From positions 1-64,000 of the forward strand of contig NZ_LMMA01000035.1 in NCBI RefSeq assembly GCF_001422725.1: a DNA stretch of 64,000 nucleotides, read 5' to 3'. The position numbers and the translations under genes were made by a program. The DNA is from Flavobacterium sp. Leaf82. GTDB lineage: Bacteria > Bacteroidota > Bacteroidia > Flavobacteriales > Flavobacteriaceae. Of this stretch, positions 1-64,000 are shown one piece after another; within the stretch, counting starts at the first letter, position 1; each line of letters begins with the position of its first letter. The notes beneath the pieces were generated by a model that was not told where the DNA came from, did not search any database, and saw only the letters and a program-made list of their open reading frames with translations.

Positions 1-332
1 AGATTAATTTTAATAAAGTAGTTTTTGTAATTATAACTACACTGTTATTTAATTAGGTAAATTTAAACTTCATAAATTATATAAACGTACAAAAAAACAA
101 TTGAAAACAATTACGGAAAACCATATTGCAATAAGATCTTTGTATTGTTGAAGTTTTCCTATGTTAGAAATCTATATAAACTTTCGCTTTTATTTTTTTG
201 CAACATGCTTTTACTACGGGAACGTATTGTTAGTCAAATGGTAGTAGCAATTAAATTCTTATGTTATAATTAATTACAATATTAAATCAAAAGATAATTT
301 ACAATTTAACGGGATAACAACTCCAATTATAT

Positions 333-340
333 TATGTTTG
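333..340 (+). promoter_or_regulatory. Candidate promoter -7 box for the HD/ATPase cassette
   Basis: TATGTTTG matches the Bacteroidota -7 consensus TAnnTTTG and lies 45 bases before the first gene. No convincing -33 TTTG is seen at the expected spacing. Nothing else could be made out in bases 1-385, which are AT-rich and contain no convincing reading frame. Confidence 0.35.
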
Positions 341-385
341 CTTTATGAGTAATTTTAACCAGATAAACCTTTTAGTGCAATTTTA

Positions 386-1408
386 ATGGAGTGGATTAAT
401 ACAACATTTGAAAAGGAGATGCAAAGAATTATTAGAGAACGTGGCAATGGCTTAAATCATTTGATTGTAGATTTCGAGTCTATTAGAAATGCCATGTTAA
501 CTGATAATTTTTTTTCAGAAATTAAAGGTACCGAACCTGATCTTTCAGATCATAGTGACAGACATATTCGCGATGTTTTAGATAAAGCTTACATGATCAT
601 TGGTCCCGAAGAATTCAACAAGTTTCATGAATATGAAATTTATTGTTTAGCATTGATGATTCTTTTTCATGATGTAGGCAACATTTTTGGTAGAATTGGA
701 CATGAAGCTCAAGCGAAGATAGCAGAAGTTTATAATAAATATCGACCCCATATTAATTACAGGGCGGAGAGAAGAATAATACTAAGAGGGGCAAGCGCAC
801 ATGCGGGAACTAACAAAGCGGGGAGTAAGGATACGCTTAGAGATTTAAGCAATGGGGATGAAAATATAGATTCAATCCCAATAAGATTACTTGAACTCGC
901 TGCAATTTTAAGATTCGCTGACGAATTAGCAGAGGGAAAGCAAAGGACATGTACTTTTTTAATTGACACAGGAAATTATTCTGCGGAGAGTTCGATTTAT
1001 CATCAGTATGCTGAGATTACGAGTATTGCGCCCGATCGTAACATGGGACGTATTTCTATCACTTATGATATTGATATATCTAATGAATTTGGAGAAGAAG
1101 AAAGGGAAAATTTAAAGGAATTATTAAAGTTCACTTATAGAAGAGCTTACAAGCTTGATGAAGAAAGAAGATATACTAAAAATTATTCATCCGTATTAAA
1201 AGCATTCAAATATGTGTCAATTGTATACAATTTTACAAGAGATGGAATACCTATAGATCTTGATCTTAAAAAGATTGTTTTTGAAGACCTATATCCAATT
1301 CCGGGCGAAGTGAAAGAAGATATAATAGAGTCAGCAGAAAAATTGATAGTGAAAAAAGACGATGACTACGAAATAGAAAAATTAATCTCATCATTAATCA
1401 TAAAATAA
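386..1408 (+). CDS. HD-domain phosphohydrolase-like protein (putative conflict-system effector)
   Basis: This 340-residue soluble protein carries an HD-superfamily metal-binding signature. It has an early SDHSDRH segment (His56, His60), the diagnostic His95-Asp96 in FHDVGN, a His139 in ASAHAG, and Asp179 in RFADEL. HD enzymes hydrolyse phosphomonoesters or phosphodiesters such as nucleotides and cyclic nucleotides. The pattern resembles the HD-CE type found in bacterial conflict systems, although that assignment comes from motif memory only. It is the first gene of a three-gene cassette, with the ATPase starting six bases after its stop. The C-terminal 150 residues have no motif I recognise. 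Inferred role: nucleotide- or nucleic-acid-directed effector. The HD fold is fairly certain, the substrate unknown. Confidence 0.75.
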   Translation: MEWINTTFEKEMQRIIRERGNGLNHLIVDFESIRNAMLTDNFFSEIKGTEPDLSDHSDRHIRDVLDKAYMIIGPEEFNKFHEYEIYCLALMILFHDVGNIFGRIGHEAQAKIAEVYNKYRPHINYRAERRIILRGASAHAGTNKAGSKDTLRDLSNGDENIDSIPIRLLELAAILRFADELAEGKQRTCTFLIDTGNYSAESSIYHQYAEITSIAPDRNMGRISITYDIDISNEFGEEERENLKELLKFTYRRAYKLDEERRYTKNYSSVLKAFKYVSIVYNFTRDGIPIDLDLKKIVFEDLYPIPGEVKEDIIESAEKLIVKKDDDYEIEKLISSLIIK

Positions 1409-1414
1409 TCTGCT

Positions 1415-3124
1415 ATGAAAAATCCTTTTATTTTTGATCGTCCTAATACTATGGATGTGGATGAGTTTTTACAATATTATATTAAAGATCATACCTACAC
1501 GAGATTTCTAGAATCAACAAGAAATATTATTCTCATAGGTGTGCGAGGTAGTGGTAAGACCTCGACATTAATGTATTATTCATTTCCAGTTCAAATAAAA
1601 AATTCTCAAAACGAAAACAAATTTTCTGTAATAGGAATTCATATTCCTTGTAAAAATGCTTTATTTAATAAAAAAGAATATTTATTATATTCTAAAGAAA
1701 GTAAAAAGTATATTGTTGTAGAACATTTTTTATGTATCAATATTATTACAAGTTTATGTGAAACCTTCCTGAATACATACGAATATCTGGAGATTGACAG
1801 ATCGGTAGAGTTACAGATTATTCAGAATCTTGAATTTATTTTAGACTGTGAATTTTGCGTCGGAGATAATATATTTGAAAAATTAAAACTTTACACGAGT
1901 AGAGAATCGTTGAACAGTCAAAAGAAATTGAATGGAGATGACTTCGAAAGTTTTATAAATTTTTCTTTTTCTTTTAATAATACTGTAATACCTGTACTGG
2001 AACAGTTACGAAAGATCGATAAGCTTAAAAATGCGCATTTTTCATTGTTATTTGATGACATGCAAGATTTGAGTCAAATCCATAAAGAAATAATTAATTC
2101 ATGGATTTCATATAGGGATAATAAATTGTTTTCTTTCAAAATCGCTACTGCAGATATAAAGTTATTTTTACTAACATCCGCCGGAGGAGTTATATTAGAA
2201 GGTCATGATTTTATTAAAATTGATCTTACTAAAAGCTTATACAGTAAAGATTCTGAATTTGCTAAATTTGCTAAAGAAGTTATAAATAATAGATTAAAAA
2301 TTTCAGGTATAAATGTTTCAGTTGATAAATTTCTTCCAATTAGTGCAAAATTTGAAGAAAATTTAATTAAAGGGAAAGAACTAGCATCTGTACAAGCAAA
2401 AATTAAATATCCGAACCCTACTGGTACACAGGTTGCAGATTATGTTACTAAGTATGGAAGAGCTATCTCTTTTAGAAGAAATGCAGGAGAAAACCTGCCT
2501 CAATATTCTGGAATAGATACAATTATTGACATTTCTACAGGCGTAATTAGAAATTTGTTAAGTCCGTTATACTATATGTTTGAGAAAGAGATTTCCAACA
2601 GTGTAGACCAAAATGTAAAGCTGATTAGAAGTTCTACACAGGCAGATATAATAAAGAAAACAAGTGAAGGATTTTGGCAAAAACTTAAAAGTATAGATTC
2701 TGAAATTGATAATTGCTCAACGGAACTTGCAAATGCTATTAATAACCTTTTTGACAATTTAATCTCTTATTTAAAAAAACGTCTTAAGGACGAAACTATT
2801 TCTGAACCAAGGGCTTTAAATTTTGTTATTACTAATAGCAATGAGGAACTTGATGAAGAAGTAAAAAGAATATTAGAGGTGTGTCTCCGAAGTACATTGT
2901 TATATAGAAGATTAGCTAATAATAAATCTACGGGCAATAAGCAGTATCTGTATGTGCCAAATAGACTATTACTTCCTACTCATGGATTAGATCCCCACGG
3001 GCAGTATTCATATTTTTCAATAACTGCTTCAGACTTTCTGGCTGCTGCCTATAAAAACAAACCAATTCCTTTCTTCAACGAAGATCCTAATGAATCTCCA
3101 GATCAATTAATTCTTGACTTATGA
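1415..3124 (+). CDS. P-loop ATPase of the HD/ATPase cassette (ORC/CDC6- or STAND-like)
   Basis: This 569-residue protein has a clear Walker A at residues 42-50 (GVRGSGKTS), preceded by a hydrophobic strand, and a Walker B at 211-217 (LLFDDMQ). The short N-terminal lead and late Walker B suit an AAA+ ATPase of the ORC/CDC6 or STAND kind, which in defence systems act as sensors or switches. The C-terminal half (about 350-569) is alpha-rich and unassigned. It follows the HD gene by six bases and overlaps the next gene by four, so the three are almost certainly co-transcribed. Its low GC matches its neighbours and differs from the element's core genes, which suggests separately acquired cargo. 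ATPase activity is likely; the trigger is unknown. Confidence 0.75.
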   Translation: MKNPFIFDRPNTMDVDEFLQYYIKDHTYTRFLESTRNIILIGVRGSGKTSTLMYYSFPVQIKNSQNENKFSVIGIHIPCKNALFNKKEYLLYSKESKKYIVVEHFLCINIITSLCETFLNTYEYLEIDRSVELQIIQNLEFILDCEFCVGDNIFEKLKLYTSRESLNSQKKLNGDDFESFINFSFSFNNTVIPVLEQLRKIDKLKNAHFSLLFDDMQDLSQIHKEIINSWISYRDNKLFSFKIATADIKLFLLTSAGGVILEGHDFIKIDLTKSLYSKDSEFAKFAKEVINNRLKISGINVSVDKFLPISAKFEENLIKGKELASVQAKIKYPNPTGTQVADYVTKYGRAISFRRNAGENLPQYSGIDTIIDISTGVIRNLLSPLYYMFEKEISNSVDQNVKLIRSSTQADIIKKTSEGFWQKLKSIDSEIDNCSTELANAINNLFDNLISYLKKRLKDETISEPRALNFVITNSNEELDEEVKRILEVCLRSTLLYRRLANNKSTGNKQYLYVPNRLLLPTHGLDPHGQYSYFSITASDFLAAAYKNKPIPFFNEDPNESPDQLILDL

Positions 3125-4014
3125 CAATAAATAAAACTTTAATTACCGTATTAGGATGGGAAGAGAGATATTTCAGTAGTAATGTCACTATTTTGGAAAA
3201 TTATAATATTGATAAAATCATCTTAATATGCTTTCAGGACTATTTTTCAATGAAAGATATGCAGGTGAATTACGATAAAACTATTTCGTTGGCAACAGAT
3301 AGAGATATTGAATTAAAAAGTATTGATTTGCAATACGGGGATTCTATTAATAATTGGACTATATTAGAAACTTTCTTTATTCCCACCGATGAAAATTATC
3401 TTCTGAATATTACTACCATCCCAAGAGACACGATCTGGACTTTATTTTTCTTTTTAAAGCGAACATCTTCCTATATTTCCTATGCTTATTTCAAGCCTTT
3501 GAAATATAGCGATACATGGCTTACAAGGAATCACAAGAATCCAAGACTGCTTTTTAAACATTCTGGTCTTATTGATCTTCATAAGGATTTGGCTTTATTT
3601 ATAATTAGTGGTTTTGATCTTTCCAGATTGGATCAAATAATAGCATTTTATGAACCTCATAAAGTTTTGATATTTGCCCAAATGGGAGCTCAATTTGAAA
3701 ATTTACAGCGTAATAATAATTTTAATGATTATATACAAAATCATGGTGGCGATATCGAAATTCTATCTATTGATAGCTATAATGTGGAAAGTTCAAGTGA
3801 ACTCCTGACATTTAAGTATAATGAATTGAAAGATAAATATAATGTTGTCATAGATTCTCAAGGACCTAAAATTTCATCCCTAAGTGTTTATAATGCTTAT
3901 ATGTCATCTGATGGCGCAATTGCATTGGCTTACGTACCAGTTAAGGATTTTCACAGCGAATATAGTTCAGGTATTGATAATGATTTAATTGCGGGAGATT
4001 TTTATATAAAATAG
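3121..4014 (+). CDS. Two-lobed Rossmann-like (CARF-like?) protein of unknown function
   Basis: The protein has 297 residues and I recognise no named family. It appears to be an internal duplication. The first half runs VLGWEERYF, ELKSIDL, NITTIPRDT, SYAYFKP; the second half repeats the order as ISGFDLSRL, EILSIDS, VIDSQGPKISS, ALAYVPV. Each half reads as alternating strands and helices, with a glycine-rich first strand and a polar turn before a helix. This recalls nucleotide-binding CARF/Rossmann sensors, where a strand is followed by a GTK-like turn. The gene starts inside the ATPase stop (ATGA overlap) and closes the cassette. Inferred role: ligand sensor or partner for the HD enzyme. The fold is a hypothesis; the duplication is visible in the sequence. 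Confidence 0.55.
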   Translation: MTINKTLITVLGWEERYFSSNVTILENYNIDKIILICFQDYFSMKDMQVNYDKTISLATDRDIELKSIDLQYGDSINNWTILETFFIPTDENYLLNITTIPRDTIWTLFFFLKRTSSYISYAYFKPLKYSDTWLTRNHKNPRLLFKHSGLIDLHKDLALFIISGFDLSRLDQIIAFYEPHKVLIFAQMGAQFENLQRNNNFNDYIQNHGGDIEILSIDSYNVESSSELLTFKYNELKDKYNVVIDSQGPKISSLSVYNAYMSSDGAIALAYVPVKDFHSEYSSGIDNDLIAGDFYIK

Positions 4015-4165
4015 ATTACTATTTACAAAAGTTTTGGTAATATGGGATCGTAGGGGATTCATTATATTTTTTTAGAATTTATTTAATTTTCCAAAAAAAA
4101 AGGTTTGTAATAATTTGGATAAGTCTCCATCAATGAATAAGTATTAACTAATTTAAAATAAAAAT

Positions 4166-4564
4166 ATGCCAACCACAGGAAACTCTTATATTGCAACTTT
4201 GAAGAATACTCATTTTAGATGGGGGCTTTTGAGATATACTTCGTCAAGACCAAAAATTAGAAACGAAGGTTTTATTCCAATACCTATCAAGTATGCTAAG
4301 TTATTTAATATTACAAATAAGGACGGGTTACGTTTAGGTCACAGCAATATCTATAAATTTAGTACTAACGATGGCTTTTTAAAAGATCTAGAGTTAAAAG
4401 CATCAGGTAGTTCAAAAAGAGGCGATATATATGCTAAAAACTTGCACGGGAATGGAAACCTAAAGCTACTTGGTACTTGGTTTGTGCATATTAAGGCGCA
4501 AGTTGGTATGCAAATTAATGTTGAATTTATAAGTCCCACAGAAATTCTCTTGACTAAATTATAA
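4166..4564 (+). CDS. Small B3-like protein beside the restriction-modification genes
   Basis: A 132-residue protein with no catalytic motif I can identify. The segment EGFIPIPIKYAKLF followed by KRGDIYAKNLHGNGNL and a closing beta-rich SPTEILLTKL resembles the B3/EcoRII-type DNA-binding barrel. A similar IYIPIP strand occurs in the C-terminal domain of the endonuclease encoded two genes downstream. It lies 53 bases before the methyltransferase and reads in the same direction, so it is probably part of the RM unit, for example as a specificity or control factor. The fold assignment is inference; the neighbourhood is what the sequence shows. Confidence 0.45.
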   Translation: MPTTGNSYIATLKNTHFRWGLLRYTSSRPKIRNEGFIPIPIKYAKLFNITNKDGLRLGHSNIYKFSTNDGFLKDLELKASGSSKRGDIYAKNLHGNGNLKLLGTWFVHIKAQVGMQINVEFISPTEILLTKL

Positions 4565-4617
4565 TTCTATTTTTCGATTTTTTATTTATAAATTGCACCT
4601 TTAATTAAGAGAAAACG

Positions 4618-5838
4618 ATGATGGTAGCAGAAAAAATAAGTATTGAAGAATTTGATACTAAAAATTATCCAACAAAATTAGTCGAACCTTTTGACCAAGC
4701 TCTAATAACACACTATTTGCATAATTATAGAAATGGGATTGCTGGACACTATAAGAAAGATGCAGTAAAAGTTTTAAATAATTTTGTTAAATATAAACAG
4801 TCTACAGAAAACGTTAATTTAGTGACAGAAGATGCTTTGCAACAGTTGCTGTCTGAAGTTGAAAATGTACCATTTCCAACACCCGAAAAATATACTTTTA
4901 AGTTTATCGATCTTTTTGCAGGAATCGGAGGGTTTAGGTTAGCAATGCAAAATGTCGGAGGAAAATGTGTTTTTACTAGTGAATGGGAGTTAAGTGCTCA
5001 GAAGACTTATAGAAAGAATTTTGGAGAAGTTCCTTTTGGGGATATAACAAATCAACTAGTTAAGGATTATATACCACAGGAATTTGATATTTTATGTGCG
5101 GGTTTTCCTTGTCAAGCTTTTTCCATAGCAGGAAATCAGAAAGGTTTTGCTGACACAAGAGGAACATTATTTTTTGATATTGAGCAAATTGTGCTCAAAC
5201 ATAAGCCAAAAGTAGTTTTTTTAGAAAATGTTAAGAATCTAGTTTCTCACGATAAGGGAAATACCTTTAAAACTATTATCGACGTTCTGGAGCAAAAACT
5301 AGGTTACAAAGTTTTTACAAAGATCTTAAATTCAATGACCCATGCAAATGTTCCTCAAAATCGTGAAAGGATTTTTATAGTGGCTTTTGATCCTCATCAG
5401 GTAAAAAACTTTGAGAATTTTAAATTTCCAGAAGAAATTAAATTAACAAAAACAATTCACGATATTCTTGAAAAAGGAAAACAAGCAGATAATTTATATT
5501 ATAACAAGGATCACCGTTATTTTCCGGAACTTGAAAAAGCAATGATTTCAAAAGACACAGTATATCAATGGCGTAGAGTCTATGCAAGGGAAAACAAAAG
5601 TAATGTTTGCCCAACTCTGACTGCAAATATGGGTACAGGAGGGCATAATGTTCCACTTATAAAAGACGATTTTGGAATTAGAAAACTAACTCCAAAGGAA
5701 TGTTTCTTATTTCAAGGTTATCCCGAAACTTATATATTGCCGAACTTGGCAAATAGCAAATTGTATATGCAAGCAGGTAATTCTGTAACTACAACTTTGA
5801 TTGAGAGAATTAGTAGGGAAATTTTAAGCGTTTTATGA
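4618..5838 (+). CDS. DNA (cytosine-5-)-methyltransferase, type II RM
   Basis: A 406-residue C5-methyltransferase with all key motifs. Motif I is FIDLFAGIGGFRL (about 96-108), the catalytic Cys165 sits in GFPCQAFS, and motif VI is FLENVKN (about 201-207). Motif VIII is QNRERIF (247-253), followed by CPTLTANMGTGG for motif IX and MQAGNSV for motif X. It transfers a methyl group from S-adenosylmethionine to cytosine C5 within the recognition site. An extra 90-residue N-terminal region precedes motif I. The stop overlaps the start of the endonuclease gene (ATGA), giving a coupled M-R pair, and a Vsr gene lies nearby. The start at 4618 is a double ATG; the second could be used. The recognition sequence cannot be read from the protein. 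Confidence 0.93.
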   Translation: MMVAEKISIEEFDTKNYPTKLVEPFDQALITHYLHNYRNGIAGHYKKDAVKVLNNFVKYKQSTENVNLVTEDALQQLLSEVENVPFPTPEKYTFKFIDLFAGIGGFRLAMQNVGGKCVFTSEWELSAQKTYRKNFGEVPFGDITNQLVKDYIPQEFDILCAGFPCQAFSIAGNQKGFADTRGTLFFDIEQIVLKHKPKVVFLENVKNLVSHDKGNTFKTIIDVLEQKLGYKVFTKILNSMTHANVPQNRERIFIVAFDPHQVKNFENFKFPEEIKLTKTIHDILEKGKQADNLYYNKDHRYFPELEKAMISKDTVYQWRRVYARENKSNVCPTLTANMGTGGHNVPLIKDDFGIRKLTPKECFLFQGYPETYILPNLANSKLYMQAGNSVTTTLIERISREILSVL

Positions 5839-6965
5839 AGTCGTTCGCAGAAATAGATACACAACAAAATGGAAACTATTTAAAGTTGCTTTCTGCTGTT
5901 TCAAAACTTTCTGGATTGTTTAGTGAAAGTGCTGTGCCTTTTATAAATTATCGTGTTGCTGAAAATATTTTTTGCAGAAGCTTTCAAGCTGGAAATCTCT
6001 CTCGTTCAGATACGGCTTTTGATGCGAATTATAATTCTGTCGGGATTGGATTAAAAACGTTTGTTTGCAATGGTAATTCAAGCACAGAAAAGGTTGCAGA
6101 ATTTAATTCATTATCAAGAACTTTAAAAGATTTTAAAGGAAAAGATCTTGCTTTGAAACTTGGAGAATTTAGAAATGATAGAATAGATCTAGCAAATCGT
6201 ATTTATAATATTGAAAGTTCATTATATCATATTGTTGCTCGAAAAGAAAAAGAATTATTGTTGTACGAGACAGATTACAATGCAATAGATATTGCTAATA
6301 TTCATTCCATTAAAGAAAATAAAGCTGGTTTACAATTCGAAGATGGAATAAATTTATATTCTTTCAATTATTCTAAAAGTACGCTTTATAGAAAGTTTAT
6401 AATTCCTCAAAATGTATTCCGGTTACAAGTTGATATCATTGAAGATCCTTACTCATTGTTACTTGAGTTATTTGAAGAGAATAAAGATTTAAAATCTGCA
6501 ACTGACAGACTTGTAAAGGGTGAAAATTATGTGATTTTACCACTTTACGGCATAAATAAAGGAGAAAGATTTATTTTTGAAAGAAGTGGTCTAAATCAAT
6601 GGAATGCCAATGGACGGAAGAGAGATTTTGGAGAAATTTACATACCAATACCTGCGGAATTACACCAAAAGTATCCAAATTTTTTCCCAAAACGTGACCA
6701 TGAATTTAGTTTGCAAATTCCGACTGGTGAAATTTTTAATGCAAAAGTTTGTCAAGAAAATTCAAAAGCTTTAATGACAAATCCTAATAAAGCGTTGTCA
6801 GATTGGTTACTGCGTAGAGTTTTGGAACTAAAAGAAGGTGAGTTGGCAACAATAGAAAAGCTTGATGCATTAGGTTTTGATAGTGTCATAATTACAAAAG
6901 ACGAAAATGATAATTTCAAGATAGATATAATGAAAACAAATTCGTATTCTGAATTTAGGATTTAA
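5835..6965 (+). CDS. Type II restriction endonuclease with NgoFVII-type C-terminal B3-like domain
   Basis: A 376-residue protein coupled to the methyltransferase by a four-base overlap. Residues about 251-365 (SGLNQWNANGRKRD, then EIYIPIP, FFPKRDHEF, AKVCQENSKALM, LKEGEL) match the C-terminal DNA-recognition domain of NgoFVII/BfiI-like enzymes, a B3-like barrel. The N-terminal part contains FINYRVAENIF, LSRSDTAFDA and VGIGLKTF, which look like the conserved core of a nuclease domain; the lysine in GLKTF may be catalytic, but I cannot assign the fold. It should cut DNA at the site protected by its partner. The gene pair plus Vsr makes an RM function highly likely. Confidence 0.8.
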   Translation: MKSFAEIDTQQNGNYLKLLSAVSKLSGLFSESAVPFINYRVAENIFCRSFQAGNLSRSDTAFDANYNSVGIGLKTFVCNGNSSTEKVAEFNSLSRTLKDFKGKDLALKLGEFRNDRIDLANRIYNIESSLYHIVARKEKELLLYETDYNAIDIANIHSIKENKAGLQFEDGINLYSFNYSKSTLYRKFIIPQNVFRLQVDIIEDPYSLLLELFEENKDLKSATDRLVKGENYVILPLYGINKGERFIFERSGLNQWNANGRKRDFGEIYIPIPAELHQKYPNFFPKRDHEFSLQIPTGEIFNAKVCQENSKALMTNPNKALSDWLLRRVLELKEGELATIEKLDALGFDSVIITKDENDNFKIDIMKTNSYSEFRI

Positions 6966-7119
6966 ACGTTTTTGTTAGTTTCAAGGATGATGATTATACA
7001 TTATTAATTTATTAGAGAATCTACAGATCATTTTCAAATTATATAAAGATTTTTTTCTTTCATCTTTTCAAATGGCTGAATGTTAGCTTTGAATAAATGC
7101 CTTTGGGGTGTTCAATATA

Positions 7120-7150
7120 TTGCACATGTCAATTTTTATAATTAAATTTG
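7120..7150 (+). promoter_or_regulatory. Promoter for the 7194-8141 gene group
   Basis: TTG at 7120-7122 and TAAATTTG at 7143-7150, with 20 bases between, match the Bacteroidota -33/-7 promoter (TTTG and TAnnTTTG). It lies about 45 bases before the first start codon. The 228-base gap 6966-7193 holds nothing else that I can identify. Confidence 0.5.
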
Positions 7151-7193
7151 TAGGGTATAATATAAGAATAATTAAACATAAAAATCAGACTCT

Positions 7194-7598
7194 ATGAAAC
7201 CAAGTAAGGAAGGACAGATTGTGAAATTTCATACTCCGTTAGATCATGAAGATCCTAGCCAGTTATATGTGGTTTTGGAGATTATTGAAGATGGTGAAAG
7301 ATCTAGAGCAAAAGTTCAGGCGCTTAATACAGGACTGAAGTTTGCTCCCGTGAATATGATAAAATTAATAGATTTGGAAGTAACTCAAGTGGATAATAGT
7401 GATTTGATAGGGCATAAAGTAACCATAAATAAAGCGGACTATTCACAAATCCAAGGAAGAGTAATTAAAGTCAGTGAACAAAAAGCAGAATTAAGCCTAT
7501 CCGTTGTGGAAAGAGGTGTAGAAACAAATGTTTTGGTTACCGTTATTGATAATAATGGCATTGAACACATTGGAACGTTATTTATTGATCAGGAATAA
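7194..7598 (+). CDS. Hypothetical beta-rich protein
   Basis: A 134-residue acidic, soluble protein of no family I can name. The opening (residues 4-14 EGQIVKFHTPL, then QLYVVLEII) and a second block (SDLIGHKVTINKADY, GRVIKVSE) look like two small beta-barrel modules of the kind seen in DNA- or RNA-associated accessory proteins. It is followed after 28 bases by another small gene and then an XRE regulator, forming a probable operon. Its role in the RM/Vsr island is unknown. Confidence 0.6.
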   Translation: MKPSKEGQIVKFHTPLDHEDPSQLYVVLEIIEDGERSRAKVQALNTGLKFAPVNMIKLIDLEVTQVDNSDLIGHKVTINKADYSQIQGRVIKVSEQKAELSLSVVERGVETNVLVTVIDNNGIEHIGTLFIDQE

Positions 7599-7626
7599 AT
7601 ATTAATTATCAATTTAAACTTTCAAC

Positions 7627-7866
7627 ATGAGAAAAATGATAAATGAAGACAAATTGAAACATCCATACTACAAGCTCATGGAATTACGCGGTGATGCATT
7701 AGAAGCTGAATTAAATTCTTGGTCTAGGTTAGATTTGGTAGAATGGCTTTGTTGGAATGATCGCAATGGTGTATATAAGGATGAAGATTCCCTAAGAGAA
7801 TTTGGTAATATTGTTAGCAGAGTGGAGGCTATTGAAATCATATCAAGACAAATTATAGAAGCATGA
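7627..7866 (+). CDS. Small hypothetical protein
   Basis: A 79-residue, helix-rich acidic protein with aromatic residues in LVEWLCWNDRNGVY. No known motif is visible. It overlaps the start of the XRE regulator by four bases and follows the beta-rich gene, so the three are probably translated from one message. It may be a partner of the regulator, but nothing in the sequence shows this directly. Confidence 0.6.
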   Translation: MRKMINEDKLKHPYYKLMELRGDALEAELNSWSRLDLVEWLCWNDRNGVYKDEDSLREFGNIVSRVEAIEIISRQIIEA

Positions 7867-8141
7867 TTATGATGAATGATAAAAGTACTGAGGTTATTAA
7901 TCCTAAGTTTAAAATTCATGTCCATGATTGTCGCTCAACAATAGGTGATGAGATTAGAAAGATTCGTGAAAAAAAAGGATATAGTCAGGAGCATTTAGCC
8001 CACATGATGAAAATAAGCAGGACTACTATCTCTAAAATTGAAAATGGTAAGTTTAATTTCAGTATAGATTATCTTTCAAAATTTTCATGGTTTTTGGATT
8101 TCAACATAACAATATCGCCATTTAATGATGAGAGTTATTGA
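7863..8141 (+). CDS. XRE-family helix-turn-helix regulator
   Basis: A 92-residue protein with a typical HTH_3 domain at about residues 28-80: IRKIREKKGYSQEHLAHMM, then ISRTTISKIENGK. Proteins of this size act as dimeric repressors or as control (C) proteins of RM systems. The gene overlaps its upstream neighbour (ATGATTATGATG), so ATGs at 7869 and 7872 are possible alternative starts. It converges on vsr. A role in controlling the RM genes or the small-gene operon is inferred from position. Confidence 0.8.
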   Translation: MIMMNDKSTEVINPKFKIHVHDCRSTIGDEIRKIREKKGYSQEHLAHMMKISRTTISKIENGKFNFSIDYLSKFSWFLDFNITISPFNDESY

Positions 8142-8179
8142 TAACATTTAGTTTAAATTTATTTGTTAAACCTAATTTA

Positions 8180-8608
8180 TTATAGCTTTTCATTTTTAGA
8201 ATCTATTATTGCCTTTTCAATTATTAATATGCAATCTTGCAAATTTTTTTTTACAAAATTACTCCAAAATCTAATTACTTTCCATCCGTTTTCAATAAGA
8301 TATTGATTGACTTTTTTGTCCCTTGATATATTACGTTCAATTTTGGGAATCCAATATTCCAGATTAGACTTTATTTGATATTTTTTTTCCTCCCAATTAA
8401 ACCCATGAAAGAACTCGCCATCAACAAATATTGCTATCTTATATTTTGTGAAAGTCAAGTCAGGTTTTCCGTAAATTGACCTATTGTTTTTTCTATAGCG
8501 ATAGCCCTCATGCCACAAAGCTTTGGCAAGAAGGATCTCTTCCTTAGTATTCTTGCTTTTGATAGCTCGCATAATTTTACTTCTTACCTCTTTAGAGAAC
8601 TTGTCCAT
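8180..8608 (-). CDS. vsr: Very short patch repair endonuclease (Vsr)
   Basis: A 142-residue protein of normal Vsr length. Family signatures are SKIMRAIKSKNTKEE near the N terminus, ALWHEGYRYRKN, and GKPDLTFTKYKIAIFVDGEFFHG carrying the catalytic aspartate. Vsr nicks next to the T of T:G mismatches that arise when 5-methylcytosine deaminates, and so accompanies C5-methyltransferases such as the one at 4618. The usual motif is FVDGCFWHGC; here Cys and Trp are replaced (GEFFHG), and the zinc-binding Cys is missing. It converges with the XRE gene; the gap of 38 bases has no clear terminator. Confidence 0.9.
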   Translation of the reverse strand: MDKFSKEVRSKIMRAIKSKNTKEEILLAKALWHEGYRYRKNNRSIYGKPDLTFTKYKIAIFVDGEFFHGFNWEEKKYQIKSNLEYWIPKIERNISRDKKVNQYLIENGWKVIRFWSNFVKKNLQDCILIIEKAIIDSKNEKL

Positions 8609-8808
8609 TTGAAAGATTTTAAAAACATACTAAATTTACGATTTAGACTTATAAACTCCAATTAAAAGAAGTACATATTGAGAAGGTTTTTCTATAATAT
8701 GATTTTAATAGAAATTTTTGTTCTTTCCGTTTATAAGACTAGAATTAACATAGATAGGTCTGGTTGCTTGTAATATTTATGTAATAAAATGATTTAAGAT
8801 TGAAAATG

Positions 8809-9168
8809 CTATTCAAAACTGTTTCTGTAGATGTCAAAACAGTATTCTTCAAAACAGAGCCAACACATAAAAGTGTAGTGGGGAAGACGATGCGTATTTT
8901 TTACAGGCTCGCCAAGTGAATCCTCGATTTCTTCGCGGATGTTTTCCAAATCATCAAGATTTTCGATATAGAATTTTTTACAGTCCACGTGGTAAATAAA
9001 TTCGCAGATCATACCGCTCATGCACCCGCCATTCTGCAAATCCTCCAAAAAGGATTTGAGCTGTTCTTTTTTCTTTCCATCATACGATCCTAAATCGGAC
9101 AGGATTATTTTATTGAATGCAGAGCATACTTCATACTGTTTGTACATTGATTTTTCCAAGGCTTTCAT
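8809..9168 (-). CDS. Conserved ICE hypothetical protein
   Basis: A 119-residue, acidic, Cys- and Tyr-rich protein that opens KALEKSMYKQYEVCSAFNKII and ends CWLCFEEYCFDIYRNSFE. Proteins like this sit next to ssb in Bacteroidota mobile elements. No catalytic motif is seen. It lies 38 bases downstream of the interrupted ssb and probably shares its transcript. The 200-base gap 8609-8808 on its far side shows no gene or clear signal. Confidence 0.65.
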   Translation of the reverse strand: MKALEKSMYKQYEVCSAFNKIILSDLGSYDGKKKEQLKSFLEDLQNGGCMSGMICEFIYHVDCKKFYIENLDDLENIREEIEDSLGEPVKNTHRLPHYTFMCWLCFEEYCFDIYRNSFE

Positions 9169-9206
9169 AACTCATTTCTTAGGCTTATACATTGTTTATC
9201 GGGATA

Positions 9207-9596
9207 TTAGAAAGGGAGGTCGTCAGGTTCTTTTTCGGAACTTGCTTTAGCGCCTTTACTTATCTCAGGGGTCTGTTCCCTGTCTTTGGCAAATGCAAGG
9301 ATTTTAATATGGCTGGTATGAAAGGTCAGAGCACCGTGCGCCTCGGAATCACTGCCGATATATACATTCAGACCAATGCGACCGAAAAGTTCTACAAGTG
9401 CGCCTTTTTTAAGCCATTTTGCTGATTTGGAAGAAACCTAATAAGAGCAGTTGATGTAGGTAGTAATTTTTTTCAGCTCTGTGCTGTCTTTGGGTTTATA
9501 GCTGTCGTTGACAGCTATGGTAAAGTTTACAACCTCACGGTTTTCTTTTAGTTTAAAAACTGAGGCATCTTTTACAATTCGTCCTGTAATTTCCAT
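9207..9596 (-). pseudogene. ssb: Single-stranded DNA-binding protein, interrupted by an in-frame TAG
   Basis: Read on the minus strand from ATG at 9596, the frame gives MEITGRIVKDASVF, then EVVNFTIAVNDSYKPK, then TTYINCSY, typical of element-borne SSB (OB fold). At codon 53 (bases 9438-9440) a TAG replaces the Trp codon normally found after NCSY. The same frame then continues VSSKSAKWLKKGALVELFGRIG and runs to TAA at 9207, ending in the acidic tail EPDDLPF typical of SSB tips. Without the stop the product would be 129 residues. Everything else is intact, so this is a recent nonsense mutation, a readthrough case or a sequencing error. Translation ending at codon 53 would leave about half an OB fold. 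Confidence 0.85.
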
Positions 9597-9670
9597 GACA
9601 TTTAATTCTTAGTGAATACTTAATTTTAAGTTCTCTTCCACCGTTTGCGCCAAATGAATTTTTTCAAAAG

Positions 9671-9811
9671 AAAAAACGGGAAAAAAGAAAGCACAAGTAA
9701 AGTGTCCGGATAAGGAAGCCGGAGTGCTATAAGTCCCGAAGGGCGGCGAGAGCCGTTATGCGCATGCAGGTGACGGCGGGCACTACTTTAGCTGCCCTTT
9801 TAACCCGTTTT
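9671..9811. other. GC-rich structured non-coding element upstream of xseA
   Basis: Between ssb and xseA lies a stretch of about 140 bases that is much more GC-rich than its surroundings. It is bracketed by the inverted pair AAAACGGG (9673-9680) and CCCGTTTT (9804-9811). Inside are CCCGAAGGGCGGCG, the palindrome ATGCGCAT, and partly complementary AAGTAAAGTG / CACTACTTT. It has no sensible reading frame. It could be a structured leader RNA of xseA, a small RNA, or a replication or transfer site. The function is unknown. Confidence 0.45.
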
Positions 9812-9897
9812 GAATGAAAATCAGACTATACTTTTTAAGCCTTTTGAGATTTTCAGCTAATAGTAGTACCTTAGCTAAACACAAGAAATCCCAATCA

Positions 9898-11334
9898 ATG
9901 GAACCGCATCACTATATCAGACTCTCAGCGCTTAATGACATGATCCATGATACGATCAGTGCACGTTTTGCCTCGCAGCGTTTCTGGGTACTGGCCGATA
10001 TCACCAATCATTCCTATAAGGCAGATAAAAAGATCCATTATTTTGAGCTGGTCGAGAAAGCGCAGAACGGCAATGCGATAACAGCCAAGATGATGGGCAA
10101 ATCATGGGGAGGGGGAGCCGTTCGTATTGAGGAATTTGAAAAAAATACAGGACAGACCTTTACCAACAACCTGCATGTTCTTGTACAGGTGAGTGTGGAT
10201 TATCACCCCTTATACGGTTTGTCTGTGAGCGTTCTGGATATCGACAGCAATTTTATGCTGGGTATCTTAGAGCAGCAGCGAAATGCCACCCTTGAGCGTC
10301 TGGTAAAGGAAAATGATTATATCCAGAAAGTGGGGGATGGTTACTCGACGTTTAACAGCCGGCTTAAACTTCCGGCAGTAATTCAGAGAGTGGCTGTAAT
10401 TTCTTCGAGCAGTTCTGCAGGGAATGAAGATTTTCGCCACACGATGCAGCATAATGATTTTGGGTATGTTTTCCAGATAGATGATTATTATACCGTTGTG
10501 CAGGGAGATAACAACGCCAAACTATTCTTAAATAAGCTCATTGAAATCTATAGTACTGGAATACCATATGACGCTGTTGTCATTAACAGGGGAGGGGGCT
10601 CACAGTCTGATTTTCTTATTTTTGACAACTATAATATCGGAAGGGCAGTGGCCAAGTTTCCCATTCCGGTCATAACCGGTATAGGACACCAGAAAAATGT
10701 CAGCATAACCGACCTGATGGCCCATACCCATACCAAAACACCAACCAAGGCGGCAGAGTTTATTATTGCCCATAACCGAAGTTTTGAGCAGCATATTCTA
10801 TCGTTACAGCAAAATATTTTAATAAAATCACAGCAGCTTTTTCATGGCTATTACAAGGAACTAAACGAAATCAAAAATGCCGTTTCCCGTAATGTTAAGG
10901 AACTTGTGCAACTGCACGGAGAAGAGCTGACGCGAACCAACCAGCGAATTATCAGCAGTTCAAGAGCTGTTTTGTATGGACATCAAAAAAGGCTCATTTT
11001 AACTGCACATCAAGTGGTACAGAGTCCCAAATTGCTGTTCCAGCAGAGGAAAAATGATATAGTACATATAAAAAACACTATAAGGAATTCTACAAACGAG
11101 TATCTTCGCCGGGAGAAACTTACGCTGGAACACCACCAGAAAAGTATCACGATGATGTCCCCTCAGAATATCCTTCGCAAAGGATACGCGATTGTGAAAG
11201 TCAATCAAAAAATCATCAGCAATGCCAAGAATATAGAAGCCGGGCAGGAGATAGAAGTAATACTTAAAGACGCAAAACTAAAAAGCACCGTTAAAGAAAA
11301 AATACAATACGATGGAAGAGAAACTGACCTATGA
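9898..11334 (+). CDS. xseA: Exodeoxyribonuclease VII large subunit
   Basis: About 478 residues from the ATG at 9898. An in-frame upstream ATG at 9814 would add 28 residues (SLLRFSANSS) unlike the family, so the start before EPHHYIRLSALND is preferred. Features are the N-terminal OB fold that coordinates ssDNA (RFWVLADITNHSYK), the catalytic domain with AVIHRGGG-like VVINRGGGSQSD, PVITGIGHQKN, and THTKTPTKAAEFI, then a long coiled coil and the C-terminal ILRKGYAIV. ExoVII degrades single-stranded DNA into oligonucleotides. It overlaps xseB by 23 bases. Carriage on the element suggests handling of single strands during transfer. Confidence 0.93.
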   Translation: MEPHHYIRLSALNDMIHDTISARFASQRFWVLADITNHSYKADKKIHYFELVEKAQNGNAITAKMMGKSWGGGAVRIEEFEKNTGQTFTNNLHVLVQVSVDYHPLYGLSVSVLDIDSNFMLGILEQQRNATLERLVKENDYIQKVGDGYSTFNSRLKLPAVIQRVAVISSSSSAGNEDFRHTMQHNDFGYVFQIDDYYTVVQGDNNAKLFLNKLIEIYSTGIPYDAVVINRGGGSQSDFLIFDNYNIGRAVAKFPIPVITGIGHQKNVSITDLMAHTHTKTPTKAAEFIIAHNRSFEQHILSLQQNILIKSQQLFHGYYKELNEIKNAVSRNVKELVQLHGEELTRTNQRIISSSRAVLYGHQKRLILTAHQVVQSPKLLFQQRKNDIVHIKNTIRNSTNEYLRREKLTLEHHQKSITMMSPQNILRKGYAIVKVNQKIISNAKNIEAGQEIEVILKDAKLKSTVKEKIQYDGRETDL

Positions 11335-11518
11335 GGCGGCCCTGGCAGAGCTGACAGCCATTTCAAAAGAAATAGAAAGTGAAACAATCTCGGTAGACGA
11401 ACTGGCTTCAAAGGTGAAAAGAGCATCAGAGCTTATTGAGTTCTGCCAGGCTAAGCTTAAAAATGCAGAGGAAGAAGTAAACAAGATTATTAGCAGGATG
11501 GAAAACCCTGAGAACTGA
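11312..11518 (+). CDS. xseB: Exodeoxyribonuclease VII small subunit
   Basis: A 68-residue, all-helical protein with the family pattern TYEAALAELTAISKEIES, then SVDELASKVKRASELIEFC and KLKNAEEEV. Several copies bind the XseA coiled coil to form ExoVII. The gene overlaps the end of xseA and so is translationally coupled. No clear terminator follows in the 179 bases before alkB. Confidence 0.93.
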   Translation: MEEKLTYEAALAELTAISKEIESETISVDELASKVKRASELIEFCQAKLKNAEEEVNKIISRMENPEN

Positions 11519-11697
11519 TAAAAGGGATATACTACAAATAAATTCCCTCCATTTGCAGCTATATAACCCGATTAAACAGGAATATTTAAAGAACAAATTT
11601 TAATATTCAATTATATATGACTCTTACTTTATAAAGTCCCCATTACACCCGTGGGAATTTCTTATGTCTTTAAAACTCTAAAAGACAGCAAGATCTG

Positions 11698-12318
11698 TTA
11701 TGCTTCTTTTACCTGCCGAAAGGTAAGGTTAATCCTTGGAAGTACGTCCCGGGCTGTTTTGGGAACCTGATGTTCCCAATAGGTGTTAGTGCTGCCTGCC
11801 ATCAGTAAAAACGTCCCGTGATGCAGGGGAATTTCTATTGGCGGAATATGTTTTAGGGTTTTGTGACGCAGACGAAACAAACGTGTCTCCCCGAAAGTCA
11901 CTGAGGCTATGTTCATATTCTTGTTGCTGCTGGAGGTTTTGTCGCTGTGCCATCCCACACCGTCGCTGCCATCCCTGTAAAGATTAAGCAGTACAGCATT
12001 AAAAGTAATTTGGGTTTCTTTTTCTATACGCTCCCTGATTTGAAGCAGTTCTATTGGCCAGTTGGGATCTGATTTTCGCTCGGGCCTGCTGGTCTGTCCA
12101 TACCATGAAATCATTCTGGGAGCCGTAACGACTTTGTCGTACATCGGCATTTCATATTCCCTCCATCGCGTACCATGATATAAAACATTATAATAATAAT
12201 CGGATTCTTCCTTACTGAAAAAATTATCAATCAGCAGAAGATCAGCATCAGGGACGTCAAATATTCTTTTGCCGCCTCTGCCTGATGAAAAAATTTCGGT
12301 GTCATCAAAAAGCATCAT
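11698..12318 (-). CDS. alkB: AlkB-like 2-oxoglutarate/Fe(II) dioxygenase, DNA alkylation repair
   Basis: A 206-residue protein with the iron ligands His124 and Asp126 in GWHSDK and His183 in WEHQVPK, and the 2-oxoglutarate arginine in PRINLTFR (about 195). A substrate lid region (RWREYEMPMYDKVVTAPR) precedes them. The enzyme removes methyl groups from N1-methyladenine and N3-methylcytosine by oxidation. It is the last gene of the dinB-dnaE-alkB operon, 56 bases after dnaE. The grouping points to a damage-tolerance cassette. It converges with xseB. Confidence 0.92.
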   Translation of the reverse strand: MMLFDDTEIFSSGRGGKRIFDVPDADLLLIDNFFSKEESDYYYNVLYHGTRWREYEMPMYDKVVTAPRMISWYGQTSRPERKSDPNWPIELLQIRERIEKETQITFNAVLLNLYRDGSDGVGWHSDKTSSSNKNMNIASVTFGETRLFRLRHKTLKHIPPIEIPLHHGTFLLMAGSTNTYWEHQVPKTARDVLPRINLTFRQVKEA

Positions 12319-12374
12319 TTTGGTAAGTTTTAATTAAACAAAATTTATAAACCAAAAGGCAAAAAAAGACTTTC

Positions 12375-15300
12375 CTAATTGCCCATTTTGAGCCTTGGCA
12401 GGTTGATTTCATGTTCTTGGGGATAAGGCTGTCGGTCGGTCATGCTGACATCTTCGCGAATCTGCCCATGAACTTTAAACTGCCTGTCATCGGAGTTCGA
12501 ATACCGAGGATCGGCAATAAAAGGCATCTTGGCCATTTTGGTAACAGTAATAGTTGGAAAGTGATAATCTACTTCAACATTACCCAGCAGGAGATAACAT
12601 CCGCCTCCCTGAAATGGATATTTTGCCAGACTATCAGTAAAATGTGCCGTATCGAACATCTCACCTTCTGCATCGATCCAGGTGCCGAAATACATAGCGC
12701 CCATTTTGGTAGGCACATGTTTTCTGGATATCAAATAGGCCAGCATACGTACTGTTTTTTTATGGTGTTTCAAAAGGTCTTTTGCCATTACATCGCCGCG
12801 GAATTTGGTCTGCAGCAGATCAAAAGGGGAACAGGAAACAGGGAAGCTCAAAAGCTCAATTTCGTCAAAGGCATCTTCAAATTCGGAACGTTCCAGTTTC
12901 GGAAGTTCGTATTCCTTGACAGGCTGCTGAATCAGCATCAGGTTTCTGTTCTCAGGTTTAAAATTCACCAGTATAAGGCGGGCTATGACCAGCAACTGAT
13001 TTTTTGTTTTACCTGTAAAACTAAATGCACCGATAAAGATTAAAATCTGTATTCCCTCAATGCCTATTGGAATACGGTTGATAAAATCTTCCAGTGATTT
13101 ATATTCCCCATTATTCTCCCGTTCGCTCTGTATGTGCAGGGCTATTTTTGATTCCAGGCTCTGCAGGTGCATAAAACCCAGGTAAACATCTGAGCCGTAA
13201 AGGGTAGTTTCAAACTCGCTTTTGTTCACGCACGGATTGTGAATGACAGCCCCTGACATTCTTGCTTCATGCACGTAAACCTCTGTACGATAAAAACCGC
13301 CCTGATTGTTGATCACTGCCACCATGAACTCAACAGGGTAATGCACTTTCAAATAAAGGCTCTGATAGCTTTCAACGGCATAGGAGGCAGAGTGTGCTTT
13401 GCAGAACGAATATCCGGCAAAGGATTCTATTTGACGGTATATTTCCTCGCTGAGTTTTAGAGGATGCCCTTGAGCGGCACACGATAGAAAGAAATTATCC
13501 TTTACCTTTTGCAATGCGGCTTTGGAACGTCCTTTTCCTGACATGGCACGGCGAAGGATATCCCCATCTTCTGCCGGCAGTCCTCCGTAATGAAGGGCAA
13601 TTTTGATCACGTCTTCCTGATAGACCATAATCCCATAGGTTTCTCCAAGCTGCTGCTCAAAGACAGTGTGGAAGTACTCGAATTTATCGGGATGGTTGTG
13701 ACGGAAAATATATTCCTTCATCATCCCGGACTGCGCTACACCGGGACGTATAATTGAGGATGCTGCTACAAGTGTTTTGTAATTATCACATTTAAGACGG
13801 CGCAAAAGTCCTCTCATGGCAGGACTTTCTATATAAAAACAGCCGATAGTCCTACCAATCCCCAAAAATGCATTGCAGCTGGCCTCATTTTTTGAAATAG
13901 ACGTGTCGCGTATATTGAGCCTAATACCACGGTTTTTCTCAATCAGCTTCACGCTGTCATCAATGTGGCCGATACCTCTCTGGCTTAAGATATCGAATTT
14001 TTCAAGACCGATATCTTCTGCAATGTGCATATCGAAGAGTACGATTGGAAAACCTTTTGGGGGCATTTCCAGCGGCGTATAATTGGTAATAGGCTCTTCG
14101 GAGATCAGGATGCCGCAGGAATGCATGCTTCGCTGGTTGGGATATTTTTCCAAAAGCATCCCATATTCCTGGACCTGTTTCACTACTTTATTGGTCGCAT
14201 GAAGTGTCATCGGGTTTTTGGCCAGTACATCGAGTTCTTCCTTTGGAAGCCCAAAAACTTTTCCTACTTCACGGAAAATGGAACGGTATTTAAATTCGAC
14301 GTTTGTCCCGCAGAAAGCCACGTGATCGTATCCATATCGTGAAAAGATATATTCCAATATGACATCCCTTTCCTTCCAGCTCCAGTCAATATCAAAATCA
14401 GGAGGGCTTTTTCGGTTCAGGTTTAGGAACCTTTCAAAATATAAATCAAGTTCCAATGGACAGATATCGGTAATACCCAAACAATAGGCAATGATGCTGT
14501 TGGCACCGCTTCCCCTTCCAATATGAAGGAATCCCTGAGAGCTACTAAAGCGGATGATATCCGCTGTAATGAGAAAGTAGCCGCTAAATTCCAGCTGATC
14601 AATTACTTTAAGTTCCTTAAACATACGGGATTTGGCCTCTGCATTATTTTTACCATAACGCCATTCAAGGCCCTGCTTTGCAAGGGAGGTTAGAAGGGTC
14701 ATGTCGTCCCTCTTGCTATTGGTGTAAAATTTCTTGTTTTTGGGTGTTGTAAAATCAAATTCAAAATGGCACTGCTCAATTATCTTTTGGGTATTTGCAA
14801 TAATATTCGGATACTGCTCATAACAGTTCAATAATCTTTCCGGAGAAACCATGATTTCTGAATCTTTGCAGTAATCATCCGCGGAAAGCCGTGATAAAAT
14901 CAGGTTCAGGTCTATCGCCCTGAGTATTTTATGCAGGTTATATTCCCGTTTGGTACGGAAGGTAACCGGCTGGAGAATCACCATTTTTTCCTGCCTGTTT
15001 TTCCAATCTGACAGCACAAGTTTTGGCAGCTGTTCGGGGCGGATTCCAATAAATTCGTTTTCAGTAAGTGAGACAGGAGCATTCTCCAGAGGATAAATTA
15101 CAAAAACATCCGAAAAACAAGGTGCCGAGAGAGGAAGCGAAGTTTTCTCATAATTATGGCTTGTCAAAAAACGATTCATTTCGGCAAGGCCTGATGCATT
15201 TTTCGCCAGTCCAATATATCGAAGTTCATGCTCTGAGCGAAATTCCATTCCCACTAAAGGTTTTATCCCTGCAGCATCGCATCCTTTTATAAAATCATAA

Positions 15301-15431
15301 ATACCCGTTACCGTATTAATGTCGGTAAGAGCTATAGCGGTAACCCCACAGGCAGCAGCATGTGCAATTAATTCCTCAAGAGGAATAGTGCCATAACGCA
15401 GGGAGTGGAAGGAATGACAATTGAGATACAT
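12375..15431 (-). CDS. dnaE: DNA polymerase III alpha-type polymerase (DnaE2/ImuC-like)
   Basis: A 1018-residue C-family polymerase, shorter than replicative DnaE (about 1160) and close to the error-prone DnaE2/ImuC group. It has an N-terminal PHP domain (CHSFHS, ALTDINT) and the catalytic PDFDIDWSW at about residue 344, with two acidic ligands intact. It also has IGRGSGANSIIAYCLGITDICP, the palm/fingers motifs MVYQEDV and GKGRSKAALQKV, and a C-terminal OB-like region. It starts one base after the dinB stop and precedes alkB. Such pairs carry out damage-induced, mutagenic translesion synthesis. Its replicative beta-clamp motif was not identified by eye. Confidence 0.88.
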   Translation of the reverse strand: MYLNCHSFHSLRYGTIPLEELIAHAAACGVTAIALTDINTVTGIYDFIKGCDAAGIKPLVGMEFRSEHELRYIGLAKNASGLAEMNRFLTSHNYEKTSLPLSAPCFSDVFVIYPLENAPVSLTENEFIGIRPEQLPKLVLSDWKNRQEKMVILQPVTFRTKREYNLHKILRAIDLNLILSRLSADDYCKDSEIMVSPERLLNCYEQYPNIIANTQKIIEQCHFEFDFTTPKNKKFYTNSKRDDMTLLTSLAKQGLEWRYGKNNAEAKSRMFKELKVIDQLEFSGYFLITADIIRFSSSQGFLHIGRGSGANSIIAYCLGITDICPLELDLYFERFLNLNRKSPPDFDIDWSWKERDVILEYIFSRYGYDHVAFCGTNVEFKYRSIFREVGKVFGLPKEELDVLAKNPMTLHATNKVVKQVQEYGMLLEKYPNQRSMHSCGILISEEPITNYTPLEMPPKGFPIVLFDMHIAEDIGLEKFDILSQRGIGHIDDSVKLIEKNRGIRLNIRDTSISKNEASCNAFLGIGRTIGCFYIESPAMRGLLRRLKCDNYKTLVAASSIIRPGVAQSGMMKEYIFRHNHPDKFEYFHTVFEQQLGETYGIMVYQEDVIKIALHYGGLPAEDGDILRRAMSGKGRSKAALQKVKDNFFLSCAAQGHPLKLSEEIYRQIESFAGYSFCKAHSASYAVESYQSLYLKVHYPVEFMVAVINNQGGFYRTEVYVHEARMSGAVIHNPCVNKSEFETTLYGSDVYLGFMHLQSLESKIALHIQSERENNGEYKSLEDFINRIPIGIEGIQILIFIGAFSFTGKTKNQLLVIARLILVNFKPENRNLMLIQQPVKEYELPKLERSEFEDAFDEIELLSFPVSCSPFDLLQTKFRGDVMAKDLLKHHKKTVRMLAYLISRKHVPTKMGAMYFGTWIDAEGEMFDTAHFTDSLAKYPFQGGGCYLLLGNVEVDYHFPTITVTKMAKMPFIADPRYSNSDDRQFKVHGQIREDVSMTDRQPYPQEHEINLPRLKMGN

Positions 15432-15432
15432 T

Positions 15433-16617
15433 TTACTGGGATTTACGTTTTAAAATTTCATTTTTATTGTTGGGTTTAAACGTTGCCCCGGCGCAGCGCA
15501 TCACAGCATCAAAACCATAGCGGCTTTTCATTTTATCCATGGCCTGGTAAAGTGCGAGCATTTCCTCAGTGTCCTGAAAAAGATCGATCTGATAGGTACC
15601 GCGAACCAGCCCACTGAACCTTACCCCGATAAGACGGAGCCTCATGCGGCGCTGGTATAATTTTTCAAAGAGATCGGTAACGGTCTGGGTCAGGATATGA
15701 TCTGCTGAGGTATACTGGACACGGCACTGTTTGGTCTCGGTATCAAAATTGGCATAACGGATTTTAACGGTAACCGTTGAGGTCAGCCACTCTTCAGAGC
15801 GAAGCTGAAAGGCCAATTTTTCCACCATACCCAATATTACCCTTTTGAGTTTTGGAATATCGATTGTATCCTGAGAAAATGTATGTTCTGTAGATATGGA
15901 CTTTCTTTCGGTATAAGGCTCTACGGGATTATGATCTATGCCATTGGCTTTTTTCCAGAGTTCGGACCCGTTTTTACCAATCATCTGCTGAAGTACCTCG
16001 CAGGGCATCTCCGAAAGGGTTTGGATTTTACGTATACCGATTCGGGACAGTAATTGAAAAGTTTTGTCGCCCACCATTGGTATTTTTTGAACTGACAAAG
16101 GATTCAGGAACTGCTGTACCAGATGTTCCGGTATTTCGAGGTTCTGTTTTTGTTTGCCTTCTCCTGTACCGATTTTTGAAACAGTTTTATTGATGGAAAG
16201 CGCAAAGGTGAGTGGAAGGCCTGTTTCTTTGATTATGGTCTGGGCAAGCTCGTTTGTCCACTTGTAACTCCCATGAAATTTGTCCATGCCGGTAATGTCC
16301 AGATAAAATTCATCAATACTTGCTTTTTCCACCACAGGTGCTTTTTCCTGGATAATTTCGGTAATATCATGAGACAGTCTGGAATAAAGTTCCATGTCTC
16401 CTTTCATGATTTTGGCCTGCGGACAGAGTTTCATGGCCATATGGATTGGCATGGCGGAGCGCACTCCAAAACGGCGTGCTTCATAAGAGCATGATGCCAC
16501 AACACCTCTTTCACCACCTCCGATGATAAGCGGTATTCCGTTTAATTCGGAATTTGTCAGTCTTTCGCAGGATACGAAAAACGTATTCATGTCGATATGT
16601 ACAATTGATCTTCCCAT
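15433..16617 (-). CDS. dinB: Y-family translesion DNA polymerase (DinB/Pol IV-like)
   Basis: A 394-residue polymerase with the Y-family catalytic residues: Asp9 in HIDMNTFF and Asp102-Glu103 in ASIDEFYLD. It also has PLIIGGGERGVVASCSYEAR for nucleotide binding, a helix-hairpin-helix (LLSRIGIRKIQTL), and a little-finger domain from about 240. Because catalytic residues are present it is a working polymerase rather than an inactive ImuB. It leads the operon dinB-dnaE-alkB. A candidate operator lies upstream at 16681-16695. Confidence 0.92.
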   Translation of the reverse strand: MGRSIVHIDMNTFFVSCERLTNSELNGIPLIIGGGERGVVASCSYEARRFGVRSAMPIHMAMKLCPQAKIMKGDMELYSRLSHDITEIIQEKAPVVEKASIDEFYLDITGMDKFHGSYKWTNELAQTIIKETGLPLTFALSINKTVSKIGTGEGKQKQNLEIPEHLVQQFLNPLSVQKIPMVGDKTFQLLSRIGIRKIQTLSEMPCEVLQQMIGKNGSELWKKANGIDHNPVEPYTERKSISTEHTFSQDTIDIPKLKRVILGMVEKLAFQLRSEEWLTSTVTVKIRYANFDTETKQCRVQYTSADHILTQTVTDLFEKLYQRRMRLRLIGVRFSGLVRGTYQIDLFQDTEEMLALYQAMDKMKSRYGFDAVMRCAGATFKPNNKNEILKRKSQ

Positions 16618-16640
16618 ATTCCTCTCATTTTTATACGAGA

Positions 16641-16695
16641 CAAAATTAGTACGGATGGTAACAATTTTTAATTTTAATGTGTTATAAATAATAAC
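16641..16695 (-). promoter_or_regulatory. Promoter and possible damage-response operator of dinB-dnaE-alkB
   Basis: Read on the minus strand, TAATTTTG (16641-16648) matches the -7 consensus 24 bases before dinB. Upstream, GTTAT-5-ATAAC (16681-16695) is a perfect dyad suited to a dimeric repressor. The rest of the 404-base gap 16618-17021 holds TATATTTG (16898-16905), a plausible -7 box for the response regulator on the plus strand, and otherwise AT-rich sequence. The link to DNA damage is inferred from the operon content. Confidence 0.4.
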
Positions 16696-17021
16696 AAAAT
16701 TAAAAAACTCTTATTTTTCACTACTTATAAAATGCTGAAAAAATGAGGTCTGGAAGCTTTATTCAGAATTTACAGCATCCTAAACTAATTGATGAATTTC
16801 GTTTTGTAATACAAATATTCTTAAATACAATTACAGCTTTTTTTTACTTATTAATGTTTTGTAGCGTTCAGAAAGTGATTTTTTAAGAGAAAATATTTAT
16901 ATTTGTAGATTACTTGTTCCACGAAAGTAACTGATCATTTTGATTTACATAGGCTGAATGTTTTTGAAATAACACTTACAGTTTTAAATTCAATTTTAAC
17001 TGTAATTAAAAATTAGAAATC

Positions 17022-17471
17022 ATGTTAGAACAGCAGAACGCACAAAGGATGATTTATATGGCAGACGATGATGAGGATGACAGAATGTTATTTCTCGATG
17101 CAGTGCATGATTTAAATCTTCCTGCTTCTGTAACAGCTGTCGAGGACGGGATGGAACTTCTCGATAAACTTTCACAAGCTGTAAAACATCTCCCTGAAAT
17201 GATTTTCCTTGATATCAATATGCCACGCAAAAATGGGTTTGACTGCCTTGAAGAAATTCGAAGCACGAAAGGAGATTTGAAAAAAGTAAAAATTATTATG
17301 CTTTCTACCAGCAGCAATCCTGAGAATATTGAACTATCCTACGCGCTTGGGGCTGATTTTTATGCTGTTAAACCAAGTACCTTTGAAGGATTAAAAAATC
17401 TTCTGCAGAAAATTTTTGAAATAGACTGGAATAGCGTTAAAAAAAGTGATAAACAATTCCTTCTGGCCTGA
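17022..17471 (+). CDS. Single-domain response regulator
   Basis: A 149-residue CheY-like receiver with no output domain. The acidic pocket is DDDEDD (15-20), the phospho-acceptor Asp64 lies in IFLDINMPRKNGF, the switch residues are in IIMLSTSS (91-98), and the invariant Lys117 is in AVKPS. Such Rcp1-like receivers relay phosphate from hybrid or phytochrome-type kinases. No kinase gene is nearby. It converges on the coupling-protein gene and stands alone between the polymerase and mobilisation modules. Confidence 0.9.
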   Translation: MLEQQNAQRMIYMADDDEDDRMLFLDAVHDLNLPASVTAVEDGMELLDKLSQAVKHLPEMIFLDINMPRKNGFDCLEEIRSTKGDLKKVKIIMLSTSSNPENIELSYALGADFYAVKPSTFEGLKNLLQKIFEIDWNSVKKSDKQFLLA

Positions 17472-17530
17472 TGCCAGTGTAGGGTTTGTTTTTTTTTCTA
17501 CCACGGCGATAAAATTTAGATTTTCTTCGT

Positions 17531-19522
17531 TTAAGAATTTTGTTTTTTAATTACTAAATGAACTAAAGCCGGATCATTCAGAAGGCGTTCCATTTCAGAA
17601 TTTACCAGTTCACTTATATCCTGTTTTACCTGCATGTAATTTCTCTGTATCATGGAATTGTCAATTTTGCGGACAGGAGCAATATCCTGATAAGAATCCT
17701 GTTCTTTTTTAAGAGCATGATGATCATTTATTATATCGCAGTGCAATGCTTTAAGCTCAATTCTGCAGTTCGGGTCATCAGCCACAATGCCGACAAATTC
17801 ACCTGAACTTAAGGTTGAAATTTTGGATGCCGGGACGGCTGATTCCAGTTGTTTTGATCTGCTGATAGACGTGTCTGAACTGTTAATGGACAGACTTTCC
17901 CTGTCCTGCATTATTTTTCCAAAACGCTCGGATAACTGCTTTGCTGTATCTCCGGTGACCTGGCCGCTAATAATATTTCCGGTGATGTTAAGTATTACAT
18001 CTGCCTGTTCACGTCCGTAATCTTTACGAAGCTGGCTGAAGTCCTGGATTCCAAGACAAGTACTAACTTTATTGCTTCTTGCCGTAGCAATCAGGCTGTC
18101 CATATTGTTTAGATAGATGGTTGGAAATTCATCAAAAATAAGACTGCTTTTAAGTTTGCCTTTCTGGTTGACCTGTTTGATAAGTCTGCTGACAAATAAA
18201 GACAGTACCGCTCCGTAGGTTTGGACCTTCTGAGGGTTGTTTCCCATACATACTATTTTAGGCTCCAGCGGGTTATTAATATCAAGTGTAAAATCATTTC
18301 CAGACAGTACATAATAAAGCTGTGCAGAGGAAAGTCTTGCCATGGAAATTTTGGCAGAAGCGATTTGTCCCTCCAATTGCTCCATAACGTCCTGTAAATA
18401 AGCGCTGACAAAAGGATTGATAAGGACCTCGATCTCTTTTTCGGTTCTCAGCAGTGTAAAAAGACTGTCATAATCGGTCTGCATCAGCTCAATTACATGA
18501 GGCAAAGTGCAGAATTCGCCGTCGTTACATTTTCTTAGATACCAGATTACGGCAGTTAGAAAATTGATAGGGGATTCCACAAAAAAGTCTCCCTGTTTTT
18601 TTATCCACTCCCTATTGAGTCCAAGGAGAATTGTGCGAGCAGATTCAGCTGCATCGGTTATATCAATCATGGATTTTGGATCAAGAGGATTACAGCGATG
18701 AGAGCGGTTCAGATCGTCAAAATTGATAATATAAAATTTCGGCTCAACTGCATACAAATGCTTGTATTTCTTCCATGTATTCCATGCAATAAGTGTCAAA
18801 TCATCAAACTTAAAATCATAAATAAACATACTGAACTTTTTGCGTATATGCTGGGTTATGATATGGCGGATGACAAAATAGGATTTACCAGAACCAGGTG
18901 TCCCTGCCACTAAAATGCCCCTGAAAGGATTTATGATATTAACCCAGCTTTTTCTAAGTTTGTTTTTTAAGTAATACTGCGCTGGCAGGTTAACTGAATA
19001 TTCATTTTCAAGGAGTCTCTCTTCCTGTGGAAAAGTTTCATTTTCCTTATTAAAAATATCATTGGAATTCAGCTTGCGGTAAATTAGTCTTGAGAGCAGT
19101 GTGCCCCCTCTTAAAATAAAAAGATAACCGGTGCAGACTAGTGTCGCATACACCAGCATTTTGGTATCAATTTCCAAATTCAATATAAAAATAAACCTTG
19201 ATGCGAAGTATATAAAAAGCCCAATAAAGATAAAACCTAATGCCGTTTTATGATTGAGTTTTTCATTTTTCCTCCCTTTTGCACCCAGAAGGGAAATGAG
19301 CAAAAGCCCGAGTGCCAACAGTTTTGATTTACTGAAAGTTTTGAATAATCCAGTATGATATATATTAGACAGAATATTGTTCGTAAGACTGCTTACCAAA
19401 TCCCATTTTTTAAACGCTTCATATCCGTAATAATAAAAATGGATTCCTAAAATGCAAAGGCTCATCAGCCTTGTCATATCCAAAATTTTTCTAAGTGCCT
19501 GTTCATTTTCTCCCGTCTGCAT
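17531..19522 (-). CDS. Type IV coupling protein (TraD/MobC-type) with YWFCY-like N terminus
   Basis: A 663-residue inner-membrane ATPase. The N-terminal 140 residues hold several membrane segments (LCILGIHFYYYGYEAF, LLALGLLLISLLG, FIFIGLFIYFASRFIFIL, VYATLVCTGYLFIL), matching the YWFCY domain of Bacteroidota coupling proteins. Walker A is GTPGSGKS (207-214); Walker B is SLIFDEFPTIY. It links the relaxase-DNA complex to the secretion channel. It lies downstream of the relaxase by 18 bases, in the usual order mobA-mobB-mobC. Confidence 0.92.
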   Translation of the reverse strand: MQTGENEQALRKILDMTRLMSLCILGIHFYYYGYEAFKKWDLVSSLTNNILSNIYHTGLFKTFSKSKLLALGLLLISLLGAKGRKNEKLNHKTALGFIFIGLFIYFASRFIFILNLEIDTKMLVYATLVCTGYLFILRGGTLLSRLIYRKLNSNDIFNKENETFPQEERLLENEYSVNLPAQYYLKNKLRKSWVNIINPFRGILVAGTPGSGKSYFVIRHIITQHIRKKFSMFIYDFKFDDLTLIAWNTWKKYKHLYAVEPKFYIINFDDLNRSHRCNPLDPKSMIDITDAAESARTILLGLNREWIKKQGDFFVESPINFLTAVIWYLRKCNDGEFCTLPHVIELMQTDYDSLFTLLRTEKEIEVLINPFVSAYLQDVMEQLEGQIASAKISMARLSSAQLYYVLSGNDFTLDINNPLEPKIVCMGNNPQKVQTYGAVLSLFVSRLIKQVNQKGKLKSSLIFDEFPTIYLNNMDSLIATARSNKVSTCLGIQDFSQLRKDYGREQADVILNITGNIISGQVTGDTAKQLSERFGKIMQDRESLSINSSDTSISRSKQLESAVPASKISTLSSGEFVGIVADDPNCRIELKALHCDIINDHHALKKEQDSYQDIAPVRKIDNSMIQRNYMQVKQDISELVNSEMERLLNDPALVHLVIKKQNS

Positions 19523-19540
19523 AGTTAGATTTTTTTAATG

Positions 19541-20809
19541 TTACTGATTATCTGACTGACCTTTTCTTTTTCGTTTTTTGCGTTTGCTTTTTAATTCTTT
19601 CGGAATATATTCACCATTATATTCCGGCGATATAATACTGTCAATTATTTTCTGTACCTGCTCTGCCGAAATAAATGATATGGCATTTTTAGTACTTTGA
19701 AATTCGTTGTGCTCTGAATTGTTTAAAGCCTTATTCTCTGATTTTATGACTACATCTTCGCATCTTTCCTGTATTGCTTTTGCCGCATATGAGATACCCA
19801 GCGTGCTCCCGTTAAAAATGCATTTTGAAGTGTGATCTATATAGGTGATGCCATATAACAGACCTTCAGTATTTTTTCTCATAACCATATTAATGCCTTC
19901 ACTTCTTAGAATCTTATCGAGCTTTTCCAGAGATATTTTTTTGTTTTTTAGAAATGCAAAATCAATACAGTTTTTAATTCTTTTCATATGAGGCAAGCGC
20001 ATTTTTTTATTTGCCTCAAATCTTAATTCGAGATTTTTCAAAGTTGGTTTCAAGTAGAAACTGCTTGCTTTAATTGGTACTCCGACTGGTCTTTTCTGCT
20101 CATCCAGAATTTGATACATGAGTCCTTTATGCTGATACATTTTGGATCCCTCTAAACCCCGCTCAGCCGAAATGTTATATAAATTCAAAACTGCATTAAG
20201 CTCTCCAATTGTGGTGAATTTATAGTTCGGAATTACATAATTTAAAACTTCCGAAATTGCTTTTTTGGAATCTGAATCTCCGTACCGTATCTTTTGAATG
20301 GCAGATGTTATCTGCTTTGCATCATTACTTATCTTTTTGCTTTCTGCAGGAATTAAATTGAAATCTTTTTCAATTTCCCGACGTGCATTCTCAGACTGAT
20401 TCTTTCCGATATTCTGCATGTCAATTCTTTTCCCATCAGACTTTACTTTTATACTGACAATATGGATGTGCGGGTGACCTGCGTCATAATGCCTGTAAAC
20501 CAAATAAGGCTGGAAACCAAAACCAATTTTTTGCATATAAACCTGTGCGATTTCAATGAGTTTTTCATTGGTTAATTCTTTTTCAGACCGATCAAAATTA
20601 AGTGAGATGTGTACACTATTCCGTGTCACATTTTTGTTTAATTCCAATTGTTTTAGAAGCGTTTTTAATTTTGCATCCAAAGTCAAACGAGCCAGATCTA
20701 TTGGATAGTTTCTTTCACCGATACACTCTGCTTTTCCAAGACTGACTTTATTTTCATTATAGTTGAAAATACTTCTTATGGAATGTCCTGTATTTATGAC
20801 TGCAACCAT
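19541..20809 (-). CDS. mobB: Relaxase/mobilization nuclease (MobB)
   Basis: A 422-residue relaxase. The metal-binding three-histidine motif is at 107-118 (HYDAGHPHIHIV), with a likely catalytic tyrosine in the N-terminal region (for example Tyr17 in FNYNEN). The enzyme nicks one strand at oriT, stays linked to the 5' end and pilots it into the recipient. The lysine-rich end (KRKKRKRK) fits DNA binding. The gene overlaps mobA by 16 bases and precedes the coupling protein. The putative oriT lies just upstream of mobA. Confidence 0.93.
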   Translation of the reverse strand: MVAVINTGHSIRSIFNYNENKVSLGKAECIGERNYPIDLARLTLDAKLKTLLKQLELNKNVTRNSVHISLNFDRSEKELTNEKLIEIAQVYMQKIGFGFQPYLVYRHYDAGHPHIHIVSIKVKSDGKRIDMQNIGKNQSENARREIEKDFNLIPAESKKISNDAKQITSAIQKIRYGDSDSKKAISEVLNYVIPNYKFTTIGELNAVLNLYNISAERGLEGSKMYQHKGLMYQILDEQKRPVGVPIKASSFYLKPTLKNLELRFEANKKMRLPHMKRIKNCIDFAFLKNKKISLEKLDKILRSEGINMVMRKNTEGLLYGITYIDHTSKCIFNGSTLGISYAAKAIQERCEDVVIKSENKALNNSEHNEFQSTKNAISFISAEQVQKIIDSIISPEYNGEYIPKELKSKRKKRKRKGQSDNQ

Positions 20810-21186
20810 TTTTCAAAGAATATCTGCATTTGTTTTTTGATCTCGTTTATCGAATTAAACAAGATTTTTTTCTCTAGTTCAAAGGTTAAAATCCATTGTT
20901 TAAATTCGGGAATCTGATTTAAGGTATGTAGTTTTTTTACAGCCTGATTAAAGTTGTTTCCAATTGGATTTAATTGATTTTTTAGCATAATCAGCTGTGC
21001 CATTAAATCATCAAGCGATTCATTTCGGTACTTCAAAACAACCGGCTCATGCAACAGGTTTTTCCGCGCAAAATCACTGAGTCTTGGACAGGTGGATTTT
21101 TTAAAACGATTTTGTATTAGTTCAAATTCCCCGTCTGTTAATCTTAGATGAATCCACTTTGTTCTGTTTGTTTTCTGCTCTTTCAT
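20794..21186 (-). CDS. mobA: Relaxosome accessory protein (MobA/MobC-like, ribbon-helix-helix)
   Basis: A 130-residue basic protein. The N-terminal part (KWIHLRLTDGEFELIQNRF, then RLSDFARKNLL) is the ribbon-helix-helix seen in plasmid and ICE mobilization accessory proteins, and the middle has LKNQLNPIGNNFNQAVKKL, typical of MobC-type proteins. It would bind oriT and help the relaxase. It is the first gene of the mob operon and reads away from the hairpin cluster at 21233-21345. Confidence 0.9.
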   Translation of the reverse strand: MKEQKTNRTKWIHLRLTDGEFELIQNRFKKSTCPRLSDFARKNLLHEPVVLKYRNESLDDLMAQLIMLKNQLNPIGNNFNQAVKKLHTLNQIPEFKQWILTFELEKKILFNSINEIKKQMQIFFEKWLQS

Positions 21187-21232
21187 TGTATATCCTTTTC
21201 ATATTTCTTTCATGTGATATCTTATAATTTCC

Positions 21233-21345
21233 CTGCCTGCGAGTTTCGAGCTAAAAGGCAGCAAGATATCGGTTGTGATACAACCGGACATCTTGCAGAT
21301 TGCAGCAAGGCGTGGCAATCTTACTGAGTCTATGTAAAAACTCAG
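21233..21345. other. Putative origin of transfer (oriT): cluster of hairpins
   Basis: Immediately upstream of mobA lie four inverted repeats in 113 bases. They are CTGCC/GGCAG (21233 and 21257), a nested stem GCAAGAT plus CGGTTGT with matching arms (21261-21296), GATTGC/GCAATC (21298-21320), and CTGAGT/ACTCAG (21324-21345). Such hairpin arrays next to a relaxosome gene are the usual form of oriT. The nick site cannot be read from sequence alone. Confidence 0.6.
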
Positions 21346-21481
21346 ACTTCCTTCAAATATTCAGACGAATTTATGCAGGAAAATCGAATGCATCATATCA
21401 TAGGTAAATTTTGCTTATGATGCTTTAGTCAGTCATTGCTAACTTTAGACTTTGATTTATTAATTTAAAAAAGCTGAAATT

Positions 21482-21763
21482 ATGAGTACAAAGAATTATG
21501 CAGCCAAGGTGTTCGATACTGTATTGAGCATCCCGGGCATGAGTGAGCCAGTGAAGATTGATCTAAAAATTTCACGCAAAAATGTACTGCTGTTATGCCA
21601 CTTTATCGACAGGGGAGTGTTGCTTGAAAAAGATGAAGGAAGTCTTATGGGTAGCATAGCAGAGGAGGAACTACTCGAACTGAAAAATGTTTCACAAGAA
21701 TGTCTTCAGAAGGCTGGACTTGTGGAACTCAATCAAAAGCTTTTGACTTTTATAGGAGATTGA
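21482..21763 (+). CDS. Small hypothetical protein
   Basis: A 93-residue soluble, acidic protein with no motif I can name. It reads AAKVFDTVLSIPGMSEPVKI, then LKISRKNVLLLCHFIDRGV, and a Leu-rich helical end. It is oriented away from the oriT and mob genes and ends with its own terminator. It may belong to the mobilisation region or begin the cargo; nothing in the sequence decides this. Confidence 0.65.
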   Translation: MSTKNYAAKVFDTVLSIPGMSEPVKIDLKISRKNVLLLCHFIDRGVLLEKDEGSLMGSIAEEELLELKNVSQECLQKAGLVELNQKLLTFIGD

Positions 21764-21796
21764 AATTCTTAAGTAAAGAGAAGCTTTAAAATTGAA

Positions 21797-21833
21797 AATG
21801 CTTTACGAATTTTTAATCTGTAAAGCATTTTTT
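21797..21833 (+). terminator. Rho-independent terminator after the 21482 gene
   Basis: AATGCTTTAC (21797-21806) pairs with GTAAAGCATT (21820-21829) over 10 bases with a 13-base loop, followed by a T-run. Confidence 0.8.
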
Positions 21834-21980
21834 ATTGCATTCTATCCGAAAGTAAATTGGTATGGTTTTGATACTTTTTGGTTTGTTTTTGATGTTTTTT
21901 CTTTCAATTTAAGGTTTTAATTTTGTGTATGCTTTTTAAGAATGGTTTTTTAGCTTATAAAATAATTAATATTCAATATT

Positions 21981-23522
21981 ATGAACATTCGTCCTCATAT
22001 AAGAAATCTTATTATTGAAATCATCTGTCTTCTATTTGTACTGTTATTCGTTTATGCAGCAACAAGTAAACTAATGGATTTTCAAAAGTTCAAAATTGAG
22101 TTGGGTCAATCTCCCCTTTTGAGTGCGTTTGCAGAATGGTTTGCTGTTCTTGTTCCCACAGTTGAATTTATTATATGTACGTTGTTAATTATACCAAAGT
22201 TTAGGATTATTGGGCTGATTTCTGCTTATGGATTAATGGTAATGTTTACGGCCTATATTTTTATTATTTTAAATTATACATCGTTTGTTCCCTGTTCCTG
22301 CGGAGGAGTTTTGGAAAAACTAGACTGGAAATCACACATGATTTTTAATCTGGTATTTGTTTTTCTAGGTTTTTTAGGAATTCTGCTTTACAATCGAAGT
22401 ACTAAAATGAATAGTTCTTTAATGAAAAATAAAAGCTTGGTTGTCATTTTATCTACCGTAACAATAAGTGGTATTGGGATAGTATCGACATTGTTTATGC
22501 TTTCTGAAAATATTGTACATTATCATAATAGACTTATCAGACGCTTTCCCCAGCATCCGATACTAAAGACAATTGATCTGGATCTTAAAATGAATTCGTA
22601 TTACATTGCCGGACTAGACAATTCTCATATTTACTTAGGAAATTATTCAGCTCAGCTATCAATGATGGTTTTGGATTCCAAGCTGGTACAGACCAAGGAA
22701 AAGATGATAGATATAGATCGAAAAGACATTCCTTTCAGAGGTGTGAAAATTTTGGTGCAGCCTCCATACTTTTTTGTAGTGGATGGAACAGTACCATGTA
22801 TTTTCAGAGGCCAGGTGTACGATTGGAAAGCCAGGATGATTCATCAAGGAGGAGAATATTTTGGAAATGCCCTAGCAATTGATTCTAGTAAAATAGCTGT
22901 TAGTACCACTAGTAAATTAAACGGTGATACAGTCTTGGGACTTATAGAAATGGGGGAAACGAACAAAACCATTTTAAATCCTGACATACTGCAAAAACAG
23001 GTGGACGGAGTCTTTGATACTGACGGACAGCTGGCATACAGTTCCCATATGAAAAATATCATTTATCTGTATACTTATCGTAATGAGTTTACGCTGGCGA
23101 ATACTGAATTAAAAATCAACTACAGAGGAAATACGCTTGATACTATTTCAAAGGCACAATTACAAATTGCAAAGGATAAAAAACGCCATCAGAGAACTTT
23201 TGCAGCACCTCCATTGTATGTCAATAAAAGTAGTGCGGTTTATAATAATCTGCTGTTTGTAAATTCAGCTATCCCAGGAAAATATGAAGATGATCGGGTG
23301 TGGAAATCGGCCAGCATAATTGATATTTATGATCTTGAAAAAAGAAGTTATGTTTTAAGCTTTTATGTTTATAATATCAATGGAAAAAAAATGAAAAGTT
23401 TTGCGGTACAAAATGACAAATTGTATGTACTGCTGGGTGATTATATTATCCAGTATCATTTGGACTCTCAAATCACTTCCAACTATAATAATTCAGTTAC
23501 AAACAATCTATTGGCCAAATAG
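21981..23522 (+). CDS. MauE/DoxX-like redox membrane protein with large C-terminal domain
   Basis: A 513-residue protein. The first 150 residues form a four-helix MauE/DoxX-type membrane domain with the redox pair in PCSCGG (about 104-109), the mark of proteins that support disulfide chemistry. Another membrane segment (about 154-175, VVILSTVTISGIGIVSTLF) leads to a soluble domain of about 330 residues rich in repeated YVLLGDYII-like strands, probably a beta-propeller outside the inner membrane. A candidate -7 box (TAATTTTG, 21918-21925) precedes it. It is followed by a small Cys-rich DUF6520 protein, its likely substrate or partner. Confidence 0.75.
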   Translation: MNIRPHIRNLIIEIICLLFVLLFVYAATSKLMDFQKFKIELGQSPLLSAFAEWFAVLVPTVEFIICTLLIIPKFRIIGLISAYGLMVMFTAYIFIILNYTSFVPCSCGGVLEKLDWKSHMIFNLVFVFLGFLGILLYNRSTKMNSSLMKNKSLVVILSTVTISGIGIVSTLFMLSENIVHYHNRLIRRFPQHPILKTIDLDLKMNSYYIAGLDNSHIYLGNYSAQLSMMVLDSKLVQTKEKMIDIDRKDIPFRGVKILVQPPYFFVVDGTVPCIFRGQVYDWKARMIHQGGEYFGNALAIDSSKIAVSTTSKLNGDTVLGLIEMGETNKTILNPDILQKQVDGVFDTDGQLAYSSHMKNIIYLYTYRNEFTLANTELKINYRGNTLDTISKAQLQIAKDKKRHQRTFAAPPLYVNKSSAVYNNLLFVNSAIPGKYEDDRVWKSASIIDIYDLEKRSYVLSFYVYNINGKKMKSFAVQNDKLYVLLGDYIIQYHLDSQITSNYNNSVTNNLLAK

Positions 23523-23585
23523 CAGGAAATTGATCGAAAACCTGTAAAAAAGAGTAGATCATTAACCCTATTAATTACTATTATT

Positions 23586-23855
23586 ATGAAAACAAATGTT
23601 TTTAAAATCGTTTTGCCAATGGCAGTGGTTGCACTGGGATTGGCTGGTGCTGCCAGCACAAATATGATGGCAAAAAATAAAGCGGCTTTTGCCGTTCAAG
23701 GCTACAGACAAGTCGCGACACCAGATAAATGCGCTATTGATCAGCAGTGTTCTAATAACGGAAATTACGATTGTCTGGCGAGTGATAATTCTACCCAATT
23801 ATTTGAAAAAATAGGTAATAATTGTGATGTGCCGCTTAAGAGAAACACTCCTTAA
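23586..23855 (+). CDS. DUF6520-family small secreted cysteine-rich protein
   Basis: An 89-residue protein with an N-terminal signal (VFKIVLPMAVVALGLAGAAST) and a short mature part holding four cysteines (DKCAIDQQC, YDCLAS, NNCDVP). DUF6520 proteins occur in Flavobacteria beside MauE/DoxX proteins; their role is not known. The four cysteines could form two disulfides, which fits the redox protein encoded 63 bases upstream. A strong terminator follows. Confidence 0.75.
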   Translation: MKTNVFKIVLPMAVVALGLAGAASTNMMAKNKAAFAVQGYRQVATPDKCAIDQQCSNNGNYDCLASDNSTQLFEKIGNNCDVPLKRNTP

Positions 23856-23871
23856 GTAAATTATTTTAACT

Positions 23872-23908
23872 GATGCCGCCACCTAGATTTTACGTGGCGG
23901 CATTTTAT
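23872..23908 (+). terminator. Rho-independent terminator after the DUF6520 gene
   Basis: ATGCCGCCAC pairs with GTGGCGGCAT (arms 23873-23882 and 23894-23903), followed by TTTTATTT. It separates the plus-strand unit from the convergent S9 peptidase gene. Confidence 0.85.
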
Positions 23909-23926
23909 TTACAGTGAAGGAAATTC

Positions 23927-26539
23927 TTATCGATTTGCATTCATCCAATCCTTACGGTCTCCATTTTTCAAATAATAGTCGAACCATTCCAAAATCCGGT
24001 TGGTCAGATCTTTCCGATTTTGCTTTTGATCTAACTGATGACCTTCGCCGGGATACACCAGTAAGGTATGTTCTTTATTTAACCTTCGCAGAGCCAAATA
24101 AAATTCCATACTTTGAAAAGAATGAATGTGTCTGTCGTTTTCTCCTGTCCAACCCAGTAAAGGTGTTTTTACATTTTGTGCCAATAAAACAGGTGAGTTT
24201 TTCAAGTAACTTTCAGTATCTTCGTACAGTGATTTTCCAATCCGAAGCTGGTCTTTCTCAGCGCGGTAGAAATCGGGTCTTTTAGAAGTCCCACTCACAT
24301 ACAAATAACAGCTTACTAGATCAGTCCAGGCAGCACCAGAAACTGCGGCCGCAAAGCGATCTGTCTGGGTGATAATGAGATCGGTTTCATAGCCTCCGAA
24401 CGAATGTCCCATAATCCCAACCTTGGCGGGATCAACCATGCCCATCGTCACTACTTTATCAACAGCAGAAAGCACACTTTGCGTAACGGATTGAGCTAAA
24501 TTTCCAAATTTATACTGAATATCTGGATACAGTATAAAATAACCTTTCGCTGCGATATGATTAACGTTAAAACCATCAGGGGAGAATTCGGAAGGGTTTT
24601 CATAATCATTCAAATAGGCAAACTGTCGCTCGTAAATGTGCACTAGCAAAGGATACTTCATCCCTGCCTTGTAATCGGCAGGATAAAATAAAATTCCTTT
24701 TGTTTTAACTCCATTCACGTCATATTCGATGGGCTGGTTTTTACTCCAATAAAAATGCTTCTGCTGGACATTACTTTGTAGAATTTCCTTTTCTTTTCCG
24801 TCAAACAGCATTAGGCGTGGTGGCGACTCAAAGTTCTGCTCTAAATACAGGTAAATATCTTTGTTTTGCGCTTTAATAAGTTGATTTATTTTTTTGTTTT
24901 TCCAGACAATCTGCGACAGTCCTGTTTTAGCATTCCATCTGAATAGTCCTGAATTCCCGGTGTCCTTATTTACTGCTTCTATTATAAAACCTTTTTCCAA
25001 ATCTAGGAAACATTTTTTCGACTCTGTGTCACTGCCGTACATTGGATCGGAACTGAATTCCCTTAACCTGAATGTTATGTTCGTCTCTCTTTCCTTTGTG
25101 AGTCTTTTTGCAGTCTGCCCGTCCAACGGCATCAGCCACAGATCAAATCTGTCGTAGAGAATAACGCTTCCATTTTTAGTCCAGCCGCCAATGCCGTAGG
25201 GTTGCTTTTCGTCAGGTATATTATTGTCTTCCCTAAAAAAAGATTCGGAAATCTGATGCGTTAGATTAGTATGGGATTCTTTCTGAATATCGTATACCCA
25301 CCAGTGCCCATCCTTCACGTAACACAAGTATTTCCCATCGGGCGATCCTGCGGGCTTTTTTTCGGAGGTATATTGTTTTACAATACATTTTTTCAACCCA
25401 GATTCAAGATCAAGTATGTATAAATCATAAGGACCAAAAAGATTATTTTGGGGCTCATAAGCTGTTCGATCATAAATAAAGGCATGGCGGTAATCGGAAC
25501 TTAAAAAACCTTGTGTCAGTTCTTTGTCCTGAATGGGCAGAACTACGTTTTGTTCCACCGACCAGCTTGCCATTTTATCATAATATCGGATGTCTCCATA
25601 AGATTTCTTGTAATCAAATAAAACCCTGTCATTTGCATTCCAAATTTGCACGGCATTGGGATCAATCTGGGTTTTATCACCGCCTTTATTTTTTAGCCAG
25701 AAAATCAGGCGCGTACCATCTTTGGAAAGTATCAGACTGCTTGCCTGATTATCAGAAATAGTCATATCCGACGGAAAGCCTTTAGCGGTCGTAGGATCTA
25801 AAGCGTAAAGTTTTTTTAGTTTTATGTCGTAAGTATAAAGTAGCATGTGTTCAGCCTCATTTTTAATGAAAGCCACATGATTTTCTTTCCATGCCAGACT
25901 TATAAAAGGCGATTTACTTGCCTGTAAGATTGTTTTTTTTACAATTTTTCCTTTTAATTGAAATACCCCAATGCTACAGTTATCTGCGGATTTAGTACTG
26001 TATAAAATACCGTTTCCGGCAGGATCAAAATGCCAGTTTGTTACTTCCATTATACTATCCTTTAAGTTGCCGGAATCATCAATAATTTCAAGATTGTATT
26101 TGCCATCGGAACGCTTTAAAATAAGCACTGTGAATCGGTGGTCAGCTGAAAATCCCAGTGCTTGACCATGAGGAATTTTTCTCAGCAAGCCTGAGCGCAG
26201 GTTTTGCAGTATTAATGTATCACCGGTAATACAGCCAAATTCAAGCTCGGCATTGAATCGACCATCCCTTCCCAGCGGAAAAGCATACCTTTTGCCTGTA
26301 GTATTGTGCTGTACAAACAACGTGTCTTTCCTAGAAGGATATTGCAATAGATATTCACTCCAATTGCCATACTCTGACAAGTTTCGAGGTATCAGGTTAC
26401 TCCACAACTTATAATCTTCAGGAGTTAACAGTCGCTTTTGGTTAGCCTGTCCCAATGAAGAAGGACAGGTTACTAACCAAAACATGAAACAGGTAAACCT
26501 GATAAAAAGACTTTTATTTGACAATCTAATATCCTTCAT
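23927..26539 (-). CDS. Secreted S9-family (prolyl oligopeptidase-like) peptidase
   Basis: An 870-residue protein with a signal peptide (FTCFMFWLVTCPSSLG). Residues about 40-600 form a beta-propeller with WD40/TolB-like repeats (SPDGKYLCYVKDG, KRLTKERETNITFRLR). The C-terminal alpha/beta hydrolase holds the catalytic Ser in GIMGHSFGGYE (about 709), Asp in GENDRHIHS (about 798) and His in PGEGHQLDQ (about 831). It would cleave short peptides in the periplasm. It is co-transcribed with SusC and SusD and overlaps the SusD end by 14 bases, which suggests that imported peptides are its substrates. Confidence 0.9.
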   Translation of the reverse strand: MKDIRLSNKSLFIRFTCFMFWLVTCPSSLGQANQKRLLTPEDYKLWSNLIPRNLSEYGNWSEYLLQYPSRKDTLFVQHNTTGKRYAFPLGRDGRFNAELEFGCITGDTLILQNLRSGLLRKIPHGQALGFSADHRFTVLILKRSDGKYNLEIIDDSGNLKDSIMEVTNWHFDPAGNGILYSTKSADNCSIGVFQLKGKIVKKTILQASKSPFISLAWKENHVAFIKNEAEHMLLYTYDIKLKKLYALDPTTAKGFPSDMTISDNQASSLILSKDGTRLIFWLKNKGGDKTQIDPNAVQIWNANDRVLFDYKKSYGDIRYYDKMASWSVEQNVVLPIQDKELTQGFLSSDYRHAFIYDRTAYEPQNNLFGPYDLYILDLESGLKKCIVKQYTSEKKPAGSPDGKYLCYVKDGHWWVYDIQKESHTNLTHQISESFFREDNNIPDEKQPYGIGGWTKNGSVILYDRFDLWLMPLDGQTAKRLTKERETNITFRLREFSSDPMYGSDTESKKCFLDLEKGFIIEAVNKDTGNSGLFRWNAKTGLSQIVWKNKKINQLIKAQNKDIYLYLEQNFESPPRLMLFDGKEKEILQSNVQQKHFYWSKNQPIEYDVNGVKTKGILFYPADYKAGMKYPLLVHIYERQFAYLNDYENPSEFSPDGFNVNHIAAKGYFILYPDIQYKFGNLAQSVTQSVLSAVDKVVTMGMVDPAKVGIMGHSFGGYETDLIITQTDRFAAAVSGAAWTDLVSCYLYVSGTSKRPDFYRAEKDQLRIGKSLYEDTESYLKNSPVLLAQNVKTPLLGWTGENDRHIHSFQSMEFYLALRRLNKEHTLLVYPGEGHQLDQKQNRKDLTNRILEWFDYYLKNGDRKDWMNANR

Positions 26540-27917
26540 TTTGCGGAGAGAGATTTGGGTTTAATAGTAGCTCTGATTCGGGTAATGGCAGGAATTGATT
26601 ACTGCTTTTCCATTGCAGTTTCTGCGGAGTTAAGGTGTTATCCAGTAATCCTGCTCTTTTAAGATCGAAAAATCGATGGCCGAATTCTGTAAAAAATTCA
26701 AGTTGTCTCTCTTTTAGCACTGCATCAATAATCTGAGGTGCACTAATGGCGGTCGTATTCTGAAGTCCTGCCAAATTACGTGTTTTGTTTAGGTCTTCCT
26801 TAGCGCCGATAAGGTCTCCGGCCTGTGCACGCGCCTCAGCCCTAATAAGATATTGTTCAGCCATTCTCAATACTATGGAGTATTCCATTGAAGTGCTGGT
26901 ATTGGTGGCAAGCTTGTATTTGTAGGCATGATACCAAATGTTTGTCCCATCAGTTATACTCTTAATCCAATGTGTTTTACGCAGATCATTACTGCTAAAA
27001 TTGCTGTATAATGTAGTGCTGATCGCCATTACTGGGGGAGGAACTTGTGAAAAATTGAAAACATTCCCCTCGTAGGTATTAGTTCCATCGGTAGCAGGCA
27101 TTAATTGCCAAATGGTGGAGAGACTTTCTTTTTCAAATAAAGAATCGATCGAAGATGGCCATACGTACAGATCGGTTTGGTTCAATACAGCAGAAGCGGC
27201 GTTGGAAGCCTCTTGCCACTGTCTGAGATATAAGCAAACTCTTGCTAGAAGAGCTTGTGCTGCTCCTTTGTTTGGTCTTATCCTGTTACTTCCGTTATAG
27301 GCTGGCGGCAAAAAATCAATCGCTTTTTGTAAATCATTTTTAAGATTTTCATAAACCTGCGTTTCTGGCATTCTTTTCACAGAACCGTTAGCCCTGTAGT
27401 CAGTTGTACTGATATATGGAATTGGACCAAAAGTATTGACCAGATAAAAATGTATCAGGGCACGTACAAAAAGCGCTTCACCAGTAAGCTGCTGTTTATC
27501 AATTGCCTCTAGAGTTTTGGATAAAGCGACACCTTCCAAAACAGCGTTGGCGGCATAAATCTGACTATAGCTGCTGTTCCACCACTCCGAAATTTCCGAA
27601 TCTGACGCCAGAATTGAATTATTGTAAAAATTTGCCTGTCCGGTTCCTGATTGACCATAATAGGTTAGCTCATCAGTATACAAACCAAATTGGCTTCCAG
27701 TGCCAGTGCTTTTGCCTGTAAGAAGACCGTTTTCCCTGATTTTGGAATAAATATCGATCATGGCTGCATTGGCGGTCTCTTTAGTTTCAAATACAGCTCT
27801 GGCGGTAAGCTGTGAAGACGGCAGTTCTACTTCAGTAAAATTGTCACAGGCATATACCAGTTCCAAAAAAATAACGAACAGTAGAAATATGTTTATTTTA
27901 TATTGAGGTATTTTCAT
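26526..27917 (-). CDS. SusD/RagB-like outer-membrane lipoprotein
   Basis: About 463 residues from the ATG at 27917. The longer frame upstream runs into the SusC end, and this start gives a proper lipoprotein signal ending in LVYAC. SusD features include a helical TPR-like core (ALIHFYLVNTFGPIPY, KGAAQALLARVCLYLRQW) and the C-terminal RAEARAQAGDLIGAKEDLN and ERQLEFFTEFGHRFFDLKR. It binds ligand at the cell surface and caps the SusC channel. It sits between SusC (16 bases upstream) and the S9 peptidase (overlapping). Confidence 0.92.
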   Translation of the reverse strand: MKIPQYKINIFLLFVIFLELVYACDNFTEVELPSSQLTARAVFETKETANAAMIDIYSKIRENGLLTGKSTGTGSQFGLYTDELTYYGQSGTGQANFYNNSILASDSEISEWWNSSYSQIYAANAVLEGVALSKTLEAIDKQQLTGEALFVRALIHFYLVNTFGPIPYISTTDYRANGSVKRMPETQVYENLKNDLQKAIDFLPPAYNGSNRIRPNKGAAQALLARVCLYLRQWQEASNAASAVLNQTDLYVWPSSIDSLFEKESLSTIWQLMPATDGTNTYEGNVFNFSQVPPPVMAISTTLYSNFSSNDLRKTHWIKSITDGTNIWYHAYKYKLATNTSTSMEYSIVLRMAEQYLIRAEARAQAGDLIGAKEDLNKTRNLAGLQNTTAISAPQIIDAVLKERQLEFFTEFGHRFFDLKRAGLLDNTLTPQKLQWKSSNQFLPLPESELLLNPNLSPQNEGY

Positions 27918-27933
27918 GATAAGAGGATTAAGA

Positions 27934-30900
27934 TTAGAAAGTAAACTGTATGCTAGTACTGTAAATTCGTAGCGGTGGCAAATAGCCTGGCGTAATAAGT
28001 TCTGGATCAACTCCCTTATATTTGGTGAAGATTAACACATTCTGACCCTGCAAACTGAGTTTACAATTAAATTTTTTTGTCCAGTTTAGCGGTAGATCAT
28101 AGGAGAGGGAAATGTTTTTCAATCGAATAAAGGAAGCATCACTAATAGCAGCATCACTCTGGGAAAGTCGTGCATTGGAAGCCCTAAGAACCGGACTATT
28201 GGTGCTGTAATATTGATATGGTCCCATATCACCTGATTGTTGCCAGTGATTGGTTACGGCACTTGCCTGATTGAACATGGTACCTGGCATTGATGCTCCA
28301 AAATTTTCATTGAAATTTTCTTTTTTTACAAACTGAAATAAGAAATCCAATGTAACATTTTTGTATTTAAATTGGTTTTGAAGCCCGCCATAGTATTTTG
28401 GGTTCAGGTTTTTAATGGTTGTTTTATCATCCGCTGGTGACAATATCCCATCGCCGTTCACGTCTTCAAACGTGTAGGCTCCTGAAACTTGGTCAAGTCC
28501 CTTATAACGATATACTTTAATTATATTGGTTGGTTCACCGATGACATATTGGTTTTTATAAGTTGAGGCCTCTAGTCCGGGAAAAGACAGCAGTTTATTT
28601 TTTGCAATGCTTATATTAAAGCTGGTACTCCATGTAAAATCGTTTTGTTTTATGTTCAAGGCTCGAATTGTAAATTCCAAACCGCTATTCTGTACTTCTG
28701 CATCCAGATTCGCTTGGAGGGTGCTAAACCCAGTCGTTCCTGCTAATGGAACCCCAACAAGCTGATTGGATGATCGATTACGATACCAAGCCAAAGTGGT
28801 GAAAATGCAATCGTTTAGAAATCCGGTTTCTAGTGCCACTTCTAATTTTCGATTAGTTTCCCAGCCAAAATCAGCATTGTAAAGCCTGGTTGGTTCCATA
28901 CCCGAGATTCCCGCGTAGTTTTGACTTGAAGTACTGTAAGTATCTAGATACTGATAATCGCCAATTTGATCGTTTCCGCTGGTTCCGTAACTGGTACGCA
29001 GCTTTCCATAGCTTAAAAAAGGTAGATTTCGTTTGATGAGACTTTCATCGCTAAAAACCCATGCAGCTCCAATTGCCCCAAAGTTGGCAAATCGTTTGTC
29101 GGAGCCAAAACGGCTTGAACCATCGCGTCTACCAGTGAAATTAAAGAGATATTTACCAAGAACATTGAAATTAACTCGGGCAAAAAAGGCATTGTATCGA
29201 TATAGATTTTCATCAGATTTTAAAACAAGATAGGTTGATGCTGAAGCAGGATTTTCCATCAAGCTGTTACTGGCAAACCCTCCTGCATAGCTATTAAACT
29301 GATTTCCTTTTTGCTGTTGAAAAGTAGTTCCTGCGAATGCTTCTAATTTTACTTTTCCGATGTTTTTGTTCCATACTAACTGAGGTTCAACGATCCAAGA
29401 ACTGCGCACAAGATCATTGGAGTAAACACTTGAGTATTCGCTTCCAGCGCCATAGGAAGGATTGTAAATAGTGGATGGAGAAAGTGTCAGCTGTTTCTGG
29501 TTCAGGTTTGTATACCCAAAGCTGCTTTTAACGGTAAAACCTGTGCCCAAATCATACGAAAGTAGTGCATTGGCAAGCAGGTCATTTGTGTTCCCTTGAA
29601 TTTTCCCCTCTAGTCTGGCTAAAGGATTCTCAAAAGTATTGTTCTCCCAGTTTAAATTTCCGTTTTCATCGTATAATGATGGCGCATTGGGAGCCATGGT
29701 TAGGGCGTTTCTGGTAATGTCAACTGAAGGCAGACTACTGGATTGCAGAGTGTATGATGCGGAGATGTTGATACGGAACTTTTTATTTGCTGATTCATGG
29801 CTGACATTTAAATGTCCACCACCTTTGATGTAATCAAAATTCCCTGGGAACACGGTAGTTTCTTTGCTGTAATTCCCACTCAGCAAAAATTGCGTCTGCT
29901 CTGAACCGCCAGTTAGTGCGCATTGAATATTGGTATACGAAGCTGCACCTCCTATAAGTTCTTTTTGCCAGTTGGTGTTACGGTTTTGGTCCCATGTTCC
30001 GTTGACATCATATGCCGATGAAGGGTAATTGACTATACCATCGTTTGCGAAAGCTTCACGACGCATGTTAAGATAGGTAGGAGTTTCCATAACATCTAGA
30101 AAACGGGTGACATGACCAATACCTCCTGCGTAGGTAGTTGTAAAGCGGGTTTTACCTATTTTGCCTTTTTTAGTGGTAATCAAGACTACACCATTTGCAC
30201 CACGTGAGCCATAAATGGCGGTTGCATCAGCATCTTTTAATACTTCGATATTAGCAATGTCAGAGGGATTTATGCTGTTTAATGGGCTATTTTGTATAGG
30301 CATATTTCCTGATGTATACCTGCTTCCGATGGTCTGTGAAGAATAAGGAACTCCGTCAATAATATACAAAGGGTCATTTCCCTCTGCCCTAAGACTGTTT
30401 TGTCCGCGAACCTCTATGGTAAAACCACCTCCAGGCATCCCGGTATTCTGAATTACATTCACACCCGCCATTCTTCCCTGCATGGTTGCCACAACATTAG
30501 TGACAGGCTGTGTTTCAATATCTTTGGAGGTAATCCGGGCAATACTCCCCGTACGGTCGCGTTCCTTTACGGAATAATAACCAGCATTTACCCGGACCTC
30601 CTGTAGCGTAGTTGTATCATATTCCAGCTTAATGTCAATTTTAGTGCTGTTGTTTACTGCAATAAATTTAGTTTTGAATCCTATAAATGAGACAATCAGT
30701 GTATCCTTAGCTAAGGCATTTATTGTGTACTGTCCATTAAAGTCGCTAATGGATGAATTATTAGTTTTACCCTTTATCGAAATTGTTACGCCAGGCAGAG
30801 GATTTGAGCCATCAGTTACAGTTCCGTGTACCTGATTTTCCTGAAAAAATGTATTATACCGATCTATATTTCGGCCAAATGATGATGAAAAAGAAAAAAG

Positions 30901-30963
30901 AAAGCCTATAAATATTAGGCAATAAAATCCCTTTCCATCCTTGAAGAATGAAAAATAATTCAT
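27934..30963 (-). CDS. SusC/RagA-like TonB-linked outer-membrane transporter
   Basis: A 1009-residue protein with a signal peptide, a carboxypeptidase-D-like regulatory domain (VHGTVTDGSNPLPGVTI, about 48-120), a TonB plug (VNVIQNTGMPGGGFTIEVRG, then YIIDGVPYSS, IEVLKDADATAIYGSRGANGV) and a 22-strand barrel ending in IRIYSTSIQFTF-like beta signal. It imports ligands too large for porins using TonB energy. First gene of the SusC-SusD-S9 operon. The 492-base upstream gap contains the structured element at 31198-31307 and a perfect operator-like palindrome. Confidence 0.95.
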   Translation of the reverse strand: MNYFSFFKDGKGFYCLIFIGFLFSFSSSFGRNIDRYNTFFQENQVHGTVTDGSNPLPGVTISIKGKTNNSSISDFNGQYTINALAKDTLIVSFIGFKTKFIAVNNSTKIDIKLEYDTTTLQEVRVNAGYYSVKERDRTGSIARITSKDIETQPVTNVVATMQGRMAGVNVIQNTGMPGGGFTIEVRGQNSLRAEGNDPLYIIDGVPYSSQTIGSRYTSGNMPIQNSPLNSINPSDIANIEVLKDADATAIYGSRGANGVVLITTKKGKIGKTRFTTTYAGGIGHVTRFLDVMETPTYLNMRREAFANDGIVNYPSSAYDVNGTWDQNRNTNWQKELIGGAASYTNIQCALTGGSEQTQFLLSGNYSKETTVFPGNFDYIKGGGHLNVSHESANKKFRINISASYTLQSSSLPSVDITRNALTMAPNAPSLYDENGNLNWENNTFENPLARLEGKIQGNTNDLLANALLSYDLGTGFTVKSSFGYTNLNQKQLTLSPSTIYNPSYGAGSEYSSVYSNDLVRSSWIVEPQLVWNKNIGKVKLEAFAGTTFQQQKGNQFNSYAGGFASNSLMENPASASTYLVLKSDENLYRYNAFFARVNFNVLGKYLFNFTGRRDGSSRFGSDKRFANFGAIGAAWVFSDESLIKRNLPFLSYGKLRTSYGTSGNDQIGDYQYLDTYSTSSQNYAGISGMEPTRLYNADFGWETNRKLEVALETGFLNDCIFTTLAWYRNRSSNQLVGVPLAGTTGFSTLQANLDAEVQNSGLEFTIRALNIKQNDFTWSTSFNISIAKNKLLSFPGLEASTYKNQYVIGEPTNIIKVYRYKGLDQVSGAYTFEDVNGDGILSPADDKTTIKNLNPKYYGGLQNQFKYKNVTLDFLFQFVKKENFNENFGASMPGTMFNQASAVTNHWQQSGDMGPYQYYSTNSPVLRASNARLSQSDAAISDASFIRLKNISLSYDLPLNWTKKFNCKLSLQGQNVLIFTKYKGVDPELITPGYLPPLRIYSTSIQFTF

Positions 30964-31197
30964 AATATTGGTTTTGGTTAGTTAAATTGATTTTGATTAG
31001 CTAAGGTCCTCTTCGCTAGTTTGGTCGCTGCCGTTGAGGGCCAATTTTATGCTTAATTTTTAAGCAAATTTGATTTTAATTCACAGGCATTTTTTTTGGT
31101 TAGTATACAGTTACTAATGCGATAGAAAAATAATGAAGGATTTGCGATGAATAGGAAAGAGGAGTTAAAGTAAAAAAGGCGTAGAACTCAGCTTAAA

Positions 31198-31307
31198 CGA
31201 TTCAGAGGTACTGGTATACCTTACGCACGAATAAGTGAGCCCACGCCTATGACGTGAGCATCTTACTTATCATCTCGTGCGTTAAAAATTACCAGTTTTC
31301 TGAAACG
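31198..31307. ncRNA. Candidate structured RNA or cruciform between susC and the XRE gene
   Basis: An unusually long nested set of complementary arms: TTCAGA/TCTGAA (31201 and 31299), ACTGGTA/TACCAGT (31210 and 31290), CGCACGA/TCGTGCG (31224 and 31275), ATAAGT/ACTTAT (31231 and 31265), and CACG/CGTG near the tip. On the minus strand it lies about 235 bases upstream of susC and could be a leader RNA controlling it. A T-rich stretch (reverse of taaaaaaggc, 31171-31180) follows on that strand, so it could also be a small RNA ending there, or the palindrome of a miniature transposon. Confidence 0.5.
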
Positions 31308-31400
31308 AGATTCAAAGCGAATGCTTCAAATATTTTAATTGAAGAGTCGCAAAATTACATTTTTGAATGTATTATTTGTGACAAATATAACAAAATATTC

Positions 31401-31426
31401 TATTCGATACAAATTTGTATCGAATA
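31401..31426. promoter_or_regulatory. Perfect 26-base palindrome, probable XRE operator
   Basis: The half-site TATTCGATACAAA is followed directly by its exact reverse complement, giving a gapless 26-base dyad 30 bases before the XRE gene. This is the expected form of an autorepressor site and probably overlaps its promoter. Confidence 0.6.
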
Positions 31427-31455
31427 AATTAATCTTTTTTCTCAATTTTTACTAA

Positions 31456-31839
31456 ATGGAAACAACAAGTGAAATAGAGTTAAATTTAATTAATCTGCAG
31501 ATTGGTTGTATGCTTCGATTGGGTAGATTAAAACAAAATTTTTCTCAACATACACTTGGACTCAAAATAGACTACAGTTCAACGATGATCGGAAGAGTTG
31601 AGCGTGCTGAAAGTATTAGTGGATGGGATAAGATTTATACGATAAGTCGTTACTTAAAAATAGACTTTAAATCTTTATTTGTCTTAAAAAGTTTGGAATC
31701 GCTAATAGTGATTGTTGAAGAATCGTTTAACTTAGAGGCTAAATTAACACAGGAAAAAATTGATTACTATAATATTCTAAAAAAGACTTTAAGAATTCAA
31801 TTTGATTTGCTTGAAAAGGAACGTCAGACCAATAAATAA
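31456..31839 (+). CDS. XRE-family helix-turn-helix regulator
   Basis: A 127-residue protein. Residues about 16-72 form the HTH (GCMLRLGRLKQNFSQHTLGL, then YSSTMIGRVERAES), followed by a coiled helical tail (YYNILKKTLRIQFDLLEKE). It is divergent from the SusC operon, with a perfect palindrome in its own promoter region, so it likely represses itself and may control SusC-SusD-S9. A bidirectional terminator follows. Confidence 0.8.
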   Translation: METTSEIELNLINLQIGCMLRLGRLKQNFSQHTLGLKIDYSSTMIGRVERAESISGWDKIYTISRYLKIDFKSLFVLKSLESLIVIVEESFNLEAKLTQEKIDYYNILKKTLRIQFDLLEKERQTNK

Positions 31840-31868
31840 AAAAGCCTTCATTTCTGAAAGGCTTTTTA
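31837..31868. terminator. Bidirectional terminator
   Basis: AAAAAGCCTT (31839-31848) pairs with AAGGCTTTTT (31858-31867), with A- and T-runs on the two sides. It serves the XRE gene (+) and the histone-like gene (-). Confidence 0.85.
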
Positions 31869-31884
31869 ATTGAGTATGTAGCGA

Positions 31885-32061
31885 TTATTTTTTAGATTCC
31901 TCAATAGAAACTTTTCTAAACTCTTTTAAAAGTTTTTCAATTTCCAAAGAAGATTTACGAGCTCGAGCTCCAGCAGCTTTAACTCCTTTTTCCGATAGAG
32001 AATCAGATTCAGTTTTGAATGTTTCAATCTCTGCATTAATCTTTGCGATTAGATCTTTCAT
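31885..32061 (-). CDS. Histone H1-like small basic protein
   Basis: A 58-residue protein read on the minus strand from ATG at 32061: MKDLIAKINAEIETF, then EKGVKAAGARARKSSLEIEKLL, ending ESKK. The Lys/Ala/Arg-rich core (KGVKAAGARARK) marks the flavobacterial histone H1-like family, thought to bind DNA non-specifically. The length is normal for the family. It may be an element-borne copy that acts on nucleoid structure or silencing. It has its own terminator and no close operon partner. Confidence 0.8.
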   Translation of the reverse strand: MKDLIAKINAEIETFKTESDSLSEKGVKAAGARARKSSLEIEKLLKEFRKVSIEESKK

Positions 32062-32130
32062 ATTGTCTTTTTTTTTAATTACGGCAGCAAATGTAAAAGT
32101 TACAGATTAAAACGAGTTCAAAAAAATGAA

Positions 32131-33828
32131 TTATTTGCTTATTTGCTCGATAAAAAAATTAACTGGCATTTGGGTCTTTTGCCTGAACGCAAGAGCAAAT
32201 TGCTGCGTACTGCTGAAACCAGCCATTTCTGCTAAAGCTGAATTAGTATATTTTCTTGCCATTCTATCATTCTTTAGTAATTCTATTATATAATCTATTT
32301 TTAGGTCATTAATATATTCTACGAAACGTTTTCCTTTGTAATGTGAAATTACTTTGTAGAGATATTTTGAGTTGGTATGTAGCATTGAAGCGACCAAATT
32401 GAGGCGAAGATCTTTTCCTAGAAACTTTTTAGAATCTTCAAAATTCTGTAATGCATTTAAAATAGAAGTAATCGTCTCGAAGGGTATATCAAGTATTACT
32501 CCTTTCTCTTTTGTCGATTCTTTTGTATCTTGAGGTTTGGTGTTTAATTCAAGTATAAGTTCATCAAATTTCTTTTTATAAAACTTTTTATTCTTTTGAT
32601 GCCTGTAGTTAAGATAAAAAGATACAGTAAAAAGTACCAATATAACCCCCGCAAAAATTAAGTCATAATGCTTTTCCTTTGCAAGTTCTTTATGAATCTG
32701 CTTATTTTCAGTTTGAATTTTTTCTTTCTCAATTATTAGTTCTTTGGTATCATAGCTCTTATGTATTTTAGTCACAAGATATTTGTACGTATTATTTAAT
32801 ATTGTATCTGCTCGGAGTAGCTGGTCGATGTAGTACAATTGCTTATTGAGATCTTTTTTATTTTTGTAATAACTAATTAAAAGCTCGTATGCCTCACGAA
32901 GATCAGGTCTTATATAGTTTTTGTCTTGAAAAACCGAATCAACTTTTACTAAATAGGGAAGGGCTCTCTCTTTATTTTTTACTGCCCAAAAACTCTTACC
33001 GATATAAAAGTAACCTACTGTTTCATTAGCAAAATCTCTATTGTCTTTTACTTTTCCAATAACTGATTCTATTTTTGACACTGCTAGATGATAATTCTTT
33101 TTGAAATATTCATTAATTCCATCCGAATGAATAAAATAGATCTCCATGTCAGGAATTCCCATAGATTTGCCTTCACTAATCCCCTTTCTATTAATATCAG
33201 AACACAGTCCGTAATTTCCAATTCTGTTGTAGCACACTCCAATTGAATGAAGTGTGTTGAGATAAGCTGTGGTATTTTCAATTTTGAAGTAGACTAAGCA
33301 ATCATTAAATAATGAAATGGCTTCGTCATAAAACCCAAGATAGTATTTGATTTGAGCCATATGATATTTTACCTTATTGATAAGATATTTATCATCTGAA
33401 CCAGAAATATAGCTATTTGCCTTAATGTAATACTGGAAAGCATTCTCATAATCTTTACGACCATAATACACTATTCCTTTTGAGAGATATGATGAGCCAA
33501 GCATAGTATTGTCAGCTGATCTTTTAGCACTGTAAATCATGCTATCTGCGTAAATTAGGCGTAATTTTTCAGGAGAATGATGAAGAATATTTTGGTATGC
33601 ATAAATTATCTGTTTCCAGTTTTTTTCTCTTTTAGCTTTATGTAGATAACTGAAGAGATATACAGACGCTTTCGAACTGTCTTCTCGATACTTATACAAT
33701 TGATCGTCTAGGTAAGTATAAGTTTTATATTTTAATGAATCAGTTGATTTTAATTCTCTTTTCTGTGCAAAACCGAATTCAGAATAAAAAACACAAAACA
33801 GCATTACAAATATTAAATTTTGTCTCAT
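32131..33828 (-). CDS. TPR-containing membrane regulator with AraC-type DNA-binding domain
   Basis: About 565 residues from ATG at 33828. An ATG 63 bases further up is possible, but only this start gives a signal peptide (LIFVMLFCVFYSEFGFA). The outer part has TPR-like helices (GSSYLSKGIVYYGRKDYENAFQYY, HMAQIKYYLGFYDEAISLF), followed by a membrane segment (LIFAGVILVLFTVSFYL), a coiled stretch, and a C-terminal AraC helix-turn-helix (ALAEMAGFSSTQQFALAF). Such proteins are inner-membrane one-component sensors that respond to extracytoplasmic peptides or stress. Its target is unknown. Confidence 0.82.
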   Translation of the reverse strand: MRQNLIFVMLFCVFYSEFGFAQKRELKSTDSLKYKTYTYLDDQLYKYREDSSKASVYLFSYLHKAKREKNWKQIIYAYQNILHHSPEKLRLIYADSMIYSAKRSADNTMLGSSYLSKGIVYYGRKDYENAFQYYIKANSYISGSDDKYLINKVKYHMAQIKYYLGFYDEAISLFNDCLVYFKIENTTAYLNTLHSIGVCYNRIGNYGLCSDINRKGISEGKSMGIPDMEIYFIHSDGINEYFKKNYHLAVSKIESVIGKVKDNRDFANETVGYFYIGKSFWAVKNKERALPYLVKVDSVFQDKNYIRPDLREAYELLISYYKNKKDLNKQLYYIDQLLRADTILNNTYKYLVTKIHKSYDTKELIIEKEKIQTENKQIHKELAKEKHYDLIFAGVILVLFTVSFYLNYRHQKNKKFYKKKFDELILELNTKPQDTKESTKEKGVILDIPFETITSILNALQNFEDSKKFLGKDLRLNLVASMLHTNSKYLYKVISHYKGKRFVEYINDLKIDYIIELLKNDRMARKYTNSALAEMAGFSSTQQFALAFRQKTQMPVNFFIEQISK

Positions 33829-33970
33829 ACGGGCGATATTTTTTAGAGATATTTCATTGTGATTTAATGAATCCTGAAGAAAATTTGCCACTGCAGGATT
33901 ATCTTTCTAAAGCCATTTGTAAAAATAGGTTAAATAGTTGAATGTTAAGGAATTGTTATGTTAAAATGAG

Positions 33971-34018
33971 GTATGGATTTCCATGAAATCCATAGTGTAA
34001 TTTCATGGAAATCCATAC
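33971..34018. repeat. Perfect 19-base inverted repeat
   Basis: GTATGGATTTCCATGAAAT (33971-33989) is followed after 10 bases by its exact reverse complement (34000-34018). No T-run follows, so a simple terminator is unlikely. It lies in the 335-base gap between two divergent genes (AraC-type regulator and lipoprotein), where an operator or a strong RNA hairpin is plausible. Nothing else was made out in this gap apart from CTTGCGCAAG near 34024. Confidence 0.75.
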
Positions 34019-34163
34019 ACAATGGCTTGCGCAAGGCTTTTTTACGAAATAGATTTGCTCCGAATTCAAAGGCAAAATGTTCAGCAAGGTGCTGAATTAA
34101 AGTTCTGCCAATCCGGATGAAATGGACTGGGGTAATTCCCGCTCACCGTCAAACTATTGAGAA

Positions 34164-34853
34164 ATGAAAAGTTTTTTATTAATGAGCATGACCGCTTTTT
34201 TGGTATTTTCATGTTCAGCTGACCAAGATTATAATTCTGAAATTGTGAACACTGTGGTTCCAAATGCAAATGAAAAAGGAATAAATGCTTTTAATAAGTT
34301 TAATCCTTTTGAACAGACAGGTATTAATTTTTACAATGACCTTGATTTCTATGTTTCTAAATATGGATATCCAAGCTCTAATGAGCACTTAATTGATCAA
34401 GTATTCTTTTTACTGGCTAAACGCGGAGATAGTAAAATGACAGGTAAAAGTGTCATTACTATAACACCAGAATTGATATCATTGATTTTATCAGATCCTG
34501 AAGGAAAACTTGTAGAAATTATTAATGACTCCGATTTGAGTATAGCTGTAAAAACAAATTTAAATGAATTTGTTGCGGATTTAATTAGTAGAGCGCAGGA
34601 TGATTATGATGAGGTATATGAACACATCGTATCATATGAGGCAGCTGTTGTGGTTGATTCAATTTTGGAAGAAGATGAAAAAGATACAATTTTAAAAGTT
34701 TCATCAATTTCGAGATACTCCCTATATGCCGAGGCTAGACAACGTGATCCTGATTGGAAGACATCAGTGACAAACAGGCCGTCAGTTCCCTTCCTGAAAG
34801 AGAACCAAATGACATATATTAATCTGACGGTTCTTTTAAACGCAATCAAATAA
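34164..34853 (+). CDS. Lipoprotein of unknown function
   Basis: A 229-residue protein with a lipoprotein signal (MTAFLVFSCSAD, Cys in VFSC). The mature part is acidic and mostly helical, without a motif I can name; it includes VSKYGYPSSNEHLIDQVFFLL and ISRYSLYAEARQRDPDW. It starts a run of plus-strand genes (small membrane protein, AraC regulator, unknown, second lipoprotein). It could be part of an envelope function or an immunity-type protein; there is no direct evidence for either. Confidence 0.65.
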   Translation: MKSFLLMSMTAFLVFSCSADQDYNSEIVNTVVPNANEKGINAFNKFNPFEQTGINFYNDLDFYVSKYGYPSSNEHLIDQVFFLLAKRGDSKMTGKSVITITPELISLILSDPEGKLVEIINDSDLSIAVKTNLNEFVADLISRAQDDYDEVYEHIVSYEAAVVVDSILEEDEKDTILKVSSISRYSLYAEARQRDPDWKTSVTNRPSVPFLKENQMTYINLTVLLNAIK

Positions 34854-34883
34854 AATTGAATAGATTATTAAAATCCTATTAGA

Positions 34884-35108
34884 ATGAAACTGCGAAGCAT
34901 TTTATTTCCACTCTTGATTTTAGTAAATCTTATAGGTCTCTTTTTCATCATAGGTCTTTTTACCTATGATGAGATGGAAGCCGAAAATCATAATGTATTA
35001 AGTTTATGGAACAACCTTAGAATTTCTGCATATGTTCTATATGTAATTACTCTTTCCAATCTTTATTTCTTTTTTTTTCTCATAATTAGAAGGAAATTTA
35101 AAGATTAA
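34884..35108 (+). CDS. Small two-helix membrane protein
   Basis: A 74-residue protein with two membrane segments (ILFPLLILVNLIGLFFIIGLF and AYVLYVITLSNLYFFFFLII) joined by a short acidic loop and ending in a basic tail. It lies 30 bases after the lipoprotein gene and 38 before the AraC regulator. The function is unknown; the topology suggests both ends in the cytoplasm. Confidence 0.6.
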   Translation: MKLRSILFPLLILVNLIGLFFIIGLFTYDEMEAENHNVLSLWNNLRISAYVLYVITLSNLYFFFFLIIRRKFKD

Positions 35109-35146
35109 ATACTTGGATACATCTTAAAAATGATAAAATTAGGATA

Positions 35147-36034
35147 ATGTTAAAGAATTTAATCAACACGAAACTGCAAAACCTTCCTATTGACGGATTC
35201 GATATTCACCTTATTAAAAAGTATGAAAAAGTCACTAATAGTGTAGATGAATTTAAGTCTGAAAATTTAGCCTTTTTGCTAATAAGATCAGGAGGATTTA
35301 AATTAAAACTTGAAGACGTTATTCAAGATTTGTCAGCACGAGATTTAATTATAATTCCTAAAGACTCAGATTGTAATATTCTTGAAATTCACGATAAACT
35401 GCAGATTTATATAGTTACATTCTCTTCAGAGTTTACGGTTAAAAACTGTCTCAAAAAAGAGCTAATCGACTCGTTTTACTTTTTTATAAGGAAAGAAACA
35501 ATGAAAGCATCACTGAATGAAAACGAATATTCAGTTTTGTCTCTTATTTATAGGCTGGTATATTATGTAAATGTGAATGCACATAGAGAGGGATATGAAA
35601 GTGAGCTACACCGCATAAGTTTAAATTTATTCCTTTATGAACTTAAAGTTATTTATACGAAGTATGTTGGGAATTCGATGCCTAAGTTCACTAGAAAGGA
35701 AAGTATTGTTATGGAGTTTTTGACAATATTGTCAATTCACTATAAAAAACAGCATCACGTTCAATTTTATGCAGGAGCTCTTTTTATCACTCCAATTTAT
35801 TTAAACAGAGTGGTAAAAGAAATTACCGGCAAAAGCGTCAAAATATTAATTATAGAGGCACTTATAAGCGAGGCTAAGATTCTTCTGGAAGATGGTCAGC
35901 TGAGTTTGGTAGAAATATCAGAAGAACTGGGATTCGAAAGCCTGTCAATTTTTAGGATATTTTTTAAAAAGTACACTTCTTTATCGCTTTCTGATTATCG
36001 ATCTAATTCTTTTGAAAAATTCAAAGGCAGCTAG
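35147..36034 (+). CDS. AraC-family transcriptional regulator
   Basis: A 295-residue protein with an N-terminal cupin-like sensor domain and a C-terminal AraC double HTH at about 195-290 (HVQFYAGALFITPIYLNRVVKEITGKS, then LVEISEELGFESLSIFRIFFKK). The second HTH is canonical. It would control neighbouring lipoprotein and conjugation genes; similar AraC proteins lie upstream of tra operons in other Bacteroidota elements. The effector ligand is unknown. Confidence 0.88.
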   Translation: MLKNLINTKLQNLPIDGFDIHLIKKYEKVTNSVDEFKSENLAFLLIRSGGFKLKLEDVIQDLSARDLIIIPKDSDCNILEIHDKLQIYIVTFSSEFTVKNCLKKELIDSFYFFIRKETMKASLNENEYSVLSLIYRLVYYVNVNAHREGYESELHRISLNLFLYELKVIYTKYVGNSMPKFTRKESIVMEFLTILSIHYKKQHHVQFYAGALFITPIYLNRVVKEITGKSVKILIIEALISEAKILLEDGQLSLVEISEELGFESLSIFRIFFKKYTSLSLSDYRSNSFEKFKGS

Positions 36035-36067
36035 TGGTTGATGTAATTATCGAAAAAAAACTATGCT

Positions 36068-37270
36068 ATGATGAATAATATATATCCATTAGAATGGTTT
36101 GATTCTTTGATACTGCAGACTTTTGATCCATTAAGCATGAATATTGACAGTTTGACTGATAATGATATAGCAGTTATTTCTGAGAATATTTCCAAGGAAT
36201 CTATAAAAATACAGGTGCATATAAAAAATGAAGTTTTTTCATTAAAGAAGAAACGACATATACGCGTCACAGTCAGGCAATATCATTCAACACTAATTTT
36301 TCTGCTGGACAGTATTATGGAAAATCGAACGGAAAAGGTCATTCAATCTGACAAAATACGGAAGCTTGCTGATCTTCTCATTTCAAACCTGGATTATCTG
36401 ATTTCTTTCATCGAGGATAGATTCTCTTATTATTTGAGCCTAGATGAAAGAGTTCCAATTACCTATCTTATGGTTTGCAGAAAGGAACTAGCATTAAAAC
36501 TGCAAAGAATCAGTAAAAGGAATTTAAGTTCTGAGTCTGACAAAGTAACAATCAAGCGAGTTGTAAAAATAGTACAGAATGCAATTGAAGCAGAAAACGG
36601 AAAGAAACTAACTTATCGCCGGATCCTTTATTTCCGGGAGCTTTTAAAGCTGTTAGATGAACATAATGATGATATGGAAAATCTTTCCATTTTCAGTCCT
36701 CTTGATGAACTTCTAATCGACCATAATTTTAATTCGGTGCAATATATTTCAATTCTAACAGAAAGAATGACCGAACAGATTTACAAAACCGAGAAACAAT
36801 CTTCCAAATTAAACCTGCTTCTGCTATTTTTCAAGGATTTCAAACAGCTTCACTCAAATGTGAAAATAACGTTCGATGCAAGCCATCAGAACATTAAGGA
36901 TGTTTTGGAGAATTGGTTTGTATCAGAAATTAGTTTCCTTCAAAACCGAGATGAAATTGAAGCTCAAGATATTTCATCTTCTAAAAAAAATGGCAATCCC
37001 TCGCATCTTGCTGACCAAAATAAAATCCAATGCACCCTTTCTTCTGATCAAATGGGACTGATTTTGAGAGCAACCGATGAAACACGAATATTGAAAGCAA
37101 GATCAATGAGCCTAATTTTTAAAACGATTGTCCCTTATCTGTCCACGCCTTTTAAACGGAATCTATCGTATCAATCCGTCAGAAGCAAGTCCTACAATCC
37201 TGAGGAAAAGGATAAAGAATTTGTTATTAAAACATTAGAGAAAATTATCAAACATATAAAAGAATATTAA
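36068..37270 (+). CDS. Hypothetical all-helical protein of the ICE regulatory region
   Basis: A 400-residue, charged, helix-rich protein with no motif I recognise. Its position between the AraC regulator and the conjugation operon, and its length, recall RteC-type proteins that control excision of CTnDOT elements, but I cannot see a convincing RteC signature. The strongest local pattern is NAIEAENGKKLTYRRILYFRELLKLL. It starts 33 bases after the AraC gene. Treated as unknown. Confidence 0.55.
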   Translation: MMNNIYPLEWFDSLILQTFDPLSMNIDSLTDNDIAVISENISKESIKIQVHIKNEVFSLKKKRHIRVTVRQYHSTLIFLLDSIMENRTEKVIQSDKIRKLADLLISNLDYLISFIEDRFSYYLSLDERVPITYLMVCRKELALKLQRISKRNLSSESDKVTIKRVVKIVQNAIEAENGKKLTYRRILYFRELLKLLDEHNDDMENLSIFSPLDELLIDHNFNSVQYISILTERMTEQIYKTEKQSSKLNLLLLFFKDFKQLHSNVKITFDASHQNIKDVLENWFVSEISFLQNRDEIEAQDISSSKKNGNPSHLADQNKIQCTLSSDQMGLILRATDETRILKARSMSLIFKTIVPYLSTPFKRNLSYQSVRSKSYNPEEKDKEFVIKTLEKIIKHIKEY

Positions 37271-37286
37271 TTTAATTATTGAGATT

Positions 37287-37853
37287 ATGAAAACATTATT
37301 AAAAATAATACCAGTGCTTTTGTTTCTTATTATCTCCTGCCAGAATAAAGAATTGGATTTTAAAACTGCGGAAAACTTGATTATTAAAAAATACAAATAT
37401 CCATCTGTTATAGATTTTGAAGTTTTTTGCAGTGATCCTATTCATGCAAGAAGAATGCTGGATTCGGGACTGGAAGAAAAAGGTCTTGTCAAGATAATGA
37501 AGACAAGAGAATTTAAAGATCGTGAAAAACCGTTGATCGAATTTACAGCCTTATCAAAAAACTTTCTGCTTGAAAGGACTTTAGAAGAAAAAGAATGTAA
37601 AATACAGAAGGTGAAGATCGGATCAAAAAGTTTTGATAAAATCATCCAGATAACTGCAGAAACAAACGATAAAAGAATGGCTGTTGCCGAGTACATCGTA
37701 AAATACCACATGAATGAGTTTGGGGTGTTATGGCCAGACCTTCCTGCTGAAAAAAAAGAAAAAGCATATTTTATATTCTCTGATAATGGCTGGCACCTTA
37801 TTGAGAAGAAAGATGCCGAACTTATGATACTTAAGAAAATTATGGAAAAATAA
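37287..37853 (+). CDS. Lipoprotein of unknown function
   Basis: A 188-residue protein with a lipoprotein signal (VLLFLIISCQN). The mature part is basic and mixed alpha/beta (FTALSKNFLLERTLEEKE, KAYFIFSDNGWHLIEKKD). It follows the unknown 36068 gene by 16 bases and ends in a strong terminator, so it closes this regulatory unit. It might be an entry-exclusion-type surface protein of the element; that is speculation from position. Confidence 0.6.
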   Translation: MKTLLKIIPVLLFLIISCQNKELDFKTAENLIIKKYKYPSVIDFEVFCSDPIHARRMLDSGLEEKGLVKIMKTREFKDREKPLIEFTALSKNFLLERTLEEKECKIQKVKIGSKSFDKIIQITAETNDKRMAVAEYIVKYHMNEFGVLWPDLPAEKKEKAYFIFSDNGWHLIEKKDAELMILKKIMEK

Positions 37854-37877
37854 ATATCTAAAAACAGCAAAAATCAG

Positions 37878-37900
37878 CCTCCTACTAAGGAGGTTTTTTT
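37878..37900 (+). terminator. Rho-independent terminator before the conjugation operon
   Basis: CCTCCT/AGGAGG (37878-37883 and 37888-37893) with a four-base loop, followed by seven T residues. Confidence 0.85.
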
Positions 37901-37947
37901 ATGGATTTAAATTAATGCCCTTTGCTTAGCTCTTAATATCATTGAGA

Positions 37948-37973
37948 GGTACAGGGGTACAGATGGGGTACAG
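37948..37973. repeat. Three GGTACAG direct repeats upstream of the conjugation operon
   Basis: GGTACAG starts at 37948, 37956 and 37967 in an otherwise AT-rich gap of 230 bases (37854-38083). Closely spaced short direct repeats before an operon suggest binding of a regulator, possibly the AraC protein. I see no perfect TAnnTTTG promoter here. Confidence 0.5.
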
Positions 37974-38083
37974 AAAAAGTTGTACTTGTAGAAGTTTTAT
38001 TTCCGAAGTTACTTTGGAATGTAAAATAAACCATAATTGTTCTTACTGGTTTATTCATAGTATGAGATGATGTTGAATGATAA

Positions 38084-38581
38084 ATGAAAAATGCTATGTT
38101 AAATTCTATTTCATGGAACAGTTACCTAGTGGCTGTTGTTACTCTATTAGTTTTGTGGTATCTGTATACAGGCTTCCGCTATTATTATTCTGAAATAAAG
38201 CAGATTCTCTCGGGCAGAAAGAAAATTGGTTTTCCGTCATTAGGAAAAAAAACAAAAAATGATTCCTTGCCTTCTTCTGACCAGGAAGATGGTAAACCTA
38301 CAAATCTCAATGAAGCATTTCAAGAATCTTTTGCTACACTTGATGAGGTTAAAGAACTGTCAGCAAGACTGACTGGGGCCGTTTCAGAAAGCGCCGAACT
38401 GGGCCGTCCAAAGCAGGAATTCAATAATTACATTAGATTAATAATCTCTGAATATCCTTATGTGAAGATCTCTTCCCTACGCGGCAATGTGAATAATCTG
38501 CTTGCTTACGAAACGAAAAAGCACCCGGAACTGCTTCTCACTTCAAATGAGGCAGACAAACTATGGGAAGAAAATAATTAA
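38084..38581 (+). CDS. Single-pass membrane protein at the head of the conjugation operon
   Basis: A 165-residue protein with one N-terminal membrane segment (YLVAVVTLLVLWYLYTGF) and a charged cytoplasmic region, in which RPKQEFNNYIRLIISEYPYVKISSLRGNVNNLL is the most conserved-looking part. It occupies the place of traA-traD genes in related elements, but I cannot match it to a named Tra family. A membrane tether for the transfer machinery is plausible. Confidence 0.6.
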   Translation: MKNAMLNSISWNSYLVAVVTLLVLWYLYTGFRYYYSEIKQILSGRKKIGFPSLGKKTKNDSLPSSDQEDGKPTNLNEAFQESFATLDEVKELSARLTGAVSESAELGRPKQEFNNYIRLIISEYPYVKISSLRGNVNNLLAYETKKHPELLLTSNEADKLWEENN

Positions 38582-38586
38582 ATGAT

Positions 38587-38679
38587 AGCAGAGGAACTTT
38601 CCCCGTCCGCTCTAGTGCGGTATGGTAAAATGTGACAAGGAGAATAGATGATGCGACGGCGCTGTTCCTCTGCTTTTTG
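38587..38679 (+). ncRNA. Candidate structured RNA before traE
   Basis: A perfect 11-base stem AGCAGAGGAAC (38587-38597) / GTTCCTCTGCT (38664-38674) encloses a second stem CCGTC/GACGG (38603 and 38655) and a tip CCGC/GCGG, followed by TTTTTG. This looks like a small RNA with its own terminator or a regulated leader between the first gene and traE. The 127-base gap has no gene. Confidence 0.55.
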
Positions 38680-38709
38680 AATTAGTATTAATCTTTAAAA
38701 TGATGTACG

Positions 38710-39048
38710 ATGTTGAACGATGGACTAAAGTTAAAGCGTTTTTTTAAAACAAACAAGTTATTAGTAAGCACTATTCTTCTGCTTTTAATAATTCAGGTAA
38801 ATGCTCATGCCCAAGATGGTGTTGCCGGAATCAATGAAGCCAACCAAAAGGTGAGAAGCTATTTTGATGCAGGCACAGAACTTATGTATGCAGTAGGAGC
38901 AATACTCGGACTCATAGGAGCGGTGAAAGTATATCAGAAATGGAATGCAGGAGATCCCGACACAGGTAAAGTGGCAGCAGCATGGTTTGGAAGCTGCGTG
39001 TTTCTGGTAGTAGTTGCCACTGTGATCAAATCTTTCTTTGGAGTTTAA
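38710..39048 (+). CDS. traE: Conjugative transfer protein TraE (DUF4134)
   Basis: A 112-residue membrane protein with a signal (STILLLLIIQVNAHA) and two membrane segments (LMYAVGAILGLIGAVKVY, WFGSCVFLVVVATVIKSFFG). This matches the DUF4134 TraE family, the VirB2-like subunit of Bacteroidota conjugation systems. It precedes traF by 11 bases, in the standard order. Confidence 0.92.
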   Translation: MLNDGLKLKRFFKTNKLLVSTILLLLIIQVNAHAQDGVAGINEANQKVRSYFDAGTELMYAVGAILGLIGAVKVYQKWNAGDPDTGKVAAAWFGSCVFLVVVATVIKSFFGV

Positions 39049-39059
39049 CCAGCATTAAA

Positions 39060-39368
39060 ATGAGCAGTATTTATCAGATTAACAAAGGAATCAATCAGTC
39101 AATTGAATTTAAAGGCTTGAAAGCCCAGTACATATGGTATCTGGGCGGGGGTGTCGTGGGACTTATGATTGTTTTTGCAGTGCTTTTCATAGTCGGCATT
39201 CCATCTCTTGTCTGTGTCGCTTTAATTGGTACGGCAGGAACTGTGATGGTGATTAAAATTTATAAAATGAGCAGGCAGTATGGTGAATTCGGCATGATGA
39301 AAGCTTTAGCTGCGAGGCAGCTTCCTAAATGTGTTAAGGTGCGTAGCAGGGCAGTTTTTATTAAGTGA
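39060..39368 (+). CDS. traF: Conjugative transfer protein TraF (DUF4133)
   Basis: 102 residues from the ATG at 39060. A longer frame begins inside traE but lacks family similarity. It opens MSSIYQINKGINQSIEFKGLKAQ and has two membrane segments (WYLGGGVVGLMIVFAVLFIVG and VCVALIGTAGTVMVIKIY), as in DUF4133, the VirB3-like protein that works with TraG. It is followed by an inserted methyltransferase gene rather than directly by traG. Confidence 0.92.
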   Translation: MSSIYQINKGINQSIEFKGLKAQYIWYLGGGVVGLMIVFAVLFIVGIPSLVCVALIGTAGTVMVIKIYKMSRQYGEFGMMKALAARQLPKCVKVRSRAVFIK

Positions 39369-39402
39369 TAGTTGTATAACGTTATATAGATGGAGGTGGA
39401 TT

Positions 39403-40053
39403 ATGAAGGTCTTAAATTTATATGCCGGAATCGGCGGAAACAGAAAAAACTGGGATGACGTATCGGTTACGGCAGTTGAGCTGGATCCTGGATTGGCAGC
39501 ATTGTACGCGCAGAACTTTCCAGATGATAGAGTGATTGTAGGGGATGCAAACCAGTATCTTTTGGATCATTATAAAGAATTTGATTTTATCTGGTCATCA
39601 CCGCCGTGCCAGTCACATTCCTCTTTCCGCCAGAATATCTGCGTGAGATTCCGAGGCACTCCCGCTGTATTTCCCGATATGAGGCTGTATCAGGAAATAT
39701 TATTTCTGAAGCATAATGCCGAGTGTTTATGGGCCGTTGAAAATGTCAAGCCTTATTACACTGCGCTTATCGAACCTGATGCTGCTCTGCAGCGTCATCT
39801 TTTCTGGTCCAATTTTCAGATTCCAGAATTAGAAATAAAAACAGTGATTAAAATACGTCACGCACAGATTCCTGAACTTGAAGAGTCGTTAGGTTTCTGC
39901 TTAAAGGGTTCCAATATTTCAAATAAAAGGCAGGTGCTTCGCAACTGTGTGGACCCAGATCTTGGGCTCCATATTCTAAATACCGCCAGAAGTCTCTATA
40001 TGAAAAATGTGAAGATTAGTAAAACTAGGAAAAATGGAAAAGGAGTTAGATGA
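39403..40053 (+). CDS. Small C5-cytosine methyltransferase-like protein within the tra operon
   Basis: 216 residues from the ATG at 39403, before KVLNLYAGIGGNRKNW (motif I). The catalytic PCQ motif is in WSSPPCQSHSSFR, and motif VI is AVENVKPYY. The usual motif VIII-X set and a large target-recognition domain are not apparent, so it is shorter than standard Dcm enzymes. Its end overlaps the traG start by 20 bases, so it is expressed with the transfer genes. It may protect the incoming element from host restriction. I infer the activity from the PCQ motif. Confidence 0.8.
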   Translation: MKVLNLYAGIGGNRKNWDDVSVTAVELDPGLAALYAQNFPDDRVIVGDANQYLLDHYKEFDFIWSSPPCQSHSSFRQNICVRFRGTPAVFPDMRLYQEILFLKHNAECLWAVENVKPYYTALIEPDAALQRHLFWSNFQIPELEIKTVIKIRHAQIPELEESLGFCLKGSNISNKRQVLRNCVDPDLGLHILNTARSLYMKNVKISKTRKNGKGVR

Positions 40054-42502
40054 TGTTTTACCGATTATGGACGTGCAGCATGACTGCATTTTATCAAAGC
40101 AGGGTGATATAACAGTGGTTTTTAAGGCGGATCTGCCGGAAATTTTTACAATGTCGGACCAGGAATATGAGGCGTTTCACCAGTCATGGATAAAGGCGAT
40201 AAAAATTCTGCCGAAGTTCACAGTTTTTCACAAACAGGACTGGTTTTTAGAAAGCAGCTATAAAGCGGACTTTGATAATGAAGACAGCAGTTTTTTAACC
40301 AGAAGCAGTGAGAGATTTTTCAATGAAAGACCATTTCTGGATCATTCATGTTATATAATGATTACCAAGAAACCAGCAGGAAGAAAAAGTTCCAGTTCGT
40401 TATTTTCTAATCTTATAAGAAATAACCTTGTACCTGATGAAACACTCAATATGCAGTTCCTTCAGGACTTCATTGACAGTACAGGCCAGTTCAGAAGGAT
40501 TATGGAAGACAGCGGGTTCATTAAGCTCACAAGACTTCGAAATGATGAGCTGAAAAGCCAGAGCAGAAAGACAGGTCTTATGGAAAAGTATTGTTTTCTA
40601 TCAGATAATGAAAATTCGTATATCTACAACGATCTCAAGTTCTCAGACGGGATGCAGATAGGGGACAAGCACACCCAGCTTTTTATGCTTGGAGATGCGG
40701 TCGATCTACCTGCTCTGTGCGGTTCAAGAATCAATTTTGACCGTTACTCAACAGACAAAACAAAGTTCAGTATCGGATTTGCTTCAACACTCGGCCAACT
40801 GCTGTCCTGCAATCACATATACAACCAGTATATTTTCATTGAAGATTCGCAGAAAACAATCCAGAAACTGGAGAGCAAAAGATTAAGACTTCAGTCATTG
40901 TCTGCTTACAGCAGAGAAAATATGATTGCAAGGGACGCAACTAACGATTTTTTGAACGAAGCTATCGCACAGCAGCGCCTGCCTGTGAAAGCGCATTTTA
41001 ATGTTCTTGCGTGGACATCGGAAAAGGAAGAACTTAAAGACATAAAAAACAAAGTGTCATCTGCTCTCGCGCAGATGGATGCGGCGGCTAAACAGGAGAC
41101 AGTTGGAGCTCCGCAGATTTACTGGGCGGGAATTCCCGGAAACGCAGCAGATTTTCCGATGAATGATGCTTTTGACACTTTTACCGAGCAGGCTGTCTGT
41201 TTTCTGAATATGGAGACCGGCTACCGATCCTCACTGAGTCCCTGCGGAATACGTCTTGGAGACCGCCTGACGGGAAAGCCTGTTCACGTGGATATCAGCG
41301 ATGAGCCCGTGAAAATGGGAATTTGTACTAACCGAAACAAGTTTGTCTTAGGGCCTTCTGGAAGCGGGAAATCCTTCTTTACCAATCATATGGTCAGAAG
41401 CTATTACGAACAAGGAACTCATATTGTCTTGGTAGATGTTGGGCACAGCTATAAAGGCTTATGCGATATGGTAAACGGCTATTATTTTACCTATGACGAG
41501 AAGAACCCGATTCGTTTCAATCCATTTTATATCGGGGAAGGAGACAGTCTTGATACCGAGAAAAAGGAAAGCATCAAAACGCTTTTGCTGGCTTTGTGGA
41601 AGAAAGATGATGAAACGTTTAACAGAAGCGAATATGTGGCTCTTTCCAATGCCCTGCAGCTGTATTTCGAAAAACTGGATAAGGATGAATCCATCTATCC
41701 TTGTTTCAATACTTTTTATGAGTTTTTAAAACAGGAGTTTGTAACAGTTCTTCAGGGTGATAATGTAAAAGATAAGGATTTTGATGTGAATAATTTCCTT
41801 TATGTGCTTCGCCCTTATTACAGCGGCGGAGAATTTGACTATCTGCTCAATGCAACTGAAAATCTTGATCTGCTAAAAGAGCGCTTTATTGTATTTGAAC
41901 TGGATAACATCAAAGACCATCCGATTCTTTTTCCTGTAGTGACCATCATCATCATGGAAGTATTTATCAGCAAGATGAGAAAACTGAAAGGCATACGAAA
42001 AATGATTCTAATTGAAGAAGCATGGAAAGCTATTGCAAAGGAAGGAATGTCAGAATATATCAAGTATCTTTTTAAAACTGTGCGTAAGTTCTTTGGCGAG
42101 GCAATAGTGGTGACACAGGAGGTTGAAGACATTATCTCTTCACCCGTAGTGAAGCAGGCAATCATCAACAACAGCGACTGCAAAATTCTGCTGGACCAGA
42201 GCAAGTATCAGAATAAGTTTGACCAGATTCAGGAACTGCTTGGGCTGACTGACAAGGAAAAAGCTTTGGTGCTTTCGGTGAATAAAGCAAATGATCCTTC
42301 CAAGAAATACAAGGAGGTTTTTATTTCTCTCGGAGGAATGCTGTCTAAGGTATACAGGACAGAAGTATCTCTGGAGGAATATCTTGCCTACACTACAGAG
42401 CAAAGCGAGAAAGTAAAAATGAATGCCTACGTCCAGAAATTTGGAGGAGACATCAAAAAAGGTATTGCCGCTATGGCGCAGGAATTAAGACACGGAACTT
42501 AA
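40034..42502 (+). CDS. traG: Conjugation ATPase TraG (VirB4 family)
   Basis: An 822-residue VirB4-type ATPase. Walker A is LGPSGSGKSFF (about 439-449) and Walker B is MILIEEAWK (about 656-664), followed by VTQEVEDI, as in the family. The N-terminal 350 residues are the usual membrane-associated part (LPIMDVQHDCILSKQGDI). It powers pilus and channel assembly. It overlaps the small methyltransferase gene and precedes traI. Confidence 0.95.
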   Translation: MEKELDDVLPIMDVQHDCILSKQGDITVVFKADLPEIFTMSDQEYEAFHQSWIKAIKILPKFTVFHKQDWFLESSYKADFDNEDSSFLTRSSERFFNERPFLDHSCYIMITKKPAGRKSSSSLFSNLIRNNLVPDETLNMQFLQDFIDSTGQFRRIMEDSGFIKLTRLRNDELKSQSRKTGLMEKYCFLSDNENSYIYNDLKFSDGMQIGDKHTQLFMLGDAVDLPALCGSRINFDRYSTDKTKFSIGFASTLGQLLSCNHIYNQYIFIEDSQKTIQKLESKRLRLQSLSAYSRENMIARDATNDFLNEAIAQQRLPVKAHFNVLAWTSEKEELKDIKNKVSSALAQMDAAAKQETVGAPQIYWAGIPGNAADFPMNDAFDTFTEQAVCFLNMETGYRSSLSPCGIRLGDRLTGKPVHVDISDEPVKMGICTNRNKFVLGPSGSGKSFFTNHMVRSYYEQGTHIVLVDVGHSYKGLCDMVNGYYFTYDEKNPIRFNPFYIGEGDSLDTEKKESIKTLLLALWKKDDETFNRSEYVALSNALQLYFEKLDKDESIYPCFNTFYEFLKQEFVTVLQGDNVKDKDFDVNNFLYVLRPYYSGGEFDYLLNATENLDLLKERFIVFELDNIKDHPILFPVVTIIIMEVFISKMRKLKGIRKMILIEEAWKAIAKEGMSEYIKYLFKTVRKFFGEAIVVTQEVEDIISSPVVKQAIINNSDCKILLDQSKYQNKFDQIQELLGLTDKEKALVLSVNKANDPSKKYKEVFISLGGMLSKVYRTEVSLEEYLAYTTEQSEKVKMNAYVQKFGGDIKKGIAAMAQELRHGT

Positions 42503-42514
42503 ATTAGTAGAAAA

Positions 42515-43198
42515 ATGAAAATTAAAACTCTTACATTTTTAATGTGCTTCTTTTTAGTAAGCATGCCTGCAAGACCTGCCGAAAAGACAGCAGCCCTGCC
42601 GATATTGGAGATTGTAAAAGCAGTAACTAAGAAAGTAATAAAGGCAATTGATCTGGGGATCCAGAGAATGCAGAATAAGACCATCTGGCTTCAGAATGCA
42701 CAGAAGCAGATTGAAAACATGCTTTCAAAACTGAAACTCGATGAGATTTCGGACTGGACAAAAAAACAGCGTGATCTTTACAAGGATTATTACGACGAAC
42801 TGCAGAAGGTAAAATCTATTATAACCTATTATCAGAGAATTAAAGAAATTTCAGAAAAACAGACCCGCCTGATTGCCGAATATGAAAAGGCCTGGAATCT
42901 TTTTAAAAGAGACGACCATTTCAAAATCTCTGAACTTGAATACATGGAAAAAGTGTATGAGGGAATTCTTGGAGAAAGCATGAAAAATGTCGACCAGATA
43001 TTTTTAATCATAGAATCTTTCACCACGCAGATGAGCGATCTGAAAAGACTCGAAATTATAAATACAGCAGCAGATCAGATAGATTCAAATTACAATGATC
43101 TGAGACTTTTTAACCAGCAGAATGTACTGCTCAGCCTCCAGAGAGCAAAAACAGATGCTGATGTAAATAAAGTGAAACAATTTTACGGAATTCCGTAA
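42515..43198 (+). CDS. traI: Conjugative transfer protein TraI
   Basis: A 227-residue secreted helical protein with a signal (LTFLMCFFLVSMPARPA). Its body is a long coiled coil (KTIWLQNAQKQIENMLSKLKL, DLYKDYYDELQKVKSIITYYQRIKEI), as in the Bacteroidota TraI family (distinct from the relaxase TraI of F plasmids). It lies 12 bases after traG. Confidence 0.85.
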   Translation: MKIKTLTFLMCFFLVSMPARPAEKTAALPILEIVKAVTKKVIKAIDLGIQRMQNKTIWLQNAQKQIENMLSKLKLDEISDWTKKQRDLYKDYYDELQKVKSIITYYQRIKEISEKQTRLIAEYEKAWNLFKRDDHFKISELEYMEKVYEGILGESMKNVDQIFLIIESFTTQMSDLKRLEIINTAADQIDSNYNDLRLFNQQNVLLSLQRAKTDADVNKVKQFYGIP

Positions 43199-43213
43199 TC
43201 AACTCTAAAACTA

Positions 43214-43831
43214 ATGAAAAAGATAATAATGCTTCTTGTGTCTGTATTTTTATCTGCATGCCAGCTTCAGGCTCAGCAGGCAAAACAGAAAAGGATGCTG
43301 CTGCTTCAGATAGCAGCCCTGAGAACTTATGTGGATTATGCTGCAAAAGGTTATAAGGCAGTTAAAAGCGGACTTAACTTTATATCAGATGTAAAGAAGG
43401 GTGAAGTGAACCTGCACAGCGATTATTTCACATCACTGGTATCCGTTAATCCCAAAGTAAAAAAATATGGCAGGGTGGCTGAAATAATCACTCTTCAGAT
43501 CGAAATTTTTAAGATATATAAAAATACTTTAGCAAGCCTCCCTCAGGATGATTTGTTTCACGGAAATGAACTTGAATACATTGAAAGGACTTTCAGGCGT
43601 CTGGTGAACAGCTGTGATGACAATCTTGATTTACTGCTTCTTATCACAACCAGTACTTCACTTGAAATGAAAGATGATGAACGTATTGAACGCATTGATA
43701 AGCTTTATGAAGCTGCGCGGGAAGATTATTCTTTCTGTAAAAAATTCAGCGGTGAGATTAAACTTCTGGCATTATCAAAAGCAAGAGAAAAAAATGATGT
43801 CAAACAAGCCGAAGTTCTGCTTGGCTTATAA
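43214..43831 (+). CDS. Secreted helical protein, first of a tandem pair
   Basis: 205 residues with a signal peptide (IMLLVSVFLSACQLQA; the Cys may be lipidated). Helical throughout, with YAAKGYKAVKSGLNFISDVKKGEVNLHSDYF and DDERIERIDKLYEAAREDYSF. It is a paralogue of the next protein: both have GYKAV, F-x-LH, VKKYxRV and MxDDERxxxIDKxYE. Such proteins are sometimes named TerB-like without firm support. Probably periplasmic parts of the transfer apparatus. Confidence 0.65.
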   Translation: MKKIIMLLVSVFLSACQLQAQQAKQKRMLLLQIAALRTYVDYAAKGYKAVKSGLNFISDVKKGEVNLHSDYFTSLVSVNPKVKKYGRVAEIITLQIEIFKIYKNTLASLPQDDLFHGNELEYIERTFRRLVNSCDDNLDLLLLITTSTSLEMKDDERIERIDKLYEAAREDYSFCKKFSGEIKLLALSKAREKNDVKQAEVLLGL

Positions 43832-43842
43832 AATAACAAATC

Positions 43843-44478
43843 ATGAAAAAGATACTTATATTTTTTGCAATGCTATTTCTGTTTTTTATGCCTTTTACTG
43901 GAAAGGCACAGTCAGCTGAAATCCAGCAGCTTATTTTAAATATCGAAAAGCTGTCGCAGTTTAAAAAGATATTAAGCGACATGAAAAAAGGATATGATAT
44001 TCTCAGCGGAGGGTATAAGGCCGTCAAAGATATGTCAGAGGGAAATTTTTCACTGCATAAGACTTTCCTGGATGCCCTGATGCAGGTCAGCCCAGTTGTA
44101 AAGAATTACAAAAGAGTCGGGGACATTATCGACTATCAGTTTACACTTATGAGGGAAAGCAGAAAAGGGATAGACCTTATCATTAAAAATGAAAAGTTCA
44201 GCCGTCAGGAAATCCAGTATTTTGAAAAAGTGTATTCTAATTTAAGCAGGGAAAGCCTCAGAAATTTAGACGAACTGACTTCCATCGTAGCAGCTGATAA
44301 ACTCCGAATGAGTGATGACGAAAGGCTTGCAGCTATAGATAAGATATATGAAGATATGCAGCAGAAGGTGCTGTTTCTAAATGATTTTAACGGATCAACA
44401 TCAGTGCTTGCGCTGCAGCGTTCTAAGGAAGCTAATGATGTGAATGCGATGCGGAACAGTTATCGGTTTAAAAATTAA
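43843..44478 (+). CDS. Secreted helical protein, second of a tandem pair
   Basis: 211 residues with a signal peptide (ILIFFAMLFLFFMPFTGKA). Its GGYKAVKDMSEGNFSLHKTFLDAL and MSDDERLAAIDKIYEDMQQK match the preceding protein, so the two arose by duplication. It lies between that gene and traJ, in the same operon. The role is unknown, most likely structural in the periplasm. Confidence 0.65.
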   Translation: MKKILIFFAMLFLFFMPFTGKAQSAEIQQLILNIEKLSQFKKILSDMKKGYDILSGGYKAVKDMSEGNFSLHKTFLDALMQVSPVVKNYKRVGDIIDYQFTLMRESRKGIDLIIKNEKFSRQEIQYFEKVYSNLSRESLRNLDELTSIVAADKLRMSDDERLAAIDKIYEDMQQKVLFLNDFNGSTSVLALQRSKEANDVNAMRNSYRFKN

Positions 44479-44487
44479 CTCTGCCTT

Positions 44488-45690
44488 ATGATAAATATTT
44501 TCAAATCAGCTGTATTAGTATTAATGCTCTTTATGTTCCCTGAAACAGTTTCTGCACAGGGACTCGGAGATAATATCGGCAGTCTTCATGCAGTTCTGGA
44601 ACAGCTTTACGATGAGATGATGCCACTTTGCAGCAATCTGATTGGAGTCGGGCAGGGGCTGGCGGGATTTGCTGCAATTTTCTATATCGCTTCAAGAGTC
44701 TGGCGTCATATTGCCAATGCGGAACCGATTGATTTTTATCCGCTCTTCAGGCCCTTTGTGATCGGTTTCTGCATTATGATTTTTCCTTCTGTTCTGGCGC
44801 TCATAAACGGGGTCATGAAACCAACAGTTACTGCCACAGCTTCTATGGTTGAGGGGTCAAACAAAGCAATCGAAGTGCTGCTGAGAGAAAAAGAAAAAGC
44901 AGTCAAAGAAAGCGCACCCTGGAAAATGTATGTTGGAGTGCTGGGCACAGGCGACCGCGACAGATGGTATAAATACACCCATGACGGTGCAGATCCTTCA
45001 GATGAAGGACTTATGGAAGGAATCGGAAATGATGTAAAATTTGCAATGGAGAAAGCGTCATATAGTTTCAGGAATTCTGTAAAGGAATGGGTTAGCGAAA
45101 TTCTGAGAATTCTTTTCGAAGCTTCTTCATTGTGTATTGATACGCTCAGAACATTCCAGCTTGTGGTGCTGTCCATTTTAGGACCTCTGGTGTTCGGTAT
45201 TGCAGTCTTTGACGGATTCCAGCATACCCTGACAGTCTGGCTCGCAAGGTATATAAACATTTATCTTTGGCTTCCCGTTGCCAACATTTTCGGCAGCATT
45301 ATCGGGAAGATTCAGGAACAGATGCTGAGGCTGGATATCTCACAGATTAATACTTCGGGAGATACTTTTTTCAGCAGGACCGATATCGGATACTTAATTT
45401 TCATGATTATAGGAATTGTGGGGTACTTTACTGTGCCTTCCGTTGCCAATTATATCGTGCATGCATCAGGAGGAAGCGCATTGGGACAGAAATTGACAAG
45501 CCTGTTTGGCGGATCAACTTCTACTGTGATTGGAGGTGCTGCCACTGGAGCAGGAATGGTAATGGATTCAATGGGAAATGCAGCAGGCAGAATGAGCCAG
45601 AGCATGTCATCTTCAGCAGCTGCGTCGCCTTATTTTGAGGAAAAAGGAAATTACATGAGCGACAAGCTCAAGGGAAACTCTAAAAATTAA
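44488..45690 (+). CDS. traJ: Conjugative transfer protein TraJ
   Basis: A 400-residue inner-membrane protein with a signal (LVLMLFMFPETVSAQG) and several membrane segments (LAGFAAIFYIASRVW, PFVIGFCIMIFPSVLALI, LVVLSILGPLVFGIAVF, GYLIFMIIGIVGYFTVPSVANYIV). The opening HAVLEQLYDEMMPLCSNLIGVGQGLAG is characteristic of Bacteroidota TraJ, the VirB6-like channel component. The Gly/Ser-rich end is cytoplasmic. It is followed by traK. Confidence 0.93.
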   Translation: MINIFKSAVLVLMLFMFPETVSAQGLGDNIGSLHAVLEQLYDEMMPLCSNLIGVGQGLAGFAAIFYIASRVWRHIANAEPIDFYPLFRPFVIGFCIMIFPSVLALINGVMKPTVTATASMVEGSNKAIEVLLREKEKAVKESAPWKMYVGVLGTGDRDRWYKYTHDGADPSDEGLMEGIGNDVKFAMEKASYSFRNSVKEWVSEILRILFEASSLCIDTLRTFQLVVLSILGPLVFGIAVFDGFQHTLTVWLARYINIYLWLPVANIFGSIIGKIQEQMLRLDISQINTSGDTFFSRTDIGYLIFMIIGIVGYFTVPSVANYIVHASGGSALGQKLTSLFGGSTSTVIGGAATGAGMVMDSMGNAAGRMSQSMSSSAAASPYFEEKGNYMSDKLKGNSKN

Positions 45691-45702
45691 AAGCACTCGA
45701 TT

Positions 45703-46326
45703 ATGTTTAGTAAAATGAAAAATATAGATACTGCTTTTCGTCATATAAGAGGATTTACCATGCTGGTTATCCTTTGCTGCGCTGCCATAACCTCTTATTC
45801 TATTTATAAAAGTTTCAGCTCCGTTGCTTTAATGCAGGACAAGGTTTATATCCTCGCAAATGGAAAGGCGCTTGAGGCATTTGCATCAGATCGTAAGGAT
45901 AATGTACCTGTTGAAGCAAGGGATCATGTCAGGACATTCCATCAGTTTTTCTTCAGTCTTGACCCGGATGATAAAGTAATTAAAGCCAATGTTACCAAGG
46001 CCTTGTATCTGGCTGATAATTCTGTTAAACGCATATATGATGATTTAAAAGAAAACGGATATTATTCGGGAATTATATCAGGAAATATAAGCCAGACTGT
46101 TATTGTAGACAGCGTCCGCATTGATATTAATGAATATCCCTACCGCTTTAAATGCTATGCCCGGCAGAACATCATAAGGACAACAAGCATATTGAACAGA
46201 AATCTGATTACAGAAGGAAGGCTGCGAAATGTTTCAAGGAGCGATAACAATCCGCATGGTTTTCTGATTGAACGCTTCAATACTCTTGAGAATAAGGATT
46301 TGGGAACAGTAAACCGAAAGCCATGA
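45703..46326 (+). CDS. traK: Conjugative transfer protein TraK
   Basis: A 207-residue protein with one N-terminal membrane segment (FTMLVILCCAAITSYSIY) and a VirB8-like periplasmic domain. Family marks are DHVRTFHQFFFSLDPDD and GNISQTVIVDSVRIDINEYPYRF. It links the inner-membrane part to the outer core. It overlaps the next gene by four bases (ATGA). Confidence 0.93.
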   Translation: MFSKMKNIDTAFRHIRGFTMLVILCCAAITSYSIYKSFSSVALMQDKVYILANGKALEAFASDRKDNVPVEARDHVRTFHQFFFSLDPDDKVIKANVTKALYLADNSVKRIYDDLKENGYYSGIISGNISQTVIVDSVRIDINEYPYRFKCYARQNIIRTTSILNRNLITEGRLRNVSRSDNNPHGFLIERFNTLENKDLGTVNRKP

Positions 46327-46775
46327 GAAGTCTGATGCGAAAACAAAGACAGAATGTAAAGTCTTCAAGGTCATATTTGATGATCAGATTCTGGTGGGTA
46401 ACAAAAATGAATAGGCTGACTAGAGACCTTTCAAATTCACAGCTTAAGTTTTCAGTAATCATTTTTGCGGCCCTTGGAACGATTTTATGTGTTTATAACG
46501 CATTGAGCGGTTTTCTGTCAGAAAGTCAAAAATCAATGAACATTGATGCAGTAAAAGTGCTTAAGCCTGCTTATAGTGATGAGGGAGGCCATATGCATTC
46601 TCTGGATCTGCCATTTAACAAATATGCTGAGAGATCCAATATAAGTAGATATATTGACAGTGTGATAAATGCAGCAGACTTAATCGATTTATCTAAAAAT
46701 CAAAATTCCAACGCTGAAGATTTTAGCATCAGTCCGAAGCTCAAGTCAACTAATTCATCTAACTATAAAAAATAA
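46323..46775 (+). CDS. TraL-like small membrane protein
   Basis: 150 residues with one membrane segment (KFSVIIFAALGTILCVYNAL) behind a basic N terminus, and a disordered Ser/Asn-rich end. It occupies the traL position between traK and traM. The start is uncertain: an in-frame ATG at 46407 would give a shorter protein beginning MNRLTRDLSN, more like TraL. Confidence 0.6.
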   Translation: MRSLMRKQRQNVKSSRSYLMIRFWWVTKMNRLTRDLSNSQLKFSVIIFAALGTILCVYNALSGFLSESQKSMNIDAVKVLKPAYSDEGGHMHSLDLPFNKYAERSNISRYIDSVINAADLIDLSKNQNSNAEDFSISPKLKSTNSSNYKK

Positions 46776-46779
46776 GATT

Positions 46780-48066
46780 ATGGAACATAAAACACTTTCA
46801 GCCAGAGAGAAAAAGAATCGCAGTATGATGCTGGTTCTTCCACTGCTTGTTCTTCCATTTATAACCATGCTTTTCTGGGTGCTTGGAGGAGGCAAAGGAC
46901 CAGAAAATCCAATTTCAGGAACTGAAAAAAAAGGATTTAATATGCTGCTTCCAAATCCAAAACTAAAGGAAGATTCCAGTTTGGATAAAATGAGCTATTA
47001 TGACCAGGCATCAATTGATTCGATAAAACTGCAGGAACAAAAAAAGAAAGATCCTAATTATTCGGTTGGTGCGGAAGATAATGATAATCTTGAATCAAAA
47101 CGGTTTTTTGATACGGATGAGGCTGCATGGAATGATAAACAAAACGGACTGAAAACAGACTATCTAAAACCAGAGAATGAAAAGAAGATGTACCAGAAAC
47201 TTGAAGCGCTCCAGAAAGCTATTGCGGAGCCTCCAAAAGAATATCAGAGCGGTCAGGATATGAGGGAATTTCAGTTCCAGAAAATGCCTCACGGTGAATC
47301 AGCCGAGTTGAAAAATCTTGAACAGCTCATGGCAGCCATGAGTGCTCCTTCTCAGCCTGATCCTGAACTTGCCCAGCTTGGCGGCATGCTGGAAAATATT
47401 CTGGATATCCAGCACCCAGAACGTGTACAGGAAAAACTGCGTCAGAACTCAAAGCTTCAAAAAGGAAAAGTTTTTTCAGTGAACAGAAAAGCTGAAGAGC
47501 AAAACCTGAGCTCTCTTCAGACCAACAAAGTAAATTATGAGCAGTCAACAAATTCATTTTATTCGCTTGATGGTGAAATCAACGATGAACAAAATCAGAA
47601 CGCAGTTGAGGCAGCTGTTCATGAAACGCAGACGATTGTCAACGGTTCTATTGTAAAAATCAGACTTGCAAGTGACGTTTTTATCAATGGCGTACTAATT
47701 CCAAAAAACAGTTTCGTTTTTGGGACAGCGTCACTTAAGGGAGAAAGGCTTGAAATAAAGATCAATACCATAAAATACCATAATTCCATTTTCCCGGTTG
47801 AACTATCCGTCTTTGATATAGACGGCATTAAAGGCATTTACATTCCTGGAACCATAAACAGGGATGTAGCAAAAGCATCCGCTGACAGGTCCATGCAGAG
47901 TATTGGACTGGCAGGAGTCAGTGATTCTTGGGGAGCCCAGGCAACAGGAATGGGAGTGGAGGCAGCCAAATCACTTTTAAGCAGGAAAGTTAAGCTGATA
48001 AAAGTAGCAGTCAAGGCAGGTTACAAAGTGCTTCTCTACGATGAAAAAGAAAAGAATGATCAATAA
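46780..48066 (+). CDS. traM: Conjugative transfer protein TraM
   Basis: A 428-residue VirB10-like protein. After a basic start comes one membrane segment (MLVLPLLVLPFITMLFWVLGGG), then a long disordered Pro/Gln/Lys-rich stretch, and a C-terminal VirB10/TraM beta-domain (QTIVNGSIVKIRLASDVFI, KNSFVFGTASLKGERL, RDVAKASADRSMQSIGLAG). It spans the envelope and forms the channel core with TraN. The gene order traK-(L)-M-N is canonical. Confidence 0.94.
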   Translation: MEHKTLSAREKKNRSMMLVLPLLVLPFITMLFWVLGGGKGPENPISGTEKKGFNMLLPNPKLKEDSSLDKMSYYDQASIDSIKLQEQKKKDPNYSVGAEDNDNLESKRFFDTDEAAWNDKQNGLKTDYLKPENEKKMYQKLEALQKAIAEPPKEYQSGQDMREFQFQKMPHGESAELKNLEQLMAAMSAPSQPDPELAQLGGMLENILDIQHPERVQEKLRQNSKLQKGKVFSVNRKAEEQNLSSLQTNKVNYEQSTNSFYSLDGEINDEQNQNAVEAAVHETQTIVNGSIVKIRLASDVFINGVLIPKNSFVFGTASLKGERLEIKINTIKYHNSIFPVELSVFDIDGIKGIYIPGTINRDVAKASADRSMQSIGLAGVSDSWGAQATGMGVEAAKSLLSRKVKLIKVAVKAGYKVLLYDEKEKNDQ

Positions 48067-48083
48067 CTTTAAACTAAAAGAAA

Positions 48084-48914
48084 ATGAAAAATTTAATGAC
48101 ACTAATTATCACATTTATTTTTCTGGCAGTTTTTCCAGTTTCTGCACAGTACGATGCTAAAGCCGAATTTAATAATATACAGCTTAGCTATTCAAAAACT
48201 ACAAGTATTTTATTTCCTTATGCAGTAAAAAGCCTGGATATAGGAAGCCGTGATGTACTGGTGCAGAAAGCTAAGGGAGTGGAAAATATTCTGCTTCTCA
48301 AAGCTGGAAAACAGAATTTCCAACAGACTAACTTAACAGTTGTAACTTCCGATGGTAAGCTTTACAGTTTCATTCTAAACTTTGATGATCTGTGTCCAAC
48401 ATTAAATGTAGATGCAAGATTACGGATTGGCGACGATAAATCGCTTCTGTTTTCCCTTGAGAACGAAAACCAGAAAGAAATAAAAGAATACGCACTGCTT
48501 GCATTATCCAAGAAAAATAAGGTCAGCGGACTGGGTTCGAAAAATGCAGAAATTGAAATTAAGGTTGACGGCATTTTTATTCATCAGGACGTGTTGTACT
48601 TCAGAGTGTTTTTAGGGAATGATTCGAGGATTAATTACGATGTCGACCAGCTTCGTTTTTTTATTCGAGACCAGAAAAAATCGAAAAGAACTGCAGCTCA
48701 GGAAATAGAAATGACACCACTTTTATGCACTGGAGACTTTAGCAGGATTGCCGACAAATCTGAAACTACAGTAGTTTTTGCCTTATCTAAATTTACTATA
48801 CCGGAAAAGAAGAAATTCACAATGCAGGTCTTTGAGAAAAATGGAGGCAGGCATCTGGAACTTAACATAAAAAACAGGCACTTGGTTAATCTTGAAATAC
48901 TGGGTAACCTATAA
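48084..48914 (+). CDS. traN: Conjugative transfer protein TraN
   Basis: A 276-residue VirB9-like protein with a signal (LIITFIFLAVFPVSAQ). Family marks are SYSKTTSILFPYAVKSLDIGSRDVLVQKAKG and NILLLKAGKQNF, followed by TNLTVVTSDGKLYSF. It pairs with TraM to form the outer core complex. It lies 17 bases after traM. The usual traO-Q genes are not found next to it. Confidence 0.93.
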   Translation: MKNLMTLIITFIFLAVFPVSAQYDAKAEFNNIQLSYSKTTSILFPYAVKSLDIGSRDVLVQKAKGVENILLLKAGKQNFQQTNLTVVTSDGKLYSFILNFDDLCPTLNVDARLRIGDDKSLLFSLENENQKEIKEYALLALSKKNKVSGLGSKNAEIEIKVDGIFIHQDVLYFRVFLGNDSRINYDVDQLRFFIRDQKKSKRTAAQEIEMTPLLCTGDFSRIADKSETTVVFALSKFTIPEKKKFTMQVFEKNGGRHLELNIKNRHLVNLEILGNL

Positions 48915-48941
48915 TCAGTACTAATTTTAAATGTGAATATC

Positions 48942-49745
48942 ATGAACGAGAAAAATGTACAGTATCTGAAAGACCAGTTAAAATATACTGGATTCGGAGA
49001 AACTTTTGATGCTGAATTAAGAGATAATATTCAGAAAGGGGATAAGGATTTTAAATTGATGCATACTGGTATTATGAACAATGGTGTCCCTAACAAAGAT
49101 ACAGTCACCGTTGAACTGAATTTTAAAAAGTCCGACCAGAGCGATATGTATTTTTTTAATTCCTATCAGGTTAATCTCCAGAAAGAAGATAATAAGCCGG
49201 GATTGGAACAGACTTTTTATATTAATAATGACAATACCAGCATTACTCTCAAAGAGGCGTATAATTTGATGGAGGGCAGATCGGTCAATAAGGATTTAAA
49301 GAATAAGGACGGTGAAGCCTATAATTGCTGGATCCGTATGGACTTCAAAGAAAGTGATGACCGTGGAAATTTTAAACTTCAGCATTATCATCAGAACTAT
49401 GGATATGATCTGGAAGCTTCGCTGGAAAAGCATTCTATAAAAGAACTTCTGACTCCACAATACAAGCAAGATCTGATGAACTCTCTGAAAAAAGGCAATC
49501 TGCAGTCCGTAACTTTTGTTGTAGCAGGAGAGGAGAGAAAACAGTTTGTGGAAGCTAATCCCCAGTTTAAGACAATTAAGGTTTATGATTCTTCTCTGCA
49601 GAGAATAAATGACCGTGAAAGCAAGAACGAGAAGCAGTCACAGTCCAAAGGAAAGAGTGCAGACCTAGCTGACAATGCCGATGAGAATTCTTTGAAAGAA
49701 AAAAAAAGTAATTCCCGTTCAAAAAAAGCGGGCAGATCGGTTTAA
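48942..49745 (+). CDS. Hypothetical ICE protein, first of a related pair
   Basis: About 267 residues from ATG at 48942; a GTG nine bases earlier is possible. It is soluble, with a highly charged C-terminal tail (KKAGRSV). The core has TLKEAYNLMEGRSVNK, FKLQHYHQNYGYDLEASL, LMNSLKKGNLQSVTFVVAGEERKQF and EANPQFKTIKVYDSSLQRI. The next gene shares this layout (AYEMLAGRAV, FPESYGYNVSDAL, LVDSLKKGKREEVAFMIQG, EANPRFKTLNFYNDRM), so both belong to one family. No function is known. Confidence 0.7.
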   Translation: MNEKNVQYLKDQLKYTGFGETFDAELRDNIQKGDKDFKLMHTGIMNNGVPNKDTVTVELNFKKSDQSDMYFFNSYQVNLQKEDNKPGLEQTFYINNDNTSITLKEAYNLMEGRSVNKDLKNKDGEAYNCWIRMDFKESDDRGNFKLQHYHQNYGYDLEASLEKHSIKELLTPQYKQDLMNSLKKGNLQSVTFVVAGEERKQFVEANPQFKTIKVYDSSLQRINDRESKNEKQSQSKGKSADLADNADENSLKEKKSNSRSKKAGRSV

Positions 49746-49772
49746 GGTGCTTAAATAAATTAAAACTGAGTT

Positions 49773-50804
49773 ATGTCTTCTGAAAACAATCGAGTAGAAA
49801 ATGAGATAAAAGTCTGGCAGTCCAAGGAAGAAAAATTAAAATTTATTTTTCAGAACAGCCCGAATATAGAACGCTCTTTTGGCATAGAGAAACTGAAATT
49901 TTTTAAGATGCTGCTTTTTAAATATGAAAAGACGAAAGCCGTAGATGAAAAAATAACTCTCAGGTTTCTTAAGCATGAATATAATAAATTGAAGCATCAA
50001 GTTTATCCCAATATAGTTGTTAGGCTTGTAAATGAAGCGTTTAGTGCTGTTGCTTTTCAAAGGATAGATAAGAGAGATTATCTTAGAGATCTGGAATTAA
50101 ACAAGAAAACTTTAGAGGAACAGCTTATAAAATGCGGTTTTCATGAGGCTTATGGCAAAGTATTGGCGAATATGCAGGAACAGCTGTTAAATTTTACTGT
50201 TCCTGTTTCTTATCACATCTCAGAAAATGAGCGGCTTGAACATTCCCTGAAATTTGTAAAAGATGCGCAAGGGGCCTACCAATTTGATGGATTCAGATCA
50301 ATTCTTCATACAGATTCATCGCCATCCAGTCGCAGCGTTCACTACTTTAAGAATGAAAAATCTGAAGACTTTAGTGCAGCTGAAGCATACGAAATGCTTG
50401 CGGGAAGAGCAGTTCTAAAAAGCGGAACATGGAAACAGTTTAACTTCAACGACAGGGATCTTAATGACAATTATAGAATGCATGAATTTCCAGAATCGTA
50501 TGGATACAATGTAAGCGATGCTTTAAGGACTGTTCCTCTTAAAAATGATGACTATGAGACATTCGAATCCCTGGTCGATTCTTTGAAAAAGGGAAAGAGG
50601 GAAGAAGTTGCTTTTATGATACAAGGGAGAGAAATGAAGGTTTTTTTGGAAGCAAATCCACGGTTTAAAACCTTGAATTTTTATAATGACAGAATGCAGA
50701 AACTTAGTCTGGCAGAAATTAAAAGCGGCTGTAAAATTAGCCCGCTGCTGAAACCACAGCACAATATTGAGACTCAGACCGCAAAAAAATCTCATCATAT
50801 GTGA
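49773..50804 (+). CDS. Hypothetical ICE protein, second of a related pair
   Basis: A 343-residue protein. Residues about 115-320 match the preceding protein in order and spacing, while the N-terminal 110 residues (PNIERSFGIEKLKFFKMLLF, HEYNKLKHQVYPNIVVRL) are extra and helical. It is a family duplicate with an added domain. It lies 27 bases after its relative, at the end of the tra operon. A role in processing or protecting the transferred DNA is possible, but nothing shows it. Confidence 0.7.
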   Translation: MSSENNRVENEIKVWQSKEEKLKFIFQNSPNIERSFGIEKLKFFKMLLFKYEKTKAVDEKITLRFLKHEYNKLKHQVYPNIVVRLVNEAFSAVAFQRIDKRDYLRDLELNKKTLEEQLIKCGFHEAYGKVLANMQEQLLNFTVPVSYHISENERLEHSLKFVKDAQGAYQFDGFRSILHTDSSPSSRSVHYFKNEKSEDFSAAEAYEMLAGRAVLKSGTWKQFNFNDRDLNDNYRMHEFPESYGYNVSDALRTVPLKNDDYETFESLVDSLKKGKREEVAFMIQGREMKVFLEANPRFKTLNFYNDRMQKLSLAEIKSGCKISPLLKPQHNIETQTAKKSHHM

Positions 50805-50826
50805 TGTTTATTTATCTTATAGAGTT

Positions 50827-51114
50827 ATGGAAAATCTTAAGCTTTTATCGGGATTTTTTCAGGCAATTGAAAATGATTTCAGAATCAGCACAACTCACAT
50901 TGCAATTTTTGCCGCCCTGCTTCAATTTCGCGCAAACAGGAATTTTATAAATCCAATTCAGGCATACAGTATTGAAATCCAGAATATCGCTAAGGTTGTA
51001 TCTCCAAAAACTTATCATAAATGCATGCGCGAATTAGATGATTACGGTTATCTTATTTATGTCCCGACAAAGAATAAGAACAAAAGAAGCAGTGTTTATT
51101 TTTATCTGGAGTAA
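50827..51114 (+). CDS. Small winged-helix-like protein
   Basis: 95 residues from ATG at 50827; an upstream frame start inside the preceding gene is less likely. The sequence THIAIFAALLQFRANRNF, then SIEIQNIAKVVSPKTYHKCMRELDDYGYL and YVPTKNKNKRSSVYFYL, reads as a winged helix. The protein at 51460 shares the same plan (SKIMEMAHVNTLPTYHKYFKQLQDLGYIKY), so they are paralogues. Probably a DNA-binding regulator of transfer or excision. Confidence 0.7.
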   Translation: MENLKLLSGFFQAIENDFRISTTHIAIFAALLQFRANRNFINPIQAYSIEIQNIAKVVSPKTYHKCMRELDDYGYLIYVPTKNKNKRSSVYFYLE

Positions 51115-51197
51115 GCTTTGCGGCAATTTTTTTGGAATGACGATGATCTTTTTAAGTATATGATTTAATTTTTTGTAACGCATTAAGCCGGTATTTT

Positions 51198-51473
51198 ATG
51201 GAAGAACTTATAACAAAAGACGATTTAAGGCAGTTTGGACTTTTAATGACCGATACAATCCGTAATGCGGTTTCGGAAGCTTTTAATGCAGAAAATATTG
51301 AAAGGGAATCTGAGTGGCTGAAAAGTAAGGCTGTCCGCAGGATGCTCGACATTTCTGCCGGATCTGTTCAGACTCTTAGAACATCACAAAAAGTACGTTT
51401 TAAGAAAGTGCTTGGATCCTATTATTACAATAGAGAAGATATTCAAAAACTTTTTAGGGATGAAAAAGACTAA
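51198..51473 (+). CDS. Excisionase-like helix-turn-helix protein
   Basis: A 91-residue protein with a C-terminal HTH_17/MerR-like domain: SKAVRRMLDISAGSVQTLRTS, then RFKKVLGSYYYNREDIQKLF. It opens with EELITKDDLRQFGLLMTDTIRNAV, a helical segment common in Bacteroidota element proteins. It lies close to the tyrosine recombinase, so a role as the excision factor is likely. Its stop overlaps the next gene's start. Confidence 0.78.
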   Translation: MEELITKDDLRQFGLLMTDTIRNAVSEAFNAENIERESEWLKSKAVRRMLDISAGSVQTLRTSQKVRFKKVLGSYYYNREDIQKLFRDEKD

Positions 51474-51780
51474 GAAATTAAAAGAAAGCAATATCATGGA
51501 ATATCTTTCAGTTTATATTGCTGATCCAAAGCTTAATGTGTGGCATTTGTCAATTTTAACGGCAATATTAGGATTGGGTTACAGACAGGGGCAGGGTAGG
51601 AGGATACAAGTCAGCCGAAGTAAAATTATGGAAATGGCGCATGTAAATACACTACCCACTTATCACAAATATTTTAAACAGCTGCAGGATTTAGGTTATA
51701 TTAAATACAGCCCGTCTTATCATCCGGGTTATAAAAGTGTAGTTAAACTATATAAAAAGAGGCTATCTCAGAATTGTTGA
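51460..51780 (+). CDS. Winged-helix-like protein, paralogue of the 50827 product
   Basis: 106 residues from ATG at 51460, overlapping the excisionase-like gene by 14 bases; an in-frame start at 51412 lies deeper inside that gene and is less likely. Features are WHLSILTAILGLGYRQGQGR, then QVSRSKIMEMAHVNTLPTYHKYF and LQDLGYIKYSPSYHPGYKS. It shares its fold with the protein encoded at 50827. The terminator hairpin overlaps its last codons. Confidence 0.7.
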   Translation: MKKTKKLKESNIMEYLSVYIADPKLNVWHLSILTAILGLGYRQGQGRRIQVSRSKIMEMAHVNTLPTYHKYFKQLQDLGYIKYSPSYHPGYKSVVKLYKKRLSQNC

Positions 51781-51797
51781 GATAGCCTCTTTGATTT
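51756..51797. terminator. Bidirectional terminator between the xis-like operon and int
   Basis: AAAGAGGCTATCTCA (51756-51770) pairs perfectly with TGAGATAGCCTCTTT (51778-51792), 15 bases with a seven-base loop, with A- and T-runs on both sides. It overlaps the end of the 51460 gene. Confidence 0.88.
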
Positions 51798-51820
51798 TAA
51801 TTACCATCTAAAAGCAAGTT

Positions 51821-53128
51821 TCAAGAAGTTATGTTGTATTTCTTTTTAATTACCTGGATTTCTTTTTCAAGTCTTCCGAGAACCGCTAAATCTGGTTTTG
51901 AAATCTTGGAAGCGTTTTTGTTCAGCTTTTTATTCAGAATTGACATTTCACGACCGATTGTAGCCTGCTCAGTTATAGCATATGCCTCCGTCTGTTTTAC
52001 CGATGCATGACCCAGCAGTTCTTTAACTACATTAATAGGGACGTTGTTATTTAATGTCACAGTGCTTCCAAAAGTACGGCGGGCCATATGCGTGTTTAAT
52101 GTAAAAGGAAAGCCGCACAAGACTGCCACCTCTTTTAGATACTCATTCATTTTCTGGTTGGATGAAACAGGAAGCACGGTTCCACGCTGGATACACAGCG
52201 GGTGCTCTTTATATTTTTCAACTATTTTCAGTGCTTGGGGAAGAAGAGGTACATTAAATGATGAGTTTGTTTTCTGCCTTTCGGACATAATCCATAGATT
52301 TCCATCAATGCCTTCTTTGATATCAGTTTTCTTTAATTGATAAGCGTCTATGTAAGCCAGGCCAGTGTAGCATTGGAAGACAAATACATCCCTTACGACA
52401 TTGAGCCTGTCAGTTGTGAAATAATGACTTTCAAGTTCGTACAATTCCTGTGCGGTGAGTGGTTTTTTTACCAGTTTTGTTTTACGTCCCTTAAAGTTCT
52501 TAAATGGGTCCTTGGTGATTAATTCCTTATCAATGGCGCGGATTACAATCTTTTTGAAATTTGCAATATACTTTAGGGTTGTGTTGTTGCTGCAGTCGCG
52601 TACAGTTCTAAGGTAAAACTCGAAGTCCTTTACAAACTCGAGATTCAAATCCGCAAATTCAAGATCGTGCTTTTTTAGCTTGAATTTTATAAAAGCAGTC
52701 AAATGGTTTTTAGTAATGGTAAACCGGTCAAGGGTGCCTTTTGCATAGCCTTTTCCAAGAAGTGCCTCCATTTCATCATTATGCTTTTGAAATTCTTCGA
52801 GCACCTTAATCTTTGGCGCTGTCCTTCCCAGAACCTCGTCCATAATTTTCTCAGCGGTTATGGTTTTGCCGCTGTACATCATTTCGGTTTTGATTTCATT
52901 GATTTTTAAAGTCAGCGAATCCAAAAAGAAGTTCAGCGACTTTGCATCTTCCTTTGAGCCGACCGCTCTTTCGAACCTTTGATCCCATCGTGTATTATCC
53001 CATTTTCTCTTAGTTGAGCTTTCCTTACGGATACCGTCAACAGTTATTCTGAAATATACGATCCATTCTTTACTTTCTATTTTGGGTCTTTTTAAAAAGA
53101 ATCCCAAACCAAAACTGCTTTCCAACAT
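51821..53128 (-). CDS. int: Tyrosine recombinase (ICE integrase)
   Basis: A 435-residue recombinase with an N-terminal SAM-like arm/core-binding part (VYFRITVDGIRKESSTKRKW, then FIKFKLKKHDLEF) and the C-terminal catalytic domain. Visible residues are HxxR in HMARRTFG (about 346-350), His in LGHASVKQTEAY (about 372) and the nucleophile Tyr at about 382. The first box reads CYTGLAYIDA, with Ala where most recombinases have Arg, as in many Bacteroidota integrases such as IntDOT. It integrates the element next to tRNA-Tyr. It is transcribed away from the tRNA, which lies 290 bases upstream. Confidence 0.93.
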   Translation of the reverse strand: MLESSFGLGFFLKRPKIESKEWIVYFRITVDGIRKESSTKRKWDNTRWDQRFERAVGSKEDAKSLNFFLDSLTLKINEIKTEMMYSGKTITAEKIMDEVLGRTAPKIKVLEEFQKHNDEMEALLGKGYAKGTLDRFTITKNHLTAFIKFKLKKHDLEFADLNLEFVKDFEFYLRTVRDCSNNTTLKYIANFKKIVIRAIDKELITKDPFKNFKGRKTKLVKKPLTAQELYELESHYFTTDRLNVVRDVFVFQCYTGLAYIDAYQLKKTDIKEGIDGNLWIMSERQKTNSSFNVPLLPQALKIVEKYKEHPLCIQRGTVLPVSSNQKMNEYLKEVAVLCGFPFTLNTHMARRTFGSTVTLNNNVPINVVKELLGHASVKQTEAYAITEQATIGREMSILNKKLNKNASKISKPDLAVLGRLEKEIQVIKKKYNITS

Positions 53129-53228
53129 AATCCTACTTTTTAAATTAATAAATGTAGAATAATATTACTATCAAATCAAGTCGTTAATCTCGTTAACCCC
53201 TATGATATAAGGGATTTTAGCTGTTTCT

Positions 53229-53260
53229 GGTGCACTTTTCAGCGCGCCGGAAAGTGCACC
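53229..53260. repeat. Inverted repeat between int and tRNA-Tyr
   Basis: GGTGCACTTT (53229-53238) is mirrored by AAAGTGCACC (53251-53260) around AGCGCGCC-rich DNA, with a further CTGCACC just after. It sits just upstream of int and may be its operator or a recombinase arm-binding site. Its GC content contrasts with the flanks. Confidence 0.5.
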
Positions 53261-53314
53261 GATTCTGCACCTTTAATTTTGTGAGGATTTATAAATATTG
53301 AAAACAGGCCTAAA

Positions 53315-53349
53315 ATAAAAAAAACCTGCAAATCGTTGAATTTGCAGGT
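53315..53349 (-). terminator. Terminator of the tRNA-Tyr transcript
   Basis: On the minus strand ACCTGCAAAT pairs with ATTTGCAGGT (53324-53333 and 53340-53349) with a six-base loop, followed by a T-run (the reverse of taaaataaaaaaa). It lies between the tRNA 3' end and int, so the element boundary may be on its far side. Confidence 0.8.
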
Positions 53350-53419
53350 CTTCAGACATTTTTTGTGGCTTTTTAAAAAGAATGAAAACTTTAAGTTTTC
53401 CGCCTTTTAGGCCTTTCCG

Positions 53420-53500
53420 TGGGGAGAGCAGGATTCGAACCTGCGAAGTTTTCACAGCAGATTTACAGTCTGCCCTCGTTGGCCGCTTGAGTATCTCCCC
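53420..53500 (-). tRNA. tRNA-Tyr (GTA)
   Basis: Read on the minus strand: acceptor arm GGGGAGA paired with TCTCCCC, anticodon stem-loop GCAGACTGTAAATCTGC with anticodon GTA (53464-53466), a long class II variable arm, and a T-arm GCAGGTTCGAATCCTGC. The discriminator is A and no CCA is encoded. Its 3' end points at the integrase, the common arrangement for tRNA-targeting ICEs. Confidence 0.97.
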
Positions 53501-53539
53501 GATCTCAGCGTTAATGCGCTTTGTTGTTCTAAGCGGTTG

Positions 53540-53570
53540 CAAATATATAAACGTTTTTGATGTTTACAAA
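53540..53570 (-). promoter_or_regulatory. Promoter of tRNA-Tyr
   Basis: On the minus strand TTTG (53567-53570) and TATATTTG (53540-53547) are 19 bases apart, an exact fit to the Bacteroidota -33/-7 consensus, about 40 bases before the tRNA. Confidence 0.75.
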
Positions 53571-54008
53571 CAAAAAACGCACTTAATTTTAAGTTATTTT
53601 AAAGTTATTTTTTAATTCGTTGGAATTGAATAAAATAAAAAAGATCCAATTGTGATATTTGTTTGAATTATTTTAAAAAATAAGATTATTCCTAGGTGAT
53701 GATTATGGTTTTTTTGTTTTTAATTCTGGGATTCTTAGTTCGCAGCAACGACTTTTGCTGGTAAAGCAAGAACAAAAGTTTAGAAAATGTAGTGTAAATT
53801 GTTGCAATTTATTTTACAAAAATATTTTGATGAGTATGTTTTAGTTATAATGTCTTTTAATAATAGTTTTTTAAAGCCGCTATTGCATTATTTTAATAAA
53901 TGCGAAATAAGTAGAGCCAGATTCATTTTAATTAGCATAAGCGTCTTTATGCTTAAAAAACTAGAACTCTATCTGATTCCAAGTTGTTTCAATTATTATA
54001 AAACAAAA
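53571..54008. other. Gene-free stretch
   Basis: AT-rich DNA between the tRNA promoter and the terminator at 54009. I see no convincing gene; the short plus-strand frame from 53799 has no start signal and no family features. No repeats were recognised. Confidence 0.6.
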
Positions 54009-54036
54009 AAAAATCTCCACGAGGGAGATTTTTTTA
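54009..54036. terminator. Terminator after the TlpA-like gene
   Basis: AAATCTCC (54011-54018) pairs with GGAGATTT (54024-54031), with A- and T-runs on both sides. It serves the minus-strand gene ending at 54056. Confidence 0.85.
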
Positions 54037-54055
54037 TTTCATTCTGAAAATTATA

Positions 54056-55222
54056 TTATTTAGCTAAAAGCTCTAATATTTTTGCTTTCAATTCAGGGCC
54101 TCTTAAGTCTTGAGCAACCACTTTTCCTGACGCATCAAGAATAAAAGTTGCCGGAATAGATTCTACTCCATATTGTTTAGCAATTGGCTCTTCCCAGAAT
54201 TTTAAGTTAGAAACATGCGTCCATGTTAAACCATCTTTTGCGATAGCTTCAGTCCACTTGCTTTTTTCTTTATCTAAAGAAACACCAATAATATTCAATC
54301 CTTTTGAGTGTAGTTCTTTATATATTGCTACAACATTAGGGTTTTCCTTTCTGCATGGTCCACACCATGAAGCCCAGAAATCAACAATAGTAACTTTGCC
54401 TAAGCTTTCTTTAAGCGAAACTACTTTTCCTTCCGGATTAGGAGCTGAAAAATCTGCTCTTCAGTTTGGGCTACCAACAGGAGCTGCTGACGCACCAACT
54501 GCAGGCATTTTTGCTTGACCTAATTTTGCTTTAATTTCTTTTCCAGGAGTACTGTTTTTCAAAGACTCATCTAAAGCATTGTATAAGCTTTCAGTCTTTT
54601 TAATATCAGCAGTTGGATCAGCAACCATACTTTGAATAATCAAAGCAGAGATGTAAGCTTTTGGATGACTTTCAGCGTAAGCTAAATATTTCTTTTTAGA
54701 GTTTTCCTGAACTTCAGTTTGTAGCGTCATGTATTGTTTCATCAAACCATTGATAGTTGCTGTATCTTGAGCTTGTTGAGCTTGTTGCATTTTTTGAGTG
54801 TTCTTTTTCTGAAAATCAACTAAGCTTTTTTGAGTTTTAGTTAAATCCTCATTGAATTTTACATACTCATCATTGTTGTAAGTTCCAGAAACTTTAGATT
54901 TATGAATACTATCTTTATCAATAGCAATAGAAATTTCTCCTGTTTCTAATATAAACGGAATTGGTCCGTTTGCACCCTGAAGGATCAAAGTATGAAAAGC
55001 TGGTTCAGTTACTTTTCCTTTTATTTCGAATTTTCCGTTTTCAACTTTTACTGTGTCAAGAGATACTGCCATCTTTGTAGTAGGATCCTGACCTTGAAGA
55101 ATGATTGTTTTTCCGTTTTCAATACCTGTTGCTGTTCCTGTAATTAGGTATTCTCCGTCTTTAACTTTGCTGCATGAAATAATCGCTACAGAAGCAGTTA
55201 GTAAAAAAAGTATTTTTTTCAT
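54056..55222 (-). pseudogene. TlpA-like thiol-disulfide lipoprotein with DUF4369 domain, interrupted by in-frame TGA
   Basis: Read from ATG at 55222, the frame gives a lipoprotein signal (FLLTASVAIISCSK), a DUF4369 beta domain (EYLITGTATGIENGKTIILQ) and a helical linker, then stops at TGA (54461-54463) after GASAAPVGSPN. The very next codons in the same frame continue RADFSAPNPEGKVVSLKES, then VDFWASWCGPCRKENPNV and so on to the stop at 54056. Removing the one stop gives a normal 388-residue protein with an intact WCGPC redox site. Such proteins reduce or isomerise disulfides in the periplasm. As it stands, the thioredoxin half is probably not made. Nonsense mutation or sequencing error. Confidence 0.85.
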
Positions 55223-55433
55223 TATAAAAAATTAATTAGTTAATTGATTTGTGCAACAAAAGTATCTAAAATTATAAAACATACAGAATTTTGTAACCTA
55301 AAATTTTGTTATAGTTTTTTTTAGTTTAATTCGCATCTAATCAGCATGTTTATTGACTTGATTTGATTTAAAACTCTTAATTATATTGTTATTATGAATC
55401 TAAATAGATAATTTTTTAATTTATACGCATAAA

Positions 55434-55461
55434 AAAAGCACTCTTTTAAGGGAGTGCTTTT
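55434..55461. terminator. Terminator after the DnaJ-KTSC gene
   Basis: AAAAGCACTC (55434-55443) pairs with GAGTGCTTTT (55452-55461), preceded by an A-run that becomes a T-run on the minus strand. Confidence 0.8.
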
Positions 55462-55481
55462 GTAAATATTTTGGTATAAAT

Positions 55482-55922
55482 CTATTCTTGATTTGTTTTC
55501 TTTCTCCAGGTAAAAGAGTTTAGAATGTGTCTTTTTGCGAATCTTCCAGGAGAATCAGCATTTACCATTTTTACGTAAGTTGCTTTAGGAACACTGATGT
55601 ATTCATAAACACTTCCGTTAGAAAAATCGATGATCAAACGACCTTCAACAAATTTATAATCTGTAATTGATGAAGTTGCGATAGTCTCTGTATATTCCGG
55701 TAAATTTGCTTTAATCGTCTCAGGATTAATGCTTACCAAAAAGTGATAAGCTTCAATGATAGCTTTACTTTTTTCTTCTGCTTCTTTCAAACCTGCGTCA
55801 TCACCTTGAAATTTATCAGGATGAGCTTCTTTCATCGCATTACGATAGATTGTTTTTAAATCTTTTAACTCTGCAGTTTTGTCTACGTTTAGTAACTTGC
55901 GGTATTCAACTATTTTTTTCAT
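55482..55922 (-). CDS. DnaJ-KTSC domain protein
   Basis: A 146-residue protein. Residues 1-65 form a J domain (YRKLLNVDKTAELKDLKTIYRNAM, then the HPD motif in EAHPDKF), and residues about 85-140 a KTSC domain (TSSITDYKFVEGRLIIDFSNGSVYEYISV). The J domain stimulates Hsp70 ATPase; the KTSC domain is thought to bind nucleic acid or RNA polymerase-like partners. The fusion is common in Flavobacteriia. It stands alone with its own terminator. Confidence 0.88.
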   Translation of the reverse strand: MKKIVEYRKLLNVDKTAELKDLKTIYRNAMKEAHPDKFQGDDAGLKEAEEKSKAIIEAYHFLVSINPETIKANLPEYTETIATSSITDYKFVEGRLIIDFSNGSVYEYISVPKATYVKMVNADSPGRFAKRHILNSFTWRKKTNQE

Positions 55923-56100
55923 AAATAAGGTAACTACTTGTCTATTAGTTTGAAATTGAAATTAATTGTTCAAAAGACAAATTTTTTGCAAAGGTACACT
56001 TTTTTTTAACTTTTTAGTTTTGAACCAAAAAATATTCGAAAAATATGTAAAATATTGATTCTGAATACTAAAAAGAATATTTGTATTCGTTTAATAATAA

Positions 56101-56180
56101 GGAGCTATTTCCCGCTATCCGTTGCAATCTTTTATGCTGAACCCCAGCACAAAAGGATTTCCACTTCTATCGGGGCTAGG
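56101..56180. repeat. Dispersed Bacteroidota palindromic element
   Basis: The block starting GGAGCTATTTCCCGC, with TCTTTT...AAAAGGAT inverted arms around a GCTGAACCCCAGC tip, and ending ATCGGGGCTAGG, is of a type I have seen scattered in Flavobacterium genomes. It is in the 1.17-kb gene-free gap 55923-57088, which also holds the tandem array that follows. No gene was found in the gap. Confidence 0.55.
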
Positions 56181-56216
56181 TTTCAGTATTCATGAGATAT
56201 TTAGTTTTTAAAAGTT

Positions 56217-57082
56217 TTTACCACAGAGCACACCAAGTTTTTTTATGCATAGCTTTAAAAATAAACACAAAGTTCACAAAGCTTTGTATTGAACCAGCTT
56301 TGCGAACTTTGTGTTTTTAAACGTAACATGAGATAAAAATCTTGGCGTTCTTTGCGGTAAAACTCTCATTTCAACCCGAAACCAAATATATTTTACTGCA
56401 AAGCACGCAAAGTTTTTACTCTTAAAAAATTTTATATAAACGCAAAGTTCGCAAAGCTAAGTATTGAACCAGCTTTGCGAACTTTGTGTGTTTTAAACAT
56501 AACATGAGATAAAAATCTTAGCGTTCTTTGCGGTAAAACTCTCATTTCAAACCGAAAGCAAATATATTTTACCACAAAGCACGCAAGTTTTACTCTTAAA
56601 AATTTTTATATAAACGCAAAGTTCGCAAAGCTAAGTATTGAATCAGCTTTGCGACTTTGCGTTTTTTAACGTAACATGAGATAAAAATCTTAGCGTTCTT
56701 TGCGGTTAAATTCTCATTTCAACCCGAAACCGAATATATTTTACCGCAAAGCACGCAAAGTTTTTACTGTTAAAAATTTTTATACAAACGCAAAGTTCGC
56801 AAAGCTAAGTGTTGAACCAGCTTTGCGAACTTTATGTTTTTTAAACGTAACATGAAATAAAAATCTTAGCGCGCTTTGCGGTAAAATTCTCATTTCAAAC
56901 CGAAAGCGAATATATTTTACCGCAAAGCACGCAAAATTTTTACTCTTAAAAATTTTATATAAGCGCAAAGTTCGCAAAGCTAAGTATTGAACCAGCTTTG
57001 CGAACTTTGTGTTTTTTAAACGTAACATGAAATAATAATCTTAGCGCGCTTTGCGGTAAAATCTCATTTCAAAACCTGAAAC
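56217..57082. repeat. Tandem array of five palindromic units, about 174 bp each
   Basis: The core AAAGTTCGCAAAGCT (first copy AAAGTTCACAAAGCT) starts at 56269, 56444, 56618, 56792 and 56967, a spacing of 174-175 bases. Within each unit it is followed by AGCTTTGCGAACTTT, forming a 15-base stem. Outer arms (CCGCAAAGCACGCAAAG and TTAGCGCGCTTTGCGGTAAA) pair as well, so each unit is one large palindrome. Single copies occur at 58189-58329 and 62901-63046. A minus-strand frame inside the array is a by-product of the repeat. Confidence 0.9.
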
Positions 57083-57088
57083 AAAATC

Positions 57089-57340
57089 TTATTTATCCTC
57101 AGATTTTTGATTGGCCTTATGAAAGTTTTTAGATTTCTTAGGATATTTATCATAACTAATATCACTCGGATTTTCTATAACAGATTTAATAGTAATCAAT
57201 TCACCTAAAGTATGGTTAGCGTGTGCGATTTTATAATCTAAAAGATATTCACCACAAAAATAATTGTTGTTTTCATCTTTCTCCATGATGCCGGTATAAA
57301 CCCCTTTTTGCAACATTTTTTCTTGTGAATCTTTAGACAT
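57089..57340 (-). CDS. Small hypothetical protein
   Basis: An 83-residue acidic, soluble protein (VYTGIMEKDENNNYFCGEYLLDYKIAHANHTLG, in two parts) with a Lys-rich end. No motif recognised. It is a single gene next to the repeat array and divergent from the gene at 57428. Confidence 0.55.
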   Translation of the reverse strand: MSKDSQEKMLQKGVYTGIMEKDENNNYFCGEYLLDYKIAHANHTLGELITIKSVIENPSDISYDKYPKKSKNFHKANQKSEDK

Positions 57341-57427
57341 GACTTTTTTATTTTAAAATTGAAGGTACAAAGTTAATCAATTTATGTTTGTTTTAGGGAG
57401 TTTTAGACAATCTGAGTATATTTGCAC

Positions 57428-57970
57428 ATGCAAAAAAACTTCAAGCCACATCCTAATTCGTTCAAAAATACGTTTTGTGTTTTTCATGAAGTGCTGCCAA
57501 ATGAAATAGAAGGTTTAAAGAAACAGTTTGAAAGCAAAGCCGGAAGTACCTATTATTATACAGAAACCGGAATGTATCGCGTTTCAAATCATTGGGGAAG
57601 ACTCGCAAACAGTAAATGGCGTTTGGTCGCACGTGATCCTGAAACTGAATCAAAAACTAAAATAGGTTTTGCAGGCTGGAACGAGTTTTATCCGGATAAT
57701 GCCGAAGAAAAGTTATATTATATTGAAGCCGATTTTGACAATAATACTGTAACGTATCAGCATAAAAAGAATCCGAAATATGATGGAAAACCTGTTTTAA
57801 GAACGAGTATTGAAACCACCAAACGAATCAAACAAATCAGAAATCTGCAACAATTAACTTCATGGGCAAAACATTTTGATTATGAAGATATAGATGATTT
57901 GCGAAAACAAATAATCACCGAATTGATTTACAGCGAGAAAACTTTAGACGAAATTAAAAGAGAAATATAA
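57428..57970 (+). CDS. Conserved hypothetical protein
   Basis: 180 residues from ATG at 57428. The text PHPNSFKNTFCVFHEVLPNE opens it and RVSNHWGRLANSKWRLV follows. It looks mixed alpha/beta with a helical end (LTSWAKHFDYEDIDDLRKQI). I do not know its function. A TATATTTG box at 57417-57424 ends three bases before the start, so the mRNA may be leaderless. It overlaps the next small gene (TAATG). Confidence 0.65.
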   Translation: MQKNFKPHPNSFKNTFCVFHEVLPNEIEGLKKQFESKAGSTYYYTETGMYRVSNHWGRLANSKWRLVARDPETESKTKIGFAGWNEFYPDNAEEKLYYIEADFDNNTVTYQHKKNPKYDGKPVLRTSIETTKRIKQIRNLQQLTSWAKHFDYEDIDDLRKQIITELIYSEKTLDEIKREI

Positions 57971-58119
57971 TGGGACGCAACAACGAAAGGAATATCAAAA
58001 AGCACAACGACAAATTGCACAAAGCCCAAAACAAAGTAAAGCAGGCTGAAATTGCAAGAAAAGAAAAGTTGAAAGAGATTATTAAAAAGTTCAACGAAGA
58101 CAAAAAGGAAGAAAAATAA
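57970..58119 (+). CDS. Very small Lys-rich protein
   Basis: A 49-residue, strongly basic helical protein: MGRNNERNIKKHNDKLHK, then KVKQAEIARKEKLKEII, ending NEDKKEEK. It starts on the stop codon of the preceding gene (TAATG), so it is translationally coupled to it. Possibly a nucleic-acid-binding helix; not a family I know. Confidence 0.6.
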   Translation: MGRNNERNIKKHNDKLHKAQNKVKQAEIARKEKLKEIIKKFNEDKKEEK

Positions 58120-58188
58120 AAATAGTTTCAGGTTTCAAGTTTTTTTTAGTTTCTGGTTTTCGAACTGAATAACTTAAAACTTAAAATT

Positions 58189-58329
58189 TACCGCAAAGCT
58201 CGCTAAGAATATATTATTGATTATGTATGGAATGCAAAGTTCGCAAAGCTTTGTATTGATCAAGCTTTGCGAACTTTGTGTTTTTTATAAGACCTTAGAG
58301 ATTAAAAACTTTGCGCGCTTTGCGGTAAA
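58189..58329. repeat. Solo copy of the palindromic repeat
   Basis: One unit of the element found in tandem at 56217-57082: CCGCAAAGCTCGCTAAG at the left, AAAGTTCGCAAAGCTT with AAGCTTTGCGAACTTT in the middle, and GCGCGCTTTGCGGTAAA at the right. It fills the gap between two genes. Confidence 0.85.
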
Positions 58330-58384
58330 TTCTCATTTCAACCTGAAACTTGAAACGTGAAACAAAAAACAACAACAATATATT

Positions 58385-58615
58385 ATGAATAAGTTCGAAG
58401 ATTTAAAAGTAAGTGTACAGGAAATTATAGATTTAATTGCTGCAAAAAATAATAGAGAAGCTAATAACAAATTGCTTGAAGTAAACGAAACTTTAGACGA
58501 AATGTTAGATCATGCTGAAGAAGACGAAGACTTAAGAGAAATAAGCAGATATCAGGTTTTATTGAATCAATTACACGTTAAAATTAACGGCGAAGAGCAA
58601 GTTGATGGAGAATAA
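58385..58615 (+). CDS. Small acidic hypothetical protein
   Basis: A 76-residue acidic, helical protein (LLEVNETLDEMLDHAEEDEDL) with no known motif. It overlaps the YchJ-like gene by 11 bases, so the two are co-translated and may work together. Function unknown. Confidence 0.65.
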   Translation: MNKFEDLKVSVQEIIDLIAAKNNREANNKLLEVNETLDEMLDHAEEDEDLREISRYQVLLNQLHVKINGEEQVDGE

Positions 58616-58985
58616 AAAATGCTTTTGTGATACTGGTTTGCTGTTTAAAGACTGCTGCGGATTGTATCTTGAAACCAATCAAAAAGCACCAACCGCTTTG
58701 GCTTTAATGCGCTCGAGATATTCGGCTTATGCAATACATAATGCCGATTATCTTTTAGAAACAACCCATGTTTCTGAACGAAAATATTATTCGAAAGCAG
58801 AAATTTTAAAGTGGGCGACAAGCAACAAATGGCAAAAACTGGAGATCTTAAGTTTTACCGATACTACAGTCGAGTTTAAAGCTTATTTTCTGGATTTAAA
58901 CAATCAGCCACAAGTTCATTATGAGTTTTCGACCTTTAAATCCGAAAATTCTGCCTGGTATTACGTTGACGGAAAGTTTGAGTAA
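58605..58985 (+). CDS. YchJ-like SEC-C motif protein (UPF0225)
   Basis: 126 residues from the ATG at 58605; a TTG just upstream is in frame. The N terminus carries a SEC-C-type metal site (KKCFCDTGLLFKDCCG), and the body has SRYSAYAIHNADYLLETTH, as in the YchJ family, with an NTF2-like fold. The usual CxCGS motif has CFCDT here. The role in the cell is not established. Confidence 0.85.
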   Translation: MENKKCFCDTGLLFKDCCGLYLETNQKAPTALALMRSRYSAYAIHNADYLLETTHVSERKYYSKAEILKWATSNKWQKLEILSFTDTTVEFKAYFLDLNNQPQVHYEFSTFKSENSAWYYVDGKFE

Positions 58986-59091
58986 TTAATATACTTCTGG
59001 CTAATTTGGGCTAATTTTATTCAAATACTTTAACTAAAAATTAATAAACGTTTCTTTTTTCGTAATTCTAAAATAGCGTAATTTTAGAATT

Positions 59092-60210
59092 ATGAAAAAC
59101 GAATTTAAAAAAGGTTTTTATTTTAAGACATACGAAGCCCCATTTCAGTCTCCGTTTGATAAACTTTTTGGGATTTTCAAAGAGCTGATCACCCATACTT
59201 CGGGCGATTTTGATGAAGCTATAGACTGGCTTCGGGAGTTGGATAAAGAATATAAACTTACCGACGAAAACTACACAATCGATGATTTTATCGAAGATTT
59301 AAAAAAGAAAGGTTACATAAAAGATGAGGTTAAAGAAGATGGAACTGGCGGTTTTGGAATCACTGCTAAAACAGAACGTGCCATCAGGCAACAAGCTTTG
59401 GATCAAATTTTCGGAAATCTAAAACGTTCCGGAGCAGGAAATCACAAAACAAAACATGCCGGAAATGGAGATGAACACACCGGAGAATTTCGGGAGTTTA
59501 ATTTTGGAGATGGTTTAGAACGTATTTCGCTGACAGAAAGTTTACGAAATGCACAAATCAATAACGGAGTAGAAAGTTTCATGCTGACCGAAAATGATTT
59601 GGTGGTCGAAGAAACGCAATACAAAGCTCAAATGAGTACAGTTTTGATGATCGATATTAGTCACAGTATGATTTTGTATGGTGAAGACCGAATCACTCCG
59701 GCCAAAAAAGTAGCAATGGCTTTAGCCGAATTAATCACAACACGCTATCCAAAAGATACGTTGGATATTTTGGTTTTTGGAAACGATGCCTGGACAATCC
59801 CAATTAAAGATTTGCCGTATTTGCAAGTCGGACCGTATCATACTAATACCGTTGCAGGACTTCAATTGGCAATGGATATTCTGCGTAGAAAACGAAATAC
59901 GAACAAGCAAATTTTCATGATTACTGACGGGAAACCAAGTTGCGTTCGCGAGCGCGATGGTTCGTATTATATGAACAGTAACGGACTCGACGAATATATT
60001 GTAGAAAAATGTTATACTCAGGCGCAACAAGCTAGAAAATTACATATCCCGATTACAACCTTTATGATTGCAAATGACCCGTATTTACAGCGTTTTGTCA
60101 ATCATTTTACCGAAGCCAATCAGGGAAAAGCATTTTACACCGGACTAAAAGGTTTGGGCGAAATGATTTTTGAAGATTATGAAACAAATAGGAAGAAACG
60201 TGTTAGATAG
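59092..60210 (+). CDS. VWA-domain protein, partner of the AAA+ ATPase
   Basis: A 372-residue protein. After a helical N-terminal region (about 1-170), a von Willebrand A domain begins with the metal-binding motif DISHSM (about 189-194) in VLMIDISHSMILYGEDR, with later MIDAS parts at HTNTVAGL and MITDGKPS. It is followed, after a repeat-filled gap, by a MoxR/ChlI-like ATPase. The pair resembles Mg-chelatase-like or RavA-ViaA chaperone modules that insert metals or remodel complexes. The client is unknown. Confidence 0.85.
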   Translation: MKNEFKKGFYFKTYEAPFQSPFDKLFGIFKELITHTSGDFDEAIDWLRELDKEYKLTDENYTIDDFIEDLKKKGYIKDEVKEDGTGGFGITAKTERAIRQQALDQIFGNLKRSGAGNHKTKHAGNGDEHTGEFREFNFGDGLERISLTESLRNAQINNGVESFMLTENDLVVEETQYKAQMSTVLMIDISHSMILYGEDRITPAKKVAMALAELITTRYPKDTLDILVFGNDAWTIPIKDLPYLQVGPYHTNTVAGLQLAMDILRRKRNTNKQIFMITDGKPSCVRERDGSYYMNSNGLDEYIVEKCYTQAQQARKLHIPITTFMIANDPYLQRFVNHFTEANQGKAFYTGLKGLGEMIFEDYETNRKKRVR

Positions 60211-60240
60211 TTCTTTTAGTCTCAGTCTCAGTTTGCAGCT

Positions 60241-60419
60241 GTCACGCTGAGCGGAGTCGAAGCGGTTTTTGACAACGCATATTCTAGAGACGCACAGCAT
60301 TGCGTCTTTCGCAAAGTTGCCAAATGGTGATTTGTAAATGAATTTTTAGACATCGCATATCCGTAGAGACGCACAGCGGTGCGTCTTGTCACAGTGAAGA
60401 CTGCTGTGCGTCTCTACGG
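60241..60419. repeat. Palindromic repeats between the VWA and AAA+ genes
   Basis: CCGTAGAGACGCACAGC (60361-60377) is followed after 25 bases by its exact 17-base reverse complement (60403-60419). A smaller copy, AGACGCA/TGCGTCT, is at 60288-60307. The segment GTCACGCTGAGCGGAGTCGA at 60241 is another dispersed element of this group of bacteria. These fill the 248-base gap and separate genes that otherwise look like an operon. Confidence 0.8.
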
Positions 60420-60458
60420 AAAAAATAATAAAAACAACAAAATAGATATTTCATAAAA

Positions 60459-61922
60459 ATGGAAATAAAAAACATAAACACATTAGGTCAATTAAAAGCC
60501 GAAGGATATAAAAGTATAAGTATCAAAGATGAATTGCGAAATAATCTTCGTGAGAAAATAAAATCGGGAAAACCTGTTTTTGAGGGCGTTCATGGTTTCG
60601 AAAATACTGTAATTCCAGAGTTGGAACGCGCTATTTTGTCTCGTCATAATATTAATTTATTGGGACTTCGTGGTCAGGCAAAAACCAGATTGGCTCGTAA
60701 AATGGTAGAATTATTAGATGAATATATTCCGTTTGTTACGGGATCAGAAATCAATGACGATCCGTTAAATCCAATTTCTCGTTTTGCAAGAGATCTTATT
60801 GCAGAAAAAGGAGATGAAACCCCAATTTCATGGTTGCATAGAAACGAACGTTTCTTCGAAAAATTAGCAACTCCGGATGTTACCGTTGCGGATTTGATTG
60901 GAGATGTCGATCCTATAAAAGCTGCAAATCTTAAATTATCGTATGCAGATGATCGCGTAATTCACTTTGGGATGATCCCAAGAGCGAACCGTTGTATTTT
61001 TGTAATTAACGAATTACCAGATTTACAAGCCAGGATTCAGGTTGCGTTATTTAATATTTTGCAAGAAGGTGATATTCAAATTAGAGGTTTTAAATTAAGA
61101 ATGCCGCTTGATATGCAATTTGTATTTACAGCAAATCCGGAAGATTATACCAATCGCGGAAGCATCGTAACACCTTTAAAAGACAGAATTGGTTCTCAAA
61201 TCTTAACGCATTATCCTGAAAGCGTTGCAATTGCAAGAACTATTACAGAACAGGAAGCGAAGCTGGATGAAACACAACACAAACTGGTTCATGTGCCAGG
61301 TTTGGCTAAAGATATTCTGGAGCAAATAAGCTTTGAAGCTCGTGAAAGTGAATATATTGATAATAAAAGCGGAGTAAGTGCCAGAATGAGTATTACGGCT
61401 TACGAAAATTTAATGAGTACTGCAGAACGCCGTGCCTTAAAAGCCGGAATTGATAAAACGACGCTGCGTTTGTCTGATTTTATCGGAATCATTCCTGCCA
61501 TTACCGGAAAAGTAGAATTGGTTTACGAAGGAGAGCAGGAGGGAGCAGCTTTTGTGGCACAAAATCTAATTGGCTCTGCGATTAAAACATTGTTTCCAAC
61601 ACTTTTACCTAAGATTGAAAAACTGGAAAAACCAGATGCTAAAACACCATATTCTGATTTGATAGAATGGTTTTTTGCCGAAAGTGGTTTTGAATTATTA
61701 GATGATGCGTCTGATGAAGAATATCAAAACATATTAGATGAAGTAACGCCTTTAGATACTTTATTAAAAAAATATCAGCCACAATTAGATAAAAAAGATC
61801 AATATTTCATGAAAGAATTTATTTTATGGGGATTGGTAGAATATAAAAAATTAAGCAAAGATCGTTTTGCACAAGGACATCAGTTTAAAGATATGTACGG
61901 AAGTTATATTAGTAAGTTGTAA
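60459..61922 (+). CDS. AAA+ ATPase of the MoxR/magnesium-chelatase type
   Basis: A 487-residue ATPase. Walker A is variant, GLRGQAKTRLA (about 69-79), where the usual GxxGxGKT reads GLRGQAKT. Walker B is IFVINELPDL, sensor 1 is FVFTANPEDY, and an arginine-finger-type PLKDRIG follows. The closest match in my knowledge is ChlI/MoxR-like proteins working with VWA partners such as the product of 59092. It is a likely molecular remodeller with unknown client. Confidence 0.85.
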   Translation: MEIKNINTLGQLKAEGYKSISIKDELRNNLREKIKSGKPVFEGVHGFENTVIPELERAILSRHNINLLGLRGQAKTRLARKMVELLDEYIPFVTGSEINDDPLNPISRFARDLIAEKGDETPISWLHRNERFFEKLATPDVTVADLIGDVDPIKAANLKLSYADDRVIHFGMIPRANRCIFVINELPDLQARIQVALFNILQEGDIQIRGFKLRMPLDMQFVFTANPEDYTNRGSIVTPLKDRIGSQILTHYPESVAIARTITEQEAKLDETQHKLVHVPGLAKDILEQISFEARESEYIDNKSGVSARMSITAYENLMSTAERRALKAGIDKTTLRLSDFIGIIPAITGKVELVYEGEQEGAAFVAQNLIGSAIKTLFPTLLPKIEKLEKPDAKTPYSDLIEWFFAESGFELLDDASDEEYQNILDEVTPLDTLLKKYQPQLDKKDQYFMKEFILWGLVEYKKLSKDRFAQGHQFKDMYGSYISKL

Positions 61923-61952
61923 ATTATTAATTAATTTTCATATACCATATAT

Positions 61953-62163
61953 CAAACCCGACAGGTTAAAAAAACCTGTCGGGTTTCTTGTTTTATTTTT
62001 CGTGTAGTTTGTCATCTCGACGCAAGAGAGATTACACCAGTAACTCTACAAAGACTGACTATTTTGATTGTGTCCCGAAGCTTCGGGATAGTGTGATTTC
62101 TCATTCTTCGAAATGACAAGATTGTATCAAACCCGACAGTTTTTTTTAACCTGTCGGGTTTAT
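61953..62163. repeat. Two terminator-like hairpins flanking a palindromic element
   Basis: AAACCCGACAGGTT/AACCTGTCGGGTTT (61954-61986) and a second copy AAACCCGACAG/CTGTCGGGTTT (62129-62161) each work as strong terminators, the first for the AAA+ gene. Between them, 62011-62117, the ends GTCATCTCGACG and CGAAATGAC are imperfect inverted repeats around CCCGAAGCTTCGGG, like a miniature dispersed element. No gene in this 322-base gap. Confidence 0.75.
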
Positions 62164-62244
62164 TATTTTATAAAAACCCCATTGCTATTTTTATTTCATC
62201 TACCTTGCTACGTTGGCTGCATTTGCAGTTTTCCCAAAACAAAA

Positions 62245-62838
62245 ATGGAAAATAGTTTCGAAGATTTGATTGCGAGTTATATTGAAAACAAAGTTGGAAT
62301 ATCGGAGCATTTTTTAAGCCCTGAGCTGGCAAATCATTTAAAACAAAATTTACTCGATTTAAACGAGAAAAGTTTATTGCAAGCAGCAGGAATTGGCAAT
62401 TCAGAGAAACTTTCTTACGACGGGGCGATCAGGAGCGATTCGATATATTGGTTAGACAAAAAGCATAATAATGTATTTGAAAATGAGTTTTTTGATAAAA
62501 TTGATGCCTTTATTCTTTACCTGAACGAAAGCTGTTATACCGGAATTACCGGTTACGAATTTCACTATTCCTTATATGAAACCGGAGATTTCTACCTGAA
62601 ACATTTAGATCAGTTCAAAAATAATCCAAGCCGAAAATATTCCATGATTAGTTATCTTAATAGTAATTGGCAGGAAAGCGACGGGGGAGAACTGATGATT
62701 CATCAGGAAAACAACAATCAGAAAATATCACCTACTCAGGGTAAAACAGTTTTCTTTAAAAGCAACGAATTAGTGCATGAAGTGCTGGTTACGCAAAACA
62801 CGAGAATGAGTATTACAGGTTGGCTAAAGAGTGATTAA
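62245..62838 (+). CDS. 2-Oxoglutarate/Fe(II)-dependent dioxygenase (prolyl-hydroxylase-like)
   Basis: 197 residues from ATG at 62245; the longer frame upstream runs through the repeat and is not likely to be used. The iron site is HLD in YLKHLDQF with a distal His in NELVHEVL, and the 2-oxoglutarate arginine is in TRMSITGWL. GDFYLKH and GGELMIHQE are typical of the P4H-like group. Substrate unknown, possibly a protein such as a ribosomal or elongation factor. Confidence 0.87.
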   Translation: MENSFEDLIASYIENKVGISEHFLSPELANHLKQNLLDLNEKSLLQAAGIGNSEKLSYDGAIRSDSIYWLDKKHNNVFENEFFDKIDAFILYLNESCYTGITGYEFHYSLYETGDFYLKHLDQFKNNPSRKYSMISYLNSNWQESDGGELMIHQENNNQKISPTQGKTVFFKSNELVHEVLVTQNTRMSITGWLKSD

Positions 62839-62900
62839 TTTTTAGAATATAGAATATATAATATAGAAGATAGAATATAGAGGATAGAAAAAAGAGAGTT

Positions 62901-63046
62901 TAACCGCAAAGAGCGCTAAGATTTTTACCAGTATTACGTTGAAAAAACACAAAGTTCGCAAAGCTAGTTCAATACAAAGCTTTGCGAACTTTGTGTTTTT
63001 GTTAAACTGCTTAATTAAAAAAAATCTTAGCGCGCTTTGCGGTAAA
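62901..63046. repeat. Solo copy of the palindromic repeat
   Basis: Another unit of the 56-kb array: ACCGCAAAGAGCGCTAAG at the left, AAAGTTCGCAAAGCT and AGCTTTGCGAACTTT as the central stem, and TTAGCGCGCTTTGCGGT at the right. Confidence 0.85.
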
Positions 63047-63110
63047 ATCCTCATTATAAGTATTTTTAAATCTAAATAAGTTTTTTTTTTAAACAATTAT
63101 TGAATTTTAT

Positions 63111-63132
63111 ATTGATATATCAATTATATTTG
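63111..63132 (+). promoter_or_regulatory. Promoter and operator of the MarR gene
   Basis: The perfect palindrome ATTGATATATCAAT (63111-63124) abuts TATATTTG (63125-63132), the -7 consensus, 17 bases before the MarR start. A dimeric MarR protein bound here would block the promoter, so autorepression is likely. Confidence 0.6.
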
Positions 63133-63148
63133 CATCAAACAAAAAGAT

Positions 63149-63589
63149 ATGAAAATTGAAAATCCAACCGGAACAGCTCTTTATTCAATAGAGAAAGCAA
63201 TCAAGGAATATCGAAAGCTGGCACAAAAAAATATTAGCAAAGTTGTAAAAGATATTACAGTAGATCAATGTCTGGTATTAATTATACTAAATGATAATCA
63301 GAATATTTCTCAAAACGAATTAGCGAATCTTGTATTTAAAGACAATGCTTCAATTACAAGAATGATCGAATTAATGGTTAAAAAAGATTATTTAACCCGA
63401 ACCATTCATATGGAAGATCGAAGAAAATTCAATCTCAAAATTACCAATAAAGGGATAAAAACGCTTGAACTAATAGAACCGGTTATTCAAAATAACAGGC
63501 AAACAGCACTTGATGGTTTATCGTTAGAAGAAATAACATTATTGGACAAAACACTCCAGAAAATAATCATTAATTGCAAAAATAAATAG
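63149..63589 (+). CDS. MarR-family transcriptional regulator
   Basis: A 146-residue winged-helix protein. HTH and wing are SQNELANLVFKDNASITRMIELMVKKDYLTRTIHMEDRRKF in shorter parts (DNASITRMIELM, then MEDRRKFNLKIT). It probably represses itself and the following serine hydrolase gene, which begins one base after its stop. The operator is at 63111. Confidence 0.92.
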   Translation: MKIENPTGTALYSIEKAIKEYRKLAQKNISKVVKDITVDQCLVLIILNDNQNISQNELANLVFKDNASITRMIELMVKKDYLTRTIHMEDRRKFNLKITNKGIKTLELIEPVIQNNRQTALDGLSLEEITLLDKTLQKIIINCKNK

Positions 63590-63590
63590 C

Positions 63591-64000
63591 ATGAAATCAG
63601 GATTAACTCTCATTGTATTGTTAGTATTTACTTTTGGATATTCACAAAAAGAACTTAGTACGAAACTAGAACAATACATGGACGCACAATTTGCCATTAA
63701 CGATTTTAGTGGCACCGTATTGGTTTCTAAAAACGACTCGATATTGCTTAAAAAAGCATATGGCTTTGCTGATTACGAATGGAAAGTAAAAAATGAAATA
63801 GATTCGAAATTTAGTTTGGCTTCGGTTTCAAAGCAATTTACGGCTGTTGCCGTTTTGCAATTAGCAGAAAATAAAAAACTTTCATTAGATGATCCTCTTA
63901 GTAAGTATTTTGCTGTTTTTCCTAAAGGAGATAAGATAACTGTAAAGATGATGTTGACTCACAATTCAGGATTAGAAATGGATTATGACGAATTGTATTT
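63591..64000 (+). CDS. Serine hydrolase (beta-lactamase/class C PBP-like), cut by the window end
   Basis: The first 136 residues are present. A signal peptide (SGLTLIVLLVFTFGYS) is followed by a beta-lactamase-fold N terminus (FSGTVLVSKNDSILLKKAYGFADYEWK) and the SxxK catalytic motif in LASVSKQFTA, then MLTHNSGLE. Such enzymes act on peptides or esters in the periplasm. It is in one operon with the MarR gene. Confidence 0.88.
   Translation, partial: MKSGLTLIVLLVFTFGYSQKELSTKLEQYMDAQFAINDFSGTVLVSKNDSILLKKAYGFADYEWKVKNEIDSKFSLASVSKQFTAVAVLQLAENKKLSLDDPLSKYFAVFPKGDKITVKMMLTHNSGLEMDYDELY

Follow-up and report, generated by a model that had tools for sequence, protein, structure and literature searches.

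A recurring MauE-propeller, DUF6520 peptide and SusC-SusD-peptidase cassette on an ICE of Flavobacterium and its candidate peptide-receptor role

Gene content of the locus

The window analysed here is a stretch of 64,000 nt from contig NZ_LMMA01000035.1 of Flavobacterium sp. Leaf82 (GCF_001422725.1), and all coordinates are positions in it. On the plus strand, the gene of a 513-aa protein with a MauE redox domain (21981..23522) is followed by that of an 89-aa DUF6520 peptide precursor (23586..23855), and a convergent minus-strand operon encodes a SusC/RagA TonB-linked outer-membrane transporter of 1009 aa (27934..30963), a SusD/RagB outer-membrane lipoprotein (26526..27917) and an 870-aa S9 peptidase of the prolyl oligopeptidase family (23927..26539). 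This order, a plus-strand pair facing a TonB transporter/lipoprotein/peptidase operon, had been proposed in the initial annotation and is borne out, all five genes lying where it had placed them and scoring above the curated cut-offs. The scores are 100.5 bits for MauE (PF07291, Pfam cut-off 27), 713.4 bits for SusC (TIGR04056, cut-off 368.25; TIGR04057 also matched), 112.6 bits for the adjacent SusD (SusD-like_3, cut-off 27; SusD_RagB also matched), 99.8 bits for the peptidase (Peptidase_S9, PF00326, cut-off 22.6) and, marginally, 25.7 bits against 25.4 for the peptide precursor (PF20130).

The protein first described as MauE is a fusion of a MauE domain, a long helix and a beta-propeller. 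The MauE domain spans about residues 1-140, with a PCSCGG motif invariant across 17 aligned rows, and the AlphaFold model (mean pLDDT 88.0) has about six propeller blades after a further long helix. In relatives, the propeller is sometimes encoded by its own gene and sometimes absent. MauE has a single conserved CxC, its redox function being putative. The N terminus of the peptide precursor is signal-peptide-like by eye, and that of the S9 enzyme is also signal-like, so the peptidase is probably secreted. The catalytic triad columns of the latter are conserved in the 91 aligned S9 sequences (S713 and D802 in 91/91, H834 in 90/91), and its gene start overlaps the SusD gene by 14 nt. For SusD, whose N terminus carries a lipobox-like VYAC, we place the start at the ATG of position 27917 and not at the TTG of 28010.

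The feature extends past 30963. The SusC transcript opens with a structured RNA leader (31170..31329, minus strand; model R1), preceded by a promoter-like TAnnTTTG box, TAATTTTG (31350..31357, minus strand); the same box, TAATTTTG, lies 5' of MauE (21918..21925, plus strand). Beyond them lie a perfect 26-bp palindrome found by an inverted-repeat search, a candidate operator (31401..31426), and a divergent gene for a small protein of 127 aa, HTH-like by eye and with no Pfam match (31456..31839, plus strand). An XRE-type or similar gene is divergent from SusC in 42 of the 93 cassettes with enough flank. The RNA leader, the exchangeable last enzyme and the co-varying unit, both described below, are additions to the earlier account.

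Outside the cassette, coupling protein, relaxase and MobC-like genes are found at 17531..21186 on the minus strand, and the window also holds TraG P-loop, TraJ, TraM and DUF4138 genes, in agreement with the initial placement on an ICE; the relaxase, MobC, coupling protein and Tra genes mark it as CTnDOT-like. Carriage by a plasmid or phage was rejected, since neither the DNA of 21981-26539 nor the MauE-propeller protein gave a plasmid match, and the leader gave no phage match and one plasmid match.

Recurrence and co-variation of the cassette

The outcome named in the initial annotation as contrary to its proposal of one peptide system, the two operons lying apart in nearly all other genomes, did not occur. 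In the MauE relatives for which 7 kb or more of downstream DNA was available, MauE is followed by a convergent SusD at 71/75, 25/26 and 34/40 loci of three partly overlapping samples, and a SusD is missing near MauE at 4/75, 1/26 and 6/40; the pooled 130/141, in which a few loci are one genome met in two collections, indicates that the association is not due to chance. Loci with shorter flanks (5/80, 2/28 and 0/40) and the second MauE fragment of L091 were left out of these counts, and from 47 listed places 40 were taken in, five being already in the collection and G364 and G127:C4 being left out. At L177, counted as lacking SusD, SusC and SusD lie past the 7-kb limit, and in L095, L123 and L128 the peptide and an S9-like gene are still present. 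Judged from these sequences, then, a single conserved cassette comprises the MauE-propeller/DUF6520 pair and the SusC-SusD-S9 operon convergent to it.

The SusCD operon ends in a gene that varies between cassettes and encodes an S9 peptidase, a DUF4953 Met-zincin, an M16 peptidase or a redoxin/thioredoxin-like protein, and all of these types could in principle open a disulfide peptide. The best NCBIfam match of the window S9 is the AtxE2 lasso-peptide isopeptidase model NF033523, at 101.7 bits and below its cut-off of 400, so the enzyme is not assigned to that family. Prolyl oligopeptidases may reject a peptide of about 60 residues. In the reading that we favour, at somewhat less than an even chance, one mobile cassette would encode a private peptide and its receptor. 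However, SusCD pairs with secreted peptidases are a common foraging set, and RagAB is thought to harvest environmental peptides. Nutrient uptake, in which SusCD and the peptidase would harvest such peptides and the small peptide would be a minor accessory (for example, a chaperone, gate or inhibitor), would agree with this make-up and with the intact S9 triad, but it leaves aside that the peptide-propeller operon is kept beside SusCD and co-varies with it, and that the peptidase is replaceable by a thioredoxin-like protein, which would free no nutrient from peptides; this explanation is considered unlikely.

Distance correlations were calculated for 91 S9-type cassettes with propeller, peptide, SusD and SusC model matches, using 2000 permutations, none of which reaches the values for the propeller with SusC (0.88) and S9 (0.87) or for the peptide core with S9 (0.67) and SusC (0.66). 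Two pairs among the 91 are identical (L107 = L210 and L081 = L213), each taken as one genome in two collections, and on thinning to 83 cassettes the values are 0.87 for propeller-SusC, 0.63 for peptide core-S9 and 0.64 for peptide core-SusC. MauE correlates more weakly with SusC (0.57) than the propeller does, despite one gene encoding both. With the other genes held fixed, the peptide core gives 0.09 with SusC and -0.11 with SusD. The co-variation of propeller, peptide, S9, SusD and SusC suggests that these five mostly move together from one CTnDOT-like ICE to another. This two-operon co-inheritance fits the initial proposal of a peptide made, taken up and cleaved, although it could also reflect the exchange of a linked block without recognition.

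The cassette appears partly coupled to its neighbours. Correlations with cassette genes range from 0.11 to 0.41 for the relaxase, 0.26 to 0.48 for RteC, 0.17 to 0.62 for AT-GNAT and 0.42 to 0.66 for the PAS-AraC regulator, whereas the propeller reaches 0.11 with the adjacent MobC or TraG; relaxase and RteC-side genes follow the cassette in part, MobC and TraG hardly at all. Moreover, two cassettes in one genome differ from each other almost as much as cassettes drawn at random do (17 pairs). Given both observations, we reject the view that the phylogeny of the host or of the ICE explains all of the co-variation. Another explanation is transfer signalling, where the peptide would report carrier density or mark carriers, timing or limiting ICE conjugation. 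Mob, TraG or RteC matches at 48/80, 17/28 and 18/40 loci, read against a background mob rate from the own genome only, speak for such a link, as do two of the three relaxase genes of the own genome, which lie within 2 kb of its two cassettes; however, at many loci about 10 kb of sequence shows no mob gene, and a cassette history that hardly tracks MobC/TraG and tracks the relaxase weakly is that of exchangeable cargo, making a role in conjugation quite improbable. The region of the third relaxase gene was considered as an empty site and discarded, since it holds another element.

The peptide: cysteines and divergence

The initial annotation described a four-Cys secreted small protein, and the four cysteines hold up well, C49, C55, C63 and C80 being invariant in 75 aligned members (the window peptide and 74 others). 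Four or more cysteines occur in 109 of 112 distinct peptides with a propeller and in none of 12 without (n=124, kinship ignored). In a set of 20 aligned peptides, the first and fourth cysteines are jointly lost in four and jointly retained in 16, which suggests paired rather than free cysteines. No PDB fold matched the peptide model, whose confidence is moderate. A C-terminal L-aromatic-basic motif is present in 76/90 S9-type peptides; it was not relied on as a mark of this type, because peptides of other classes are few. This cysteine pattern is relevant to a binder cycle, in which the released disulfide peptide would bind a metal or other ligand, SusCD would re-import the complex and the last enzyme would free the ligand. 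Such siderophore-like logic would explain a self-made peptide, a receptor and an opening enzyme together; nonetheless, no metal-acquisition gene was recognised among the cassette genes, and paired cysteines argue against it, which makes this cycle very improbable.

Over all pairs of the 91 cassettes, no part diverges more than the peptide core (mean 0.70), a pattern that fits a toxin or another diversifying role as well. In the 117 pairs with a SusC distance of 0.15-0.3, the core (0.466) is faster than all parts except S9 (0.486). However, at a SusC distance of 0.05-0.15, which takes in the seven closest non-trivial pairs, the core value of 0.083 is similar to SusD and SusC and below the propeller (0.126), S9 (0.148) and MauE (0.159). 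Also, base by base, 13 pairs were compared, three more differing in length: the core changes are only synonymous in five close pairs (1 to 3 changes each), absent in two and mixed in six. The six mixed pairs are the more distant ones, and five of them have more non-synonymous than synonymous changes. The evidence for fast peptide change as a rule is then mixed.

These data weigh on antagonism, where the peptide would act as a bacteriocin of narrow spectrum, and SusCD and the peptidase would protect the carrier by its uptake and destruction. A small, putatively disulfide-bonded peptide of many types, its divergence over all pairs, the non-synonymous excess among more distant pairs, mobile-element carriage and tandem peptide genes (five in L129; two each in L092, L093, L104, L105, L133 and L141) would be expected of a bacteriocin. 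Nonetheless, no export or immunity gene was recognised among the cassette genes, and neither the slow core of the seven closest pairs nor the five pairs with synonymous changes only agrees with it, and a bacteriocin role seems to us improbable.

RNA leader R1 and a possible peptide-receptor loop

R1 is 160 nt long and pseudoknotted, with covariation in support of its structure and a fold z of -5.19, and at its 3' end a terminator-like helix, included in the covariation analysis, competes with it and is followed by a T-run. Its 5' position, conserved structured domain and competing helix are those of riboswitch and attenuator leaders, and R1 may switch SusC expression; unlike known leaders of this kind, it precedes several unrelated genes and has no Rfam family near threshold (Rfam 15; best score of the window stretch 26.3 against a gathering score of 52, and none near for L188). 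Of 74 R1 copies, 71 have a TAnnTTTG box no more than 60 nt upstream, against a mean of 4.3 and a maximum of 13 in mononucleotide shuffles. Of 148 stretches upstream of MauE, 49 have one within 250 nt, which makes the MauE-side box weak. By sequence profile, R1 was found in 84 of 149 collected loci, the 65 others lacking it partly because the stretches end before it, and a covariance model on 62 sources gained it at L187, with weak gains at L194 and L122. The own genome has two copies, both at cassette SusC genes. R1 occurs in 35 of 296 genomes and precedes unrelated genes as well, including sigma factor-dCas12f operons, so it is not cassette-specific. A general dCas12f guide RNA was rejected, because dCas12f (E 1e-20) is found in 3/296 genomes against 35/296 for R1, and none is matched in the own genome.

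Taken together, a private peptide and its receptor would work as follows. The plus-strand operon would make an exported peptide, which the MauE domain (CxC) with the propeller would oxidise or hold, giving a C2-C3 disulfide and, if the propeller is present, C1-C4. The peptide would then exit the cell and, as a signal or for scavenging, be bound and imported by the SusCD of the convergent operon, and in the periplasm it would be opened by the last-gene enzyme, either a peptidase (S9, Met-zincin or M16) or a thioredoxin-like reductase, with the leader and its competing terminator gating SusC expression. As the cassette would be exchanged between CTnDOT-like ICEs largely as a unit, carriers of one type would share one peptide-receptor pair. 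A broader proposal, which we regard as doubtful, is a polymorphic self-peptide loop on the ICEs of Bacteroidota, with a cognate SusCD and opening enzyme for each type, recognition or exploitation restricted to the own type, and receptor synthesis switched by a pseudoknotted RNA that also stands before other genes.

Several known systems share parts of this arrangement. Lasso-peptide loci combine a self-made constrained peptide, a TonB receptor and an AtxE2-type isopeptidase, and the cassette resembles them in its putatively constrained self-made peptide, TonB-dependent receptor and S9-type enzyme; however, no lasso synthetase was recognised among its genes, the constraint would come from cysteines, and a SusD is present. 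With RagAB and other SusCD peptide importers it shares the SusC/SusD pair and a peptidase in the operon, peptide transport being putative here, whereas the convergent MauE-propeller-peptide operon, the exchangeable last enzyme, the RNA leader and the ICE carriage set it apart. In Bacteroides, NVEALA peptides accompany BF3164-like propellers; the likeness, a small and putatively secreted peptide beside a propeller, is one of arrangement, and a search by the name NVEALA returned no paper in open-licence PubMed Central. Methylamine dehydrogenase also has a propeller subunit; unlike its maturation by MauE/MauD, the cassette has no recognised cofactor-bearing subunit or metabolic enzyme. MauE was speculated to form disulfides in the small subunit of that enzyme (van der Palen 1997, via PMC7794033). 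In candidate RiPP clusters of Streptomyces (decRiPPter), mauE lies, as here, beside the gene of a Cys-rich precursor, for whose modification a role was suggested, but the cysteines number at least 8 in those precursors and four in the window peptide, and the part of that report considered here does not mention the SusCD and peptidase partners that the cassette adds (PMC7794033). Among the open-licence PubMed Central matches listed, no description of the cassette or of R1 was found, which does not imply its absence from print.

If a private peptide and its receptor is the right reading, a widespread ICE-linked cargo of Flavobacterium and relatives would be a peptide-receptor system, not a locus for glycans or nutrients; SusCD pairs would have self-made ligands besides food, and the natural type-swaps would offer a ready panel for specificity tests. 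R1 is a structured RNA with good support and no Rfam family; it sits ahead of genes of broad regulatory interest, and its ligand or protein partner can be searched for directly.

Composition and setting of the cassette

The cassette lies on contig C35 of a 5.67-Mb assembly whose genome is Flavobacterium-like. It consists of a plus-strand pair, a MauE-propeller fusion (21981-23522) and a DUF6520 peptide (23586-23855), and a convergent operon encoding SusC (30963-27934), SusD (27917-26526) and an S9 peptidase (26539-23927). The closest named relative of its MauE among the matches listed belongs to F. aquidurense DSM 18293 (81% identity).

The initial annotation had taken both operons as possible parts of one system. 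Three samples of loci, all starting from MauE, bear on this: a family sample (surroundings of the MauE-propeller protein, matched at E 1e-30 or better in 17 of 149 same-family genomes), genome contigs (the best 80 of at least 596 matches to a profile of 17 aligned MauE sequences) and a phylum sample (MauE matched at E 1e-20 in 31 of 296 genomes, with 40 of the 47 places fetched). Where 7 kb or more of downstream DNA was available, MauE is followed by a convergent SusD in 25/26, 71/75 and 34/40 loci, respectively, a few genomes being common to two samples. The outcome that would have refuted a single system, with its operons apart in nearly all genomes, is excluded for these samples. In the reverse direction, a search of 149 genomes with S9 gave 13 matches at E 1e-80: the eight scoring 386 bits or more are all inside cassettes, and the remaining five, weaker at 272 to 301 bits, fall in genomes without a MauE match at E 1e-30.

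The proposed carriage on an ICE is also borne out, the window having coupling protein, relaxase, MobC-like, TraG, TraJ, TraM and DUF4138 genes; these Mob/Tra genes place a CTnDOT-like ICE around the cassette. Within the DNA fetched, Mob, TraG or RteC matches occur in 48 of the 80 genome-contig loci (best 80 of at least 596 matches), in 17 of 28 family loci and in 18 of 40 phylum loci. Two of the three relaxase genes in the source genome are less than 2 kb from its two cassettes. The cassette often adjoins MobC, as in the window, or else RteC, in which case it is accompanied by a PAS-AraC regulator, DUF7793 and an aminotransferase-acetyltransferase fusion. We regard the cassette as cargo that comes to rest beside genes for transfer or regulation rather than as a component of the transfer machinery.

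The RteC-side fusion, which lies at 11738-14149 in locus L055 and recurs in other such loci, joins an aminotransferase to a GNAT/FemAB-like acetyltransferase. It is found near RteC, DUF7793 and the PAS-AraC regulator in 10 loci out of the first 20, and could provide the ICE with a small signal. In the window, a 93-aa protein with no Pfam match (21482-21763, plus strand) is encoded between MobC and MauE; many MobC-side loci have similar-sized open frames there, the likeness being one of size and position. Towards the left of the window, a gene for the exonuclease VII large subunit (9814-11334) may mark chromosome outside the ICE.

Co-inheritance and divergence

Distance matrices were correlated over 91 S9-type cassettes, giving 0.88 for propeller-SusC, 0.87 for propeller-S9, 0.89 for SusD-SusC, 0.67 for peptide core-S9 and 0.66 for peptide core-SusC; in a permutation test on five pairs, none of 2000 permutations was as high as observed. 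As a control, neighbouring genes were compared with the propeller. The values were 0.11 for MobC (33 loci), 0.11 for TraG (31) and 0.33 for the relaxase (35), and on the other side 0.43 for RteC (26 loci), 0.51 for the aminotransferase-GNAT fusion (25) and 0.56 for the PAS-AraC regulator (39). The cassette is thus nearly uncoupled from the mob side and only in part from the RteC side. Despite its fusion to the propeller, MauE tracks SusC less closely (0.57), as if swap breakpoints often lay inside the MauE-propeller gene.

Thinning to 83 cassettes gives 0.87 for propeller-SusC, 0.63 for peptide core-S9 and 0.64 for peptide core-SusC. Against the cycle proposed below, the peptide core, with all other genes held fixed, correlates with SusC at 0.09 and with SusD at -0.11; hence exchange as a unit could by itself suffice for the observed correlations. 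Cassettes of the same genome (17 pairs) are almost as unlike as random pairs, suggesting that they arrived separately. Over all pairs, no part diverges as much as the peptide core (0.70), and in the closest pairs this core changes no faster than its partner genes. Five of 13 compared pairs have synonymous changes alone in the core, 1 to 3 each; six more distant pairs have both kinds, non-synonymous changes being more numerous in five.

Peptide cysteines and the last gene

By eye, the N terminus of the peptide resembles a signal sequence, and the peptide's four core cysteines (C1-C4) are invariant across 75 aligned members. All of 20 diverse peptides keep C2 and C3, while the other two, C1 and C4, are jointly lost in 4 and jointly kept in 16; this pattern predicts C1-C4 and C2-C3 bridges. 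Among 124 distinct peptides, at least four cysteines are present in 109 of 112 from propeller loci versus 0 of 12 from propeller-less loci (Fisher 2.9e-14, ignoring peptide kinship), and thus the propeller accompanies the predicted outer bridge. L057, L184 and L137 are the exceptions, L137 being cut off by a contig end. In the AlphaFold model the mature peptide has strands and a moderate confidence, with block means of 73 to 86 from residue 31 onward; neither Foldseek nor VIA found a relative. For the propeller there are matches to numerous propellers of diverse function, Bacteroides surface lipoproteins among them. One cassette of Flavobacterium aquidurense RC62 (L129, 10530-12954) has five tandem peptide genes, and tandem pairs occur in L092, L093, L104, L105, L133 and L141.

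Across the first 20 loci, SusD is followed by a gene for an S9 peptidase (9), a DUF4953 Met-zincin (4), an M16 peptidase (2) or one of two kinds of redoxin/thioredoxin-like protein (5), as assigned with Pfam on representatives; L063 additionally has a DsbD_N protein. Since unrelated enzymes occupy one slot, we infer a common job, which this exchange suggests would be opening the peptide, either by chain cutting or by disulfide reduction.

The most likely working is a cycle in which the peptide would be exported, its disulfides handled by MauE and the propeller, and the product released by an unspecified route, imported by SusCD and opened by S9 or its substitute, the receptor level being set by the RNA leader R1 before SusC. 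What the sequences establish is limited to make-up, co-inheritance, cysteine pattern, RNA structure and ICE setting. The known set of lasso peptide, TonB receptor and isopeptidase is the closest working analogy; the window S9 scores well below the cut-off of the lasso-peptide isopeptidase family and is therefore not a member. Because peptide transport is putative, the cassette is classed with SusCD uptake loci. A published speculation has MauE forming disulfides for methylamine dehydrogenase, and candidate peptide clusters that combine mauE with Cys-rich precursors are known from Streptomyces (PMC7794033). No description of the cassette or of R1 appeared among the open-licence papers listed.

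The R1 leader within and beyond the cassette

R1 is a 160-nt leader (31170-31329, minus strand) upstream of SusC, beyond the region covered by the initial annotation. It was found in 70/114 SusC upstream stretches and 84/149 whole loci, and its two places in the source genome are both at cassette SusC genes. The structure from 76 sequences has 41 pairs, one helix being a pseudoknot. Cells are paired in 92.9% versus 84.3% in shuffles, and 301 are changed on both sides versus 96 (sd 9), with 0/500 shuffles as high; slid controls gave 28 to 99. Further pair types are not above shuffles (212/500 as high), helix P3 is poorly aligned (67.5% paired), and the pseudoknot helix alone has 16 both-side-change cells versus 2.5, with changes in only two of its five pairs.

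The 3' part of R1 can also pair with the strand of helices P4-P5 to give a terminator-like hairpin, in which 96.3% of cells are paired versus 95.2% in shuffles, a small gap because the columns are conserved, and seven pairs are changed on both sides versus 1.6. A T-run of at least 5 follows it in 59/76 copies. In 71/74 copies R1 is preceded, at most 60 nt away and mostly at 27 to 31 nt, by the box TAnnTTTG, the Bacteroidota -7 motif; mononucleotide shuffles average 4.3 such copies, with a maximum of 13. Downstream of R1, the box occurs in the next 250 nt in only 2/76. Judging from this box, hairpin and T-run, the SusC transcript appears to begin with R1, which resembles an attenuator. With the pseudoknot left out, the two states have -53.7 and -48.6, a difference of 5 kcal/mol. 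Rfam has no family near threshold for R1. In L186 (R1 at 18117-18275, minus strand), two extra genes (220 and 388 aa), which look like a sigma/anti-sigma pair, lie between R1 and SusC.

R1 is a wider regulatory element, used by the cassette among others, since 22 of 60 places listed in the phylum (35/296 genomes) head a cassette SusC operon by coordinates and 38 are elsewhere, before mixed genes; SusC is absent, by the SusC model, from the 37 loci fetched for these. R1 precedes an operon of a sigma factor and a nuclease-dead Cas12f in L273 (1468-1625; 136 nt) and L274 (9256-9413; 97 nt), that is, in two of three sampled genomes with dCas12f. Pairs of dCas12f and sigma factor perform RNA-guided transcription, on which no paper was among the open-licence ones listed. 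The L274 dCas12f protein matches PDB code 9n9c (E 2.8e-160). Also, R1 lies before response-regulator-like genes in L278 and L289 (by model) and L282 (by eye), and before an ECF sigma factor gene in L283; other copies precede proteins of no recognised kind. In L275, L277, L279 and L280 the following proteins look similar (about 175-195 aa, in two frames in L279), that of L277 having no Pfam match. Finally, an R1-like sequence (L301, 5001-5122) is flanked by a replication gene and a hypothetical gene on the mobilizable plasmid pB3-10 of Rhizosphaericola mali.
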